A DNA stretch of 37,669 bases from a virus. The notes below the pieces were generated by a model that was given only the letters and a program-made list of their open reading frames with translations, had not been told where the DNA came from and ran no database searches. This document shows, one piece after another, positions 1 through 37,669 of the stretch. Position 1 is the first letter of the stretch; the number at the start of each line of letters is the position of its first letter. The stretch covers positions 1-37,669 of the IMG/VR virus record IMGVR_UViG_3300013119_000685; one strand, 5' to 3'. The position numbers and the translations under genes are program-made.

Positions 1-119
1 TCTGGCCATAACACATCAGGGTTAAACTTGCCGCCAAAGTATTCAACCCCGCAACCGGTAACAACCTCATCAATGAACCTATGCTTCTTGACTTCTTCCG
101 GCACAAGCGTTGCATGAAT
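1..119. repeat. Terminal direct repeat, copy 1 (contig circularity overlap)
   Basis: Bases 1-119 are identical to 37551-37669. The repeat lies inside a single open reading frame that continues across the join, so it is the same locus read twice and the true unit is 37550 bp. A 119-base overlap equals a k-mer size commonly used by short-read assemblers, so I infer an assembly overlap of a circular or circularly permuted molecule rather than a physical terminal repeat. Confidence 0.95.
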
Positions 120-425
120 GCCACCAAAGACTATTTTTGTTTTTGGCAGTTTCTTTTTAACCTGTTCAGCAAGCGACAAACCCCATTGATAAGTAGCAGT
201 AACACAAGAAATACCAACAACATCAGGGTTAAATTTATAAATGTTACGCACCAAAACCTTACGAACATCGAATAGAGTTCCGAGAAGCTTATTCCGAGAA
301 TAGCCCCTATTGAACTGCAAAGGATCGAAAAAGAGTTTGATATCATCCCCTCGCTTTCTTAAATGCCTGATGATATAGGCAGCGCCCAGCGAAACATCCT
401 CGGCACAACAAAATGCTATTTTCAT
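1..425 (-). CDS. Cobalamin-binding radical SAM protein, N-terminal part (gene crosses the contig join)
   Basis: The reading frame starts at ATG 425-423 (MKIAFCCAEDVSLGAAYIIR) and stays open to base 1. It continues in frame as 37550 down to 36644, giving 443 residues. This part is the Rossmann-like B12-binding domain: a beta strand at the start, the strand PDVVGISCVTA near residues 68-77, and GGIHATLVPEE at about 101-111, the turn typical of B12-binding radical SAM proteins. The cobalamin-ligating DxHxxG motif is not visible, as in many members. The start follows the stop of the upstream glycosyltransferase directly (TAA then ATG), so the genes are co-translated. The iron-sulfur part is described at 36644-37669. 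Confidence 0.88.
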   Translation of the reverse strand, partial: MKIAFCCAEDVSLGAAYIIRHLRKRGDDIKLFFDPLQFNRGYSRNKLLGTLFDVRKVLVRNIYKFNPDVVGISCVTATYQWGLSLAEQVKKKLPKTKIVFGGIHATLVPEEVKKHRFIDEVVTGCGVEYFGGKFNPDVLWP

Positions 426-1403
426 TTAATATTCCTCAAAAAATACCTCTGCATTTTTGTTTGAAAAATTAAGCAAGGCATAGTTCCTTGCCTTTACTTT
501 CATTGACAATAGTTGGCACTTGTCATTGTAAAGTTTTTCGATTGCCTTTTCAAAAGTATATGTTTCAGGGATGCCGCAAATCATGCCAAATGGCTCTACC
601 AATCCGGGCAACGACCCTCTTGCTGATGCAACAACCGCAAGCCCGGCTGAACATCCCTCAATAACCACTCTTGCAACCCCTTCATTATAGAGAGAAGGAA
701 CAACAAGAACATCAGCCATTTGATAATAGCTTTGCAAATCTTCGTATGAAATATCTGTAACATAGTGAAACCTCAACCCTTTTAAATGCGATAATCTCTC
801 CTGAACGAACTGGATTATGTGCATACCCTTTTTCCTTATCGGCCGACCTACGAATAAAACATCTAATTCGTTTTCTTTTTTATCTCTTGTCAATGGCGGG
901 CTTAATTTAAACAAGTCAACCCAATGCATAAATTTTTTTACATCCTGCTTGCGAACGGAAAATCCCAATTTGTAAATATCTTGCTCGCCGATACTATCCT
1001 CAACATATACAATATCAGAATGTCCCATGATAAAGGATGCGCATGTGTATTTTAAAAAAGGCCATTTTTCAAAACCATATATCGCAAGCGTTGTTGAAAG
1101 CAGTTTTACCTTAAAGAGCTTTTTCAATACTGCGCCTGTGGCCGTTCCGATAATCCCAAGGCAATGCACAGTTTCATATTTAAACTTCCGGCGCAGCAAT
1201 AGCGCTCTGAAAGTAAGCTCAACAAAAATCGTAAAGCATTGAAGCAAGCCGGGATTATCCCAATCCTCGAATTGCCTTTCCAGAGTAACAATCCTGACAT
1301 CAATTTTTTTAATAGCTTCATTATGCAAATCCTTGCAGAAGGTTTCAGCACCACCTACAAACTTCGGGCTGAACGGAGTTAAGATTAAAATTTTTTTGCG
1401 CAT
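426..1403 (-). CDS. Glycosyltransferase family 4 (GT-B fold)
   Basis: A 325-residue GT-B retaining glycosyltransferase, expected to move a sugar from a nucleotide donor onto a surface glycan or lipid precursor at the inner membrane face. The N-terminus carries the family start MRKKILILTPFSPKFVGGAE, where the glycine-rich loop binds the acceptor side. The C-terminal half has VLFVGRPIRKKG and the EX7E motif within NEGVARVVIEG. I chose ATG 1403 because the family N-terminus begins there and AGAGGA lies upstream; the frame is open 39 codons further back but those residues do not fit. The start overlaps the end of the GT2 gene by 19 bases. Donor and acceptor cannot be read from sequence. Confidence 0.88.
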   Translation of the reverse strand: MRKKILILTPFSPKFVGGAETFCKDLHNEAIKKIDVRIVTLERQFEDWDNPGLLQCFTIFVELTFRALLLRRKFKYETVHCLGIIGTATGAVLKKLFKVKLLSTTLAIYGFEKWPFLKYTCASFIMGHSDIVYVEDSIGEQDIYKLGFSVRKQDVKKFMHWVDLFKLSPPLTRDKKENELDVLFVGRPIRKKGMHIIQFVQERLSHLKGLRFHYVTDISYEDLQSYYQMADVLVVPSLYNEGVARVVIEGCSAGLAVVASARGSLPGLVEPFGMICGIPETYTFEKAIEKLYNDKCQLLSMKVKARNYALLNFSNKNAEVFFEEY

Positions 1404-2095
1404 AGGTAGATTATTCCTCTTGTAAATATCAACATAAATAAAAGCACAGCATAGTGCGGCTTGGCAATAAGCCGTTTCCACTTGCCCTTTTCGATGAAAA
1501 TCCAGAAACACCGATACCAAAGTTTTGTAACCTTATCATTCGGCCATTTCTCTTTAAATCTTTGCATGCTCTTGGCGTAGTAGACCTTTTTCTTTAGGTA
1601 TCGCCAAAGGTTCGCACCGTCATAGTGCCAAATGCAAGCAGCGGTTATCCCGCGCCGACCTTGAATGCGCCTATCCCAGTCGCTATCTTCCGGGCCTGAC
1701 ATTGTTTCATCAAAACGAGGACAATGTTTTGCCTCGACAAACCGAACAACATCAACTGGAGTGCAAATATAAAACTGCCTTTCCCAATCCCGAAGCCGGT
1801 TAAATAGGCCTGTTCCAAATGTCCTTTCAGGAATGTAAATAGATATGCATTTCTCTGCAAGTGCCATACATTGCTCTATAACTTTCGGCTCAACCATCTG
1901 ATCGCTATCAAGTATCAAGTAATAATCCCCCTTTGCTCTATCCATGCCGATATTCCTTTGAGCCGACCTCTCTTTGCCCTCATCAACAACAATAATTTCT
2001 ATGTTTTTATAAGTCGATTGTTTAATGCAGGCAACACAGTTTTCTATCTGTGCGTCTTTATGTGTCGGTATTATTATACTAACTAATGGTTTCAT
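1385..2095 (-). CDS. Glycosyltransferase family 2 (GT-A fold)
   Basis: A 236-residue GT-A glycosyltransferase. The first strand and nucleotide-binding site are VSIIIPTHKD near the N-terminus; ILDSDQM carries the DxD-type metal-binding motif; a GPEDSDWDRR stretch later in the protein resembles the ED acceptor-side motif of the family. ATG 2095 overlaps the upstream stop as ATGA, so I prefer it to the in-frame ATG three codons earlier (2104). A C-terminal hydrophobic stretch (HYAVLLFMLIFTRGIIYL) suggests membrane contact. It sits between a two-helix membrane protein and a GT4 gene in the cargo operon. The sugar is unknown. Confidence 0.88.
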   Translation of the reverse strand: MKPLVSIIIPTHKDAQIENCVACIKQSTYKNIEIIVVDEGKERSAQRNIGMDRAKGDYYLILDSDQMVEPKVIEQCMALAEKCISIYIPERTFGTGLFNRLRDWERQFYICTPVDVVRFVEAKHCPRFDETMSGPEDSDWDRRIQGRRGITAACIWHYDGANLWRYLKKKVYYAKSMQRFKEKWPNDKVTKLWYRCFWIFIEKGKWKRLIAKPHYAVLLFMLIFTRGIIYLCAKKF

Positions 2096-2304
2096 ATTTT
2101 CCATCTATTCTTTGCAAATCCTGTTACCAAATAACATATCAAAACACCAATTATTAAAAATGGACATAACATCAATGATATAAGAATACTAAATCCCCTA
2201 TTTTCTCTTTGATCATCATTTGGTTGTATCGCAGAATAATGTGCAAATAAAATCCCATAACAAACCCAAAAACAGATAACGCAAAGAATTGAATATGTTA
2301 TCAT
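2092..2304 (-). CDS. Small two-helix membrane protein
   Basis: A 70-residue protein with two hydrophobic helices: residues about 3-24 (YSILCVICFWVCYGILFAHY) and about 39-62 (ILISLMLCPFLIIGVLICYL), with a polar loop containing NDDQRENR. It overlaps both neighbours by ATGA (start 2304 with the radical SAM stop; stop 2092 with the GT2 start), so it is clearly part of the glycan operon. It is too small for a GtrA-type flippase, which has four helices, but its place between sugar enzymes suggests an accessory membrane role. No family recognised. Confidence 0.7.
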   Translation of the reverse strand: MITYSILCVICFWVCYGILFAHYSAIQPNDDQRENRGFSILISLMLCPFLIIGVLICYLVTGFAKNRWKI

Positions 2305-3695
2305 CCCTTCACCACCTTTCCTAAATCATGAAAGTTTCCGAACCTGTCATAGACCTTTTGACCTATGCGAATATAATATTTCAAATCCTCAAAGCTCTTT
2401 ATTCCCGCAATTTTTCGTGCGATAAACTCTGGATGGAACGCAGCATTGTAAATCCCTTTTTGAAGCGCAAACAATCTCTTTTCATAATAAGGAAGCTTCA
2501 TTACCGGCTTTGACATATCGTAATCTGTCCAATCTTCTGTGGCAAGCTTGCCCTGCTCTTTACACTCCTGCCAAAGCGGCGTTCCGGGATATGGTATGCA
2601 GATTGTCGCCTGCGCGCTTGAGGCCCACCCTTTTTTGAGCAACCACCGCACCATATTGTAAGTCCTTTTTGCATCCTCGCAGCTTTCCCAATGGTATCCG
2701 AACATAACCGTCAAATGGCTTTCAAGCCCTGCGGCCCGCGCCAATATCAAGTCCTGCATTACCGCCTTTTTGTCATAGCCCTTATTCAGCTTGTCAAGCG
2801 TTCTCTGATTAGCGCTTTCAAATCCCCAGAGCAACATCCTGAAACCGGCCTGCTTGAGTAGTGCAAAATCTTTTTCACCTAAAGCGCCAAATCTCATATT
2901 ACAGCTAAAGGCAACATGGTCGTTGTAACCCCTGTCGATAACCTCTTGGCAAAAAGTTCGCAGCCATTCCCCTGTCGGAAAAGTGCCGCTATCATCAAAG
3001 ATTTCCTTGAAGCCCATGCAAATCAACCCTTCAATTTCCGTTAAGACATCCTGCACATCCCTGATATGATAATTTTTATGATAGGTGGCCCAAGAGCAAA
3101 ACTTGCACTTGCGATACCAACAATCCATCGCTGACATGATATAAGTTCCGGGCAGGTATCTGAAGTTTCCATTCTTATAAGCATAAAGCCATGAGTTCGT
3201 AATCTGCCTGTTGATATGAGGTAATGGCGTTTTCTTATCCCATTCTGCGCCAGTTATAATCTTAAATACCTCATAATGCCAATCGCCGCCCTGAACAATA
3301 AAATCTGCATTGCATTCCTTTTTGCTTTCCTCTGGAAGCGCGGTTACATGCTGCCCGCATAAAATAACTTTGATATGCGGAAGGAATTGCTTTATGCCAT
3401 TAATCACTTCCCAGTATCTTTTAATTAAAGGCGTAGGCGCTTCAAATATTAAATACTGCGGCATCATCTGAACTATGGCCCGACCAAACTCTACTTCATT
3501 TAATTCGGAAGCCACCGCATCAAGCCATAATACCTGCGCTTTGCCGGAGTTCGCAAGCATGGTAGCTGATAAGGCCGGCACAATAGGGTAGGCAAAGAAT
3601 GGATCGGTAAACCATTGGAACTGCCTATTCTGCCCTATGGTTGCATAGCCCTTTGCATTTTTCATGGGTGGAACTACATAGATAACTTTTTGCAT
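2301..3695 (-). CDS. B12-binding-domain radical SAM protein
   Basis: 464 residues. The N-terminal ~150 form a B12-binding-like domain (VLWLDAVASELNE, then CGQHVTALPEE at about 113-123). A radical SAM TIM barrel follows, with a cysteine cluster at C192, C197 and C200, that is CX4CX2C (DCWYRKCKFC) rather than the usual CX3CX2C. FGYHWESCEDAKRT and the ATICIPYPGTPLW stretch are typical later barrel elements. Family members use 5'-deoxyadenosyl radical chemistry, often methylating or rearranging lipids, peptides or antibiotics. As the first enzyme of the cargo cluster it probably modifies a glycan or lipid. The start overlaps the upstream stop (TAATG) with AGGAG upstream. The substrate is not predictable. 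Confidence 0.88.
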   Translation of the reverse strand: MQKVIYVVPPMKNAKGYATIGQNRQFQWFTDPFFAYPIVPALSATMLANSGKAQVLWLDAVASELNEVEFGRAIVQMMPQYLIFEAPTPLIKRYWEVINGIKQFLPHIKVILCGQHVTALPEESKKECNADFIVQGGDWHYEVFKIITGAEWDKKTPLPHINRQITNSWLYAYKNGNFRYLPGTYIMSAMDCWYRKCKFCSWATYHKNYHIRDVQDVLTEIEGLICMGFKEIFDDSGTFPTGEWLRTFCQEVIDRGYNDHVAFSCNMRFGALGEKDFALLKQAGFRMLLWGFESANQRTLDKLNKGYDKKAVMQDLILARAAGLESHLTVMFGYHWESCEDAKRTYNMVRWLLKKGWASSAQATICIPYPGTPLWQECKEQGKLATEDWTDYDMSKPVMKLPYYEKRLFALQKGIYNAAFHPEFIARKIAGIKSFEDLKYYIRIGQKVYDRFGNFHDLGKVVKG

Positions 3696-3964
3696 TATTT
3701 AATCACTCCTGCTTTAGAGATTGCTTTGGCTAAATGGCTTTCAAGTAATTTAACATTACTTGGTCTTTTGGGAGTCATAATACAATCATCTTGGTAATCA
3801 GCTATAATATCGACCATCTTCTCCTCATCTATTTCAAATATCTCATTCCTTGCGTTGTAGATAGCTTGGGCTAATTGATTAGTTGTTTCTATGTCATCAA
3901 TAGATGATTTACCTAAACCTGCTTCGTATAATAATTCTCTTATCTTTTCCACAGTCTTATTCAT
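3695..3964 (-). CDS. Hypothetical protein, 89 aa
   Basis: Not recognised. ATG 3964 is chosen over the longer in-frame start at 4006 because AAAGGAG lies about seven bases upstream. Mostly helical and acidic (EKIRELLYEAGLGKSSIDDI; IDEEKMVDIIADYQDD), ending in a basic helix. Its stop overlaps the start of the radical SAM gene (TAATG), so it may simply be the last small early gene before the cargo. Phages often carry small proteins with this VEKIREL-type start near replication and accessory genes, but I assign no function. Confidence 0.65.
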   Translation of the reverse strand: MNKTVEKIRELLYEAGLGKSSIDDIETTNQLAQAIYNARNEIFEIDEEKMVDIIADYQDDCIMTPKRPSNVKLLESHLAKAISKAGVIK

Positions 3965-3977
3965 CTTTAGGCTCCTT

Positions 3978-4232
3978 TCATATCCCCTCATATACGGTGG
4001 TTTCATCCCTCATCTGTCCTCTTTTCCCCAAAAATATTAAAAAGTCCTTAACTAATCTTTTTTTATCATTAGTCAAATCTTTATAGGCCTCGGCAATCAT
4101 AGTAGTTTCGTGGCGTTTTTTAAAAACTTTATTTCTAAATAAAACCAAATCTAAAGCTATCCATAAATCAGTAGGCATTTTATCAAATTCCCAATTCTCT
4201 TTTATTATTCTTATGGCCTCTTGATATTGCAT
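3978..4232 (-). CDS. Hypothetical protein, 84 aa
   Basis: Not recognised. It has a very strong ribosome-binding site (AAGGAGGAGGAGAA directly before ATG 4232). The sequence is soluble and helical, with a basic centre (RNKVFKKRH) and TNDKKRLVKDFLIFLGKRG near the end. It overlaps the longer but unlikely start of the next gene; with ATG 3964 there is a short gap of 13 bases. The local DNA is markedly AT-rich compared with the structural genes. Confidence 0.62.
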   Translation of the reverse strand: MQYQEAIRIIKENWEFDKMPTDLWIALDLVLFRNKVFKKRHETTMIAEAYKDLTNDKKRLVKDFLIFLGKRGQMRDETTVYEGI

Positions 4233-4257
4233 TTCTCCTCCTCCTTAGCTGGCTGAA

Positions 4258-5055
4258 TTATAAGGGGGGTGACAATTTATCCCCACCCTTTGCTATATTA
4301 TTGAGTCTTTTAACCGCTATATCGCAGTATTCTTGGCTTATCTCAATTCCAATAAAATTACGATTTAATACTTTCGCCATTTTTAAAGTTGTGCCACTAC
4401 CACACATTGGGTCTAAAACTAAATCTCCTTTATTGCTCCAAGATAATATATGGTCTTGGGCGAGTTTTTCGGGAAAAGTGGCGGGATGATTTGTTTTCTC
4501 ATTTCCAGCACCAACGACATATTCAAAAATATTCCCTTTTATTTTTTCATTTTTATAAACCAATTTCTCATCTCTATTATGTCTTATACTGTGGTTATCA
4601 TAATTACAAGGTCTTTTGGGGTTATGAGTTTTCCCCGCCAATTTCGTTGGCATCTTTATCGGATTAAAAGTTTTTGGCTTGTCTTTTGATAAAATAAACA
4701 TATACTCAAACTCTTGCTCATATCTATTGTGCGTCAAAGGAATATAATTTACCTTTCTATATATCATCGTATCATGCAAATTAAATCCTATCTCCTTAAA
4801 ATAAAGTGCTTGTTTAAAAGATGTTCCCGTTTCGCTTCCGTTAATTGTCGCATCACCTACTACCCAAACCACCACTCCGCCTTTCTTCATCACTCGGTAT
4901 AATTCTCTGGTTATCGGCTCAAAGTTGAAAGTATATCCTTTGTAATCTCGTAAATTGTCATATGGCGGGGAAGTAACTACTAAGTCCACGTAATCACTTG
5001 GTAGTGTTTTAAGCACCTGTTCGCAATCACCTTGTATTACTTTATTAAGCATCAT
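4258..5055 (-). CDS. DNA methyltransferase, beta class (TSPPY; probably N4-cytosine)
   Basis: 265 residues. The catalytic motif IV TSPPY is at residues 28-32 and the SAM-binding motif I DPMCGSGTT is near residue 217, in the IV-before-I order of beta-class amino-methyltransferases. TSPPY is the form usual for N4-cytosine enzymes, though some N6-adenine enzymes share it. The target recognition region is the intervening ~150 residues. No restriction endonuclease is nearby, so a role in protecting phage DNA from host restriction is likely. The start is an ATGATG pair, 5055 or 5052, overlapping the upstream gene by 11 bases. Confidence 0.88.
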   Translation of the reverse strand: MMLNKVIQGDCEQVLKTLPSDYVDLVVTSPPYDNLRDYKGYTFNFEPITRELYRVMKKGGVVVWVVGDATINGSETGTSFKQALYFKEIGFNLHDTMIYRKVNYIPLTHNRYEQEFEYMFILSKDKPKTFNPIKMPTKLAGKTHNPKRPCNYDNHSIRHNRDEKLVYKNEKIKGNIFEYVVGAGNEKTNHPATFPEKLAQDHILSWSNKGDLVLDPMCGSGTTLKMAKVLNRNFIGIEISQEYCDIAVKRLNNIAKGGDKLSPPL

Positions 5056-5317
5056 CTATCCTCTTTAGTGCTTGTTGTCTACGCTTGTTTGAGCCCTTCA
5101 TAATAAAAGATGATACTCTGTTCCGACATAACAAGGCGTGGTCTTTATCATCTTCTGTTCCACAATTTTTACATTTTTCTTTTTCACCCATCAACTCTTT
5201 GAAGTAAGCTTTGATGTCGGCTTCTGCTTTATTTCTTAAATTCTTATAAATAGGATTATCCTCTTTCGCCATTAGAAACATTCCAAAGCTGTTATCTATA
5301 ATATCCTTCAAGCTCAT
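5045..5317 (-). CDS. Small putative zinc-binding protein, 90 aa
   Basis: Not recognised as a family. A CKNCG pair and a further cysteine in LLCRNRV suggest a partial zinc ribbon in the second half. The N-terminal half is helical (MSLKDIIDNSFGMFLMAKED) and the tail is basic (KGSNKRRQQALKRIDDA). The start overlaps the upstream stop as ATGA with AAAGGAG upstream, and its end overlaps the methyltransferase start by 11 bases. Translation is coupled, but a functional link to methylation is only inferred. Confidence 0.62.
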   Translation of the reverse strand: MSLKDIIDNSFGMFLMAKEDNPIYKNLRNKAEADIKAYFKELMGEKEKCKNCGTEDDKDHALLCRNRVSSFIMKGSNKRRQQALKRIDDA

Positions 5318-5661
5318 TTCTTTAGCTCCTTTATTTCTGCCTTAAGACGAGCTATTATTGGTAAATATATCTTATCTACCCTATCATCTAAAATAACTGC
5401 CAACCTTTTAAATGGCTCTACTTGCTCAAAAGGTATCAGTTCATTTACAGATAATCTCGTTACTTCTGATATACAAACATCTTGAGGCATCTCCTCTTTC
5501 GCCTCTATCAAAATATCTAATGCTTTGAGGGCTATTTTGAGGGCTTGACTTCTCTCTGCTTCTACTCCACAAGGCTGACAATTTCTTCTACTGGATTGAT
5601 ATAAATTCTCATAATGTTTTTGTATTTTTTCTATTATCTCTCTCGTTTCCTCATAATTCAT
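5314..5661 (-). CDS. Hypothetical helical protein, 115 aa
   Basis: Not recognised. It is predicted to be mostly alpha-helical, with a CQPCG pair at about residues 29-33 and a lysine-rich C-terminal helix (ARLKAEIKELKK). It starts at ATG 5661 behind TAAGGAG, a translation start region that is duplicated exactly at 6350-6369. The start lies inside the end of the MT-A70 gene (11-base overlap) and its stop overlaps the next start by ATGA. Confidence 0.6.
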   Translation of the reverse strand: MNYEETREIIEKIQKHYENLYQSSRRNCQPCGVEAERSQALKIALKALDILIEAKEEMPQDVCISEVTRLSVNELIPFEQVEPFKRLAVILDDRVDKIYLPIIARLKAEIKELKK

Positions 5662-6205
5662 TTGGGTTGCTCCTTAGTTCTATATCACTTTCTACTTCAT
5701 TACCCCACACATCCCAACCCTCTGTTTTTTCTCTTGCAAAGAGTTCTATCCGAGGTAAATCGCCTAAGAGTTCTATAATTTTACTTTTCACAATATCAGG
5801 CTTTTGAGAGTGTCCTCTAATAGGAGAAAAAACTAATTGGAAAACACTCTTTGATATTCTTTTTGGTTTCCCTTTGGCTGCGATTAAGCAAGGTTCAGTA
5901 TTCCCCCTTGTCCAACGACCAAGACCATAAAAAGGTTTTAAGTTTTTCTTGTTCAATTTAACCCATTGGAAAGCGATGCTTTTATATTTAAATCCCCAAT
6001 GTTTAATAACCTCTAATGCTTCAGGGTATAGTGGATATGTCGCCCACAAAAACAAAACACAATCATTGTCAGATATTGCATCTATTGACAAAGAACTAAT
6101 ATCTTTCAAGCTCATTGTCTTGTAGTGAGCAGCGCAAGCACCATTACAGTTTTTGTCTCGGTATCTCCATGGTGGATCTGCATAAATAATCTGATATTTC
6201 TTCAT
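5651..6205 (-). CDS. MT-A70 family N6-adenine methyltransferase
   Basis: 184 residues from ATG 6205. The catalytic DPPW motif is at residues 10-13 (MKKYQIIYADPPWRY), typical of MT-A70/IME4-type N6-adenine methyltransferases found in phages and bacteria. WATYPLYPEALEVIKHWGFKY and WTRGNTEPCLIAAKGKP are conserved family segments, and SQKPDIV near the C-terminus resembles the HSxKP motif. The longer open frame back to 6286 overlaps a separate 46-codon gene whose TGA overlaps ATG 6205 (ATGA), so I use the short start. It is probably a solitary methyltransferase that marks phage DNA against host nucleases. Confidence 0.9.
   Translation of the reverse strand: MKKYQIIYADPPWRYRDKNCNGACAAHYKTMSLKDISSLSIDAISDNDCVLFLWATYPLYPEALEVIKHWGFKYKSIAFQWVKLNKKNLKPFYGLGRWTRGNTEPCLIAAKGKPKRISKSVFQLVFSPIRGHSQKPDIVKSKIIELLGDLPRIELFAREKTEGWDVWGNEVESDIELRSNPNEL
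5657..5676 (-). repeat. 20-bp duplicated translation start region, copy A
   Basis: Minus-strand TAAGGAGCAACCCAAATGAA is identical to 6350-6369. Here it provides the ribosome-binding site and ATG of the 115-residue gene, and also encodes part of the C-terminus of the MT-A70 gene in another frame. Confidence 0.85.
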
Positions 6206-6342
6206 TTCATCCCCATAACAGCTATGCTTATACCAATAGCTGATAACCAATACAAAGCCTTGAAATAGTTTCTCTCTACAAGACAAGCTATCATAACTAC
6301 AAAATAGTTAAGCATTAGCCATTTAATTAAATTATTACTCAT
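6202..6342 (-). CDS. Small membrane protein, 46 aa
   Basis: Starts at ATG 6342 (MSNNLIKWLMLNYFVVMIAC) and ends with TGA overlapping the MT-A70 start. It has two hydrophobic stretches (LMLNYFVVMIACLV; ALYWLSAIGISIAVMGM) separated by ERNYFK, giving a helical hairpin in the membrane. GTGAGGG lies just before the start. The overlap with its neighbour supports translation. Function unknown; small hydrophobic hairpins in phages can be holin-, superinfection- or envelope-related, which I cannot separate. Confidence 0.6.
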   Translation of the reverse strand: MSNNLIKWLMLNYFVVMIACLVERNYFKALYWLSAIGISIAVMGMK

Positions 6343-6349
6343 CCCTCAC

Positions 6350-6369
6350 TTCATTTGGGTTGCTCCTTA
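6350..6369 (-). repeat. 20-bp duplicated translation start region, copy B
   Basis: Exact second copy of 5657-5676. Here the ATG is followed by one lysine codon and TGA, so ribosomes starting at the site would stop after two codons, a few bases before ATG 6342 of the next small gene. The upstream 57-residue gene ends within the repeat in a different frame. Confidence 0.85.
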
Positions 6370-6524
6370 TTATCTAAAAATTCTTCTTTATAGCTTTCCC
6401 ATTTAGAAACAATTATTGAAACTATATCCCGAAAAGAATCTAATAACTCTTCATCTCGTGCTATCTCATGAAAAATCTCATGAATAAATCTTTCCATTTT
6501 ATTTGGATTATTAGGCAATGTCAT
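6351..6524 (-). CDS. Hypothetical protein, 57 aa
   Basis: The start at ATG 6524 (MTLPNNPNKMERFIHEIFHE) is chosen because it overlaps the TGA of the 20-codon reading frame upstream as ATGA. The frame is open to 6539 without a good ribosome-binding site. The protein is acidic and helical, with no recognisable motif. It ends in the duplicated 20-bp sequence at 6350-6369. Confidence 0.5.
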   Translation of the reverse strand: MTLPNNPNKMERFIHEIFHEIARDEELLDSFRDIVSIIVSKWESYKEEFLDNKEQPK

Positions 6525-6583
6525 AGACCAGCATCCCAATTGTGCTTATGGCTGCAATGGGAAGGAATTGGTGGCAATACCAT
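6521..6583 (-). CDS. 20-aa peptide or leader reading frame with strong ribosome-binding site
   Basis: ATG 6583 follows AGGTAGGAAGATT and encodes MVLPPIPSHCSHKHNWDAGL, then TGA overlapping the next ATG. The SHCSHKH cluster of one Cys and three His could bind metal. It may be a micropeptide or only a translational coupling leader for the 57-residue gene. Confidence 0.4.
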   Translation of the reverse strand: MVLPPIPSHCSHKHNWDAGL

Positions 6584-6590
6584 AATCTTC

Positions 6591-6830
6591 CTACCTTTCG
6601 GTTGCTGGACTATTTTCTTCGCCTAAAATCTCAAGCTCACAACCAATGTGTCTTAGTAAATCCAATACTATGCGTATCGTTTCCCGCATAGATGTTCCAC
6701 TTGGAAGTTCCTTTTTCGCATCATAAGTTAAACTTAAAGTTATTTTACTCATCTCATCCTCCTGTTTTGAGAAACCTAAACAAGATAAACATAACCCCTG
6801 ACTTCCCGTGCACATACAAATACTTTTCAT
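6591..6830 (-). CDS. Small protein with N-terminal Cys cluster, 79 aa
   Basis: The frame from ATG 6830 begins CMCTGSQGLCLSCLG (CxC, then CxxC), a mini zinc-ribbon pattern. This is followed by MSKITLSLTYDAKKELPSGT and a helix (RETIRIVLDLLRHIGCELEI). Two starts are possible. ATG 6830 directly follows the stop of the 40-residue Cys-rich gene. ATG 6752 has a very strong AGGAGGATGAG site and would give a 53-residue product. Both products may be made from one frame. The function of the C-terminal part is not recognised. Confidence 0.55.
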   Translation of the reverse strand: MKSICMCTGSQGLCLSCLGFSKQEDEMSKITLSLTYDAKKELPSGTSMRETIRIVLDLLRHIGCELEILGEENSPATER

Positions 6831-6953
6831 TCATCCCTCACGCTTTCTGGTGGTTAAGTGAATATCTTCGGGGTCGCAATCTCTACACATATCACAATCA
6901 TGTGGGCATTTATAATCTCTGACTAAATGGCAATCACATTCTAAGCATTTCAT
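6831..6953 (-). CDS. Cysteine-rich micro-protein, 40 aa
   Basis: ATG 6953 with GAGG upstream encodes 40 residues containing seven cysteines (C3, C6, C8, C16, C20, C23, C26; CLECDC then CPHDCDMCRDC), ending next to ATG 6830. The spacing is like a compact zinc or iron-sulfur knuckle. It is too short for standard gene thresholds, but cysteine regularity, ribosome-binding site and abutting neighbours support it. Role unknown; small zinc knuckles in phages often bind nucleic acid or inhibit host enzymes. Confidence 0.6.
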   Translation of the reverse strand: MKCLECDCHLVRDYKCPHDCDMCRDCDPEDIHLTTRKREG

Positions 6954-6971
6954 CTCAACCTCGGTTTTGGG

Positions 6972-7163
6972 TTAGTCAAATTTCATACGATTATTTACAA
7001 TATCTAATACATCTTTGTCGGTAAGCTCGTATTCATCTCTAACTTTTCTTGCTTCTAAAAGCCATAACCTTCCATTCTTTTTAAATTCTTCTGTCCATCC
7101 TAATCTCTTGCGAATTGTTTTTATATCTTGTATCGTGAGGGAGTCCATTTTTGTAATCATCAC
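6972..7163 (-). CDS. Hypothetical protein, 63 aa
   Basis: Starts at ATG 7163 behind TAGGAGGAGTG, a near-ideal ribosome-binding site. It contains TIQDIKTIRKRLGWTEEFKK and DKDVLDIVNNRMKFD, suggesting a short helical, possibly DNA-binding-like fold; no family recognised. It lies immediately downstream of the tRNA-like element, so it may be read from the same transcript. Confidence 0.6.
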   Translation of the reverse strand: MMITKMDSLTIQDIKTIRKRLGWTEEFKKNGRLWLLEARKVRDEYELTDKDVLDIVNNRMKFD

Positions 7164-7179
7164 TCCTCCTACATTTTAA

Positions 7180-7338
7180 GGGCGAGGCAGGATTCGAACC
7201 TGCGATTCACAGCTATCCTATACTTTCAGGTCATGACTCCCTATCATTTAAGAAACACTGCTAGCGATAAACCTTGTAAATGGGCTTCAATATATACCCA
7301 AACAGCTAGCTAACTGCCGTAAACTACGCCACTCGCCC
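7180..7338 (-). tRNA. tRNA-like RNA, about 160 nt, with perfect acceptor and T arm but no normal cloverleaf
   Basis: Minus strand. A 5' GGGCGAG (7338-7332) pairs perfectly with CTCGCCC (7186-7180). Directly before the latter is a canonical T arm, GCAGG-TTCGAAT-CCTGC (7203-7187). Between them I find nested helices: GCAGTTA (7317-7311) with TAGCTGT (7215-7209), then GCTAGC (7310-7305) with GCTAGC (7265-7260), then TGGGT with GCCCA. No convincing D arm or seven-base anticodon loop is visible, and no CCA is encoded. It may be a tRNA with an insertion or intron, a decayed tRNA, or a tmRNA-like minimal RNA in which a long helix replaces the anticodon stem. The G3-U70 alanine signal of tmRNA is absent. 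Confidence 0.5.
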
Positions 7339-7347
7339 GTTTATTCA

Positions 7348-7509
7348 TTAAAACTCCTTCAATCTGCATAATCCAAATAAACACCAACAGCGCTTGCACA
7401 TAGCATAATTCATTTTTATATGGAATGCGAACGGCGTAGGCCGTAGCCGCCTTTTCATATCACAATAATTGCATTTACCTTTATGATATTTAGATTTCTT
7501 CTTTTCCAT
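7348..7509 (-). CDS. Small zinc-ribbon-like protein, 53 aa
   Basis: ATG 7509 lies inside the end of the glycosyltransferase gene and follows GAGAGGGG. The 53 residues are lysine-rich at the start, then carry CNYC (C13, C16) and CKRCWC (C38, C41, C43) plus C48, a CxxC-x21-CxxC spacing like a zinc ribbon. Its TAA overlaps another ATG (7348) that has its own AAGGAG site and reads 12 codons into the tRNA-like element before stopping. Probably a nucleic-acid-binding or adaptor protein; no family assigned. Confidence 0.6.
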   Translation of the reverse strand: MEKKKSKYHKGKCNYCDMKRRLRPTPFAFHIKMNYAMCKRCWCLFGLCRLKEF

Positions 7510-8203
7510 ACACCCCTCTCTTTTTATTATACCAAACTTTCAATGTATCAATAAATGTTTGCGTTATAGTTTTTACACTAACGCTGCCCGGCCCTGATTG
7601 TTTGTAAATGTTCACCGGCGCATCCGCGATCCGAAACATCCGTTCCTTGCAGGCCACTATCAATTCCAGATCAAGCGCAAAACCTTTTATCTTTAAGCAA
7701 TCAATCACTTCATTTAAAACTCGTTTCCTGAATAACTTCAACCCGCATTGAGTATCCCGAAGCTCAATCCCGAATAGCTTGCGACACATGAAATTATAGC
7801 CATCGCTTATGAAGCGCCTATGCAAAGGATATGTCAGGTTGCTATATGGGTGTCGCTTGCTTCCAACCACCCCATCAGCATTATATAATTCCATTATCCT
7901 TAAGAAAACTTGTAATTCATGCAGCGCTACTTGCAAGTCGGCATCCATTATGGCCACATATTCGTATATTGTTTTTCTGATACCCTTCAAAATGGCGCTG
8001 CCTTTTCCTCTGTTTGGATAGTGAGTTAATACCATATCTGCAACTTTCCTTGCCTTGTGGAATGTTCCATCTGTCGATCCATCATTAACAACTATAATCT
8101 CATTCCTGATTTCCATCGCCTTAAGCTGCTCTTTTATCCGCAACACATTGTCCTTAATGGTATTACATTCATTGTAAGCGGGTATTACAACGCTTAAATC
8201 CAT
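7490..8203 (-). CDS. DPM1/GtrB-like GT2: polyprenyl-phosphate sugar synthase
   Basis: 237 residues with the full signature of dolichol/undecaprenyl-phosphate glycosyltransferases: MDLSVVIPAYNE at the N-terminus, IIVVNDGSTDGT, NRGKGSAILKGI, the metal-binding MDADLQ, and DTQCGLKLFRKRV. Family members transfer mannose, glucose or a related sugar from a nucleotide donor to a polyprenyl phosphate on the cytoplasmic face. The product would be the natural donor for the GT-C enzyme encoded at 31369-32826. It lacks the two C-terminal membrane helices of many GtrB proteins, so it is probably peripheral. The start overlaps the replication gene stop (TAATG), so it is made with early replication proteins rather than from the main cargo cluster. 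Confidence 0.88.
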   Translation of the reverse strand: MDLSVVIPAYNECNTIKDNVLRIKEQLKAMEIRNEIIVVNDGSTDGTFHKARKVADMVLTHYPNRGKGSAILKGIRKTIYEYVAIMDADLQVALHELQVFLRIMELYNADGVVGSKRHPYSNLTYPLHRRFISDGYNFMCRKLFGIELRDTQCGLKLFRKRVLNEVIDCLKIKGFALDLELIVACKERMFRIADAPVNIYKQSGPGSVSVKTITQTFIDTLKVWYNKKRGVYGKEEI

Positions 8204-8940
8204 TATTTTACATCCCCTATGCCTGCAAGTAGGCCCTTCAGCTTCTCAGATACCCCAATTTGAGCCAAATCCTGTGCCTGTTGAATGTTTTTATCCCGGT
8301 TGAAGTCCTTGTATGCCTGATCGCAGGACTTGACAAAATAGCCCCATTTGTTGCTGATTTCGCCTTTTGAATTGCTGTGCAGGTAGGTTTCGCATACCTT
8401 TACAATCACTTCTTCCGGTAAATAGGCCTTTAGCTTCTTTTTAAGCTTGTTGTTAAACTTGTATATGGCGAAGCCAGTCTTTTCAACTTGCTTCATTAAA
8501 GCAGCGGTTTTTTCGCTAATATTTACTTTACTTTCCTTTACTTTACTTTCCTTTACTTGTGGGAGAGTAACTCTCGACCTACCCTGGAGTAACTCTGGAG
8601 TTACTCTTGATATAAGCGGTTTTCCTTCCTTCTCTGGATACAATCTCGGCTGCTTTTCTGTAAAATCAGGCACATAAAGGAATATATCGCCATCATGATT
8701 AAAGCGTTGTATCAATTTGTTTTCTTCCAAATCTTGCAAATATCCTTCAATAGTATCATCGCCCTTGTTTAGCCGGGTAACCACTTTTCCGTTAACTACC
8801 TTTGGATCGCCGGAGAAACAACCGTTAATATCTAAATGAGGAATTAGCCAAGTATAGAGCAATCTTGCGCCGTCAGTTTTAAGCATAGCAAGCTTCTTGC
8901 TTTCCGATATGGACTTCAATATTATTCTACCCTGTGGCAC
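8203..8940 (-). CDS. Phage replication initiator (winged-helix replisome organiser)
   Basis: About 245 residues from GTG 8940, which has AAAGGA upstream; ATG 8973 is the alternative. The N-terminal segment (RLLYTWLIPHLDINGCFSGD, then IEGYLQDLEENKLIQRF and YVPDFTEKQPR) matches phage replisome-organiser proteins with a winged-helix DNA-binding domain. A charged linker with repeated KESKV leads to a C-terminal helical region (LPEEVIVKVCETYL; WGYFVKSC) like helicase-loading domains. The linker is encoded by iterons that recur beside DnaA boxes at 30588-30689, so the gene probably contains, or resembles, the origin it recognises. No helicase or polymerase is encoded, so host replication machinery is presumably recruited. 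Confidence 0.78.
   Translation of the reverse strand: MPQGRIILKSISESKKLAMLKTDGARLLYTWLIPHLDINGCFSGDPKVVNGKVVTRLNKGDDTIEGYLQDLEENKLIQRFNHDGDIFLYVPDFTEKQPRLYPEKEGKPLISRVTPELLQGRSRVTLPQVKESKVKESKVNISEKTAALMKQVEKTGFAIYKFNNKLKKKLKAYLPEEVIVKVCETYLHSNSKGEISNKWGYFVKSCDQAYKDFNRDKNIQQAQDLAQIGVSEKLKGLLAGIGDVK
8522..8606. other. Iteron cluster inside the replication gene (candidate origin)
   Basis: The plus strand has seven five-base units (TTTAC or TTTCC) at 8522-8556, then TTGTGGGAGAGTAA, then a perfect inverted repeat GAGTAACTC-TG-GAGTTACTC at 8587-8606. Nineteen bases (8552-8570) are identical to 30613-30631, and GAGTAACTC words recur at the same spacing there. Origins embedded in initiator genes are known in lambda and related phages. 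Confidence 0.6.
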
Positions 8941-9199
8941 AATTATCCGTCCTTTCAAAATAGCTGTCAGCATCAATAATCCTTTTCTTCTCATCAAGCC
9001 ACACAAGGCCCTTGAGCCATATATCTTTATCCTTGCTGATGTCGTCTTTTATTTTAAGCCACCTTAAAGAGTTCCCACAAGACGAGTATATAAATGTCAT
9101 GGCACTTTTACCTGTGTCCATTTTGAAAAATGCCATGCGATAATGCCCGCCGTTGTGGGATTTCTTCAGATCGGTCATTTTAATAATCTTGCCTATCAA
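8927..9199 (-). CDS. Hypothetical protein in replication module, 90 aa
   Basis: Not recognised as a family. It probably starts at TTG 9199 (TTGA overlap with the SSB-like gene, GGAG upstream), or at ATG 9178. The sequence is rich in beta strand (AFFKMDTGKSAMTFIYSS; DIWLKGLVWLDEKKRIIDAD) and could be a small OB-fold or similar barrel. Between an SSB-like protein and the initiator, a DNA replication or recombination accessory role is plausible but unproven. Confidence 0.65.
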   Translation of the reverse strand: MIGKIIKMTDLKKSHNGGHYRMAFFKMDTGKSAMTFIYSSCGNSLRWLKIKDDISKDKDIWLKGLVWLDEKKRIIDADSYFERTDNCATG

Positions 9200-9561
9200 A
9201 ACGGAACTCCATCGTCATCTTCAAGCCCATTCTTAACTCCCGACACTTCAAGTAAAATGCAATCTTGTTTCTTGCCAGCCACTAAAACTTTTTCCTTTGT
9301 GATAGTAGCAGATTTGCCAATCCACTTGGAAGTATCGTTGCCATAGGCCGCTATTAAAACTTCCCTGTTGGTCTTGTTAATACGCATTGATTTTTCTTCG
9401 CCGTTAATCTCGACTTTAATTACAAAGTCAACTCTCGGCGTTCCATCAGGGTAAGTATATTTAGTGTTCTCTATCCACTCCCCCTCTGTCTTAAAGATTA
9501 TCGTATCTCCGTTTTTTACCTCTGCCGTTTTTACAAAATTGCCGCTTCCCAGCATAACCAT
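9196..9561 (-). CDS. Single-stranded DNA-binding-like protein
   Basis: 121 residues. The C-terminus is an acidic tip, EDDDGVPF, like the DDDIPF tail through which bacterial SSB recruits partner proteins. The body is beta-rich (DTIIFKTEGEWIENTKYTYP, VDFVIKVEINGEEKSMRINK, then YGNDTSKWIGKSATITKEKV), consistent with an OB fold; the GNDTSKWIGK segment is common in small phage proteins of this kind. It begins at ATG 9561 behind AAAGGAG. Next to a PD-(D/E)XK protein and the initiator, it likely coats single-stranded DNA during phage replication or recombination. Confidence 0.72.
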   Translation of the reverse strand: MVMLGSGNFVKTAEVKNGDTIIFKTEGEWIENTKYTYPDGTPRVDFVIKVEINGEEKSMRINKTNREVLIAAYGNDTSKWIGKSATITKEKVLVAGKKQDCILLEVSGVKNGLEDDDGVPF

Positions 9562-9563
9562 TT

Positions 9564-9926
9564 TTAACTCCTTTCTTCTAAATGCCTGAATATGCTTTGA
9601 TATCCGTTAAGCTCTGCCTGCATGGCCGCCATGCCAACTATAACATTCTTATATTGAGCTTCAGCCAACTCCATAGACAACTTTTCCTTATAGCAAATCC
9701 CCTTTGCTATTTTTTCCAAAACGCTTCCCAGAGGATTGACAATCTTCTCGCCGTCCAACTCAAATTCCACGCCATTCTTCAGCTTAATTAAAGTAAGCGC
9801 TATCTGCTTTTCATAATTAGCAATCGCTTCGGCTTTTTCTTCGGCTCGTTCCTTCAAAAGTTCTCTGCCCAACTCTAATGTCTTAATCTTTTCCTGTATG
9901 TTCTGCGCTATATTAACAATATCCAT
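9564..9926 (-). CDS. Coiled-coil protein in recombination module, 120 aa
   Basis: Mostly long helix: residues about 10-45 (IQEKIKTLELGRELLKERAE and on) and about 70-118 form predicted coiled coils, separated by a short beta segment (VEFELDGEKIVNPLG). The start overlaps the stop of the nuclease-like gene (TAATG). Small coiled-coil proteins often sit between phage nuclease and SSB genes, but I do not recognise the family. Confidence 0.65.
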   Translation of the reverse strand: MDIVNIAQNIQEKIKTLELGRELLKERAEEKAEAIANYEKQIALTLIKLKNGVEFELDGEKIVNPLGSVLEKIAKGICYKEKLSMELAEAQYKNVIVGMAAMQAELNGYQSIFRHLEERS

Positions 9927-10885
9927 TATATGTTATACCTCTTCTTAAATTCTTTCTGCTTGGCTTTGAATATTTTATAATAGCCATCCAAAGTTTCGGC
10001 ATTATAAATTGTCGGCTTGCTAAACCCCTGCTCTGTCTTATCGTTAATAGGGATTATTACACCTTGCTTGATGCCAAATTTCCTGCAATATGCCGCAAGC
10101 TGTATTCCATTCTTAACTTTGTCCGCTGTCCGCTTAACATCAAAAATCGTTTCTATCTTTTCAGCACCTTTAAAATCAGGAACTCCAAAAAAGTCTGGTT
10201 CTCCGCAATACCCTTCCTCATCAAAGAAAAACCTCTCGCCCACTTTCATGTCTGTGATAGGATGCTTCTCGATGAAGTTCGGAAAACTGCCGGCATCCTT
10301 ATTTAACCTTAAACTGCTCTTTGCCAAAATTACAAGGTCAGTCCAACAATCCTGCAAATCTTTGGCAAGCTTCCATTCTCCTGTTCTAATATAGTGCTTA
10401 ACTTTAGCGTCTATAATGTTCCCTTGAGCCGCGTATTGAGTTAAATCTTCCGGCGAAACAAAGAAGTCCGCATCATAATTTATTATAGAAGTAACACTTG
10501 GAAGTATGTTGCCTTTTGGAGAAACTACAAAACGCAAATCTTTTCGTTCACGCTGTATCCTCTCTATGATGGCCCTCTGCTCTGCTTCCTTTAACATGGT
10601 AAACCCGCTTGCATGCAATTGCTGTATCCTATCCTGTATCTGATCATCTGATAAATTGCAATTTTCAATAGTTTCTTCCCATGTAAAGCTCGGCCTTAAA
10701 TTCTGGTAGCTGCCTGTTGCTATTACGCCGGATATACTGCCACCTAATCTAACTGTTCGCTTAACCTGACTTAACAATGCGGCATCCTCTTTATCCTTGC
10801 AAGGTTGGCAAATTATAGCCCATTTCAACCCTGCAGCACCGGTTGACCCTTCTGTTTTCTTACCGCATAATCTACATTTTTCCAT
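9926..10885 (-). CDS. PD-(D/E)XK nuclease-like protein with N-terminal zinc ribbon
   Basis: 319 residues. Residues 1-29 hold CRLC and CQPC pairs, a zinc ribbon. The C-terminal half carries GYCGEPDFFGVPDF, then IFDVKR, then QLAAYCRKFGIKQGVII. This is the G-x-PD, (D/E)xK and QLxxY arrangement of RecB/Cas4/lambda-exonuclease-type nucleases, with a predicted catalytic Asp, Asp and Lys. It probably cuts or resects DNA in phage recombination, with the SSB-like protein downstream. The zinc ribbon may guide substrate binding. AGGAGGAGAAG precedes the start. About 65 bases upstream (10886-10950) show no gene. Confidence 0.75.
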   Translation of the reverse strand: MEKCRLCGKKTEGSTGAAGLKWAIICQPCKDKEDAALLSQVKRTVRLGGSISGVIATGSYQNLRPSFTWEETIENCNLSDDQIQDRIQQLHASGFTMLKEAEQRAIIERIQRERKDLRFVVSPKGNILPSVTSIINYDADFFVSPEDLTQYAAQGNIIDAKVKHYIRTGEWKLAKDLQDCWTDLVILAKSSLRLNKDAGSFPNFIEKHPITDMKVGERFFFDEEGYCGEPDFFGVPDFKGAEKIETIFDVKRTADKVKNGIQLAAYCRKFGIKQGVIIPINDKTEQGFSKPTIYNAETLDGYYKIFKAKQKEFKKRYNI

Positions 10886-10950
10886 CTTCTCCTCCTGTTT
10901 ATATGTTGTGCCGGGATACCTATCGGCCGGAAGTGCCGTTCGGATATTGG

Positions 10951-11193
10951 TTATTCCCCGAAATCCCGGCCATTTAATGTTCGCATTATTCGCACGTCAA
11001 TCTTCTCTATTTCTTTAAAAACACACTCCGGAAAATCTTCGCAACTTCCTTTATAGGTCTGCATAAAAACTCCGTTAATCCTTTTCGCTTCAATCCTATA
11101 TCCGCAATGATTTGCCATATCCCAATGGCCGCTCATGTCGCAAAGCTTCTTTAGGTATTGGCAATTCTCTTTTATTCCAAACCAATTAGTCAT
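10951..11193 (-). CDS. Hypothetical Cys-containing protein, 80 aa
   Basis: Not recognised. It begins MTNWFGIKENCQYLKKLC and has five cysteines, including CEDFPEC, which might form a metal site. The start overlaps the RlpA-like gene stop by ATGA, so the two are co-translated. Followed by the nuclease-like gene. Confidence 0.6.
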   Translation of the reverse strand: MTNWFGIKENCQYLKKLCDMSGHWDMANHCGYRIEAKRINGVFMQTYKGSCEDFPECVFKEIEKIDVRIMRTLNGRDFGE

Positions 11194-11696
11194 TTTGCAC
11201 CTTCCTGTTTGTAGGGTTTGACTTCCACTTTAATTAAACCAACCTTGAGGTCGGCAATTTTGGCAAAGGCAGCTTTGCTTAAGTCTATCACTCTCCCTTC
11301 CGCTGCAAGTTTTTTGTTAGGGCCAAAATCATTGTGTTTTACGATTATTGATTTGTTATTGGCAAGATTTGTTACCTTGTAATATTTCCCAAAGTCCCTT
11401 GATCGCATAGCACAAGTCAAACCATTGTCGTTGAAGCGTTCGCCGGAAGCAGTCCAAACACCAGAAGTTCCTTCTCTTTGACAGGATTTTGTAGAATACC
11501 AAGAGGCAGTTCCAATCGTTTCTGCATTGATATATAGAGGAAAGAATAATAATAAAGCGAGCCACAGGAATAGCTTTACAGCTACCCGGACGAGCATCCT
11601 TCCCGGAAAGGAACTGTGGCCCAAACAAAAAAACCCAATCCTTCGCAGATTGAGTTTATTAACTTTTTCTATCCGGGTTTTGTTTTGCTCGTCCAT
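11190..11696 (-). CDS. RlpA-like double-psi beta-barrel protein (putative lytic enzyme)
   Basis: The mature domain starts near ETIGTASWYSTKSCQREGTS and includes TASGERFNDNGLTCAMRSRD, YYKVTNLANNKSIIVKHND and GRVIDLSKAAFAKIA. These match the RlpA/double-psi beta-barrel family, whose members cleave denuded peptidoglycan as lytic transglycosylases. A hydrophobic segment, LFLWLALLLFFPLYINAE, is a signal peptide or anchor. ATG 11696 has GGAG upstream and follows the regulator gene closely. ATG 11597 would start just before the hydrophobic segment, but its GGAAGG is too close. The first 33 codons contain a strong terminator-like hairpin. It may be an endolysin or help virion entry; its position in the early unit is odd for a lysin. 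Confidence 0.78.
   Translation of the reverse strand: MDEQNKTRIEKVNKLNLRRIGFFCLGHSSFPGRMLVRVAVKLFLWLALLLFFPLYINAETIGTASWYSTKSCQREGTSGVWTASGERFNDNGLTCAMRSRDFGKYYKVTNLANNKSIIVKHNDFGPNKKLAAEGRVIDLSKAAFAKIADLKVGLIKVEVKPYKQEGAK
11627..11657 (-). terminator. Intrinsic terminator-like hairpin inside the RlpA frame
   Basis: Minus-strand stem AAACTCAATC (11657-11648), loop of seven, then GATTGGGTTT (11640-11631): ten pairs with one G-U, followed by a run of seven T from 11633. It lies 40-70 bases into the RlpA reading frame when ATG 11696 is used. It could attenuate transcription after the regulator gene, or mark ATG 11597 as the true start. Confidence 0.6.
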
Positions 11697-11710
11697 TTTG
11701 TTTTCTCCAA

Positions 11711-11848
11711 TTAAACCATTTTCTTTGATTTTAAATAATTAAAAACTGCCCTTTCAATATGCCATACAAGAAGCCTTCCGTCAAGTCTTTTTAGCTCTCT
11801 TAACTTATCAAGCATTTTCTTGTCAATCTTTATGGCTTCTTTTTTCAT
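11711..11848 (-). CDS. Ribbon-helix-helix transcriptional regulator, 45 aa
   Basis: ATG 11848 encodes a 45-residue protein beginning MKKEAIKIDKKMLDKLRELK. A short beta strand (AIKID) precedes two helices (KKMLDKLRELKRLDGRLLV and WHIERAVFNYLKSKK), the layout and length of Arc/CopG/MetJ-type repressors, which dimerise and insert the strand into the DNA major groove. The start is nine bases after a perfect -10 box, so the message is nearly leaderless, with no ribosome-binding site. An inverted repeat in the promoter spacer is the likely operator, suggesting autorepression. The RlpA-like gene follows after 14 bases. Confidence 0.72.
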   Translation of the reverse strand: MKKEAIKIDKKMLDKLRELKRLDGRLLVWHIERAVFNYLKSKKMV

Positions 11849-11857
11849 GGTGATTAA

Positions 11858-11886
11858 ATTATACCATAGTGGTTTATGGTTGTCAA
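11858..11886 (-). promoter_or_regulatory. Consensus sigma-70 promoter with operator in the spacer
   Basis: Minus strand: TTGACA (11886-11881), a 17-base spacer, TATAAT (11863-11858). All twelve hexamer bases match the consensus. The spacer holds ACCATA-N6-TATGGT (11880-11863), a perfect inverted repeat that would be occluded by RNA polymerase, as expected for a repressor operator. It lies just after the last late gene and drives the ribbon-helix-helix gene and the unit downstream. Confidence 0.88.
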
Positions 11887-11896
11887 TAGTATTTTT

Positions 11897-12100
11897 TCAA
11901 CTTTTTTTAAAATGCTCTCTTTTTATGGTAGGGTTAATTCTTGCCCCTCGACAAACAGAACATGGCGTCCAGAAACGCCCATGCCTGTATTTTTTTCCCT
12001 GCCCACAATGAGGGCAAGTCTTAACCATCCCTTCCGGCTGAAACTTGCCACTCCTTTTTCTAAATCCCTCTTTTACAAAATTCAAATCCGAAGTTTCCAT
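11897..12100 (-). CDS. Small zinc-finger-like protein, 67 aa
   Basis: CPHCGQG and CSVCRGA (two CxxC pairs about 15 residues apart) form a predicted zinc ribbon in a basic protein. It is the last gene of the late unit, ending ten bases before the -35 box of the next promoter. Its ATG directly follows the TAA of the -1 frame segment at 12101-12262; no clear ribosome-binding site is visible. Possibly a DNA-binding HNH-like remnant without the His-Asn-His residues, or a small regulator. Confidence 0.6.
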   Translation of the reverse strand: METSDLNFVKEGFRKRSGKFQPEGMVKTCPHCGQGKKYRHGRFWTPCSVCRGARINPTIKREHFKKS

Positions 12101-12262
12101 TTACCAATTAAAGCTGCACTTGAAACCTTTATATTTTACACCGGACGGAGTTTCAAACTCCCCGAACTTTATATGTTTTAAAAATTTTAGTTTCTTGTAA
12201 TGCCTTAAAGCGAATAAGGCAGCTTTCCCTTTTAATGTTATTCGCCCACCGACAAGAAAAAA
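12101..12262 (-). other. Start-less reading frame, reachable by a -1 shift from the holin-like gene
   Basis: After the holin-like gene, a 51-codon frame (through KGKAALFALRHYKKLKFLKH and FGEFETPSGVKYKGFKCSFN, ending TAA against ATG 12100) has no ATG, GTG or TTG. It lies in the -1 frame of the holin-like gene, which contains T TTT TTC at 12262-12256, a classic slippery heptamer, 15 codons into the overlap-free end. A -1 shift would give a 123-residue basic-tailed product. It may instead be a decayed gene. Confidence 0.45.
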
Positions 12263-12471
12263 CCTTTTATCTTGTTAAATATATCCTCGAAACTATCAAA
12301 GATTTTTACTATTACCGCAACAATCTTGTCATCTTTATCCCCCGGTATAATAATCGCACATACGCGGGTAATGACAACCAACAATTCTCTGATAACCGGA
12401 ATTGCCGTTTGCACAAGCCCTATAATACCGGCGATATTCTTCGGTATCAGTTTCCTCAACAAGTCCTTCAT
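12238..12471 (-). CDS. Holin-like membrane-active protein, 77 aa
   Basis: The sequence has a basic N-terminus (MKDLLRKLIPKN), a long hydrophobic stretch (IAGIIGLVQTAIPVIRELLVVITRVCAIII), a GDKDDK turn and a second amphipathic or hydrophobic helix (KIVAVIVKIFDSFEDIF). Size, helices and position between the tail genes and the end of the late unit fit a holin, which would form lesions in the inner membrane at lysis. GGGGGTAAAAAAA precedes ATG 12471. A possible -1 extension is described at 12101-12262. No family signature makes this certain. Confidence 0.6.
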   Translation of the reverse strand: MKDLLRKLIPKNIAGIIGLVQTAIPVIRELLVVITRVCAIIIPGDKDDKIVAVIVKIFDSFEDIFNKIKGFFLSVGE

Positions 12472-12475
12472 TTTT

Positions 12476-12784
12476 TTACCCCCTGTTTTTGCCGTTTAAT
12501 AAAATCTTCTTTATATCGGCCTTAACTTCTAACAATGTAGCATCTTGTCTTTTAATAGCTTTTAATATCTGGTCTGTTTTTACATGGCAAATTTCCTTCA
12601 TAACATATTTTTTATCAGTTGCTTCTTTGTTCTCATCAAAGCGGGTATATATCCTTGTGCGCTTTTCGTGTGCATCTTCAGCCACATTTTTTATTTCAGA
12701 CTTGATGTTATTCATTACCCTGTAAAACAAACCTATTGCCGCAATTAAAACTGTTAATGTCGCTATCCCGAGCTGGCTACTCAT
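12476..12784 (-). CDS. Membrane-anchored coiled-coil protein (XhlA/spanin-like), 102 aa
   Basis: One N-terminal membrane helix (IATLTVLIAAIGLFYRVM), then a long charged coiled coil (NNIKSEIKNVAEDAHEKRTR and on to the C-terminus). This shape is common among phage lysis accessory proteins next to holins, such as hemolysin XhlA-like proteins or inner-membrane spanin subunits. The start overlaps the fibre-like gene stop (ATGA), with GAGG upstream. The exact lysis role is inferred from size, topology and position only. Confidence 0.6.
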   Translation of the reverse strand: MSSQLGIATLTVLIAAIGLFYRVMNNIKSEIKNVAEDAHEKRTRIYTRFDENKEATDKKYVMKEICHVKTDQILKAIKRQDATLLEVKADIKKILLNGKNRG

Positions 12785-13836
12785 TTTTTCCTCATCTTTT
12801 TAAACTTCACGCAGTCAGGAAGCTTTTCAACCATTCTGCGCTTTAAACACACCTTGTCTTTTGATATTTTAGTTTTAGCCCAATCCGGAGTTACTATTTC
12901 TTCCAAAACCTCTCCCGGCTTATCGCCAAACTCGTCAATCTCAATAATTTCTCTTGGCTTATATGTCGGCCCACTTGCCATATGCGGAGTAAAGTCTTCG
13001 TTGATAACCTGCAACAAGCTGCGCTGCCGGGTAACTCTTTTATTAGCTGCCTCAAGGAAATCATTATCCGCCAAAACAACTTCATGCTTGGCCGCATCAT
13101 AATCCAAAAACGGATGAGGGACATCGTTCTCATCGCCGGGCGTTCCATAGCAGGGATGGTCTGGCGCTTGGTAACTTGCAACTACTTTCTTGGCAAACTT
13201 ATCCCACAATAAGAATACCCAATACTCTTTTCCTGAAGAAGTGATGTATCTTTGTTTAGCATAAGCAGTAGTTCCGGATAAATGTATTTGAGTAGTATAA
13301 ATTGAATTTGAAGCTGTGCTTGTAATAACTGCATCATAATTACCTGCCGTAACTTTTGTCTGCGGATAGAAGCCATATTCCCCGCCACCCATAGCACTAT
13401 TTCCGCTTCCTGATTGCGATACCTCGCTTGTCGTTGATTTGAGCTTTGCCTGTGAAATCGCAGCAGCAGCAATTTTTGCTTCTGTAACCGCCGTATTGAT
13501 TAGTTCTTCTGTCCCGATTGAGCCTGTGCCGGCGGCCACGCTGTCCCAAGTTGCGCCATTGTATACCTTAAAATCGTTTGCATCGGTATTGTAAAATATC
13601 TGCCCTACAATGCCGCTTCCCGGATCACCCGTGCTATTAACAACAACACCCTGTGTATTAAAACAAACACCGATAAATGTTTTCAAATCAGTATAAGAGC
13701 CGGCAACATCTGTGCCAAGTTCAGTTTCAATGGCAGTAACCTCGCCTTGTAAAACATTTATATCATCAGCATCGTTCTTATCTACCTTATTAACCTTTGT
13801 CGTAAAACTAACTAAACTTCCCGGATATGTAGCCAT
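12781..13836 (-). CDS. Putative tail fibre or receptor-binding protein, 351 aa
   Basis: Begins MATYPGSLVSFTTKVNKVDK followed by a short coiled coil (DINVLQGEVTAIETELGT), an arrangement I associate with trimeric fibre N-termini. Next is a beta-rich region with FYNTDANDFKVYNGATWDSV, typical of fibre repeats, and EELINTAVTEAKIAAAAISQ, another short heptad region. The C-terminal third is different: charged, with PHPFLDYDAAKHEVVLADND and a very basic end (CVKFKKMRKK). Placed after the LamG-baseplate protein, it may contact the host surface. The C-terminal region is not recognised. AAGGAG precedes the start. Confidence 0.65.
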   Translation of the reverse strand: MATYPGSLVSFTTKVNKVDKNDADDINVLQGEVTAIETELGTDVAGSYTDLKTFIGVCFNTQGVVVNSTGDPGSGIVGQIFYNTDANDFKVYNGATWDSVAAGTGSIGTEELINTAVTEAKIAAAAISQAKLKSTTSEVSQSGSGNSAMGGGEYGFYPQTKVTAGNYDAVITSTASNSIYTTQIHLSGTTAYAKQRYITSSGKEYWVFLLWDKFAKKVVASYQAPDHPCYGTPGDENDVPHPFLDYDAAKHEVVLADNDFLEAANKRVTRQRSLLQVINEDFTPHMASGPTYKPREIIEIDEFGDKPGEVLEEIVTPDWAKTKISKDKVCLKRRMVEKLPDCVKFKKMRKK

Positions 13837-13846
13837 TGTAAACTCC

Positions 13847-15862
13847 TTATGCTCTTGCTTCTCTTAAAGTATCAAGCTTATATTCTATCTGCTCAATGTT
13901 CTCTGCAAGAGAAGGCCTTGCTTGCCCTAAATCGACTGTTTTAATTAAAGACTTGTTTTTACCTATCTTGTATTGGATTTTATTTATTTGATATTCAACA
14001 TCGCCGCCATATAATACTTCACCATAATAATTTTCATTATACCGAGTTCCCGGAGTTCTAAAAACAAACTCGCCAAGCGGAACTGTATCTTCAAATCTAT
14101 CGTATTCATTTACAATAACTATCTTTGCCCGCCGGGATAGCTCTCCCTTTTCCGCAAGTATCGCAGCGCCATATTGACTTCCCACATCGCTTGAAACAAT
14201 AGAGGCATTAGAAACCACCTGCTCTCGCAGGCCGTATTTGGTTTGGCTGTCAGTATCGTTAATGGTAAGTTCATATTTAGTGCCGCCCACTTCCCCGCCT
14301 TCAATATAAAGCCGGTTTATAATTTCCCTAAAGCTATCAATTGTTGAAAAGTTTTTAATTTTATAGCCCGATTGATAGTAATAGTTTATCGTTGTGCTTC
14401 TTGCCTTAAAGAAGAATTTTCTATCAGCACCCACTCCCCATTCTCTTGTCCCGGCAATTTCAGCAAGCGTCCTAAGGGCGTTCATGGCCGAAGTCTTAAA
14501 GCTAATCGTGTCAACTGTAAATGTTGTTGCCGTAATGTCTGTTGCGCTATACGTAATATCAGTATTCGGCGTAACATAAGTGTCTAATATGTCCTTAACA
14601 ATAACGCTTACTTCCTGCGAAGCATAAGTGCCGTTTACAACCACCCTTGAAAGCTGTGCCGAATAACCAAACCCCTTGACTTCTATCTTCTCAGGATCGC
14701 CGAGAATAGGCGTCCTATCCTCTATGAAACCGCTATACCATAAAGAGTAAGTTCCGGCATTGGCCCTTCTGTGTATTCTAATGTCATAATCGCCGCCCAA
14801 ATCGCCCTGATCGTCAAATTCCCTTGGCAAGCTAAAACTAAATGCGCCGCACCCGCCTATCCTGTCATACTGCCATTGAATATCTGTCGCTTCGTTTTCC
14901 ACAAAGGAAAGCCGATTAAATCCTGTGTTCAATATTTCAATCCTGTAATCAAACCCAGTAACGGCCGCAGTAACATTGATAGTCGGCGATTGAACTTCTG
15001 TCGTTGCTTCTGCCGTTCCCGGAGTTACCACAATATTCGCAACAACTTCAATCGTAGGCGCTTGTATTTCTACGTCAACATTTATTACGGATGGCTGCAC
15101 AGTAGCGCCAAGCTTAATAGTCGCACTTTGTGCCGCTACCTCTACAATCAAAGCATCCGGCGTTACTGTTACATTGGTTGCACCGGCATATTCTTCTGTA
15201 GGAACTGTGATTGTATCCGTTTCGCCGGAGTTTGGCGCTGCGGCAAAATAATTATCATGCTGCACCCTAACTTCATCAAAATGTCCTGCAAAATAACCAC
15301 CGCCACCGCTTAAATTATGCCTTCCAATTTCTAGTGATGCAGTAAAGGCATAGCTATTTGGGTTGGTATTAAACGAAACTTGGTTACCGTCAAGATAATG
15401 AGCATAAGCTGTTCCTGTTTTGATTAAAGCAACATGATGCCATGCTGTATCCGCAATAGCATCGCCAACTATCTCTAGCACAGTTGATCCGCCGCTTAAA
15501 ATAAGAAACCTTAACCCCTCATCAAAAGCATGGTATAAATGCCAACGATTGCTACTATCCTCTACATGTGTTATATATTGCTCTGTGCCTGAAGGGTTAG
15601 CAATATGCCTTACCTGCAAATCAACTGTAAAATCTGTCAATGAGCAAATATCCCAATCAGCGCTATCGGCACTTGAAAGATAATCGCTATTGCCATCTAA
15701 AAGGACTGCGCCTGTTCCCCACTTCTTATATGCCGTATCAACCTGCGCCGTAGCATTAGCCGTTACAGTATGATTTTGATCGGAAGCGTCTGGGAACGAA
15801 GTCGAGCCGTCAGCGCCGTTACAATGAAGGCATAATTTAGTATTACTATCAATTCCCGGCAT
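13847..15862 (-). CDS. LamG-baseplate fusion tail protein, 671 aa
   Basis: Three parts. Residues about 1-215 are a laminin-G/concanavalin-like jelly roll (GAVLLDGNSDYLSSAD; DFTVDLQVRH; WHHVALIKTGTAYAHYLDGN; LEIGRHNLSGGGGYFAGHFD), expected to bind glycans. Residues about 220-305 are a Thr/Val-rich linker with three QxxTI-type repeats. Residues about 305-671 (FDYRIEILNTGFNRLSFVEN; GFIEDRTPILGDPEKIEVKG; REIINRLYIEGGEVGGTKYE) resemble siphovirus baseplate or tail-lysin hub proteins of the Gp37-like type. The LamG at the N-terminus of a hub protein suggests built-in carbohydrate recognition at the tail tip. Confidence 0.75.
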   Translation of the reverse strand: MPGIDSNTKLCLHCNGADGSTSFPDASDQNHTVTANATAQVDTAYKKWGTGAVLLDGNSDYLSSADSADWDICSLTDFTVDLQVRHIANPSGTEQYITHVEDSSNRWHLYHAFDEGLRFLILSGGSTVLEIVGDAIADTAWHHVALIKTGTAYAHYLDGNQVSFNTNPNSYAFTASLEIGRHNLSGGGGYFAGHFDEVRVQHDNYFAAAPNSGETDTITVPTEEYAGATNVTVTPDALIVEVAAQSATIKLGATVQPSVINVDVEIQAPTIEVVANIVVTPGTAEATTEVQSPTINVTAAVTGFDYRIEILNTGFNRLSFVENEATDIQWQYDRIGGCGAFSFSLPREFDDQGDLGGDYDIRIHRRANAGTYSLWYSGFIEDRTPILGDPEKIEVKGFGYSAQLSRVVVNGTYASQEVSVIVKDILDTYVTPNTDITYSATDITATTFTVDTISFKTSAMNALRTLAEIAGTREWGVGADRKFFFKARSTTINYYYQSGYKIKNFSTIDSFREIINRLYIEGGEVGGTKYELTINDTDSQTKYGLREQVVSNASIVSSDVGSQYGAAILAEKGELSRRAKIVIVNEYDRFEDTVPLGEFVFRTPGTRYNENYYGEVLYGGDVEYQINKIQYKIGKNKSLIKTVDLGQARPSLAENIEQIEYKLDTLREARA

Positions 15863-16070
15863 TTGCTTTAATCCTTACGCATGGTTTTGGCGGATCTTCG
15901 TCATGGTAACATTCCCAAAGCTCAACCTTTTGGGGGATATTCAAAGTTTCGCCTTTGGGATTGTCAATTGGCACTTCAAACTGATGCTTAAACTTCTGTG
16001 CTGCTATAAATAGTTTCTTCGCCGCCTGTTTGTCAGAAAAGCTTACATCTATTACAACTCTATATTTCAT
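15849..16070 (-). CDS. Small tail-module protein, 73 aa
   Basis: Not recognised. It begins MKYRVVIDVSFSDKQAAKKL and has a ferredoxin-like pattern (strand, helix AAKKLFIAAQKFKHQF, strands VELWECYHDED). It overlaps the LamG-baseplate gene start by 14 bases. Probably expressed with the tail module; structural or assembly role unknown. Confidence 0.6.
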   Translation of the reverse strand: MKYRVVIDVSFSDKQAAKKLFIAAQKFKHQFEVPIDNPKGETLNIPQKVELWECYHDEDPPKPCVRIKANAGN

Positions 16071-16079
16071 TATCGCCTC

Positions 16080-16517
16080 TTATGTTATATTCAAGATACC
16101 TTCTGCGTTCCATTGAATAGTAAATTTTCCGGTAACGCTTGACTTGTCTTCTGTAAAATCAATAAAACAAACCATCGGATCGCTATCAGCGCCAAGTCCA
16201 CTTGAGCCATAAATAATAGCGCCGGCTGCTGTAATAGTGCTTGTTCCCCAGATACAATCATCAGCGTCAAAAACGCCTTCGTTGTCTGTATCATCCTGCG
16301 TAACGGCCGGGTTGGACAATGCAGCGCCACCGGCAACATAGGCTGTTCCGCTTATCTCGTAAGTGCCGTCTATCTGCCCCCAATATTTATGATTGTCAAC
16401 ATCCACCGCCGCCGCATAAGAGTTATTAACCAAAGCACAATAAATCGGAAAGCTCGCAAGATTATAACTGCCCTGCATAACCGCTGTTTTGAAATAGTTA
16501 AATACTGCATTTGCCAT
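16080..16517 (-). CDS. Putative tail structural protein, 145 aa
   Basis: A beta-rich protein beginning MANAVFNYFKTAVMQGSYNL, with FPIYCALVNNSYAAAVDVDN and a Gly/Ala-rich centre, ending KFTIQWNAEGILNIT. Proteins with this N-terminus often occur among tail-tip genes of siphoviruses, where they may decorate the tail tip. It lies between the distal tail protein and a small ORF. No catalytic motif is visible. Confidence 0.6.
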   Translation of the reverse strand: MANAVFNYFKTAVMQGSYNLASFPIYCALVNNSYAAAVDVDNHKYWGQIDGTYEISGTAYVAGGAALSNPAVTQDDTDNEGVFDADDCIWGTSTITAAGAIIYGSSGLGADSDPMVCFIDFTEDKSSVTGKFTIQWNAEGILNIT

Positions 16518-16533
16518 TACCTAATCCCCCTTT

Positions 16534-17268
16534 TTAATACCACCTATCAAACCATTCAACTTTTAAAGAGCATTTTCCGCCCTCATATTCTAAATTACTT
16601 GTTCCCGCTAAAAGCTTAAAGAAATCGCCGGAGAAATCGCCAACTGCGTCAACCGCATTATTCGTTACAACATAAGTATCGGTATTGATAACCAAATCAT
16701 TCCCGCTTGAAACAGTAGCGCCAAAGCCAAACCTTTCATTCGCAGTTATATTCTGCAAACTTAAACTCGTTAAATCCTCATGGGCCGTAATAGTAATAGT
16801 CGGCTTCACATAAGCGCTTCCGCCTGTATTTACATCATAGTTATAGGTTGCTGTTGTTATGGCATTGGTATTAGTAGTAGCCGTATCTGCAACCCAAAAA
16901 GGATTTTCCGCAACAAAGGAAGCCGTAAAGCGCATATAACACATAGCATTGGCGTAGTCATAAGTAAATGACCTTTTCTGCGCCGTAGCATATCTGTCAT
17001 CCCAAATACGCAAGGCCTGACTGCCTGCTTCCAGTATTTTAAATAAATCAGATTGCTTATTGCGCAAATCAGAAGCCGTATCTGCCGTTAGAGTTCCCCT
17101 GAAAGTAACAAGCATAGGGTTGATTTCAGCTTCTTCAATATCCGCGCCGTCTTTAGTCGGAATAAGCTGCGTTTCAATCCGGTTGTCGCTTTTAATATCG
17201 AAGTCATATATCAAAGCCCCTGTGCCGCTGAAACTATAACTCCCAAATTTAAATCCTAAAGTAGCCAT
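16534..17268 (-). CDS. Distal tail protein (Dit-like)
   Basis: 244 residues directly downstream of the tape measure gene, the standard place for the distal tail protein. The N-terminal domain has the Dit pattern: FKFGSYSFSGTGALIYDFDI, then IPTKDGADIEEAEINPMLVT, RGTLTADTASDLRNKQSDLF and ALRIWDDRY. The C-terminal part (NPFWVADT, then beta-sandwich strands through LEYEGGKCSLKVEWFDRWY) resembles the second Dit domain. Hexamers of this protein cap the tail tube and anchor the baseplate hub, here the LamG fusion. It overlaps the tape measure stop by one base. Confidence 0.75.
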   Translation of the reverse strand: MATLGFKFGSYSFSGTGALIYDFDIKSDNRIETQLIPTKDGADIEEAEINPMLVTFRGTLTADTASDLRNKQSDLFKILEAGSQALRIWDDRYATAQKRSFTYDYANAMCYMRFTASFVAENPFWVADTATTNTNAITTATYNYDVNTGGSAYVKPTITITAHEDLTSLSLQNITANERFGFGATVSSGNDLVINTDTYVVTNNAVDAVGDFSGDFFKLLAGTSNLEYEGGKCSLKVEWFDRWY

Positions 17269-19220
17269 TATCCTATAGTCCTTGCTCGGTTAAGTTCTCG
17301 TTCAACTCTTGCTCCAAGCTCCTCTGCCAATAAAGATATATCAATGCCGCTTGCTATATTGGCGTTCATGTTAATTGTAATATTATTTGATGCAACTGTA
17401 TTCGCTTTATTTAAGGGAATAACAGCTTCCGGCCCTCTTTCCCCTACCATTGCAAGCGTTGGTCTTGTAACAATACCACCCTCTGCAAGCATGGCCAAGC
17501 TTTTTGATAAAGCGGTAACGGAAGTAAGCGCACCTGCTGCCGGCGCTGCGTTTGCACCAAAGCTAGCCAATGAAGCCAAAGCCGCAGCCGGCGCATAAGC
17601 TTGAGCCATTGCTGCGCCTGTAACGGTAGCCGCCGCTGTCGCTGCACCTTGAAATACCTTTGACATAGCCATATTGATTGCTTTTTGCGCAAGGAAATCA
17701 ACAAGCGTTTGCACCATTTGCCAACCCAGATCCTTAAAAGCTTCTTTAATATCCGCTGTTCCCTTTAACATATCAACAAATGTTTTTGATATTCCGGAAG
17801 CGAACTGGTCTTTCATCTTACCTACCGCAACCCACATACTTTGGTTTGCCCTTTGTTGTGTTTGCATGGCCAGCTTAACAGCTTCAGTTTCCCGTTGTAT
17901 CGAAGCTAAACCATGAGCCAATCTTTCATCTTGATATGAACGCCAATTTGAGCGCAAGGTTTCTAATGTAGTAAGCTCTTTGTCAAGTTTGTCTGCAATA
18001 ACAACTTCTGTGCTTGCGGTAGCAATTTCTTTTTCTTCTTCAAATCTATCTTTTATTTCTGCCTTCATGCCGTCAAGCATTTCTTTGAACTTCTCAAAGC
18101 GTTCGGCAAATACAGCGGAATAATCTTCGTTTGCTTGTTGTTCCCTCTGAACAATTTCCGCAGAAGTAACTTCAATTTCTTTTTGCAAGAGCTTTACATT
18201 CTCTATCCGCTTTTTGACTTCCGCATCCGAGCCAAGCAGCCACTCAACTCCTACTGCGAACTGCTGCTGCTTTTCCGAAAATAACAATAATAAAAGATAT
18301 GCCTTTTGTATCGTGTCGCTAAAACTTCCCCAAACATCAATTGCATGCCCTGTGCCGACAACTAAAACTCCAACAAGGTTGCGGGCCTGTTCGTAAGCCC
18401 CTTCAAGCGCATTGCCTATACTGTCAACTACTTCTTTATACTTGCCGCCATCTTCTTTGCTTTTATTGATAAGCTCAAGGACTGCGCCCATATCAATCTT
18501 AACTTTGTCAAATACGGCAGCGCCTATATCCCGCCGGAAGATAAACCAAGCGTCTTGCATCATGGAAACCATGCCTGTAAAGGTCTTGGCAAGCTCTTTA
18601 GAAGCGCCAACATACTTGCCTGTGCCATCTTCCCATTGCTTGGTAATAACTTCCATTGTTTCCTGCGCAGTTTTGGAAACTCCGGCCTTGAAGCCCAAAG
18701 CAGCAAGAACGCCCCTTTCCCTGAACATATCAGCAGCAGCAGCACCGGCAGAATACATCCTTATCATCTGACTTGTAACTTCCCGGACGGCAATTCCTGT
18801 TCCTGCGGATATATCAATAATAATAGGCATCAACTTGTTTATCTCGGAAGTTCCGCCTTTAACAACGGCCGCAAGATCGGTTGCCGCAGTCATTATTTCG
18901 TCATAAGTCTTTGGCACTTTTCCGGCAAGCTCGGTCATATCCTCAAAAACCTTATTGCCTTCTTGAACGCTGCCAAGCAACACCTTTAACCTAACACCTA
19001 AATCCTCGACTTTGCTTTGAACAGAAATAATATCTTTAGAAAACTTATGCATGGCAAAGCCAGCACCTAAAATCAAAGCTGTATTGCGCAACCAATGCTT
19101 CTGCCAATCAGCAGCAAAGCCCTTGACAACTCCGCCAAGCCCTTTGTAGGCCTTCTTCATTTGCATTGTTGCTTTGTCATTCAGCATCAATAAGACTTCA
19201 AGCTTTGGTTTTCCTGCCAT
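17268..19220 (-). CDS. Tape measure protein, 650 aa
   Basis: It has a long helical N-terminal region (SKDIISVQSKVEDLGVRLKV; FEDMTELAGKVPKTYDEIMT), characteristic of siphovirus tape measure proteins with a TP901-type core, then an extended coiled coil (VKKRIENVKLLQKEIEVTSA; FEKFKEMLDGMKAEIKDRFE). An Ala-rich membrane-active segment follows (AAATVTGAAMAQAYAPAAAL and neighbours). The C-terminal segment VGERGPEAVIPLNKA is a hallmark of many tape measures. By the usual rule of about 0.15 nm per residue, the tail would be near 95-100 nm. AAAGGAAAAAAC precedes ATG 19220, which overlaps the GT frame by 23 bases. Confidence 0.9.
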   Translation of the reverse strand: MAGKPKLEVLLMLNDKATMQMKKAYKGLGGVVKGFAADWQKHWLRNTALILGAGFAMHKFSKDIISVQSKVEDLGVRLKVLLGSVQEGNKVFEDMTELAGKVPKTYDEIMTAATDLAAVVKGGTSEINKLMPIIIDISAGTGIAVREVTSQMIRMYSAGAAAADMFRERGVLAALGFKAGVSKTAQETMEVITKQWEDGTGKYVGASKELAKTFTGMVSMMQDAWFIFRRDIGAAVFDKVKIDMGAVLELINKSKEDGGKYKEVVDSIGNALEGAYEQARNLVGVLVVGTGHAIDVWGSFSDTIQKAYLLLLLFSEKQQQFAVGVEWLLGSDAEVKKRIENVKLLQKEIEVTSAEIVQREQQANEDYSAVFAERFEKFKEMLDGMKAEIKDRFEEEKEIATASTEVVIADKLDKELTTLETLRSNWRSYQDERLAHGLASIQRETEAVKLAMQTQQRANQSMWVAVGKMKDQFASGISKTFVDMLKGTADIKEAFKDLGWQMVQTLVDFLAQKAINMAMSKVFQGAATAAATVTGAAMAQAYAPAAALASLASFGANAAPAAGALTSVTALSKSLAMLAEGGIVTRPTLAMVGERGPEAVIPLNKANTVASNNITINMNANIASGIDISLLAEELGARVERELNRARTIG

Positions 19221-19539
19221 GTTTTTTCCTTTGTCTTTGCTTCGCTTTTTCTTGTTGCATAGTATTAAATTCGTTGCTTATTACCATCATCGCGCTTAAA
19301 TATTTATCGCTTTCATTTAGCCATCCCGAGCCGTTTGGCAATATGTCTTTTTGATATAAACCAAACGCCCGAATATACTGCCAACTCAACTCATCAATTA
19401 ACTTTAAAGGGCATCGGAAAAATTGCTTATCCTCGATATAAAAGGGTATCAACCCATTGCATTCGCAACCTCTTTCGCGCTTGAGCTTGGCATCGCACTC
19501 TTGGCAGTTAAGGCCAAAATCTAAAACCCTAACCGCCAA
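19198..19539 (-). CDS. Tail assembly chaperone, T frame (made by -1 frameshift)
   Basis: An open frame with no ATG and no ribosome-binding site at its start; the first usable codon is TTG 19539, two bases after the G-frame stop. It is in the -1 frame of the gene before it, which ends A AAA AAC TAA. A -1 slip there reads straight into this frame (L-T-L-A-V-R-V-L-D), giving a 222-residue G-T fusion as in lambda gpG/gpGT. The segment has cysteines in CQECDAKL and CECNG plus FRCPLK, a probable zinc site, and a basic tail (RQRKKHGRKTKA). It lies directly before the tape measure, as expected. Confidence 0.78.
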   Translation of the reverse strand: MAVRVLDFGLNCQECDAKLKRERGCECNGLIPFYIEDKQFFRCPLKLIDELSWQYIRAFGLYQKDILPNGSGWLNESDKYLSAMMVISNEFNTMQQEKAKQRQRKKHGRKTKA

Positions 19540-19541
19540 TG

Positions 19542-19865
19542 TTAGTTTTTTGCTTCATCATCCGATAGTTTATTGACATGCAATAATTCTGTTCCAAGCT
19601 CCACGATAGCGTTGAGAGGTATTCTGTCCATTATGTCGGGAAGCACTCCATTTTCGTCAGCTTCAAACTCAACATCAAAATTCTTCCACCCTTTAAGGCC
19701 TAACCTTACAAGCTTAAACATCTGCTCTTGCATGTTCTTGGCGTCAGCACCTATCGAAGCAAGTTCGCTGCTCTTTAAGCATCCAAGCTTCCATACTGTC
19801 GGATTATCCTTGTCCAAATTTAAAACATAATCAACAGTAGCGTTAAGATTGATACCCGATATCAT
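19542..19865 (-). CDS. Tail assembly chaperone, G frame
   Basis: 107 residues between the major tail protein and tape measure genes. Mostly helical (ELASIGADAKNMQEQMFKLV; IPLNAIVELGTELLHVNKLS), with an N-terminal strand segment (LNATVDYVLNLDKDNPTVWKLG). It ends DDEAKN, whose last two codons with the base before them form A AAA AAC, then TAA. In siphoviruses this position encodes a chaperone that coats the tape measure during tail assembly and is made both alone and as a frameshifted fusion. Confidence 0.82.
   Translation of the reverse strand: MISGINLNATVDYVLNLDKDNPTVWKLGCLKSSELASIGADAKNMQEQMFKLVRLGLKGWKNFDVEFEADENGVLPDIMDRIPLNAIVELGTELLHVNKLSDDEAKN
19545..19551 (-). promoter_or_regulatory. 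Programmed -1 frameshift site (A AAA AAC)
   Basis: Minus strand AAAAAAC at 19551-19545, phased as A_AAA_AAC in the G frame and followed immediately by TAA 19544-19542. The -1 frame is open for 115 codons beyond. It matches the X_XXY_YYZ rule and the conserved location of the tail chaperone frameshift in tailed phages. Confidence 0.85.
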
Positions 19866-19880
19866 ACACCCCCCTTGTTA

Positions 19881-20831
19881 TTAAGTGAATGTTATAGTGA
19901 TTTCATCATCTTGGCTATTCGTATCGCTTGAAATCAACGCAGCCGAACATTCAAAAGTCCTTATTCCATCTGCATCGCCATATTTATTAGTTTCGTATTG
20001 GAAATAGCCGTCAAACATTATCTCCTTGCCATGCGTTCCGCTGCCCGCCACAATAGCAAAGGTTGCGATAACATCGCCCGACCAATCTCCCCAAAACGGA
20101 TTTGAGCTTTCGACAACCGCATCAGCGTCAAACTCCATTACAGGCTTCCTGCCGGATATCCTGAAACTATCAACTCCGAAGGTAGCATTTAAGTCATCGC
20201 GCCTTACGACATTGTTGGCAAGGTCTATCTGACATCTTGAACATACAGGGCTAAACCCGCCTATCTGGAAATTCGAGTTATATATAATTGGCGGGTTAAT
20301 ATTGCTTGCCGCACTAATATCCGGTATCGTTGCCTCAATAACCGCATTGTAAAGGCCCTGAAATTCCCATTCGCAAATGCCATACTTCCCGGCTTCCATG
20401 ATAAAGCGGCCTGTTCCCCTTGCGCCTGTAATCTTATGCTTGTTGCCGTCAACATGTATATAAAGAGAAATTGTCTTTAAGTCGCTTTCCGCGCTTTTTA
20501 CACTATATACAATCGGCGCTGTTCCGGTGTAAGAAGCTGTCCCAAAACCGCAGCCAATAAGCAAATCGTGCATTTCGGGGTTATTCTGCCCCGCTGTTCC
20601 TGACGCAACGCCACCCGACTTAATTTCTGTCTTAAAAGCGCATGAGATTTCCTTCATACCTACAACATGCGCTATCGGAGAAAGCGTATCCCTTAAAATA
20701 TCCCTTGTTAAAACCTCGCCTTTGACATCCAAGTCAACATCCCAAGCAAGCATTGGCGTAAACCCGCTTGCCGGATCTGTCCCCGCAGTAGTTTCCGTTG
20801 CAACCTCAACAACTGTTCTTCTGGTTAACAT
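19881..20831 (-). CDS. Major tail tube protein, 316 aa
   Basis: It begins MLTRRTVVEVATETTAGTDP, typical of siphovirus tail tube proteins, with repeated beta strands (ISCAFKTEIKSGG; YIHVDGNKHKITGARGTGRF; YGICEWEFQGLYNAVIEATI) and a second domain with GKEIMFDGYFQYETNKYGD. Position before the chaperone pair and after the tail completion gene supports the call. A CSRC pair in VCSRCQID is unusual and could be structural. RBS-like GGGG precedes the next gene. Confidence 0.78.
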   Translation of the reverse strand: MLTRRTVVEVATETTAGTDPASGFTPMLAWDVDLDVKGEVLTRDILRDTLSPIAHVVGMKEISCAFKTEIKSGGVASGTAGQNNPEMHDLLIGCGFGTASYTGTAPIVYSVKSAESDLKTISLYIHVDGNKHKITGARGTGRFIMEAGKYGICEWEFQGLYNAVIEATIPDISAASNINPPIIYNSNFQIGGFSPVCSRCQIDLANNVVRRDDLNATFGVDSFRISGRKPVMEFDADAVVESSNPFWGDWSGDVIATFAIVAGSGTHGKEIMFDGYFQYETNKYGDADGIRTFECSAALISSDTNSQDDEITITFT

Positions 20832-20848
20832 TCTCTATTCCCCCTTTT

Positions 20849-21301
20849 TTATACTCCATCTGTTTGCCTATACAAAATCCGCATAGGTATTCTTAAAGCT
20901 CTTGCCATAAATCTCTTTATCTCAAAATCCTGAAACTCTGTCGGCTCAAATCTTACATCAATTACATTGTCCGCTAAGGTATAAGAGCTTTGCAAGCACG
21001 CCCGGATATCATTTTCAATATCCAAAACTCCCTGATACCCTGCGCCGCCGACAATAGCATAATCAGGATTGTCTGACGATTTGGTAATCGCCGTAACATC
21101 TACATCGAGCCATATCTTTTTTATCTGATTGGCATCAAGTTCTATTTCATTATTACCTGTAACCTCGCACATAATACAAGGCATGCTGTCCGGCTCTATG
21201 TTATACCTGTTGCCCTTGTAAACATATTTTACATAACCGCTTAAAGTGCCGTTGCCCTGCAATGTCGTTACCAATTGATTAAATACTGTTGCTGCAACCA
21301 T
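20849..21301 (-). CDS. Tail terminator-like protein, 150 aa
   Basis: It begins MVAATVFNQLVTTLQGNGTL and ends with strands FEIKRFMARALRIPMRILYR. The length, the alpha/beta layout with DVDVTAITKSSDNPD, and its place between HK97 gp10-like and tail tube genes fit the tail terminator/completion family that caps the tube and joins it to the head. It lies one base after the gp10-like gene. The family is inferred from order and shape rather than a motif. Confidence 0.62.
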   Translation of the reverse strand: MVAATVFNQLVTTLQGNGTLSGYVKYVYKGNRYNIEPDSMPCIMCEVTGNNEIELDANQIKKIWLDVDVTAITKSSDNPDYAIVGGAGYQGVLDIENDIRACLQSSYTLADNVIDVRFEPTEFQDFEIKRFMARALRIPMRILYRQTDGV

Positions 21302-21302
21302 A

Positions 21303-21704
21303 TCAACCTCTCTCTATTGCCTTTTGAATACTCTCAACAAAAACCTCTAAAACCATTTCCTTATTTTCCTTATCCTCAAGCGCCGGCCGCAAGAATGGCC
21401 TTGCCCTGTGCCTACCTAGGCCAAGTTCATGGGATTTGCCATATTCAACATTTGTTCCGAAGCGGCCTGTATATTTATTCCCGCTTTTCTCAACTCTGCC
21501 CGAAGATATGCTTGCCCGCAAATTGCCTGTTACAACTCCAAGATACTTTGGGCGCGGGCCTGTCAACCTGTGCTTCTTACTCCATCCGGCCATATAAGTC
21601 GTTGCTAACTTCAAGCTACGCTTAATAACCCTGTCCTGCGTAGCGGAAGTCATCTTGGAAAGTATCTTCTCAAGCCCCTTTACTTTAAGCAATATAGAAG
21701 CCAT
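21303..21704 (-). CDS. HK97 gp10-like head-tail joining protein
   Basis: 133 residues. The middle and end match the HK97-gp10 family: VVTGNLRASISSGRV, then KYTGRFGTNVEYGKSHELG and RARPFLRPALEDKENK. Members sit at the neck and help join head and tail. It overlaps the connector gene upstream by 20 bases and precedes the terminator-like gene, the order found in HK97-type phages. Confidence 0.85.
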   Translation of the reverse strand: MASILLKVKGLEKILSKMTSATQDRVIKRSLKLATTYMAGWSKKHRLTGPRPKYLGVVTGNLRASISSGRVEKSGNKYTGRFGTNVEYGKSHELGLGRHRARPFLRPALEDKENKEMVLEVFVESIQKAIERG

Positions 21705-22326
21705 ATTCAGCGCTTACATCCATTTTTTTATAGCTATTGATTGTCTTATGCCACATGCTGTTATTGTTCAGCATTTGAACAAATTTCATACCGCCATCCT
21801 CGCCGTCAACAGTATGCACCGCAGTTATCCCCTCCCTGAACGATTGAGCAACCATTTCTACGATAACCTGCTTTAAATCATTCGGAACCGCAAAGCCAAT
21901 TGTGCCAAGCCCATCATGGGAATTATGCGTTCCGGCAGCGTATCCGGCGTAATACTCAACATAAACATTCCGCTTGTTCTTTGAAAGCACTCCGCCTTGA
22001 CTGACAATCTGCCCTCTTGCCTCATAAAGGATTATGTCATCAGTCGCTATCTGCGTTGCGCTCCCAAAATCCCTATCAGCGTCAACATTAACTTCGTTGA
22101 CATACCATACCGGAAATTGAGGCAAGAGCATAACATATTGCCCTGTGCCGTCAAAATAGCAGTTCGCAGGATCGGTTTTGTAAAGCTTTGCTTCGAATTT
22201 CCTGCTGCAAGTCGTTTCAACGAACTCCTGAACGGCGTTACTTAAATCCTTCAGCTTGTCATTCGGCCCTGTGTCCGCGCTTGCGAGGCCGAGCCAACTT
22301 CTTATCGCACTTGTGCTTACTAACAT
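21685..22326 (-). CDS. Head-tail connector (gp6/DNA-packaging adaptor-like), 213 aa
   Basis: It begins MLVSTSAIRSWLGLASADTG, with LKDLSNAVQEFVETTCSRKFE, the classic start of gp6-type connectors: a helical bundle in which residues bound the portal ring. A beta region follows (YFDGTGQYVMLLPQFPVWYV) and then a C-terminal helix (NDLKQVIVEMVAQSFREGIT). It likely forms the ring between portal and tail. AAGGTG precedes ATG 22326. The 99-base gap upstream holds a GC-rich hairpin. Confidence 0.78.
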   Translation of the reverse strand: MLVSTSAIRSWLGLASADTGPNDKLKDLSNAVQEFVETTCSRKFEAKLYKTDPANCYFDGTGQYVMLLPQFPVWYVNEVNVDADRDFGSATQIATDDIILYEARGQIVSQGGVLSKNKRNVYVEYYAGYAAGTHNSHDGLGTIGFAVPNDLKQVIVEMVAQSFREGITAVHTVDGEDGGMKFVQMLNNNSMWHKTINSYKKMDVSAEYGFYIA

Positions 22327-22402
22327 TTTTGCACCTTGTATGTTTGTGGGTTATTTGACGATTAACATAAGATAATTGTTTACTCATAATAGTATAATTC
22401 CG

Positions 22403-22420
22403 GGCGGGAGTTACCCCGCC
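22403..22420. terminator. GC-rich hairpin between putative decoration and connector genes
   Basis: GGCGGG (22403-22408) pairs with CCCGCC (22415-22420). It lies just after the stop of the gene at 22426. On the minus strand the stem is followed by CGGAATTATAC, without a U run, so it may act as an RNA-stability or pausing element rather than a full terminator. A T-rich run follows it only on the plus strand, where no genes exist. The rest of 22327-22425 shows nothing else I can support. Confidence 0.45.
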
Positions 22421-22425
22421 TTTGT

Positions 22426-22950
22426 TTAGATTATCGCTTGTGAATATTCAGCATTGGTTGTCGTAATGGTAGTAGGGTGCGTAATATACAGGGTATCTCT
22501 CGGACGCCCTAAAATTACACCGACAGAATATGCAAACTCAATACCCGCTGTTCCCACCATTGTTACAATAGGCCTAACATAACGCTTCCTGTTGCTATCG
22601 TTCAACCTCTCATAGCATACAGTCGAATACAAAACAGGATTGGTCGGGGCCATGCCTGTTCCGCAGCTAACCTTAAAGCTTCCCATTATCATCCCATCAG
22701 TAATGTCCGTCATGCTGCCACCGGTATCTGCTGCCGCATCGCCTTCTTGGAAACGCAGTTCAAGTTTCCCTGTTGAAGCCGTTCCTGCCGCGCCGCCTGT
22801 TCCGCCCACTACCGAGTAAGTCAATATTGCCATAATATCAGCAAATGGGCTTACATCAATGGCATCACCACAAGCCGTTGCGCTAGCTGCCGCACCAATT
22901 GTTCCAACTAAAAGCGGCCTATAATCAGTAATATCTGGCCATTGTCGCAT
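22426..22950 (-). CDS. Putative capsid decoration or head structural protein, 174 aa
   Basis: It begins MRQWPDITDYRPLLVGTIGA and is rich in Gly, Ala, Thr and beta strand (KLELRFQEGDAAADTGGSMT; GSFKVSCG; RYVRPIVTMVGTAGIEFAYS). A gene of this kind right after the major capsid gene often encodes a decoration or minor head protein. It is bracketed by two GC-rich hairpins, suggesting its message is processed or its dosage tuned separately. The function is inferred from place and composition. Confidence 0.6.
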   Translation of the reverse strand: MRQWPDITDYRPLLVGTIGAAASATACGDAIDVSPFADIMAILTYSVVGGTGGAAGTASTGKLELRFQEGDAAADTGGSMTDITDGMIMGSFKVSCGTGMAPTNPVLYSTVCYERLNDSNRKRYVRPIVTMVGTAGIEFAYSVGVILGRPRDTLYITHPTTITTTNAEYSQAII

Positions 22951-22987
22951 TTGTTGTTCCTTACTCCTGACGCTTAATTTAAGAGAA

Positions 22988-23015
22988 GGGCGGCCCGGTC
23001 AGGGATACGCCGCCC
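22988..23015 (-). terminator. Strong GC hairpin after the major capsid gene
   Basis: GGGCGGC (22988-22994) pairs with GCCGCCC (23009-23015), seven G-C-rich pairs with a 14-base loop. On the minus strand it follows the capsid stop by about 30 bases and is trailed by TTCTCTTAAATT, a broken U tract. A leaky terminator or 3' stability hairpin for capsid mRNA is plausible. Confidence 0.55.
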
Positions 23016-23045
23016 AACCCTCACCTTAATAAGCTACCACGCAAA

Positions 23046-24275
23046 TTAAGATTTTATTACACAGAAGGCAGAAGGCAAAGCAACGCCCATACAAACTCTT
23101 TCAATAAATCTTAAAGCAAGCATGTCCTTCTCAAACAAGTTATCGCTTAAAACAGTTCCTTCCCGGCCGATAGTCATTTCAACAGTTCCTCTTTCACCGA
23201 ATAGAAGGCCCTTCTTTAAATCTCCGAACAACGCATAGGTCGTTGCATCGGTTTGGTATGCAGCATGTCCTATGCCCGGAAGTATCTCGGTTGAAACAAT
23301 TGGATATCCTGCCACCGAGTTCGCCGTTGCCGGCATGATTGGCGCGCCTGCGGTTGTAATCAAGCTTCTGATGTGCGCAATCATAGTTCTGTGGAAGTAG
23401 TATTTTGCATTTGGCAAACTTTGCGCATAGGTGAAACCGGGTATCCTAACCAAATCAGGATAGCTTAAACACTCAAACCCTGTTCCGCCTGCATGCGGCG
23501 CTGTTGGAACGCCGGTCGCGTTAATTGCACCGGTGAATGGGCTTCCAACTCCGACCAAGCCCTGCGTATCCTCGCCTTTGGCAAATTGCTCTGCCGCAAG
23601 CTCGGCGATATAACCTACTACATCAACATTTGCGTCCGCAAGCAATTCAGGAGTTACCTTCGGGATACATGCAAGCTTGTTGATGGTTAAAGTAACCTGA
23701 CGGAAGTTTGGATCGGTTGTGTATATCTGCGAAGCTTCATTTGTCCAATGCGCCGTCAAATCAGTAGTTCCCGCTGCCGGAACATTCAATACATCGGTTC
23801 GCATAGGTATATGCCTTGCATCACGCCTTACTACGCCATAAGTCGGCGCTAACCTTAAAATCTCTGCGGCAAATTCCTCTGGAACAAGGAAGCCACCGGC
23901 CGTTGTCGTTCCTTCTGAAAGATTGGCCTTAATCCTTACTTCTTCGGACATCTTTTTTGCTGTCTGAACATCACCAACTACCATTGCTTTTAGAAACTGC
24001 AAGGTCTTGACAAACTTACCTTCGGGAGTATTCGGAAGGTTTGTATCAGCGCCGGGTAACGCAAAATGCTTCTTGTCAACTTGCGTCAAGGGCTTAATCG
24101 CCGCTTTAACTGTGCTGTCGATTATCCCCTTGAGGTCGTCCATCGAAAGCTGCTTCAAATCACGCTTGTCAGCATCCTTGTTATCCTTAACTTCCTTCTT
24201 AATATCTTCCATCTTCTTCAAAAGTGCTTCTTGCTGCTCTTTTGGCAGTTTTTCAAATTCTTCTCTTGTTAACAT
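23046..24275 (-). CDS. Major capsid protein, HK97 fold
   Basis: 409 residues. Residues about 1-110 are a highly charged helical region (EEFEKLPKEQQEALLKKMED; DADKRDLKQLSMDDLKGIID), the delta/scaffold domain that the prohead protease removes. The mature shell protein starts near LSEGTTTAGGFLVPEEFAAE, the best-known HK97-family signature. NVPAAGTTDLTAHWTNEASQ, QVTLTINKLACIPKVTPELL and the C-terminal TIGREGTVLSDNLFEKDMLA are typical later segments. It lies after the protease gene, in standard order. Confidence 0.92.
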   Translation of the reverse strand: MLTREEFEKLPKEQQEALLKKMEDIKKEVKDNKDADKRDLKQLSMDDLKGIIDSTVKAAIKPLTQVDKKHFALPGADTNLPNTPEGKFVKTLQFLKAMVVGDVQTAKKMSEEVRIKANLSEGTTTAGGFLVPEEFAAEILRLAPTYGVVRRDARHIPMRTDVLNVPAAGTTDLTAHWTNEASQIYTTDPNFRQVTLTINKLACIPKVTPELLADANVDVVGYIAELAAEQFAKGEDTQGLVGVGSPFTGAINATGVPTAPHAGGTGFECLSYPDLVRIPGFTYAQSLPNAKYYFHRTMIAHIRSLITTAGAPIMPATANSVAGYPIVSTEILPGIGHAAYQTDATTYALFGDLKKGLLFGERGTVEMTIGREGTVLSDNLFEKDMLALRFIERVCMGVALPSAFCVIKS

Positions 24276-24302
24276 TAGTTTCTCCTTTGTTTTTAATATT
24301 GT

Positions 24303-25115
24303 TCAGCTTACCTTGCCCGTAACTTCTCTGATAACTCCGGCAATTTGCTCATTTATTGTCTTTATGAGTTCATCTCCTGTCATCTCCGATAAAGTCTTTG
24401 GCTTGGCTTCCGGAACAATGCTTTGTGAATACAGTTTCCATTTTAACTCGTTAATTTGTTTCCCGAGAGCTTCTATCTGTTCAAGTAATTTTGAATTTTG
24501 CTCTTTAGTTTCCGTTAAATCAGCCCGGAGCGCTTCCTGTTCGCTTGTATCCGGCGGCTCTCCATCCGGCTTTTCATCGTCATCATCACCAAGTTTCTTA
24601 ATGGCTTCCTCTTGAGTTTCAAAGATTTCCTTAAGCTTCTTGTCCTTCACAACGCCCTTGCTCAATGCCAAAGCTAAAGCGTCCGGGTTTGCCGGCACAG
24701 GAACGGCGGAATATTCTATCAGTTCCCAATCCGTATATGTAGTGCTTGGCTCTTTGTCGCCTTCGCCGTCAACCCACTTCTTCGGGATAAAACCCACACT
24801 AAAGGCGTTCATAAAGCCACCCTTGTATAAATCAAACACTTCCTGCGCAAATTGGCTTGTAGCAAACTGCACCTTGCTCAATATACCTTCGGCCGTTTTC
24901 TTTATCCATAGGGCCTTACCAATAGGCGGCTCGCTGTATCTATGACCAAATAGCACAACCGGGTTTTTCTTGAACTTGCTCAAATCAGCACCCTTCGGCT
25001 CTAAAACCTCGTTCATCCGGTCGCGGGTATTAGTGCTTACAAGCGCTGTTAGAGTTCGTTCCTTCTCGTCTATGCTTTTTACTGCACTATCTATAACACT
25101 ATATCTTTTGTCCAT
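24303..25115 (-). CDS. Prohead protease (U35/HK97 gp4-like) with acidic C-terminal extension
   Basis: 270 residues. The N-terminal ~150 form a U35-type serine protease: VLFGHRYSEPPIGKA carries catalytic His58 and MNAFSVGFIPKKW carries Ser106; YSAVPVPANPDALALA is the conserved end of the domain. Residues about 170-270 are acidic and coiled (DDDDEKPDGEPPDTSEQE; LRADLTETKEQNSKLLEQIE) and probably act as internal scaffold before self-cleavage. It cleaves the capsid delta domain inside the prohead. The following capsid gene starts 27 bases downstream. Confidence 0.88.
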   Translation of the reverse strand: MDKRYSVIDSAVKSIDEKERTLTALVSTNTRDRMNEVLEPKGADLSKFKKNPVVLFGHRYSEPPIGKALWIKKTAEGILSKVQFATSQFAQEVFDLYKGGFMNAFSVGFIPKKWVDGEGDKEPSTTYTDWELIEYSAVPVPANPDALALALSKGVVKDKKLKEIFETQEEAIKKLGDDDDEKPDGEPPDTSEQEALRADLTETKEQNSKLLEQIEALGKQINELKWKLYSQSIVPEAKPKTLSEMTGDELIKTINEQIAGVIREVTGKVS

Positions 25116-25121
25116 TTTAAA

Positions 25122-27173
25122 TCACTCCTTCTTTTTTCTTACGGCGGCAACGGTGCAGCGACAATTTATCAATTCTCCTGCCGGCGCGTTGCCCGCCCTA
25201 TCTCCCGGCGCAGATATTAGCACGCCGGAGTTAAGTTTGAACTGTCCTGCAACCTCTACTGTTTGCCCATCTATTAAATGGCTATCCCTTACCCTTTCAT
25301 CGCGGGCCGTAAGCCACTCTTTATGCTCAATACCATTTTTTTCATAAGCGTCTAACTGTCCAACATTCGTTGCGCCGACAACTTCTGTCCGAGCTATTCT
25401 CATTGAACGATAGTCCTCGCAGAAATCATAAACGCCCTGTATGCGCTGTGCTATTAAGTCCATGCTCTCGCCACGCTTAATCCCTTCGTTTATGGCATCT
25501 GCTAAAAGTTCGGCAGTCCCGGCATTTATCTTTTCGGCTACAAAGCCAACTCTCTCATTAACAACCCGGATTATGTTTGGCCTTAATACAGTAAAATCAA
25601 TCGTAGCGTTGACTTCCTGAAAGCCCAACCGCAAGCCGCTTGTGTATGCCTCGTCAATATGCGGCAAGGAGTATTCTCTCAAGCGTTCGTTTTCCTCATT
25701 TATCGGAAACATTATATCAGCATCAATGCCGTCTTTAACTTTATAATCTTTTATGCTTCTTAACTTATTTATATTGGTTTCAACCTGCCTGCGTTGCGAA
25801 GCAAAGAAGCGTTTCATCGTTGCGGCATACATTCTTTCCTGCGGCGCTATCATCGTTGCAAACATTTCCCATTTCTTGCGTCTTCGGGCCGACTTCTCCA
25901 TAATTGCCTTTTCGGGCGGGTTGTCTATCGGCTCAACAGGCGTTCCTGCAGGCGTAAGATTAAACGGAATAAGAGGAACTTCGGTTTCTGGCAAATCAAG
26001 CGGATCAAGGCCGTCATTCTGCCTTTCCTCGTCAATCGAGCTGTAACCGGTATGGATATGTTCTCTTTGCTCTTTAAGGCGGAATTCTTTATCTTCCGGA
26101 ACTGGATTGTCAAACTTGCAAACAAGCCCGGCGTCATACATTGGCAAAAGCTTCTCATTGAGCTTTTCCTCTATAAGTATCAATCTCGGAAGTATGGTTT
26201 CTTTTTGGTAGGTATAATCGTTTGCTTCAGCGTTAGCCCGGTTGACATCCTCAACCAATCCAAGCTTTGAGGCCGGCACTCCGAACGCTGCCAATATGCT
26301 GTCCCTGATTTCTCGATTTGTGTCAGCAAGCTTCATGTCCTTTAGGCTGTCGCCCACTTTTTGATATTTCAATCCAGCTTCGAGTATCGCCATTTTGCCT
26401 GCGTTTTTACTGCCTTTGTATTTTAAATCCCATGCAAGCTTCAGGCGTTCGTAACTCTCTTTGGTAAGGGTATTCTCGGTTTGCAATACGCCACTTGGCT
26501 GTGCGTTATTCATAAAGAAGTTTATGCCGTAAGTCTTAACCTCTTTGTTCAAATCAACATCATAAGCCGCGCCATACATTGGCGGGCAGCCATAATATAA
26601 ACTAAATATGCTCGGGAACTTAAAATGTATGATTTCATCTGCTGGAAAAGGAACTCTTGTGCCCCTACCCGGAACTGTCATTATATAACCGGCAATAAAT
26701 TCTTCCTCACTTGGAACAACCTTCATCCAGTTAGCCGGGATATTCCAAAGATATGTCGGAACACCTAATTGGTTTTTGACAACCCACCAATAAGCATTAC
26801 CTGTGCTGTCAAGGAATAGCGAGGTAAGCGCTTTAAGCTCAAACTGATTGAAGTAAGGATTGACATTACGCATCATATCAAGGAATACATGTTGAGTGAT
26901 TTCTTCAAGCTCGGTTTCTCCGCCAGCCGCAACACGCTTGTAAAGCTTCAAAGGAACTTTAGCCAAGCTGAAAGCATTACGATAACCGCAAGCAAATGCC
27001 CATGAGTTAAAGTTCTCAACGAAGTTATTAAAGTCGTGCGGCGCTGCTTTGCCATAGCTCTTTTCCCCGCCTATCAAATGAACAAGCGGGTTTTTGCTTA
27101 TGTTGACATTGCCAATCTGCTTCTCAAGCTTCCTGAAATCCATAAAAAACTTCAAGTCTTTAAATAAGCCCAT
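25122..27173 (-). CDS. Portal protein fused to a MuF domain, 683 aa
   Basis: Residues about 1-420 are a phage portal of the HK97/SPP1 type (WAFACGYRNAFSLAKVPLKL; TGNAYWWVVKNQLGVPTYLW; DEIIHFKFPSIFSLYYGCPP; ILAAFGVPASKLGL). Residues about 470-683 form a Mu gpF-like minor head domain ending in WLTARDERVRDSHLIDGQTV and GDRAGNAPAGELINCRC, the hallmark of MuF. The portal forms the dodecameric DNA gate. MuF proteins are usually separate and packaged in the head. Here one frame joins both with a Pro-rich linker (TPAGTPVEPIDNPPE), so each portal subunit would carry a MuF domain. Confidence 0.9.
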   Translation of the reverse strand: MGLFKDLKFFMDFRKLEKQIGNVNISKNPLVHLIGGEKSYGKAAPHDFNNFVENFNSWAFACGYRNAFSLAKVPLKLYKRVAAGGETELEEITQHVFLDMMRNVNPYFNQFELKALTSLFLDSTGNAYWWVVKNQLGVPTYLWNIPANWMKVVPSEEEFIAGYIMTVPGRGTRVPFPADEIIHFKFPSIFSLYYGCPPMYGAAYDVDLNKEVKTYGINFFMNNAQPSGVLQTENTLTKESYERLKLAWDLKYKGSKNAGKMAILEAGLKYQKVGDSLKDMKLADTNREIRDSILAAFGVPASKLGLVEDVNRANAEANDYTYQKETILPRLILIEEKLNEKLLPMYDAGLVCKFDNPVPEDKEFRLKEQREHIHTGYSSIDEERQNDGLDPLDLPETEVPLIPFNLTPAGTPVEPIDNPPEKAIMEKSARRRKKWEMFATMIAPQERMYAATMKRFFASQRRQVETNINKLRSIKDYKVKDGIDADIMFPINEENERLREYSLPHIDEAYTSGLRLGFQEVNATIDFTVLRPNIIRVVNERVGFVAEKINAGTAELLADAINEGIKRGESMDLIAQRIQGVYDFCEDYRSMRIARTEVVGATNVGQLDAYEKNGIEHKEWLTARDERVRDSHLIDGQTVEVAGQFKLNSGVLISAPGDRAGNAPAGELINCRCTVAAVRKKKE

Positions 27174-27174
27174 T

Positions 27175-28575
27175 TTAAATTATCCTTATGTTTTCCATCG
27201 TGGGTTGTGCCGCCTTCATGGCAAGAGCATTGCTCCAGAAGCTATCCCCATGACCCTCAGAAGTTTCCACGCCCCGCAAATCGTTATCGACTGTTAGTAT
27301 TTGACGCCTTTGGCGTTCATCTCTTAATAGCGCTAATCGCTTGCCTATGACTGCTTTCTCAAACATTGCGGCCATTTCATACTTTTCTTTTTGAGTAAAG
27401 TTCACTCCCCGCATCTCCGGCGGAAGCTCGCCGCGTTCCCTGAAACCCTCTAACTCGGCTCTCGTATCATCGTAATAAATACGTTGAACTTTAAAATTTC
27501 CAATGATTTGTTTACAGATGTCAAGCTGTCGAGTATAATCCCACCCATCCAGCCAGATAGAAGCGACCTGATACAACTTTCCGCGCCTACCTTCGCAGAA
27601 TATCGATATATGTGATGGATGCCGTTTTTTGCCAATATCAAATCCGCCGTAAGAATAACCGTTGAGCTTCGGCTCTTTTTTATATCCATAGTTTTTTAAC
27701 CTCGAATTTATAATTGCGTCAATTTCCTCTGCCGAAAAATAACCTTCCTCGCTGCGAGCCGGACGGCATCGGAACTCTTTATTGTATGCCCTTTCCCGAA
27801 GTTCGGCCTTTTTGTCCATGAGCTTTTCCCAACTCCAAACTTCAGGCCACAAAGCAACTCTTTTTACGCTGTCAACTTCAGCGTCATAACGCTTAACATT
27901 AAAAGACGGCGTATGCTCTAATCTCGTGAATAAGTCCTCTTGGTCTTGCGGCGTCCCGACAACATGCAATTCTTCGGTAGGCATTGACATAATCTGCTCA
28001 AAGAATATGCTTTCAATCTTTTTAAGCTGTGATATGTCAAGCTTAACTTCCGGATCACGCAGTATGTCATCACAGATAAGGCCCTTCGGATGGTAACCTC
28101 TTTTAAATGAGAAAAGCCCCTGCGGCTCGCAGATAAACTCGCAGCCGTCATGGGTATAGTGCAGAATAGTATCAGCATTGGTTTTGGATTGGAAGCTATT
28201 AAAATATTCAGGGATTTCAGCAATATACCTTTTTAATCTCTTCAAGTGATGCCCAGCAAGTGCTTCGTTATAACCCATAAATATCCACTCGCTAAAGCGG
28301 CCCATGCATTGGTAAAGCTTCCACGCAAGGTATCCAAGAATAACCGTTGTTTTTAAATGATATCTTGGCGCAATCGTTGCTGTTTTATCGTGTTTCTGCA
28401 AACGCCATCCCCACTCGACAAGGTGATGCCCGAACTCGAATATTCCGTCAACTTTCCATACTCCCAACATAAAAACATTAAAAAAGAAATGCGGGAAACT
28501 AATTCGAGAAATATCTGTCGAGCTTTTTTGAGAGTTCTCCTTGTTTGGCTTTGTCTGTATCAGAGAGCTTGCCAT
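27175..28575 (-). CDS. Terminase large subunit
   Basis: About 466 residues. The N-terminal ATPase has a deviant Walker A, APRYHLKTT (about residues 69-77), and Walker B-like GLICDDIL. The C-terminal nuclease begins SYGGFDIGKKRHPSHISIFC, with YYDDTRAEL further on, where acidic residues bind metals. It pumps DNA into proheads through the portal and cuts the concatemer. ATG 28575 has AGGTGG upstream; GTG 28584 is the alternative. It overlaps the small subunit by about 77 bases. The Tyr-His-Leu in place of the usual Gly-rich loop is a deviation seen in some terminases. Confidence 0.88.
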   Translation of the reverse strand: MASSLIQTKPNKENSQKSSTDISRISFPHFFFNVFMLGVWKVDGIFEFGHHLVEWGWRLQKHDKTATIAPRYHLKTTVILGYLAWKLYQCMGRFSEWIFMGYNEALAGHHLKRLKRYIAEIPEYFNSFQSKTNADTILHYTHDGCEFICEPQGLFSFKRGYHPKGLICDDILRDPEVKLDISQLKKIESIFFEQIMSMPTEELHVVGTPQDQEDLFTRLEHTPSFNVKRYDAEVDSVKRVALWPEVWSWEKLMDKKAELRERAYNKEFRCRPARSEEGYFSAEEIDAIINSRLKNYGYKKEPKLNGYSYGGFDIGKKRHPSHISIFCEGRRGKLYQVASIWLDGWDYTRQLDICKQIIGNFKVQRIYYDDTRAELEGFRERGELPPEMRGVNFTQKEKYEMAAMFEKAVIGKRLALLRDERQRRQILTVDNDLRGVETSEGHGDSFWSNALAMKAAQPTMENIRII

Positions 28576-28927
28576 TGCTGCCACCTACCATTGCGTTTGT
28601 GTTTATGATTTTATTGTGTATTAAAGCGCTATCCGACCAACCCAATTTATTGCGAAGATAAAAACATTGTGCCGCAACATTTCCTGAAAGCGCTGACTTG
28701 AAATTGGCATCCTCGACAGCTTCCGTCCTGTCTTCCTCGCATAACTTCTGTGCCGCTACCCGGAGTTTCTTTAATCGAGGATTTGCCACTTCCCAGTTAT
28801 ACCACATCGCCCTGCTCATCCCCGCCGTTTTAATCGCCCAGCGAAGCTTGCGCATATTGTTCTTAATCTCGCCGATAACTACCCTAATTTTCTCTCGTTT
28901 CTTATACATGTTTATTTGTCCAATCAT
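28499..28927 (-). CDS. Terminase small subunit
   Basis: 142 residues just before the large subunit. The N-terminal half has a helix-turn-helix-like region (MRKLRWAIKTAGMSRAMWYN) for recognising the packaging site. The centre has NFKSALSGNVAAQCFYLRNK and LGWSDSA, a segment common in small terminases, and the basic C-terminus likely contacts the large subunit. ATG 28927 overlaps the stop of the 48-codon membrane gene upstream (TAATG), which supports this start over the in-frame ATG 28909. Confidence 0.8.
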   Translation of the reverse strand: MIGQINMYKKREKIRVVIGEIKNNMRKLRWAIKTAGMSRAMWYNWEVANPRLKKLRVAAQKLCEEDRTEAVEDANFKSALSGNVAAQCFYLRNKLGWSDSALIHNKIINTNAMVGGSNGKLSDTDKAKQGELSKKLDRYFSN

Positions 28928-29073
28928 TATGTAAAAAACATCATTGCTAAACCAATTATGCCGCGCACTATTCTAATACTGTGGCACTTTACCCAACTCT
29001 CACTTGGATATGAGAATACGCTATAAATGCAATCAGCCAACAACCATACACCACACATCTTTATCCAAACCAT
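28927..29073 (-). CDS. Small membrane protein, 48 aa
   Basis: ATG 29073 overlaps the TAA of the ParB-methyltransferase gene, and its own TAA overlaps ATG 28927 of the terminase: TAATG at both ends, with GGAG upstream. The product begins MVWIKMCGVWLLADCIYSVF and ends IIGLAMMFFT, giving two short hydrophobic segments around a polar loop (SYPSESWVKCHSIRIVRG). It fills exactly the gap between two well-supported genes. Function unknown. Confidence 0.65.
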   Translation of the reverse strand: MVWIKMCGVWLLADCIYSVFSYPSESWVKCHSIRIVRGIIGLAMMFFT

Positions 29074-30269
29074 TATATCTTCTCCGCTTTAAGGTTTGTA
29101 TATTTCTCCCATCGGTCAATTATAACCTGACAATACAGAGGGTCTATCTCCATCATATAGCATTTACGATTTGTTTTTTCACAAGCTATTGCAGTTGTTC
29201 CAGTTCCAGCAAATAAATCAACAACTATTGAACCATAATTATAACCATGATCTATAAATCTTAATGGCAACTCAAGAGGATATGTATCATTATGAATTTT
29301 TGTATTTATATTTTCTCTACTCGCACTATCTGTTTCTATATAATTTGAAAAATTACCTCTAAACCTTTTATTGCCCCATCTCCGAGAGTTTTCCTTGCCC
29401 AATAAAATAATTACCTCAACTTGTGAATTAGCTACATTCTCAGCCATTGCAGGTGCAACCTGCAATTTTTTCCAATAAAATATATCTTTAAAATAACCAG
29501 ATAAATCGCCAAGCCACCTCAATATTTCTCGTTTATTATTCGCTAATAGTTGAATATTAACAAAAACTTCTTTTGCAATATCCAGCGCAATTAATGTTGA
29601 ATACTTTATTAAATCTTGATAATTCGGTAAATTATCATCACTACTAATATATTTACTCGTTGTTTTATACCCTAAATTATGCCCCACATTATACGGCGGA
29701 GAATGAAACACCATATCCGCTTTCTGCCCTGCCATTAGCTTTTCAACATCTTCCTTTTTCGTTGCATCTCCGCACATAAGTCTATGATTACCAAGAAGAT
29801 ATATATCTCCAAGCTTAACATCCGTTTCTTGCCTAACCTCTGGAACATCATCAGCTTCTTCATCTTTATCCAACTGGAATATCTTATCAAGCTCCTCGCT
29901 GTCAAATCCTACATCCTTAAGCAAGTCCTCGTTAAAATTCGCCAATAAGTCTATATCCCAACTACCCAAGTTTTTGTTTAACCGCAGATTTAATTCCTGC
30001 TCTTTTTCCGGTGGCAAATTTACAAAAACGACAGGCACTTCTGTATATCCAAGTTTTTGCGCTATGTTCCAACGCTGATGGCCGCCTATGATTATATTTT
30101 CTCTGGCAGGGTATTGGTTTACAATAAGAGGATCTTTAAGGCCGAAGCGTTTAATGCTTTCAGATAAATCTTTAAACTGCTTATCGGTAAGCTGGCGAGG
30201 ATTATATTCAGCAGGCCGCAAAACTTTTATATCTATATATCTAACTTGAATTTTCGCCTCTGTGTCCAT
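29073..30269 (-). CDS. ParB-domain DNA methyltransferase, 398 aa
   Basis: The N-terminal ~100 residues form a ParB/Srx-type domain (IKVLRPAEYNPRQLTDKQFK; IGGHQRWNIAQKLG). The C-terminal ~250 are a beta-class amino-methyltransferase, with motif IV HSPPYNV and motif I VDLFAGTGTT. Such fusions are common in phages and integrated elements, where the ParB domain may bind DNA or a nucleotide. ATG 30269 has AAAGGTGG upstream; the 14 extra codons to 30311 have none. A promoter-like sequence lies about 113 bases upstream. It probably methylates phage DNA just before packaging. Confidence 0.88.
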   Translation of the reverse strand: MDTEAKIQVRYIDIKVLRPAEYNPRQLTDKQFKDLSESIKRFGLKDPLIVNQYPARENIIIGGHQRWNIAQKLGYTEVPVVFVNLPPEKEQELNLRLNKNLGSWDIDLLANFNEDLLKDVGFDSEELDKIFQLDKDEEADDVPEVRQETDVKLGDIYLLGNHRLMCGDATKKEDVEKLMAGQKADMVFHSPPYNVGHNLGYKTTSKYISSDDNLPNYQDLIKYSTLIALDIAKEVFVNIQLLANNKREILRWLGDLSGYFKDIFYWKKLQVAPAMAENVANSQVEVIILLGKENSRRWGNKRFRGNFSNYIETDSASRENINTKIHNDTYPLELPLRFIDHGYNYGSIVVDLFAGTGTTAIACEKTNRKCYMMEIDPLYCQVIIDRWEKYTNLKAEKI

Positions 30270-30362
30270 CGCCAGCCACCTTTCAAAAAAAATAGAGAGC
30301 GCGCACTTCATCTGTGCGTCAACTCTCTTTGAGTTCTTTACTTCGTTTGTTTGTTCCGGGCC

Positions 30363-30530
30363 TTACGCTGCGCCTACTATTGCTATAAATAATACCATAT
30401 AATTTTTAAAAGTCAAGTTTTTTTCTTTGCGCTTAACTTTTAAACGCTTTCTCGGCGTCCATTTTATGGCCTCATAGTTTTTGTCAAACTTTGAGTTATC
30501 CACAGGCCTATATTTATCACCCTTACCCAT
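30363..30530 (-). CDS. Small basic phage protein (MGKGDK type), 55 aa
   Basis: ATG 30530 encodes MGKGDKYRPVDNSKFDKNYE and continues with a very basic part (WTPRKRLKVKRKEKN) and a hydrophobic end (YMVLFIAIVGAA). The MGKGDKxRPV start is a recurrent small-protein N-terminus in phage genomes as I remember them; its role is unknown. A TTATCCACA box (30496-30504) lies inside the RPVD codons, and the late promoter hexamers lie in its last codons. AAGGTAG is about 12 bases upstream. Confidence 0.55.
   Translation of the reverse strand: MGKGDKYRPVDNSKFDKNYEAIKWTPRKRLKVKRKEKNLTFKNYMVLFIAIVGAA
30389..30416 (-). promoter_or_regulatory. Probable sigma-70 promoter for the late unit
   Basis: Minus strand TTGACT (30416-30411), 16-base AT-rich spacer, TATTAT (30394-30389). 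It lies upstream of the ParB-methyltransferase and structural genes. The TATGGTAT around the -10 box resembles the early promoter at 11858, but the full inverted-repeat operator is absent. The leader of about 110 bases contains two small hairpins (CGCAC/GTGCG; AACTC/GAGTT). Confidence 0.6.
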
Positions 30531-30587
30531 TTTGTTTTTTCTACCTTATCAATTTCATTTAACAACAGGCCGTTTTTTGGGCTGTTA

Positions 30588-30689
30588 TTTACTTTACTTT
30601 ACTTTACTTTACTTTACTTGTGGGAGAGTAAGTCGAGAGTAGGTCAAGAGTAACTCTAGAGTAAACCACTTATCCACAGGTTATTCACA
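30588..30689. other. Candidate replication origin: TTTAC iterons plus two DnaA boxes
   Basis: Six tandem TTTAC units (30588-30617), then TTGTGGGAGAGTAA shared with the replication gene, then GAGTA-type repeats including GAGTAACTCTAGAGTAA (30648-30664). Two consensus DnaA boxes follow: TTATCCACA (30670-30678) and TTATTCACA (30681-30689). A third TTATCCACA lies at 30496-30504 inside a small gene. The 167 bases between the genes (30531-30697) hold no protein gene. AT-rich iterons beside DnaA boxes are the usual makeup of theta-replication origins. Confidence 0.65.
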
Positions 30690-30697
30690 GTTATTAT

Positions 30698-30853
30698 TTA
30701 GTCAAGCCCCATTGATTTCAGCCATCCTACATGCTTCTGCTTATACCTTTTTCCGCACTTCTCGCAACAAAAAAGCTCTCCAATCTCGCAGGGCCGGCCG
30801 CAATCCCAACAAAATCCTGTGGGTTTAATTATATTCCAGCTAACTTTGCTCAT
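30698..30853 (-). CDS. Zinc-ribbon protein, 51 aa
   Basis: ATG 30853 (AAAAGGGGATAAT upstream) overlaps the previous stop by ATGA. The protein has CWDCGRPC (C15, C18, C22) and CCEKC (C29, C30, C33), a compact zinc ribbon, and a basic C-terminal part (KRYKQKHVGWLKSMGLD). Phage and plasmid genomes often carry such treble-clef or ribbon proteins; DNA or RNA binding is likely. It is the last gene of the early/cargo unit, immediately before the DnaA boxes. Confidence 0.68.
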   Translation of the reverse strand: MSKVSWNIIKPTGFCWDCGRPCEIGELFCCEKCGKRYKQKHVGWLKSMGLD

Positions 30854-31065
30854 ATTATCCCCTTTTTATCTGCGCCCGGTATCGGCTTGTCTATAAAGAA
30901 AATCCAACTCTTACCGGCCCGAATATATATCCTTGTCTTATACTCAAAGCGTATCTCGCTAAAATTAACAGAATACTCCCCGAAGCCATGATCCTTTATC
31001 TGCCTATGCACTTCAAGCAGCTTGACCTCATCTTCTGTTAGCTGATATGCGGTTTTAGCTTCCAA
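30850..31065 (-). CDS. Hypothetical protein, 71 aa (TTG start)
   Basis: It begins at TTG 31065 directly after the previous TAA, with GGAGAGGG upstream. The sequence AYQLTEDEVKLLEVHRQIKD then FGEYSVNFSEIRFEYKTRIY shows a helix followed by strands, loosely like the small DUF2292-type phage and bacterial proteins. I am not sure of the family. Its stop overlaps the zinc-ribbon start by ATGA. Confidence 0.55.
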   Translation of the reverse strand: MEAKTAYQLTEDEVKLLEVHRQIKDHGFGEYSVNFSEIRFEYKTRIYIRAGKSWIFFIDKPIPGADKKGII

Positions 31066-31272
31066 TTAGTAGCCCTCTCCCATGAAAAACTTTTTAAAAA
31101 ACCTTATAATCGGGTTCTTGTGTTCCCTGTGCTTGTCTTTGGAAATCATGCGTTCCTGCACCGGCACAGGCGGCCTGTATTTATTGATTTTCAAATTGCG
31201 TTTCTTGTTCTGCTTTACTACGACTTCCGGTTGCTTGCCGAACGCACCGGGATTTTTAGGTGTCTTTGTCAT
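31066..31272 (-). CDS. Small basic protein, 68 aa
   Basis: A highly basic, low-complexity protein (KQNKKRNLKINKYRPPVPVQ; ISKDKHREHKNPIIRFFKKF) with no recognised fold. It starts at ATG 31272 behind AGGACAGGAAG, inside the end of the 38-codon membrane gene. Possibly a nucleic-acid- or membrane-surface-binding peptide. Confidence 0.55.
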   Translation of the reverse strand: MTKTPKNPGAFGKQPEVVVKQNKKRNLKINKYRPPVPVQERMISKDKHREHKNPIIRFFKKFFMGEGY

Positions 31273-31372
31273 CTTCCTGTCCTTTCATCTTAAAATAAAA
31301 ACCTATTATGCCACCCGCCACAAGCGCCATTATAAAAACTACTGCGCAGAGCTTAGGCGTTGGAATTGTCAT
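31256..31372 (-). CDS. Single-span membrane protein, 38 aa
   Basis: ATG 31372 overlaps the stop of the GT-C gene (ATGA). It begins MTIPTPKLCAVVFIMALVAG and continues GIIGFYFKMKGQEDDKDT: one transmembrane helix with a charged tail. The tight overlap suggests it may accompany the GT-C enzyme in the membrane. Below normal gene-size cut-offs. Confidence 0.55.
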   Translation of the reverse strand: MTIPTPKLCAVVFIMALVAGGIIGFYFKMKGQEDDKDT

Positions 31373-32826
31373 TTCTTCTCCGCCACCGGCACACTTACTT
31401 CCGGCGTTCCCGGTGCTGCTTCTTCTTTTTTCTGTGTTAATACTTTATTATCTATTAAGAATTTAATAAGCAAGTCAAGATCGTCTTTCGGCTTCTTCCA
31501 ACGCGGCTCAATCTGCAACGCCATCTTCCAACAATCCAATGCCCGCAAAAATCTATTCTTGCCTTCGATAGTCTGCAAGTGGCCTGTGGCCGCCCATGTT
31601 ACGCCCAAATTATACCAGAGCAGCTTATTCTGATTGTCAAGGTCTATGCCCCGCTTGATAACAACCCGCGCTTCCTCAAACCTGTTTTGATGTATCAGGA
31701 AAAAGCCCAAATTGTTCAAGCCGTAATCACTTCTCGGATGGTTACGCCAATTCTCCCGGTAGAGCTTTTCGTCATTAACCATGTGCCTGCTGTATGTGTA
31801 TGCCTTTGAAGCGTATATCGCTATTATGGCAACGAAGATTTCCGGATGGACTACGACATAAGGCGCCGCCACAAGCGCAAGGCCCATGCTTCCAAAATAA
31901 ACATACCTGTCCTGCAAATAGGAATTGGTGGCCAATATATTCATGTTCGGAAGCATACCCAGCAGATACCACCACCCGGCCACGCCCTTTGTTGCAAGCC
32001 AAGCGGCCAAACCATATCCCATTAAGGCCCAAGCATTGAAACCGTCCCATGCGGAGTTAAACCTGAAGCCACCTTCATGATACCATCCCATCTTTACCGG
32101 AAAAGCTGTTATCCCGGCATAATATATATACACCCTCGCCAAGTTCGTAAACCTGCGCTTATTAAACCGGTAGTGCGTGCGATCTAAAATTAAAGCGCCT
32201 GTGCCAAAGCGTTGCTTGAACTTCCAAACACCCCAACCCATCATACAAAGCATAATAATAAGATATAAAGTAGGTTGCCACGCAGTAGGTTGCATTATCT
32301 TAATAAGCACAGGCAGAAAAAACACCGATAAGCTCGTCATAGTTGCCAAGATATAAAGTGGCAACACAACATAAAGCTTATCCCAAAGCAATATAGACAC
32401 AAGCGCAAGACAGGTTGATATCCCATACGGTCGGCCGCTACACCAAACCGCTATTTGATTTTGCATAGGATTGGTTGTCCAGAGAAGCGTTGCAGGTATA
32501 GCGGCAGTCGGCCCGATCAGCTTTGCTGCCACAAGATAGAAAAGATAAGTATTAAGCATGTGCAGCAAATAATTAAATAAATGCCACCCAAAAGGCGTTT
32601 GCCCAAATACTGCCCATAAAGCTTTATTCAGATAATACATGACAGGCCCATCGTTCAGCACCTTGAGCCAATGATTTTCCTTCTTTGGAGTTTTTTCGCC
32701 TTCCGGGATAATATCCTTCCTGCGCTCAATTACGGCATGGTCATCTGAAATAAACCCGCACAACAAAGAGTAATGCCAAGTAATCGCCGATATTCCCAAA
32801 ACAAGCTGTATGTTCCAATCAATCAT
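31369..32826 (-). CDS. GT-C membrane glycosyltransferase with C-terminal TPR (TMTC-like)
   Basis: 485 residues with about ten hydrophobic segments. The first periplasmic loop has ISDDH (D28, D29), the position of the catalytic acidic pair in GT-C enzymes. WHLFNYLLHMLNTYLFYLVA and IAVWCSGRPYGIST, then YLQDRYVYFGSMGLALVAAP, match TMTC-type O-mannosyltransferase-like proteins. Residues about 370-460 form two or three TPR-like helices (YGLNNLGFFLIHQNRFEEAR; LWYNLGVTWAATG; ALDCWKMALQIEP). GT-C enzymes use polyprenyl-phosphate sugars, which the DPM1-like enzyme at 7490 could supply. It probably adds a sugar outside the inner membrane. It overlaps the RmlD-like gene by eight bases. Confidence 0.8.
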   Translation of the reverse strand: MIDWNIQLVLGISAITWHYSLLCGFISDDHAVIERRKDIIPEGEKTPKKENHWLKVLNDGPVMYYLNKALWAVFGQTPFGWHLFNYLLHMLNTYLFYLVAAKLIGPTAAIPATLLWTTNPMQNQIAVWCSGRPYGISTCLALVSILLWDKLYVVLPLYILATMTSLSVFFLPVLIKIMQPTAWQPTLYLIIMLCMMGWGVWKFKQRFGTGALILDRTHYRFNKRRFTNLARVYIYYAGITAFPVKMGWYHEGGFRFNSAWDGFNAWALMGYGLAAWLATKGVAGWWYLLGMLPNMNILATNSYLQDRYVYFGSMGLALVAAPYVVVHPEIFVAIIAIYASKAYTYSRHMVNDEKLYRENWRNHPRSDYGLNNLGFFLIHQNRFEEARVVIKRGIDLDNQNKLLWYNLGVTWAATGHLQTIEGKNRFLRALDCWKMALQIEPRWKKPKDDLDLLIKFLIDNKVLTQKKEEAAPGTPEVSVPVAEKK

Positions 32827-33682
32827 TATAATATTCCTTCAGGTAATCTTCCAAGCTTTCGCGCCAACCGCGCATGGCGCTGACAGAAGGCGGCGTCATA
32901 ATTGAAACCATACCTTCGTTTGTTGCTCTCGGCGCAAAGTATTTGCTATCAAAAACCTTGCTTTGAACCGCAATTACTTCTGCGTCCGATTTCATAAGCT
33001 CAACGATTGCCTTTGCCACTTCACATCTTGTCGTAACGCCCTTGCCAGCAACATGGTAAATGCCATGCGGCTGTCTATTCTCAAGGAAGCGCTTAATGGT
33101 TTTGGCAACATCCCTTGTATATGTAGGCGAGCCGAGCTTATCATCTACGGCGTATATCTGCTTTTTGCCTCGCTTCACCTGCTGATAAATAGCATTGACG
33201 AATTTCTTGTCAAGCTTCGGGCCGCCGCCCATAGCCCAAGACATGCGCAGGATATATTTATTCGGATAATAATGCAGGGCAAGTTCCCCATAATACTTGC
33301 TTCTGCCGTAATGATTGATAGGATTGGCCCTGTCGTGCTCGGAATACGCCTCTTTTTGCTGTCCGTCAAATATCCCTGCCGTTGACATATAGACAATCGG
33401 AATAGCGCCTTCTTCAAGCGCCGCTATGGCAATATTCTGCGTGCCTATGGTATTGGTAAAATAGGCATGGTCAGGCCTTCTCTCGCAGATTTCAAGGTCG
33501 GTTTCCGCCGCCAAGTGCAAAATAGCCGAAGGCATAGTTTCCTTTATCTTCCTGCGAACCTCATATATATCCCTAACATCCATATCGAATATATCTGTCG
33601 CTATAAGTTCGTGTTTTCCCATAAACTCTTTGCGTATAGCTTCGCTAAGCATACCATTTGCACCTGTGCAAAGTATCTTCAT
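32819..33682 (-). CDS. RmlD-like NAD(P)-dependent sugar reductase
   Basis: 287 residues, an extended SDR of the dTDP-4-dehydrorhamnose reductase type. TGANGMLSEAI carries the Rossmann glycine motif, shortened relative to GxxGxxG. VYMSTAGIFDG holds the serine/threonine site, and YGRSK contains the catalytic Tyr125 and Lys129. DKLGSPTYTRDVAKTI and GIYHVAGKG are conserved RmlD/MAT2B-family segments. The expected reaction reduces a 4-keto nucleotide sugar to a deoxysugar such as dTDP-rhamnose. No RmlA, B or C is present, so host intermediates would be used, or the substrate differs. Confidence 0.85.
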   Translation of the reverse strand: MKILCTGANGMLSEAIRKEFMGKHELIATDIFDMDVRDIYEVRRKIKETMPSAILHLAAETDLEICERRPDHAYFTNTIGTQNIAIAALEEGAIPIVYMSTAGIFDGQQKEAYSEHDRANPINHYGRSKYYGELALHYYPNKYILRMSWAMGGGPKLDKKFVNAIYQQVKRGKKQIYAVDDKLGSPTYTRDVAKTIKRFLENRQPHGIYHVAGKGVTTRCEVAKAIVELMKSDAEVIAVQSKVFDSKYFAPRATNEGMVSIMTPPSVSAMRGWRESLEDYLKEYYND

Positions 33683-34686
33683 AAATATCTCCTTATCTGC
33701 CTTAAAACTTCAGGCGCTCGCTTTTTCCAGTCCCAAGTTTTAGCCCATTGCTTTGCCTGCTCTCCTTCTTTCTGCACTTCCTGCGGATTATCTAAAGCAT
33801 AAATTATTGTCCTTGCGAATTGCTCTGTATCCTTGCAGGCAGACACGCCTTTTATCCTCTTGAAATATTGCAGGACGGGCAATCTGAACATTATCATAGG
33901 GCAGCCGCAGGCCATCGCTTCAACCGAACCCATGCTAAAATGTGAATATTCAACAGGCGTTGTATATAAAACAAGCTTGCTTTTTTTATATATCTCAAAG
34001 CGTTCATCACCCATATAGCCAAGCAAATCTACATTGTCATGCCAAGCTGCCCATTGACTAAGCTTTTCTTCTTCGCTGTCCCCGCCACCTATTATAGCAA
34101 GCCTAGCTTCTGGCATAATATCAGATACCAAACCCCAAATCTTCATAAGCTCGTCTATGCCCTTTGTCTTATGGAAGCGGCCAATAAACACGCAATCGTA
34201 TTCCTTTTTGAAATTACCTCTTGGTATCTTCTCAAAATTAACCCCGCCATGAACTGCGATTAACTTCTTGCCCTTGAACTTATCAAACATGCTTTCATTG
34301 GTAACGCATACGACATCCGCAAAAAGCTTGATAATCCAATATGCAATCTTCTGCGAATAGTAATATATTTTATTATCCTTTGGTGCAAAAAGATAAAAGC
34401 TTGCAACCCATTTACAGCCCTTTAACTTATAGATAAAGCCGGGAAAAGTATCCATCCAAAAATCAGAAGATGTATATACAAATTCGTATTTGTTCTTATC
34501 AAACAAAGCTACAAAGCAACCGAGCATTATGCGATTAAGATATGCCAACCAAAATGGTTTAAAGTCAACATTTTGCATTTCATATATATAAATCCTGTCC
34601 TTCCAATATCTTCTGAAATTCAGATAGATATTATCGCTACCTGATAAGCCACCCTTCCACCTTGCGTTTGCTATTATTAAAATCAA
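33679..34686 (-). CDS. Glycosyltransferase family 4
   Basis: 335 residues, GT-B fold. The N-terminal domain is unusually rich in aromatic residues (FYLFAPKDNKIYYYSQKIAY). The C-terminal domain has DCVFIGRFHKTKGIDELMKI, LAIIGGGDSEEEKL, VDLLGYMGD and SHFSMGSVEAMACGCPMI. The last is the EX7E region, in which the first Glu appears to be Ser (SHFSMGSVE), a notable change because that Glu normally contacts the donor sugar. It overlaps both neighbours by four bases. Donor and acceptor are unknown. Confidence 0.86.
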   Translation of the reverse strand: MILIIANARWKGGLSGSDNIYLNFRRYWKDRIYIYEMQNVDFKPFWLAYLNRIMLGCFVALFDKNKYEFVYTSSDFWMDTFPGFIYKLKGCKWVASFYLFAPKDNKIYYYSQKIAYWIIKLFADVVCVTNESMFDKFKGKKLIAVHGGVNFEKIPRGNFKKEYDCVFIGRFHKTKGIDELMKIWGLVSDIMPEARLAIIGGGDSEEEKLSQWAAWHDNVDLLGYMGDERFEIYKKSKLVLYTTPVEYSHFSMGSVEAMACGCPMIMFRLPVLQYFKRIKGVSACKDTEQFARTIIYALDNPQEVQKEGEQAKQWAKTWDWKKRAPEVLRQIRRYL

Positions 34687-35303
34687 ATCATGCCCCTCAG
34701 TTTTAATCGGTAAACCTCTATTTTGCTCAAATCCGGATATCCTTGATCATCAACTGGCAAATCCTTGAGCTTTTTCCTTTTCAAACTATTAAACAGCATA
34801 AGCCCTTTTGCGGCCTGTGGTGGCGTCATATACATATTCCAACCAAGCATGCTTATTTTATCCTCAGAAAGCGGGACTTCATTGCGCCCATCAAACCTCG
34901 CTGCTTTGAAATAAATATATGCCTCTCTGCTATCTGTTAAAATCATGCCACCCCTTCCAATCGGCAAATGCTTTTTAATATGGAACGATAAGCAATACAA
35001 GCTGTCCTTGATATACATGCCCCTTTCAAAACGCAACGCACTATCGTATATCTCGTATGGTCGAAGCTGATATATTCCACTCCAAGCTTCATTGTGGAAG
35101 CTAACCTTCCCGCCTGCATGAATAATACTGCAAGCCACGCCGGGATAGGTGTGCTTCGGGATATGCACCCATCGCACCTTTTTATAGAGGCAACAAAGGA
35201 ACAAAGCATTTGTGCAGCTTGAAACCGCAATTGCATATTTCGATCCGGCATATTCCGCAACCTTTTCCTCGAATGCCCTTACTATCTCATATTCATTCTC
35301 CAT
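34683..35303 (-). CDS. Shortened DegT/DnrJ/EryC1-type aminotransferase, 206 aa
   Basis: The large PLP domain is recognisable: AIAVSSCTNALFLCCL (the SGTxAL region), HIPKHTYPGVACSII, YEIYDSALRF with Asp87 for the pyridine nitrogen, and LSFHIKKHLPIGRGGMIL with Lys111 at the PLP position. Full enzymes have about 370-400 residues; this one starts at the FEEKVAEYAG segment and ends soon after the PLP lysine region. The C-terminal small domain is nearly absent. Key residues are kept and the frame is intact, with coupled overlaps at both ends. So it may be a minimal functional enzyme or a non-catalytic derivative, rather than simple decay. Family role: amino-sugar synthesis. Confidence 0.75.
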   Translation of the reverse strand: MENEYEIVRAFEEKVAEYAGSKYAIAVSSCTNALFLCCLYKKVRWVHIPKHTYPGVACSIIHAGGKVSFHNEAWSGIYQLRPYEIYDSALRFERGMYIKDSLYCLSFHIKKHLPIGRGGMILTDSREAYIYFKAARFDGRNEVPLSEDKISMLGWNMYMTPPQAAKGLMLFNSLKRKKLKDLPVDDQGYPDLSKIEVYRLKLRGMI

Positions 35304-36069
35304 ATCTCACCCTATAATAATCAGGATTACTCTCATCTAAAATTCCAAGCGCCTGAACAACCCAAAGTTTTTTGTAATCCAATAAGTATAGGGCATAAAT
35401 AACATACATCACAACCCATCTAAAAGTTCCGATTATAGTTATACAAATTATCGCAAGCGGCATAATGTTGAACAAAGCACCTAAGACAATCCAATACCTA
35501 ACTGTATAAAAAGATAACGCCAACCAACTTGAAGTTGGGTCAATCAAATTCTTCAAAAACCTGTTAAGAAAATTATCCTTCTCGTTCATATATCCCCTGA
35601 ACAGCTTGTTGCCCTTGTAGCTGTTAAAACCAAAACGATTGTTATAATAAACACTGATTACATTCATAATACTGTTGCCGATAAAAAACAGCATTACGAC
35701 GGCCAAGAGGAAAGGTAAAACCTTCGCTGTTAAACCCTTCAATATGCCGAAGCATATAGCCGCCATAATGCTATTTTGCAATATGATATCGCCTATGCTG
35801 TCAAACCACTCGCCGGCTTTTGAAGATAATCCTGTCCGCCTTGCCAAGTCACCGTCAACATAGTCTAATATTATATTGACAATACACGCACAAAGACCAA
35901 GCAGGTAGCCCAAGTGCGTGCCTCTTGAAAACAAAAAGCAAACTATTGTTATTGTAAAAAGAAAATTAAATACAGTAACCTGATTAGGTGTAATGCCTAA
36001 AGAGATAAACGGCTTCGTTATAATCGGGCTTATCTTTTCGTTATATATTTTATGTGTCCATTCTGTCAT
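35293..36069 (-). CDS. CDP-alcohol phosphatidyltransferase
   Basis: 258 residues, an integral membrane enzyme with about six helices. The complete family motif is present: D69-x2-D72-G73-x2-A76-R77-x8-G86-x3-D90-x3-D94 (within DYVDGDLARRTG and AGEWFDSIGD). These Asp residues bind the metal and the CDP-alcohol. Family members transfer a phosphatidyl or phospho-alcohol group, making lipids such as phosphatidylinositol-phosphate or phosphatidylglycerol-phosphate, or similar headgroups. A phage-encoded copy among glycosyltransferases suggests a glyco-phospholipid anchor or modified lipid. It overlaps the methyltransferase stop (ATGA) and the aminotransferase start. Confidence 0.9.
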   Translation of the reverse strand: MTEWTHKIYNEKISPIITKPFISLGITPNQVTVFNFLFTITIVCFLFSRGTHLGYLLGLCACIVNIILDYVDGDLARRTGLSSKAGEWFDSIGDIILQNSIMAAICFGILKGLTAKVLPFLLAVVMLFFIGNSIMNVISVYYNNRFGFNSYKGNKLFRGYMNEKDNFLNRFLKNLIDPTSSWLALSFYTVRYWIVLGALFNIMPLAIICITIIGTFRWVVMYVIYALYLLDYKKLWVVQALGILDESNPDYYRVRYGE

Positions 36070-36668
36070 TTTTTAACAAGGCATGCGCAAATCTGCCCTT
36101 TCCTTTCTGTGTATTCTGCTATGTGGAAATTAGAACTAACTATCTCTTTTAAAAAATCTTCATAAGAAAAACCTTCCCACTCATGTCCCTGCGCATATTC
36201 TTTTGTAGGTATTGTCAAAAGCAATCTCCCCCCTCTTTTTAAATTTAATGCCATAGTTTCAACTGCCTTATAGGGATATTTCGTATGCTCTAAAACAGAA
36301 ATGCAAGTTATAAAATCAAAATTTTCGACAAATTTATGTTTAATAGTTATATCTTTTAAAATGAAAGCTATCCTTTTTAACTTCTCCTGATAAGGTCGTA
36401 TATCCAGCCCGTAAGTTCGATACCCCCTTTTCTTTAGTTCGTATATGAATAAAGAAGAAGTTGTTCCAATATCAAGCACTTTAAATTGTTGCCACTTATC
36501 TAACTTTGGCAAATACTCTAAAACCCAATCCCATTCATCTGCTCTTATGTGCCATCCTGTTATTCTGTATGCCCAATACAACATCTTAAATCTAAGCGCA
36601 CCGCAAAATCCAAGAGATTTAAATTTTTTCACAATTGTATTTGCTAAAAAGGTTTTAACTTTTTCCAT
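36066..36668 (-). CDS. Class I SAM-dependent methyltransferase
   Basis: 200 residues. FKVLDIGTTSSLFIYELKKR and TYGLDIRPY form the SAM-binding Rossmann motifs. FDFITCISVLEHTKYPYKAV and RGGRLLLTIPTKEY are the classic post-motifs of UbiE/Methyltransf_11-type small-molecule methyltransferases. In this setting it probably methylates a sugar, lipid or headgroup. GAGGGCGAT precedes ATG 36668, which overlaps the radical SAM gene end by 25 bases. Confidence 0.86.
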   Translation of the reverse strand: MEKVKTFLANTIVKKFKSLGFCGALRFKMLYWAYRITGWHIRADEWDWVLEYLPKLDKWQQFKVLDIGTTSSLFIYELKKRGYRTYGLDIRPYQEKLKRIAFILKDITIKHKFVENFDFITCISVLEHTKYPYKAVETMALNLKRGGRLLLTIPTKEYAQGHEWEGFSYEDFLKEIVSSNFHIAEYTERKGQICACLVKK

Positions 36669-37669
36669 ATCGCCCTCACAGTAAAAAAGATTTCGTTCTG
36701 CAACATAGCAAGAGGGATAAACCCTCTGCCCGATTTTAAATATACTAAAAGCTTAATAATCCATAACGGCAATATCTCATAAGCTATCCCGCCAAGTGGT
36801 ATGGCCGCAAAACCCTTTGCATACTCTTTATAAAACTTGCTCGGCTGATTGCCCTGCTGATAAGTTATGCTCTTTCCCTCGTTTATCTTTTGGATTTCAG
36901 AAGGCATTATCGCACCTGTCCTGACAGCTATATCTATTATTTTCGCTTTCGGAAAATATACCAGCTCATAACAATTGATTATATCAGGATTGATTTCCGT
37001 ATAAAGATTATAGCTTATGTCCTGCGAGCCTGCATTTTCTGTCGGTATGCCGAATATATGGTCAACGATTAGCTGTATGCCTGCGTCTTTTATCAGCTTG
37101 CATTTGTCAACTATTTCCCTATTGCTTTCAGGCCTATTCATTATTTGTTTGCGCAAGCGCTCATCACCGCTTTGTATGCCGAGCCAAGCGGTATGGCAGC
37201 CCGCTTCTTTTAATTGCATGATAACTTCCTCATCTAAAAATCTAACATGCGCAAAACAGCAGAAAGGTGAGCCAATGTGTTTTTTATATTCAATAAGGAA
37301 ATGCTTCAGCCACTTTTTATCGGCAGTAAATATATCATCTACAAATAAAACATACTTCATGCCTCTTGTTTTTAGATCCGCAAGTTCGTGAATACATCCC
37401 TCGACTGAACGCCGGAATAGTTTATGCTGCCTTACGGCCCTCAATTGTTCATTCCCGCAAAAAGAGCAATTAAAAGGGCAGCCGAAGCTTGTCATAAATA
37501 ACTGATATTTCCTATGCACCGGCGGAAGCTCTTTAAGGAATATTTCCCTGTCTGGCCATAACACATCAGGGTTAAACTTGCCGCCAAAGTATTCAACCCC
37601 GCAACCGGTAACAACCTCATCAATGAACCTATGCTTCTTGACTTCTTCCGGCACAAGCGTTGCATGAAT
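36644..37669 (-). CDS. Cobalamin-binding radical SAM protein, C-terminal part (gene crosses the contig join)
   Basis: Continuation of the gene that starts at 425; together 443 residues. The radical SAM cluster motif SFGCPFNCSFCGNEQ gives C166, C170 and C173 in the full protein (CX3CX2C), which hold the 4Fe-4S cluster that cleaves SAM. VLFVDDIFTADKKWLKHFLI, HTAWLGIQSGDERLRKQIMN and LIVDHIFGIPTENAGSQD are typical barrel segments. An N-terminal B12 domain plus this barrel defines class B radical SAM enzymes, often methyltransferases. A C-terminal helical tail (YEILPLWIIKLLVYLK) is hydrophobic and may touch the membrane. Read linearly, the window cuts this gene in two. Confidence 0.88.
   Translation of the reverse strand: MHATLVPEEVKKHRFIDEVVTGCGVEYFGGKFNPDVLWPDREIFLKELPPVHRKYQLFMTSFGCPFNCSFCGNEQLRAVRQHKLFRRSVEGCIHELADLKTRGMKYVLFVDDIFTADKKWLKHFLIEYKKHIGSPFCCFAHVRFLDEEVIMQLKEAGCHTAWLGIQSGDERLRKQIMNRPESNREIVDKCKLIKDAGIQLIVDHIFGIPTENAGSQDISYNLYTEINPDIINCYELVYFPKAKIIDIAVRTGAIMPSEIQKINEGKSITYQQGNQPSKFYKEYAKGFAAIPLGGIAYEILPLWIIKLLVYLKSGRGFIPLAMLQNEIFFTVRAIWKKLKPF
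37551..37669. repeat. Terminal direct repeat, copy 2 (contig circularity overlap)
   Basis: Exact copy of bases 1-119. Removing one copy and joining the ends restores an uninterrupted 443-codon gene on the minus strand (425 down to 1, then 37550 down to 36644). See the entry for copy 1. Confidence 0.95.

Follow-up and report, generated by a model that had tools for sequence, protein, structure and literature searches.

Classical phage Gtr systems, the known cases of which occur in temperate phages, consist of three components, namely the flippase GtrA, the polyprenyl-phosphate-glucose synthase GtrB and a serotype-specific GT-C glycosyltransferase. Three-component systems built around a GT-C enzyme have been described alongside the Gtr systems, with one phage example in the available portion of the account (PMC11127046), and pentofuranose systems of the GT136 type, composed of a lipid-phosphate-sugar synthase, a flippase and a GT-C, include one Caudoviricetes example in the accessible text of Kelly et al. 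(2024). A bacterial counterpart of such surface chemistry is found in Pseudomonas aeruginosa, where the glycosylation of pilins by TfpO and TfpW gives protection against phages that bind pili (PMC11841053). The stretch of DNA analysed here, of 37,669 nt and hereafter called the window, is the virus record IMGVR_UViG_3300013119_000685, in which the original prediction had recognized a split Gtr-like pair, consisting of a DPM1/GtrB-type GT2 in the replication region and a TMTC-like GT-C in the cargo. What was computed in this work comprises the families and folds of the proteins, the intactness of the operon, the finding that two phage lineages conserve it, and the kinship of its GT-C to enzymes of Omnitrophota. 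The two genes first noted are real components of a larger whole, best read as a phage-borne surface-glycan operon.

The window represents a complete circle of 37,550 bp. Its first 119 bp (1-119) recur identically at 37551-37669 as a direct terminal repeat, indicating a circular or terminally redundant genome. Collapsing the repeat yields a radical-SAM frame of 443 aa that crosses the junction from 425 to 36644, and the junction is bridged by a second contig that is 99.96% identical to the window over 18.2 kb. With repeat, read-through frame and spanning contig in agreement, the circular junction is real, so that what had been described as a replication region and a distant cargo adjoin on one circle.

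Both genes lie on the minus strand, at 7490-8203 and 31369-32826. The former encodes a protein of 237 aa in which the motifs quoted earlier (NRGKGSAILKGI, MDADLQ and DTQCGLKLF) are found, which matches the Pfam GT2 family (E=1e-28) and the PHROG 'GtrB-like' family (E=1e-27), and whose best solved relative is the Pyrococcus DPM synthase 5mlz (phmmer, E=1e-13); a simple hydropathy scan yielded no membrane segment. In the available passages of Gandini et al. (2017; PMC5526996), the residues named for DPM synthase are D89, D91, Q93, R117, R131 and S135. The DxDxQ donor and metal motif is present, with D87, D89 and Q91 of the GT2 corresponding to D89, D91 and Q93 of PfDPMS, and two acceptor-phosphate counterparts are kept (R129 for Arg131 and S133 for Ser135), while K116 replaces Arg117, a lysine that is also found at this position in 43/43 cellular and 11/13 phage rows. 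The same passages describe the counterparts of Arg131 and Ser135 as difficult to identify in GtrB. Because both are retained, the enzyme appears nearer to DPM synthase than to GtrB, and the earlier label stands as regards a polyprenyl-phosphate-type GT2 but not as regards GtrB. The gene at 7490-8203 is thus predicted to encode a GT2 of the dolichol-phosphate-mannose-synthase type.

That no GtrA flippase would be visible was borne out, as PF04138 was found in 0 of 11 phage records, with a control search positive in 8 of 14 genomes. Two small membrane proteins had been offered in its place. The protein at 31256-31372 (38 aa) has one hydrophobic stretch, as judged by eye. The 70-aa protein at 2092-2304, with two hydrophobic stretches in the hydropathy scan, is a poor candidate, since no counterpart exists at that place in three related phage genomes (G011, G016 and G018).

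The operon runs unbroken from a gene designated rSAM-B12 to the GT-C gene and comprises 11 genes over ~9.9 kb, or ~26% of the genome, all on the minus strand. Successive genes overlap by 4 to 136 bases (gaps of -4 to -136), with the one exception of GT4a and rSAM2, where the rSAM2 start at 425 abuts the GT4a end at 426. The first gene, rSAM-B12 (2301-3695), encodes a radical-SAM protein of 464 aa with a weak N-terminal B12-binding match; it is followed by the 70-aa protein, by a second GT2 with a C-terminal hydrophobic stretch that is conserved beside rSAM-B12 (GT2b, 1385-2104), and by the glycosyltransferase GT4a (426-1520), the true start of which is likely the ATG near 1403. The junction-crossing protein rSAM2 has its N-terminal part at 1-425, starting with the ATG at 425, and its C-terminal part at 36644-37669. 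Further along the operon lie a methyltransferase (36066-36668), a membrane protein of the CDP-alcohol phosphatidyltransferase family (35293-36069), a DegT-family protein of 206 aa (34683-35303), the glycosyltransferase GT4b (33679-34686), a nucleotide-sugar reductase/epimerase of the RmlD family (32819-33682) and, as the last gene, the GT-C glycosyltransferase. The CDP-alcohol phosphatidyltransferase scores 57.6 bits against PF01066 (cut-off 22) and contains, as DYVDGDLARRTGLSSKAGEWFDSIGD, the pattern D-x2-DG-x2-AR-x8-G-x3-D-x3-D, which we take to be the motif of this family. DegT-family proteins are usually about twice as long as the present one; the short form (~200 aa) recurs at 63-68% identity in two relatives, G018 (68%) and G019 (63%), the loci being window 34683-35303, L037:18974-19570 and L042:15622-16257.

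The GT2 at 7490-8203 lies outside this run, separated from rSAM-B12, in order of transcription, by small genes, an MT-A70 gene and an N6 methyltransferase, and from the GT-C gene by ~12.2 kb on the circle, in which every called gene is on the minus strand. A sigma-70-type promoter pattern with 12/12 consensus positions, a pattern match only, lies on the minus strand at 11858-11886, ahead of the early region containing the GT2. A pattern scan listed no terminator-like site on the minus strand from GT2 to rSAM-B12, and one such site, likewise a pattern match only, falls at 493-471 (minus) inside the end of GT4a. With uniformly oriented genes, a real junction and the promoter pattern upstream, it is plausible that GT2 and GT-C belong to one transcription unit, as originally proposed, although the layout takes that proposal no further than plausibility. 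The window additionally carries three DNA-methyltransferase-type genes (4258-5055, 5651-6286 and 29073-30311), one with a ParB-like N-terminal domain, and a 75-nt stretch in two copies (8479-8553 and 30545-30619), 75% identical, 22 kb apart and ending in TTTAC-type repeats.

The GT-C protein (485 aa) is composed of a glycosyltransferase part (residues 1-360), with SDDH at residues 27-30, and a TPR tail (364-458). Sequence profiles gave a weak PMT_2 match below the cut-off (E=0.0016) and a TPR_2 match above it. A structural model built on 4 sequences was of low quality (pLDDT 53.6) and was discarded; the model from 36 sequences is confident (pLDDT 87.3, pTM 0.88). Only GT-C enzymes figure among its 21 best structural matches, which include OST, ALG12, Pmt4, PglB, AglB and ArnT and fall within residues 1-381 (Z 14.5-16.7, rmsd 4.3-5.4, with 274-299 residues aligned); the tail matches the TPR structure 1na3 (Z 11.2 over 364-458). 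Foldseek alone gave nothing at E<=0.001, with TPR designs first and ArnT at E 0.028. The structure prediction thus confirmed the proposed GT-C fold with its TPR tail. Among viral structures in BFVD, the best match is the uncharacterised A0A514K300 of Nitrosopumilus spindle-shaped virus 1 (E 0.008, TM 0.53 over the target), which, judging from the models, may represent an archaeal-virus GT-C.

The further assignment to the TMTC family held in part. D28 and D29, the acidic pair of the first outer loop, are invariant in 36/36 aligned rows. Seven TMTC motifs are given in Table 4 of Eisenhaber et al. (2021; PMC7801869), as far as this source was available, and two of these are recognizable, M1 (DD) and M7 (ERxxY), the latter as QDRYVY in the window, with D for E, and as AERYxY in 4 of the 7 rows of a second phage family. 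At the corresponding positions of the window GT-C, M2 (SHKSYRP), M4 (KE(T/Q)xxT), M5 (DW) and M6 (PxxP) are absent, and M3 (RxD) is replaced by RxY (R132, Y134); DUF1736 (PF08409) is not among its Pfam matches at E<=0.01. The available text of the same source states that M4 (KE) and M5 (DW) are thought to bind metal and phosphate, and with both missing the enzyme may use other residues or another donor, or may be impaired. The neighbourhood and the TPR tail therefore agree with the earlier description, but family membership does not: the protein probably works like a TMTC/ArnT-type enzyme, yet is better not classified as a TMTC.

Single-sequence searches with the GT-C against viral contigs, phages, genome contigs and plasmids gave no match, and relatives were reached by way of the portal gene and the radical-SAM genes, and subsequently with profiles. 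The portal protein search led to 14 loci; across 17 records searched, GT-C relatives were found in two (52% and 48%) and GT2 in four, one of which is a near-copy of the window. Whole-record comparison placed the operon genes in the same order in G011 (40,480 bp), G016 (28,943 bp) and G018 (41,936 bp; complete, with a 127-bp terminal repeat), at protein identities of 33-68%. An alignment search with rSAM-B12 reached 18 viral loci, and the GT-C profile matched 13 of 18 records searched with it, the five others (G001, G002, G003, G019 and G020) being pieces of 6.5-22.8 kb. With identical gene tables at their loci, G023 and G029 were taken as duplicates of G021 and G028, respectively, and not counted separately. 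A second, podovirus-like family is made up of seven distinct loci, the tested members of which have a different terminase (phrog_2) and a podovirus-type connector (phrog_332); here rSAM-B12 and GT2 genes share one run with a divergent GT-C (profile match at E 8e-12 to 3e-21; 19-23% identity to that of the window), and rSAM-B12 lies immediately upstream of this GT-C or near it. The GT-Cs of the 12 distinct phage records carrying one, including the window, group together in the tree (94/90).

Several further features of these relatives were recorded. The large terminase of the window (27175-28584) has no BLAST match to the terminases of G011 (L030) and G018 (L038), a pair with 78% mutual identity, yet the portals of these two phages are 52-55% identical to the window portal, which indicates mosaic packaging genes. 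G011 also carries a protein with a zinc-ribbon end (37254-38333; L030:17254-18333), presumably a TnpB-type transposon nuclease. In the podovirus-like lineage, the operon of G030 contains split transketolase/DXP-synthase-like halves (L054:3162-3839 and 4117-4575) as well as radical-SAM genes, of which that at L054:740-1906 has a SPASM domain.

Whether GT2 and GT-C form a pair can be judged from these 12 records. A DPM-type GT2 is clear in six (the window, G016, G022, G026, G028 and G030), doubtful in two, where it is a long outlier in the tree (G021 and G024), and absent in four (G011, G018, G025 and G027), of which G018 is complete and G025 and G027 are fragments. In G016, the GT2 opens the operon that GT-C closes, in agreement with the proposed pair; as complete G018 has a GT-C and no DPM-type GT2, the pair is plausible but not obligatory and was too narrowly conceived, and the donor in that phage must come from another GT2 or from the host.

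The cellular surroundings of these genes lend some weight to a different account, in which GT2, rSAM-B12 and GT2b would constitute a unit for lipid-linked glycans that was acquired from cells, the link between GT2 and GT-C would be coincidental, and GT-C would use donors made by GT2b or the host. From 114 confirmed cellular loci around rSAM-B12 homologs, 80 were kept (L075-L154). In 42 of the 80, a DPM-type GT2 is encoded no more than 3 kb from rSAM-B12, in 18 of these 42 as a longer, fusion-type protein of at least 500 aa, and only one further GT2 match was present in the remaining 698 kb, so that the strongest tie of the GT2 is to the radical-SAM gene. No homolog of the GT-C, CDP-alcohol or PEP-mutase genes was found in these 80 loci at E<=1e-5, and the GT-C of G018 without a DPM-type GT2 also fits this account. 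However, GT2 and GT-C share one operon in the podovirus-like phages and in G016, and the phage GT-C profile found homologs elsewhere in 16/27 host-type genomes (E<=1e-5), so that distance does not exclude cooperation; two independent units are thus possible, though unlikely. The cellular unit itself comprises a DPM-type GT2, a second GT2 and a B12-type radical-SAM protein, encoded side by side or with the two GT2s joined in one protein (e.g., L123:7776-10957 and L102:8036-11455, the fusion-type protein of L102 holding two GT2 stretches by Pfam), and is spread over many uncultured bacterial and archaeal phyla. It looks like a pathway of its own, and we know of no pathway assigned to it.

A second alternative is a special case of the surface-glycan reading, namely that GT-C would add sugar to host type IV pilins and exclude pilus-binding phages in the manner of TfpW, with an additional TPR tail. 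The nearest cellular kin of the phage GT-C are the GT-Cs of Omnitrophota, where homologs occur in 29 of 285 genomes of the phylum (E<=1e-20), the best of them chromosomal (E 9e-59); a prophage around it was rejected because its neighbours, inspected by eye, resemble housekeeping genes. In the tree, the phage GT-Cs and the cellular rows designated 'YH' occupy one side of a branch, opposite 16 others (98/95). A type IV pilin-type gene lies within ~1.5 kb in 7 of 8 cellular YH rows and in 2 of the 16 other aligned rows, the rows of this comparison being related by descent; a further YH row, L178, has a contig ending beside the gene. Pilin-type ORFs occur within the same distance in 11 of 31 Omnitrophota GT-C loci; their density per kb is 0.226 in the GT-C flanks, compared with 0.032 in the rest of the same 20 loci and 0.0016 in the 80 radical-SAM loci. 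On the other side, a cruder sorting of all 31 loci by a regex motif gave 7/12 against 4/19 pilin-adjacent loci (p=0.056), with L186 and L200 mis-sorted according to the alignment and L203, outside the alignment, apparently mis-sorted as well; moreover, L175, the closest cellular GT-C, has no pilin neighbour, and no pilin-type gene was found in the phages. The pilin genes near YH-type GT-Cs make pilins a candidate acceptor, without raising them above a candidate, and pilin glycosylation as such remains a tentative proposition.

It has also to be considered that the operon makes a glycolipid bearing a phosphonate or phosphoalcohol, to which the CDP-alcohol transferase would add the head group, with GT-C providing secondary decoration. 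In G016, the position of DegT between the CDP-alcohol transferase and GT4b is taken by a PEP-mutase-family gene (PF13714, E 2e-43, over the cut-off), together with split phosphonopyruvate-decarboxylase-like halves, a phosphonate-type Fe-ADH and a cytidylyltransferase (L032:8999-11592), and in G011, PEP-mutase-family and Fe-ADH genes follow GT-C (L029:11146-13261). According to PMC6697681, the majority of phosphonate gene clusters probably have a role in tailoring the cell surface, and EDKxxxxxNS is the PEP-mutase motif. The motif is altered in both relatives, to EDNLPELKTNS in G016 and QDDMPHLKQNS in G011, their phosphonate-like genes score below the NCBIfam cut-offs, and none was seen in the window, where the short DegT stands instead, all of which makes this alternative doubtful. 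Surface phosphonates in marine bacteria have been proposed to reduce viral lysis (PMC8931226, in the part available), and the accessible part of PMC13188868 gives viral phosphonate-degradation genes, its pepM figure referring to community gene abundance and not to a viral gene. Among the matches listed in our literature search, no report of phage-borne phosphonate-type chemistry was found.

Chance host-derived cargo without function in the phage, suggested by the occurrence of the operon's gene families in cells, is very improbable, given open frames, the same order of genes in several phages despite identities of 33-68%, and phage GT-Cs that form a single group.

The surface-glycan operon therefore remains the preferred reading, and within it the original interpretation keeps its families, fold, TPR tail, lack of GtrA and layout, while the GtrB label, TMTC membership and the strict pair are given up and the 70-aa protein is disfavoured as a flippase. 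RmlD, DegT, the methyltransferase, the two cobalamin-type radical-SAM proteins, the GT2 and GT4 enzymes and the CDP-alcohol phosphotransferase would build an unusual sugar or phospho-substituent in the cytosol, probably in lipid-linked form; the DPM-synthase-type GT2 would charge polyprenyl phosphate with the sugar, a host flippase would turn the charged lipid outward, and GT-C would transfer the sugar to a host surface acceptor outside the cytoplasmic membrane, with its TPR tail helping to hold the acceptor. On the whole, it is fairly probable that the operon remodels host surface glycans, the sugar, flippase, acceptor and benefit being those that we infer from the gene content. Since related phages keep the same gene set, the phage probably alters the host surface during infection. 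The most likely use would be to mask or change receptors so that other phages and sister virions cannot adsorb, and the purpose is probably protection against superinfection.

The lifestyle of the phage bears on this benefit. Integrase and resolvase families gave nothing over the cut-off in 8/8 phage records, a negative that is limited by the possible incompleteness of all but those with end repeats (the window, G018 and G028); one integrase match in the window was rejected, being below the cut-off and situated within the tape-measure gene. Classic lysogenic conversion is therefore unlikely, and what a lytic phage would gain from a glycan module is less obvious. It is from the kinship of GT-C alone that we infer an Omnitrophota host. 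In a CRISPR search of window positions 18000-37669 against 384 Omnitrophota genomes, weak matches appeared in 9, and the 5 of these inspected were simple repeat or showed no clear array; in the GT2 tree, L007 and L008 group with an Omnitrophota row, and the window GT2 is placed elsewhere. The boldest version of the preferred reading, which we consider rather unlikely in its full extent, is that widespread integrase-less phages, with Omnitrophota-like bacteria as their probable hosts, coat type IV pili or other proteins of the host surface by means of a TPR-tailed GT-C and shut out competitors during their lytic cycle, drawing on a cobalamin/radical-SAM-based pathway of their own, with a phosphonate branch in some members.

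The significance of the locus lies in the fact that a 37.5-kb phage in which no integrase was found devotes about a quarter of its genome to a putative surface-chemistry operon, the order of which is kept across distant relatives and an altered form of which is common to another phage lineage. If the reading is true, it becomes possible to test what TMTC-like GT-Cs do in candidate-phylum bacteria, and the operon would offer a phage route to pilus masking as well as a pointer to phage-borne phosphonate-type chemistry.

Among the known systems, cellular Ppm/Pnt phosphonate surface tailoring resembles the relatives of the window in its PEP-mutase-family, Ppd-like, Fe-ADH and cytidylyltransferase genes, and differs from the window, where these were not seen, and from the relatives in the altered diagnostic motif. 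The pentofuranose systems, likened here from the available text of Kelly et al. (2024) and without a GT136 comparison, share the three-part logic but use another donor synthase and a MATE flippase, whereas no flippase was seen here. TfpW, the type IV pilin arabinosyltransferase of P. aeruginosa, is alike in the working idea only, a GT-C acting on pilins with protection from phages, with no sequence comparison behind the likeness, and is a bacterial gene, whereas the present one belongs to a phage. The TMTC1-4 O-mannosyltransferases and bacterial TMTC-like TPR GT-Cs have in common with the present enzyme the GT-C fold, the loop-1 DD, (D/E)RxxY and the TPR tail, but it departs from them in SHKSYRP, RxD, KE(T/Q)xxT, DW and PxxP and stands on the 'YH' side of the tree. 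The Gtr systems are alike in combining a polyprenyl-phosphate-type GT2 with a GT-C in one phage and in glycosylating outside the membrane, as is proposed here; in contrast to them, the present phage has neither a GtrA nor an integrase that could be found, its GT2 and GT-C are non-adjacent, the GT2 is of the DPM-synthase type, the GT-C is a TMTC-like enzyme with a TPR tail, and the two are accompanied by many further biosynthetic genes.

Follow-up and report, generated by a model that had tools for sequence, protein, structure and literature searches.

Origin-type iterons and a pentamer array within a phage replication initiation gene, and a duplicated intergenic copy beside DnaA-type boxes

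The window analysed here is a whole virus record of 37,669 nucleotides (IMGVR_UViG_3300013119_000685), and because its ends share a repeat of 119 bp we read it as a circle of 37,550 bp. Two clusters of short repeats lie on this circle, one inside the gene for a replication initiation protein (Rep) and the other in an intergenic stretch with the terminase/ParB-methyltransferase genes on one side and a glycan cassette on the other (Table 1). A first-pass annotation had located clusters at 8522-8606 and 30588-30664 and judged them to be about 15.5 kb apart on the circle; both are present, separated by 15.45 kb one way and 22.0 kb the other. It had also proposed GC skew around the two sites as a check; no break is seen in the window at either the 8.5- or the 30.6-kb site, and skew is uninformative where, as here, nearly all genes lie on one strand. 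The glycan/lipid-modification cassette (426-3695, 7490-8203 and 31369-37654) comprises four glycosyltransferases, an RmlD-type epimerase, a DegT aminotransferase, a CDP-alcohol phosphatidyltransferase, two radical-SAM proteins, a methyltransferase and a TPR protein, and may alter the surface sugars of the host. Three genes of DNA-methyltransferase type are also present, at 4258-5055, 5651-6286 and 29073-30311 (N6/N4 type, MT-A70 type and ParB-methyltransferase fusion).

Rep matches the replication-initiation family phrog_1408 of PHROG (E 9.2e-09) and no Pfam family at gathering score, and its relatives begin at the same residue, on which the predicted GTG start is based. An exonuclease-type gene (phrog_298) adjoins it. 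The structure model of Rep (mean pLDDT 58.6, weak outside residues ~11-100) gave no match in the PDB at E<=0.001, and the matches of the N-domain, itself modelled with low confidence, were no more than winged-helix-like, each with an E value exceeding 0.03.

Read along the minus strand, the two clusters share one order, namely 11-bp iterons, a leader CCCACAA and a pentamer array, and the repeats in the Rep gene exceed chance. The TTTAC tandem units in the gene follow a 15-bp period, TTTACTTTACTTTCC, and encode a linker which had been given as KESKVKESKV and reads VKESKVKESKV; the intergenic array has a pure 5-bp period over 6.4 copies. A pure GTAAA array would place a TAA stop in every frame, and so it is the GGAAA unit in every 15 bp that keeps the Rep frame open. 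The intergenic iterons have 0 mismatches to ACTCYnGAnnnACTCYnGAnnnACTCY and those in the gene at least one; the equal spacing described earlier holds for the 11-bp step, though one of the in-gene units is imperfect and partly inverted. The perfect 9+9 inverted repeat which had been described at the end of the gene copy is found as GAGTAACTC-TG-GAGTTACTC. The intergenic copy is followed, as had been noticed, by TTATCCACA and TTATTCACA, and the further TTATCCACA at 30496 had been overlooked. These three are the only TTATNCACA boxes in the window, all within 194 bp around the intergenic copy, and three TTATNCACA within 200 bp occurred in 0/400 shuffles. The intergenic stretch thus carries a cluster of DnaA boxes beside iterons, as in DnaA-dependent iteron origins.

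Table 1. Coordinates and strands of the features at the two repeat clusters
Feature	Position in window	Strand	Remarks
Rep gene (replication initiation protein)	8203..8940	-	phrog_1408; GTG start inferred from relatives
In-gene pentamer array	8522..8558	-	(GTAAAGGAAAGTAAA)n on coding strand; encodes VKESKVKESKV
In-gene 11-bp iterons	8565..8607	-	ACTCYnGAnnn type; include perfect inverted repeat 8587-8606
Identical run of 20 bp, CTTTACTTGTGGGAGAGTAA	8551..8570 = 30612..30631		leader, ends of array and iterons
ParB-methyltransferase fusion gene	29073..30311	-	neighbour of intergenic cluster
DnaA-box consensus TTATCCACA	30496..30504	+	
Decayed coding flank	30545..30587	-	26/43 identical to 8479-8521
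Intergenic pentamer array	30588..30619	-	GTAAA x6; stops in every frame of minus strand
Four regular 11-bp iterons	30625..30662	-	ACTCTnGAnnn; 11-bp units extend over 30624-30664
DnaA-box consensus TTATCCACA	30670..30678	+	
DnaA-type box TTATTCACA	30681..30689	+	
Zinc-ribbon-like ORF, 51 aa	30698..30853	-	DUF2116, below cut-off; neighbour of intergenic cluster

The intergenic copy derives from the Rep gene by duplication, since the similarity continues for 43 bp past the repeats. Over these 43 bp, 26 positions agree. By blastn the Rep gene matches the intergenic stretch at 8e-18 over 123 columns, and the identical run, previously counted as 19 bases, has a length of 20. When the intergenic flank is placed in all 75,252 ways on the two strands of the window, this score is reached twice, which we take to be the match to itself and the match to the gene copy. 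By our own reading the intergenic copy appears to resemble, in frame, the Rep sequence that follows the array, but it would stop within the array. The origin of this copy in a coding segment, and the occurrence of the TTTAC array as a DNA word in many phages, had escaped the first-pass annotation. The 18-mer TTACTTGTGGGAGAGTAA, with up to 3 mismatches, occurs in the window only at the two clusters (shuffle mean 0.03), and GAGTAACTCT, with up to 1 mismatch, occurs at 8 sites where 0.85 are expected, 7 of them inside the two clusters; together with the flank placements, these figures lead us to reject a chance origin of the clusters. Independent convergence of the two copies is rejected because homology extends into the decayed coding flank. 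Identity in the flank has fallen to 60%, whereas the 20-bp stretch with the leader is still intact, and the intergenic array and iterons are more regular than those in the gene. Such decay beside preserved words suggests selection on the words as DNA, and slippage could contribute to the uniformity of the pentamers.

Phage-specific iterons followed by a GTAAAGGAAAGTAAA array are found in 78 other viral records, so that the layout is widespread; a strand-biased array after in-gene iterons is the rule both in Reps related to that of the window and in unrelated ones. The 31-base word GTAAAGGAAAGTAAAGTAAAGGAAAGTAAAG is present in 79 viral records, on 80 contig stretches (one record is a fragment nearly identical to the window), mostly near the middle of an ORF of the size of Rep, and also in 21 stretches of bacterial genome contigs whose titles name Paenibacillus, Oceanobacillus, Megasphaera, Rikenellaceae, Tannerella, Spirochaetaceae, Syntrophaceae and others, taxa that span several phyla. 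The DNA directly 5' of the array differs among phages and is rich in repeated words, for example of GTTTCTGTGACAGAAAC, AATGTAGACATTA and GTAACGCATTAC types. Repeated 7-mers cover 32.5 of 85 bp there, whereas in windows drawn at random from these loci they cover 8.1, and repeated words are enriched (p<=0.05) in 31 of 52 non-redundant genes, drawn from the 78 loci with 100 nt upstream.

A scan of synonymous encodings (16,384 combinations, with N, R and Y included and serine as AGY only) found at least 119 stretches. Among the 80 matches listed, from which codons were counted, only 7 encodings are present and the commonest accounts for 42; valine is GTA in 159/160 codons, serine is AGT in 160/160, and it is mainly the lysine before glutamate that varies (AAG 115, AAA 45), a uniformity that is inflated by shared descent of some of the matches. 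Viral DNA has pure GTAAAx5 arrays in 17 stretches and a related 21-mer in 9; these represent 22 distinct loci, some of which form the tail of an ordinary open frame and show no iterons. The 125 bp 5' of the pure array is rich in repeated words (p<=0.013) at 10 of the 21 loci tested, L265 having been excluded as a repeat of L262. Because the codons are almost fixed, and because pure, stop-bearing GTAAA arrays stand outside genes beside iterons and other repeated words, we regard the array as a DNA element and not as a need of the protein. The view of the array as a mere charged linker is rejected on the same evidence, and also because relatives hold the 5-bp AG phase under linkers such as VKLSKDKIRE.

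The origin-type repeats, iterons and array, sit inside the Rep ORF, and relatives have the same layout, with 11-bp ACTC iterons followed by a pentamer array. In nine Reps with related N-domains, the window's included, iterons are followed by the array at the same point over differing linkers (VKESKV, VKLSKDKIRE, VNLSEVKLRE). The N-domain of the window's Rep (8203-8940) is ~56-70% like those of L034, L081 and L310 (the last compared with a consensus), whereas the C-terminal halves beyond the array look unrelated, which gives the in-gene array the appearance of a recombination joint. We scored AG at a 5-bp phase in 45 bp, taking the best position in each gene. A score of at least 6 was reached by 10 of 15 Rep genes (the window, L034, L081, L313, L315, L316, Tuc2009, r1t, G098 and G095) and by 0 of 272 control ORFs; L310 (5), L312 (5), L311 (4, a 6-bp version), TP901-1 (3) and lambda O (3) fell short. 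Five of the 15 (the window, L034, L081, G095 and G098) had been chosen through the GTAAA word and all five are positive, while among the ten chosen otherwise 5 reach 6 and 7 reach 5, a score reached by 19/272 controls. The pentamer is not universal, since lambda O and TP901-1 rep are without the AG array and L311 has its 6-bp form. Among other non-coding arrays, DnaA-type boxes lie within 400 bp only in L158 and L263 (2/22), so that they are unsupported as a rule there. At L263 8457-8465 a TTATCCACA box overlaps the CCACAAAG leader of the non-coding array, hinting that in some phages the leader may be related to a DnaA box.

A second copy away from the gene is rare. None of the 79 records with the exact in-gene array, some of them possibly fragments, has a separate non-coding array, and none of nine records with a related Rep N-domain, some again possibly fragments, has a second iteron cluster; the absence of the copy from these nine, like the lack of a skew break, is an outcome that the first-pass annotation had named among those refuting its reading. 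When they were scanned for the 11-bp iterons, 7 matched, only inside Rep, and 2 were below threshold. The twin layout is rejected as a common feature, as 78 of the 79 records have one array cluster; the other, G010, has two in-gene clusters near its ends, and there the two arrays (L017, L031), on a 57-kb contig, are similar and non-identical. Exact matches to the shared 17-mer in viral contigs were one chance match (L004) and the near-twin of the window (L005), and single-protein queries with the terminase and Rep returned nothing beyond fragments with 100% matches to the proteins of the window.

Rare as it is, the twin layout recurs with matching iterons in two other lineages. Of the 22 records with a non-coding array, three (G095, G098 and G101) also have an in-gene array with the same iterons. 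The iterons of G095 are of GCCGAAAC type, at sites ~11 kb apart on the same strand; those of G098 and G101, which are one lineage, are of GTTTCYGCGACAGAAAC type, ~15.8 kb apart on opposite strands. The non-coding copies in all three carry the array as well as the iterons. Their Reps match Pfam Lin1244_N and initiator PHROGs, neither of which the Rep of the window matches, and in both the window and G098 genes for packaging and head proteins surround or adjoin the second site. In G096 the Rep gene (L254 3533-4306) has iterons without an array, and a decayed duplicate just downstream of it (L254 4443-4682) has iterons and GTAAAx7, so that here the origin may have moved out of its gene. We read G095, G098/G101 and G096 as possible stages in the copying of an origin out of its gene.

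In-gene origins are already known, as are two origins for one initiator in SPP1. According to PMC6316719 and PMC3485210, the SPP1 sites lie 12-13 kb apart on the circle, oriL inside gene 38 and oriR in a long intergenic stretch among the late genes; forks are proposed to stall at G38P bound to oriR, which would set off sigma replication. The SPP1 layout resembles that of the window, with two sites of similar direct repeats and an AT-rich unwinding element, one in the initiator gene and the other intergenic; in the window the second site has the same repeats and an unwinding-type element in the intergenic stretch, at a distance of 15.45 kb. The likeness is to the published layout, and kinship with gene 38 or its repeats is not claimed. 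Unlike SPP1, the second copy in the window is a visibly decayed gene duplicate that adjoins DnaA boxes. According to PMC8965321, lactococcal replisome organizers bind repeats within their own genes, and these in-gene repeats act as the origin in Tuc2009 and TP901-1. The database record of Tuc2009 also states that rep contains the origin. Tuc2009 (L318 7484-7540, AGGAT/AGGTT) and r1t (L319 7250-7300, AGATA/AGAAT/AGATT) resemble the window in having a 5-bp-period AG array directly 3' of the in-gene repeats, but the iterons and the linker protein of the lactococcal phages differ. In lambda, iterons are annotated within the initiator gene O and are followed by purine-rich DNA; unlike those of the window they are 18-bp and without a 5-bp AG phase. 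Iteron plasmid origins likewise group DnaA boxes with iterons and an unwinding element, but the window has a phage Rep with a putative in-gene origin and not a plasmid RepA- or TrfA-type gene.

We consider it probable, at roughly two chances in three, that one Rep has both clusters as its origin-type sites, the intergenic cluster being a duplicated second origin or a late initiator-binding site like oriR of SPP1. The sequence shows the anatomy, the duplication, the conservation of the DNA words and the recurrence in other phages; binding by Rep, strand opening, helicase loading and the use of host DnaA we infer. The in-gene site would be a standard phage in-gene origin, at which the N-domain of Rep binds the iterons and the adjacent pentamer array serves as a strand-opening or loading element, being opened before the helicase is loaded. 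The intergenic site arose as a duplicate of this segment of Rep, lost its coding sense but kept iterons and array, and would either support the same initiation with the help of host DnaA or be bound late by Rep, as at oriR. The first-pass annotation had offered two origins, or an origin and a control copy, as its reading, which is supported in part. The match to phrog_1408, the recurrent in-gene layout, the twins in G095 and G098/G101 and the precedent of SPP1 speak for it; the relatives and the skew speak against it.

Rep bound at the intergenic copy might instead stall forks coming from the in-gene origin and switch the phage to concatemer-forming replication, as is proposed for oriR. The two-site anatomy and its distance (15.45 kb, and 12-13 kb in SPP1), the packaging and head genes around the second site in the window and in G098, and the exonuclease-type gene by Rep are consistent with a barrier of this kind; the array, however, is the part that a barrier needs least and is the most regular part, the DnaA boxes suggest initiation, and the sites in G098 are on opposite strands, so that we think this possibility somewhat unlikely. 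Plasmids have control iterons that limit initiation, and the intergenic iterons could in the same way bind or pair Rep and restrain the in-gene origin. In favour are the presence of the same iterons away from the gene and the observation, in PMC8965321, that phage-encoded resistance in trans results when the origin regions of Tuc2009 and TP901-1 are cloned, from which it follows that extra origin copies can titrate an initiator. Titration, however, needs neither an array nor DnaA boxes, both of which are present and regular, and the non-coding copies of G095 and G098/G101 have the array too; a control copy is accordingly an unlikely explanation.

Two further explanations we find improbable. 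The intergenic site lies upstream of the ParB-methyltransferase gene, for which there is a promoter-like site at 30416-30389 (minus strand), although such sites are near their chance number (2 found, 1.1 expected), and it could be an operator or promoter element through which Rep or DnaA controls that gene. The cluster nevertheless repeats, with its array, a structure of the Rep gene that cannot be the promoter of the methyltransferase gene, and the non-coding twins of other phages hold iterons and array alike, which makes an operator very unlikely. An inert fragment of the gene whose decay is incomplete would account for the clearly decayed coding flank and for the absence of the copy in relatives, but it leaves unexplained why a flank of 60% identity adjoins an intact 20-bp leader with iterons and array more regular than those of the gene, and why other lineages show the same outcome; we therefore consider an inert relic very unlikely.

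The reading of both clusters as origin-type sites for one Rep can be extended, tentatively and with less than even confidence, to other phages. The 5-bp-phased AG array, most often GTAAA and inside genes GTAAAGGAAAGTAAA so that there is no TAA stop, might be a widely shared phage origin element beside the iterons of each initiator, recognized in its opened, single-stranded form by machinery that bacterial phyla have in common, for example the replicative helicase and its loader, and in-gene origins might be copied, as in the window, into a non-coding second origin. We found no published account of the pentamer array as a shared DNA element in openly licensed PMC texts searched for the linker peptide and the pentamer words. 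If this extension is true, a phage can free its origin from the initiator gene by copying it out, and one DNA word, coding and non-coding, would mark where many unrelated phages may open their DNA. Such a word would make phage origins recognizable by sequence in metagenomic data, and it would open a direct route to whatever reads the exposed single strand there. With a second copy beside DnaA boxes, the question of why SPP1 has two origins would become testable in a separate lineage.

Follow-up and report, generated by a model that had tools for sequence, protein, structure and literature searches.

The question raised by this locus is whether a long run of glycan and lipid genes that passes through the two ends of a viral record belongs to a phage, and what such a pathway would make. 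The window (the whole stretch of 37,669 nucleotides analysed here) begins and ends with the same 119 bp and thus closes to a circle of 37,550 bp; a second IMG/VR contig of 22,836 bp (G001), 99.94% identical to the window, spans 22523 through 1 to 37238 and ties the structural genes to the gene block across the join. The window is a complete, closed phage genome. It also carries three DNA methyltransferase genes and a replication-initiation-like gene recognised by a PHROG match; no tRNA gene was found in it, an Rfam search of the window gave no match, and promoter and terminator scans had a yield near that of shuffled sequences. The features of the genome referred to below are the following.

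1..119, no strand: terminal repeat, the same 119 bp as 37551-37669; contig G001 spans the join
1..425, minus: RS2, 5' part, N-terminal 141 codons of a B12-binding radical SAM protein (open reading frame through the join; PF02310, 6e-16)
426..1403, minus: GT4a glycosyltransferase (PF00534; longest open reading frame from 1520)
1385..2104, minus: GT2 glycosyltransferase, 239 aa (PF00535)
2092..2304, minus: small membrane peptide, 70 aa (open reading frame overlapping both neighbours)
2301..3695, minus: RS1, radical SAM protein with a weak B12-like N-terminal domain, 464 aa, first gene of the block (PF04055, 1.7e-10; PF02310 below cut-off)
7490..8203, minus: DPM-like GT2, candidate polyprenyl-phosphate sugar synthase, 237 aa (PF00535, 1.2e-28)
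22426..28584, minus: head and packaging genes (terminase, portal, protease, major head protein; PHROGs), in the same arrangement in the relatives G018 and G016
31369..32826, minus: polytopic membrane protein, GT-C-like, with C-terminal TPR, 485 aa, last gene of the block (PF07719)
32819..33682, minus: RmlD-like NAD-dependent reductase, 287 aa (PF04321, 1.1e-60)
33679..34686, minus: GT4b glycosyltransferase, 335 aa (PF13692/PF00534)
34683..35303, minus: half-length DegT-type aminotransferase, 206 aa, in the variable slot (PF01041, 4.7e-19)
35293..36069, minus: CDP-alcohol phosphotransferase, 258 aa (PF01066, 2.5e-15; complete D(x)2DG(x)2AR(x)8G(x)3D(x)3D motif; PDB 4o6m)
36066..36668, minus: SAM-dependent methyltransferase, 200 aa (PF13489)
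36644..37550, minus: RS2, 3' part, radical SAM domain to the stop codon, C-x3-C-x2-C (PF04055, 1.4e-19)

The block consists of 11 genes, all on the minus strand, that run through the join and occupy 9,877 bp, or 26% of the genome, with the head and packaging genes downstream on the circle. Each adjacent pair overlaps or abuts, the distances along the block being -4, -13, -19, 0, -25, -4, -11, -4, -4 and -8 nt, and the gene of RS2 (443 aa) is itself split by the join (425 to 1, then 37550 to 36644). The original prediction of eleven co-oriented genes passing through the contig join, with overlapping or adjacent starts and stops throughout, is therefore borne out. Its gene assignments are backed by Pfam with three corrections, which concern the B12 domain of RS1, the length of the DegT protein and the start of GT4a, probably at 1403 and not at 1520.

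The two radical SAM proteins are not equally well defined. RS2, 49-60% identical among four phages, combines PF02310, PF04055 and C-x3-C-x2-C, which makes it a B12-dependent radical SAM protein. RS1 is 46-65% identical in the relatives G018, G011 and G016, and its PF02310 match in the window protein reaches 20.3 bits against a Pfam cut-off of 32.1, though all five RS1 homologues match this family at E<=0.01; its cysteines are arranged as C-x4-C-x2-C, the first spacing being C-x4-C or longer, in contrast to the B12-radical SAM pattern C-x3-C-x2-C. The methyltransferase has a homologue in G016, and G011 and G018 carry different methyltransferase genes; the small membrane peptide matches no Pfam family above cut-off and is not conserved in the relatives.

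Among four phages the glycosyltransferases GT2 and GT4a are 48-58% and 36-40% identical, respectively, and the GT-C/TPR protein 47-58%. In the latter Pfam detects the TPR part only, and the AlphaFold model is of low confidence (pLDDT 55), with ArnT as the best PDB fold match and oligosaccharyltransferases also among the matches; its GT-C identity and likeness to ArnT are only suggestive. The CDP-alcohol phosphotransferase has both PF01066 and the family motif D(x)2DG(x)2AR(x)8-9G(x)3D(x)3D, which is invariant except for the Arg. The DegT protein has about half the usual length, the full-length DegT/DnrJ/EryC1/StrS fold comprising ~370 aa, and its AlphaFold model has a pLDDT of 34; the PLP Lys and the Asp are invariant in six phage homologues. 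A further gene, that of the DPM-like GT2, is probably a twelfth member of the block, because it immediately precedes RS1 in three relatives (G016, L139 and L140).

The search for the same block elsewhere, proposed with the original prediction, recovered an ordered core made of radical SAM, GT2, GT4, B12-radical SAM, CDP-alcohol phosphotransferase, a variable slot, GT4, RmlD and GT-C/TPR. Three relatives (G018, G016 and G011; 36-66% identity) have this core complete and in unchanged order, and one of them, G018, is a complete circle of 41,936 bp with a 127-bp repeat; in L139 it is kept as far as GT4b, where the contig ends. In G018 and G016, as in the window, the block is upstream of the terminase and portal. 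Mean identity is 46-55% for the block and 46-53% for the structural genes, and the two prefer the same tree of four taxa, significantly for the block only; the structural-gene tree excludes no topology, and joint inheritance of the block and the structural genes is thus deduced from equal divergence and synteny and not from the tree. The codon-position divergence of the block equals that of the capsid genes, which indicates a similar purifying selection. The block has been conserved as a module within this phage lineage.

Alignment of the GT-C protein against 84,980 prokaryotic genomes gave no close relative, and the portal had only 27-29% matches there, in a Thermaceae and a Deltaproteobacteria MAG. 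In megablast and tblastn searches of 50,697 phage records no match was obtained for a 17.7-kb stretch, the GT-C protein, RS1 or the CDP-alcohol transferase, and RS2 matched only weakly (Streptomyces phage SF3, 23%).

The slot adjoining the CDP-alcohol transferase differs within the lineage: it holds the half-length DegT gene in the window and two relatives, or a cytidylyltransferase together with genes of a phosphonate (C-P) pathway. A cytidylyltransferase gene occupies it in three relatives, a position that fits activation followed by transfer; none is present in the window phage, whose CDP-alcohol donor would have to be supplied by the host or by a gene not yet recognised. In G016 a PEP mutase, a split phosphonopyruvate decarboxylase, an Fe-ADH and a cytidylyltransferase adjoin the CDP-alcohol transferase. 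The predicted PEP mutases of G016, G011 and G019 have a loop of the EDK...NS type (EDNLPELKTNS / QDDMPHLKQNS) and not the lyase motif KRCGH; their best family is TIGR02320, at scores below its equivalog cut-off, and their best PDB match is the Mytilus PEP mutase (E=6e-53). Phosphonate biosynthesis is therefore predicted for these three relatives; no PEP mutase gene is present in the closed circle of the window phage. The G016 set of PEP mutase, decarboxylase and cytidylyltransferase resembles Pnt clusters and the Fom1-type activation to CMP-hydroxyethylphosphonate (PMC6697681). Those clusters are bacterial, whereas the G016 set is phage-borne with unusually short enzymes, and the window phage is without such genes; moreover, G016 has an alcohol dehydrogenase instead of a transaminase, which predicts hydroxyethyl- and not aminoethylphosphonate. 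In the cultured Vibrio phage Va2, PEP-mutase-like and phosphonopyruvate-decarboxylase-like genes are likewise present, separated by a few kb; unlike in G016, its PEP mutase gene is outside any glycan block, among ribonucleotide reductase genes.

Several glycosyltransferases occur together with sugar enzymes on a genuine phage genome, which marks the block as a candidate surface-glycan island of the phage-encoded kind. Like the gtrA-gtrB-gtrC cassettes (e.g., prophage BTP1, PMC4413052), it comprises phage genes that alter, here by prediction, a surface glycan, and a GtrB-like GT2 may make a polyprenyl-phosphate sugar that the GT-C-like membrane protein would use; the two corresponding genes (7490-8203 and 31369-32826, the latter from a low-confidence model) are not adjacent in the window. 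Membership in the gtrABC seroconversion type was rejected: neither the window phage nor any of four relatives matched the GtrA flippase family (PF04138), and a search of six records with the tyrosine integrase family (PF00589) yielded no such integrase. In addition, the block has 11-12 genes against about three, and its chemistry extends to sugar nucleotides, radical SAM reactions, methylation and CDP-alcohol headgroups. The contrast drawn in the original prediction with known cassettes of two or three genes is nevertheless too strong, since comparable glycan clusters have already been described in larger phages. Pelagimyophages carry LPS gene islands, with reported radical SAM cassettes, for which a surface change against co-infection has been proposed (PMC7029224); there, too, a tailed phage encodes a number of glycosyltransferases along with sugar enzymes. 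Those genes lie in large genomes, either within a hypervariable region or dispersed in twos and threes, whereas here a single compact syntenic module with a CDP-alcohol phosphotransferase is found in genomes of 37-42 kb. The cultured Flavobacterium phage immuto and Synechococcus phage S-SCSM2R, with genomes of 160 and 244 kb, have clusters of roughly ten glycan genes, including a half-length DegT homologue (41% and 36%, respectively) that in S-SCSM2R adjoins a radical SAM gene; unlike the block, their annotated stretches are without CDP-alcohol phosphotransferase, B12-radical SAM and GT-C/TPR.

The account considered probable is that the block is a phage pathway making a modified lipid-linked glycan in the host cytoplasmic membrane, which is shown on the cell surface and most likely alters receptors. 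The best reading of the product, inferred like its chemistry, substrates, host and ecological role, is a polyprenyl-linked, phospho- or phosphono-decorated glycoconjugate of the host envelope; the surface glycolipid of the original prediction is thus well supported as chemistry by the enzyme set, the product itself being predicted. Judging from family chemistry, the DPM-like GT2 would load a sugar onto polyprenyl phosphate, and GT2, GT4a and GT4b would assemble a short oligosaccharide with deoxy or amino sugars from RmlD and, in the window phage, the half-length DegT protein. Sugar or lipid carbons may be modified by the SAM methyltransferase and the radical SAM enzymes. The headgroup, a phospho-alcohol, would be attached by the CDP-alcohol phosphotransferase; some relatives apparently use a phosphonate alcohol activated with CMP. 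The GT-C/TPR protein would complete the product outside the membrane using the polyprenyl-linked sugar. With no GtrA flippase in the window, passage across the membrane would likewise depend on the host or on some unrecognised gene. Masking or replacement of phage receptors is the most likely effect of the changed surface; it would protect infected or carrier cells from a second infection and keep progeny from sticking to debris. Against this role counts that no tyrosine integrase was found, so that a stable lysogen gaining from masked receptors is not evident. The block to superinfection suggested by the original prediction is plausible, with one independent support: a T4-Imm-type Imm_superinfect gene (PF14373; 54.9 bits against a cut-off of 27.9) within the block of a single relative, G011.

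The same gene in G011 argues against the view, which is rather unlikely, that the altered host surface serves another benefit, as cargo that aids the infected or carrier cell (grazers, charge, phosphorus use) and leaves phage adsorption unaffected. The enzyme set implies a surface product and is silent on its benefit, the slot chemistry differs between relatives, and the replication-initiation-like gene and the lack of a tyrosine integrase leave room for an extrachromosomal carrier state; no lysogeny or maintenance system was seen, however.

A less probable reading still is that the block glycosylates tail or capsid proteins of the virion itself, with GT-C/TPR serving, for instance, as a protein O-glycosyltransferase. 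GT-C/TPR proteins resemble TMTC-type protein O-mannosyltransferases, and the low-confidence model matches ArnT and oligosaccharyltransferases; yet a membrane GT-C and a CDP-alcohol phosphotransferase work at the membrane and not on cytoplasmic virion parts, and the headgroup chemistry would have no evident use. A hypermodified or glycosylated base protecting the phage DNA is very improbable: glycosyltransferases of some phages do act on DNA and the window phage has the DNA methyltransferase genes mentioned above, but GT-C, CDP-alcohol phosphotransferase and DPM-like GT2 are membrane enzymes without a known role in DNA modification, and Pfam reveals no nucleotide-modifying gene within the block. 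Finally, the gene families of the block are common in bacteria, as would be expected of a host segment joined by misassembly or captured once; the closed circle, the second assembly across the join, the ordered core beside the same structural genes with matching divergence and the lack of a close GT-C relative make this origin negligible, misassembly being ruled out and the phage-borne nature of the block upheld.

Returning to the surface-remodelling pathway, a broader and tentative extension is that a lineage of small tailed phages carries a modular operon in which the headgroup slot is swapped, some members making a phosphonate headgroup from phosphoenolpyruvate, activating it with CTP and attaching it to a phage-built glycolipid through the CDP-alcohol transferase, so that the cell surface given by each phage would go unrecognised by its competitors. 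In the usual picture of phage surface conversion one sugar is added to an existing polysaccharide, whereas this 37-kb phage stably maintains an extended, ordered pathway that includes lipid-headgroup as well as radical chemistry, and its relatives vary one slot of it. If this slot sets the headgroup chemistry, it would offer a direct test of phage competition by rewriting of the cell surface, and phosphonate synthesis would be added to the possible abilities of small phages.

The first 119 bases of the window, an IMG/VR virus record, are identical to its last 119, so that the sequence closes to a 37,550-bp circle in which the block is continuous. The block takes up 9,877 bp, or 26% of the genome, on the minus strand; the radical SAM gene RS1 begins it at 3695, and the gene of the membrane protein GT-C/TPR ends it at 31369, beyond the join. 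Each of the ten junctions between its genes is an overlap or an abutment. The join splits the gene of RS2, a B12-binding radical SAM protein of 443 aa (425 to 1, then 37550 to 36644). Another contig, IMGVR 3300006856_000097, matches the window at 99.94% identity over 22,836 bases, spans window positions 22523 through 1 to 37238 and reaches across the join with tail genes, RS1, GT2, GT4a and a portion of RS2; closure and this contig bear out the original prediction that the block crosses the join. The phage is genuine, since PHROGs matches identify its structural and packaging genes (portal, terminase, protease, major head protein, tape measure and minor tail proteins).

The gene assignments of that prediction are backed by Pfam, with three corrections: the B12 domain of RS1 is weak (20.3 bits, the cut-off being 32.1), the DegT protein has only 206 aa and GT4a starts at about 1403. 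The B12 domain appears in five of five RS1 homologues at E≤0.01, and the cysteine spacing of RS1 is unusual. A DPM-like GT2, a candidate polyprenyl-phosphate sugar synthase, is encoded at 7490-8203, with DNA methyltransferase and other genes between it and RS1; judged by gene order it probably belongs to the gene set of the block, because G016, L139 and L140 have it immediately upstream of RS1. Other features of the window are as follows.

31066-31272: small basic protein encoded right behind the GT-C gene, with a motif like RFxKxFFGEG at the C terminus and without a family match; G011 and G018 have comparable ORFs (L029:13584-13799 and L045:5256-5462)
29073-30311, 4258-5055, 5651-6286: three DNA methyltransferase genes in a small genome (ParB-like fusion, N6/N4 type, MT-A70)
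8479-8553 and 30545-30619: 75-nt pair, 75% identical, both ending in short TTTAC-type tandem repeats, a possible regulatory or origin-like element

A search of other phages for the same gene block, proposed with the prediction, was successful: viral contig scans recovered three relatives (G018, G016 and G011) that have the core complete and its gene order unchanged.

Viral contigs with all or part of the block
G018: IMGVR 3300032163_000725, 41,936 bp, second complete circle, 127-bp terminal repeat
G016: 3300025889_013162, 28,943 bp, whole core in order
G011: 3300009285_006822, 40,480 bp, whole core in order
G021/L139: 3300033153_002190, DPM, RS1, GT2, GT4a, RS2, CDP-alcohol transferase, half-length DegT, cytidylyltransferase, DUF2061 protein and the start of GT4b, where the contig ends
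L140: tail genes, DPM, RS1, then contig end

The block lies upstream of terminase and portal in G018 and G016, as in the window, and in G011 it has the opposite orientation with respect to the structural genes. Mean pairwise identity is 46-55% for eight core block genes and 46-53% for eight structural genes, codon-position divergence of the block is similar to that of the capsid genes, and both gene sets favour one and the same topology, with significance in the case of the block and without a decisive result for the four-taxon structural tree. Because of this synteny and matching divergence, the block behaves as a resident module of the phage lineage rather than a recent capture. A scan of 84,980 prokaryotic genomes for the GT-C protein, based on two short peptide patterns and so able to detect close relatives only, gave no such relative. 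Other phage groups, whose terminase differs (29-35% identical), have similar genes in looser sets that often lie near the terminase and comprise RS1-like (38-48%), GT-C/TPR (21-23%), GT2 and a third radical SAM type; one such phage, G027, has a 119-bp terminal repeat. At L142-L151, other phage groups have a shorter RS1-like radical SAM protein (its alignment leaves out the B12-like part), together with a distant GT-C/TPR protein and additional radical SAM genes, often near the terminase.

Between the CDP-alcohol transferase and GT4b lies a variable slot.

Content of the variable slot
Window: half-length DegT gene
G018: half-length DegT gene, then methyltransferase
L139: half-length DegT, then cytidylyltransferase and DUF2061 membrane protein
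G016: PEP mutase, phosphonopyruvate decarboxylase (Ppd) as two short subunits, iron alcohol dehydrogenase (Fe-ADH), cytidylyltransferase
G011: small membrane protein, cytidylyltransferase, methyltransferase-like gene

The best NCBIfam match of the G016 dehydrogenase is TIGR03405, Phn_Fe-ADH, and in G011 PEP mutase and Fe-ADH genes follow soon after the GT-C gene. The small membrane protein of G011 (L029:6051-6233) scores 54.9 bits (cut-off 27.9) with PF14373 Imm_superinfect, a family found in none of 14 control genomes and nine other phage records. The DegT-like proteins form a phage family of about 200 aa that keeps the PLP lysine and the aspartate and is about half as long as usual (window 34683-35303; L044:18974-19570; L139:15622-16257; L165:13986-14630; L166:9998-10585; L167:10001-10588); homologues, 37-69% identical to that of the window, include those of cultured Flavobacterium and Synechococcus phages and of a 595-kb phage genome.

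The window phage has no PEP mutase gene, so that the predicted phosphonate chemistry concerns its relatives. Phosphonate-type biosynthesis genes (PEP mutase, split Ppd, shortened Fe-ADH, cytidylyltransferase) were observed in three uncultivated phage contigs (L032:8999-11592; L029:6237-6614 and 11553-13261; L134:101-2042), including G019, an unrelated closed phage genome of 48,293 bp with a 119-bp repeat and a different major head protein. Its glycan cluster holds PEP mutase, both decarboxylase subunits, a very short Fe-ADH and a GT-C/TPR homologue, and its CDP-alcohol transferase is encoded elsewhere in the genome. In the cultured Vibrio phage Va2 (MW073017.1, L135:1089-7194), PEP-mutase-like and Ppd-like genes flank ribonucleotide reductase genes. 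Text searches of an open-access library gave no paper describing phage-borne phosphonate biosynthesis.

As to the pathway of the block, whose substrates and product we infer, the CDP-alcohol transferase has a complete catalytic motif, its closest PDB entry being AF2299 (4o6m). Since it is paired with a cytidylyltransferase in three relatives, the gene content points to a small phosphate or phosphonate alcohol that would be activated with CTP and then transferred to a lipid or glycan; the window phage and G018 would depend on the host for the CDP-alcohol. Fe-ADH acting after Ppd is predicted to yield hydroxyethylphosphonate, a compound known to undergo CMP activation in fosfomycin synthesis (PMC6697681, which cites Fom1).

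The block was rejected as a gtrABC cassette because it lacks two of the defining features, GtrA and an adjacent integrase (the tyrosine type was searched for), although part of it may work like one. The GT-C/TPR model, of low confidence, has a fold match to ArnT and oligosaccharyltransferases, and this protein with the DPM-like GT2 would fit a Gtr-like finishing step outside the membrane. Large phage glycan clusters are already known in kind, given the LPS islands in phages (PMC7029224) and the clusters of roughly ten glycan genes, including a half-length DegT homologue, in the cultured phages immuto and S-SCSM2R. In comparison with these, the block of the window lineage is compact, syntenic, lineage-wide and set in a small genome, adds a CDP-alcohol headgroup step and has an exchangeable slot that can contain phosphonate genes. 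Surface-glycan genes of phages usually serve to alter receptors; for this reason, and in view of the Imm-type gene in G011, receptor alteration is the preferred reading of what the block would do for the phage.
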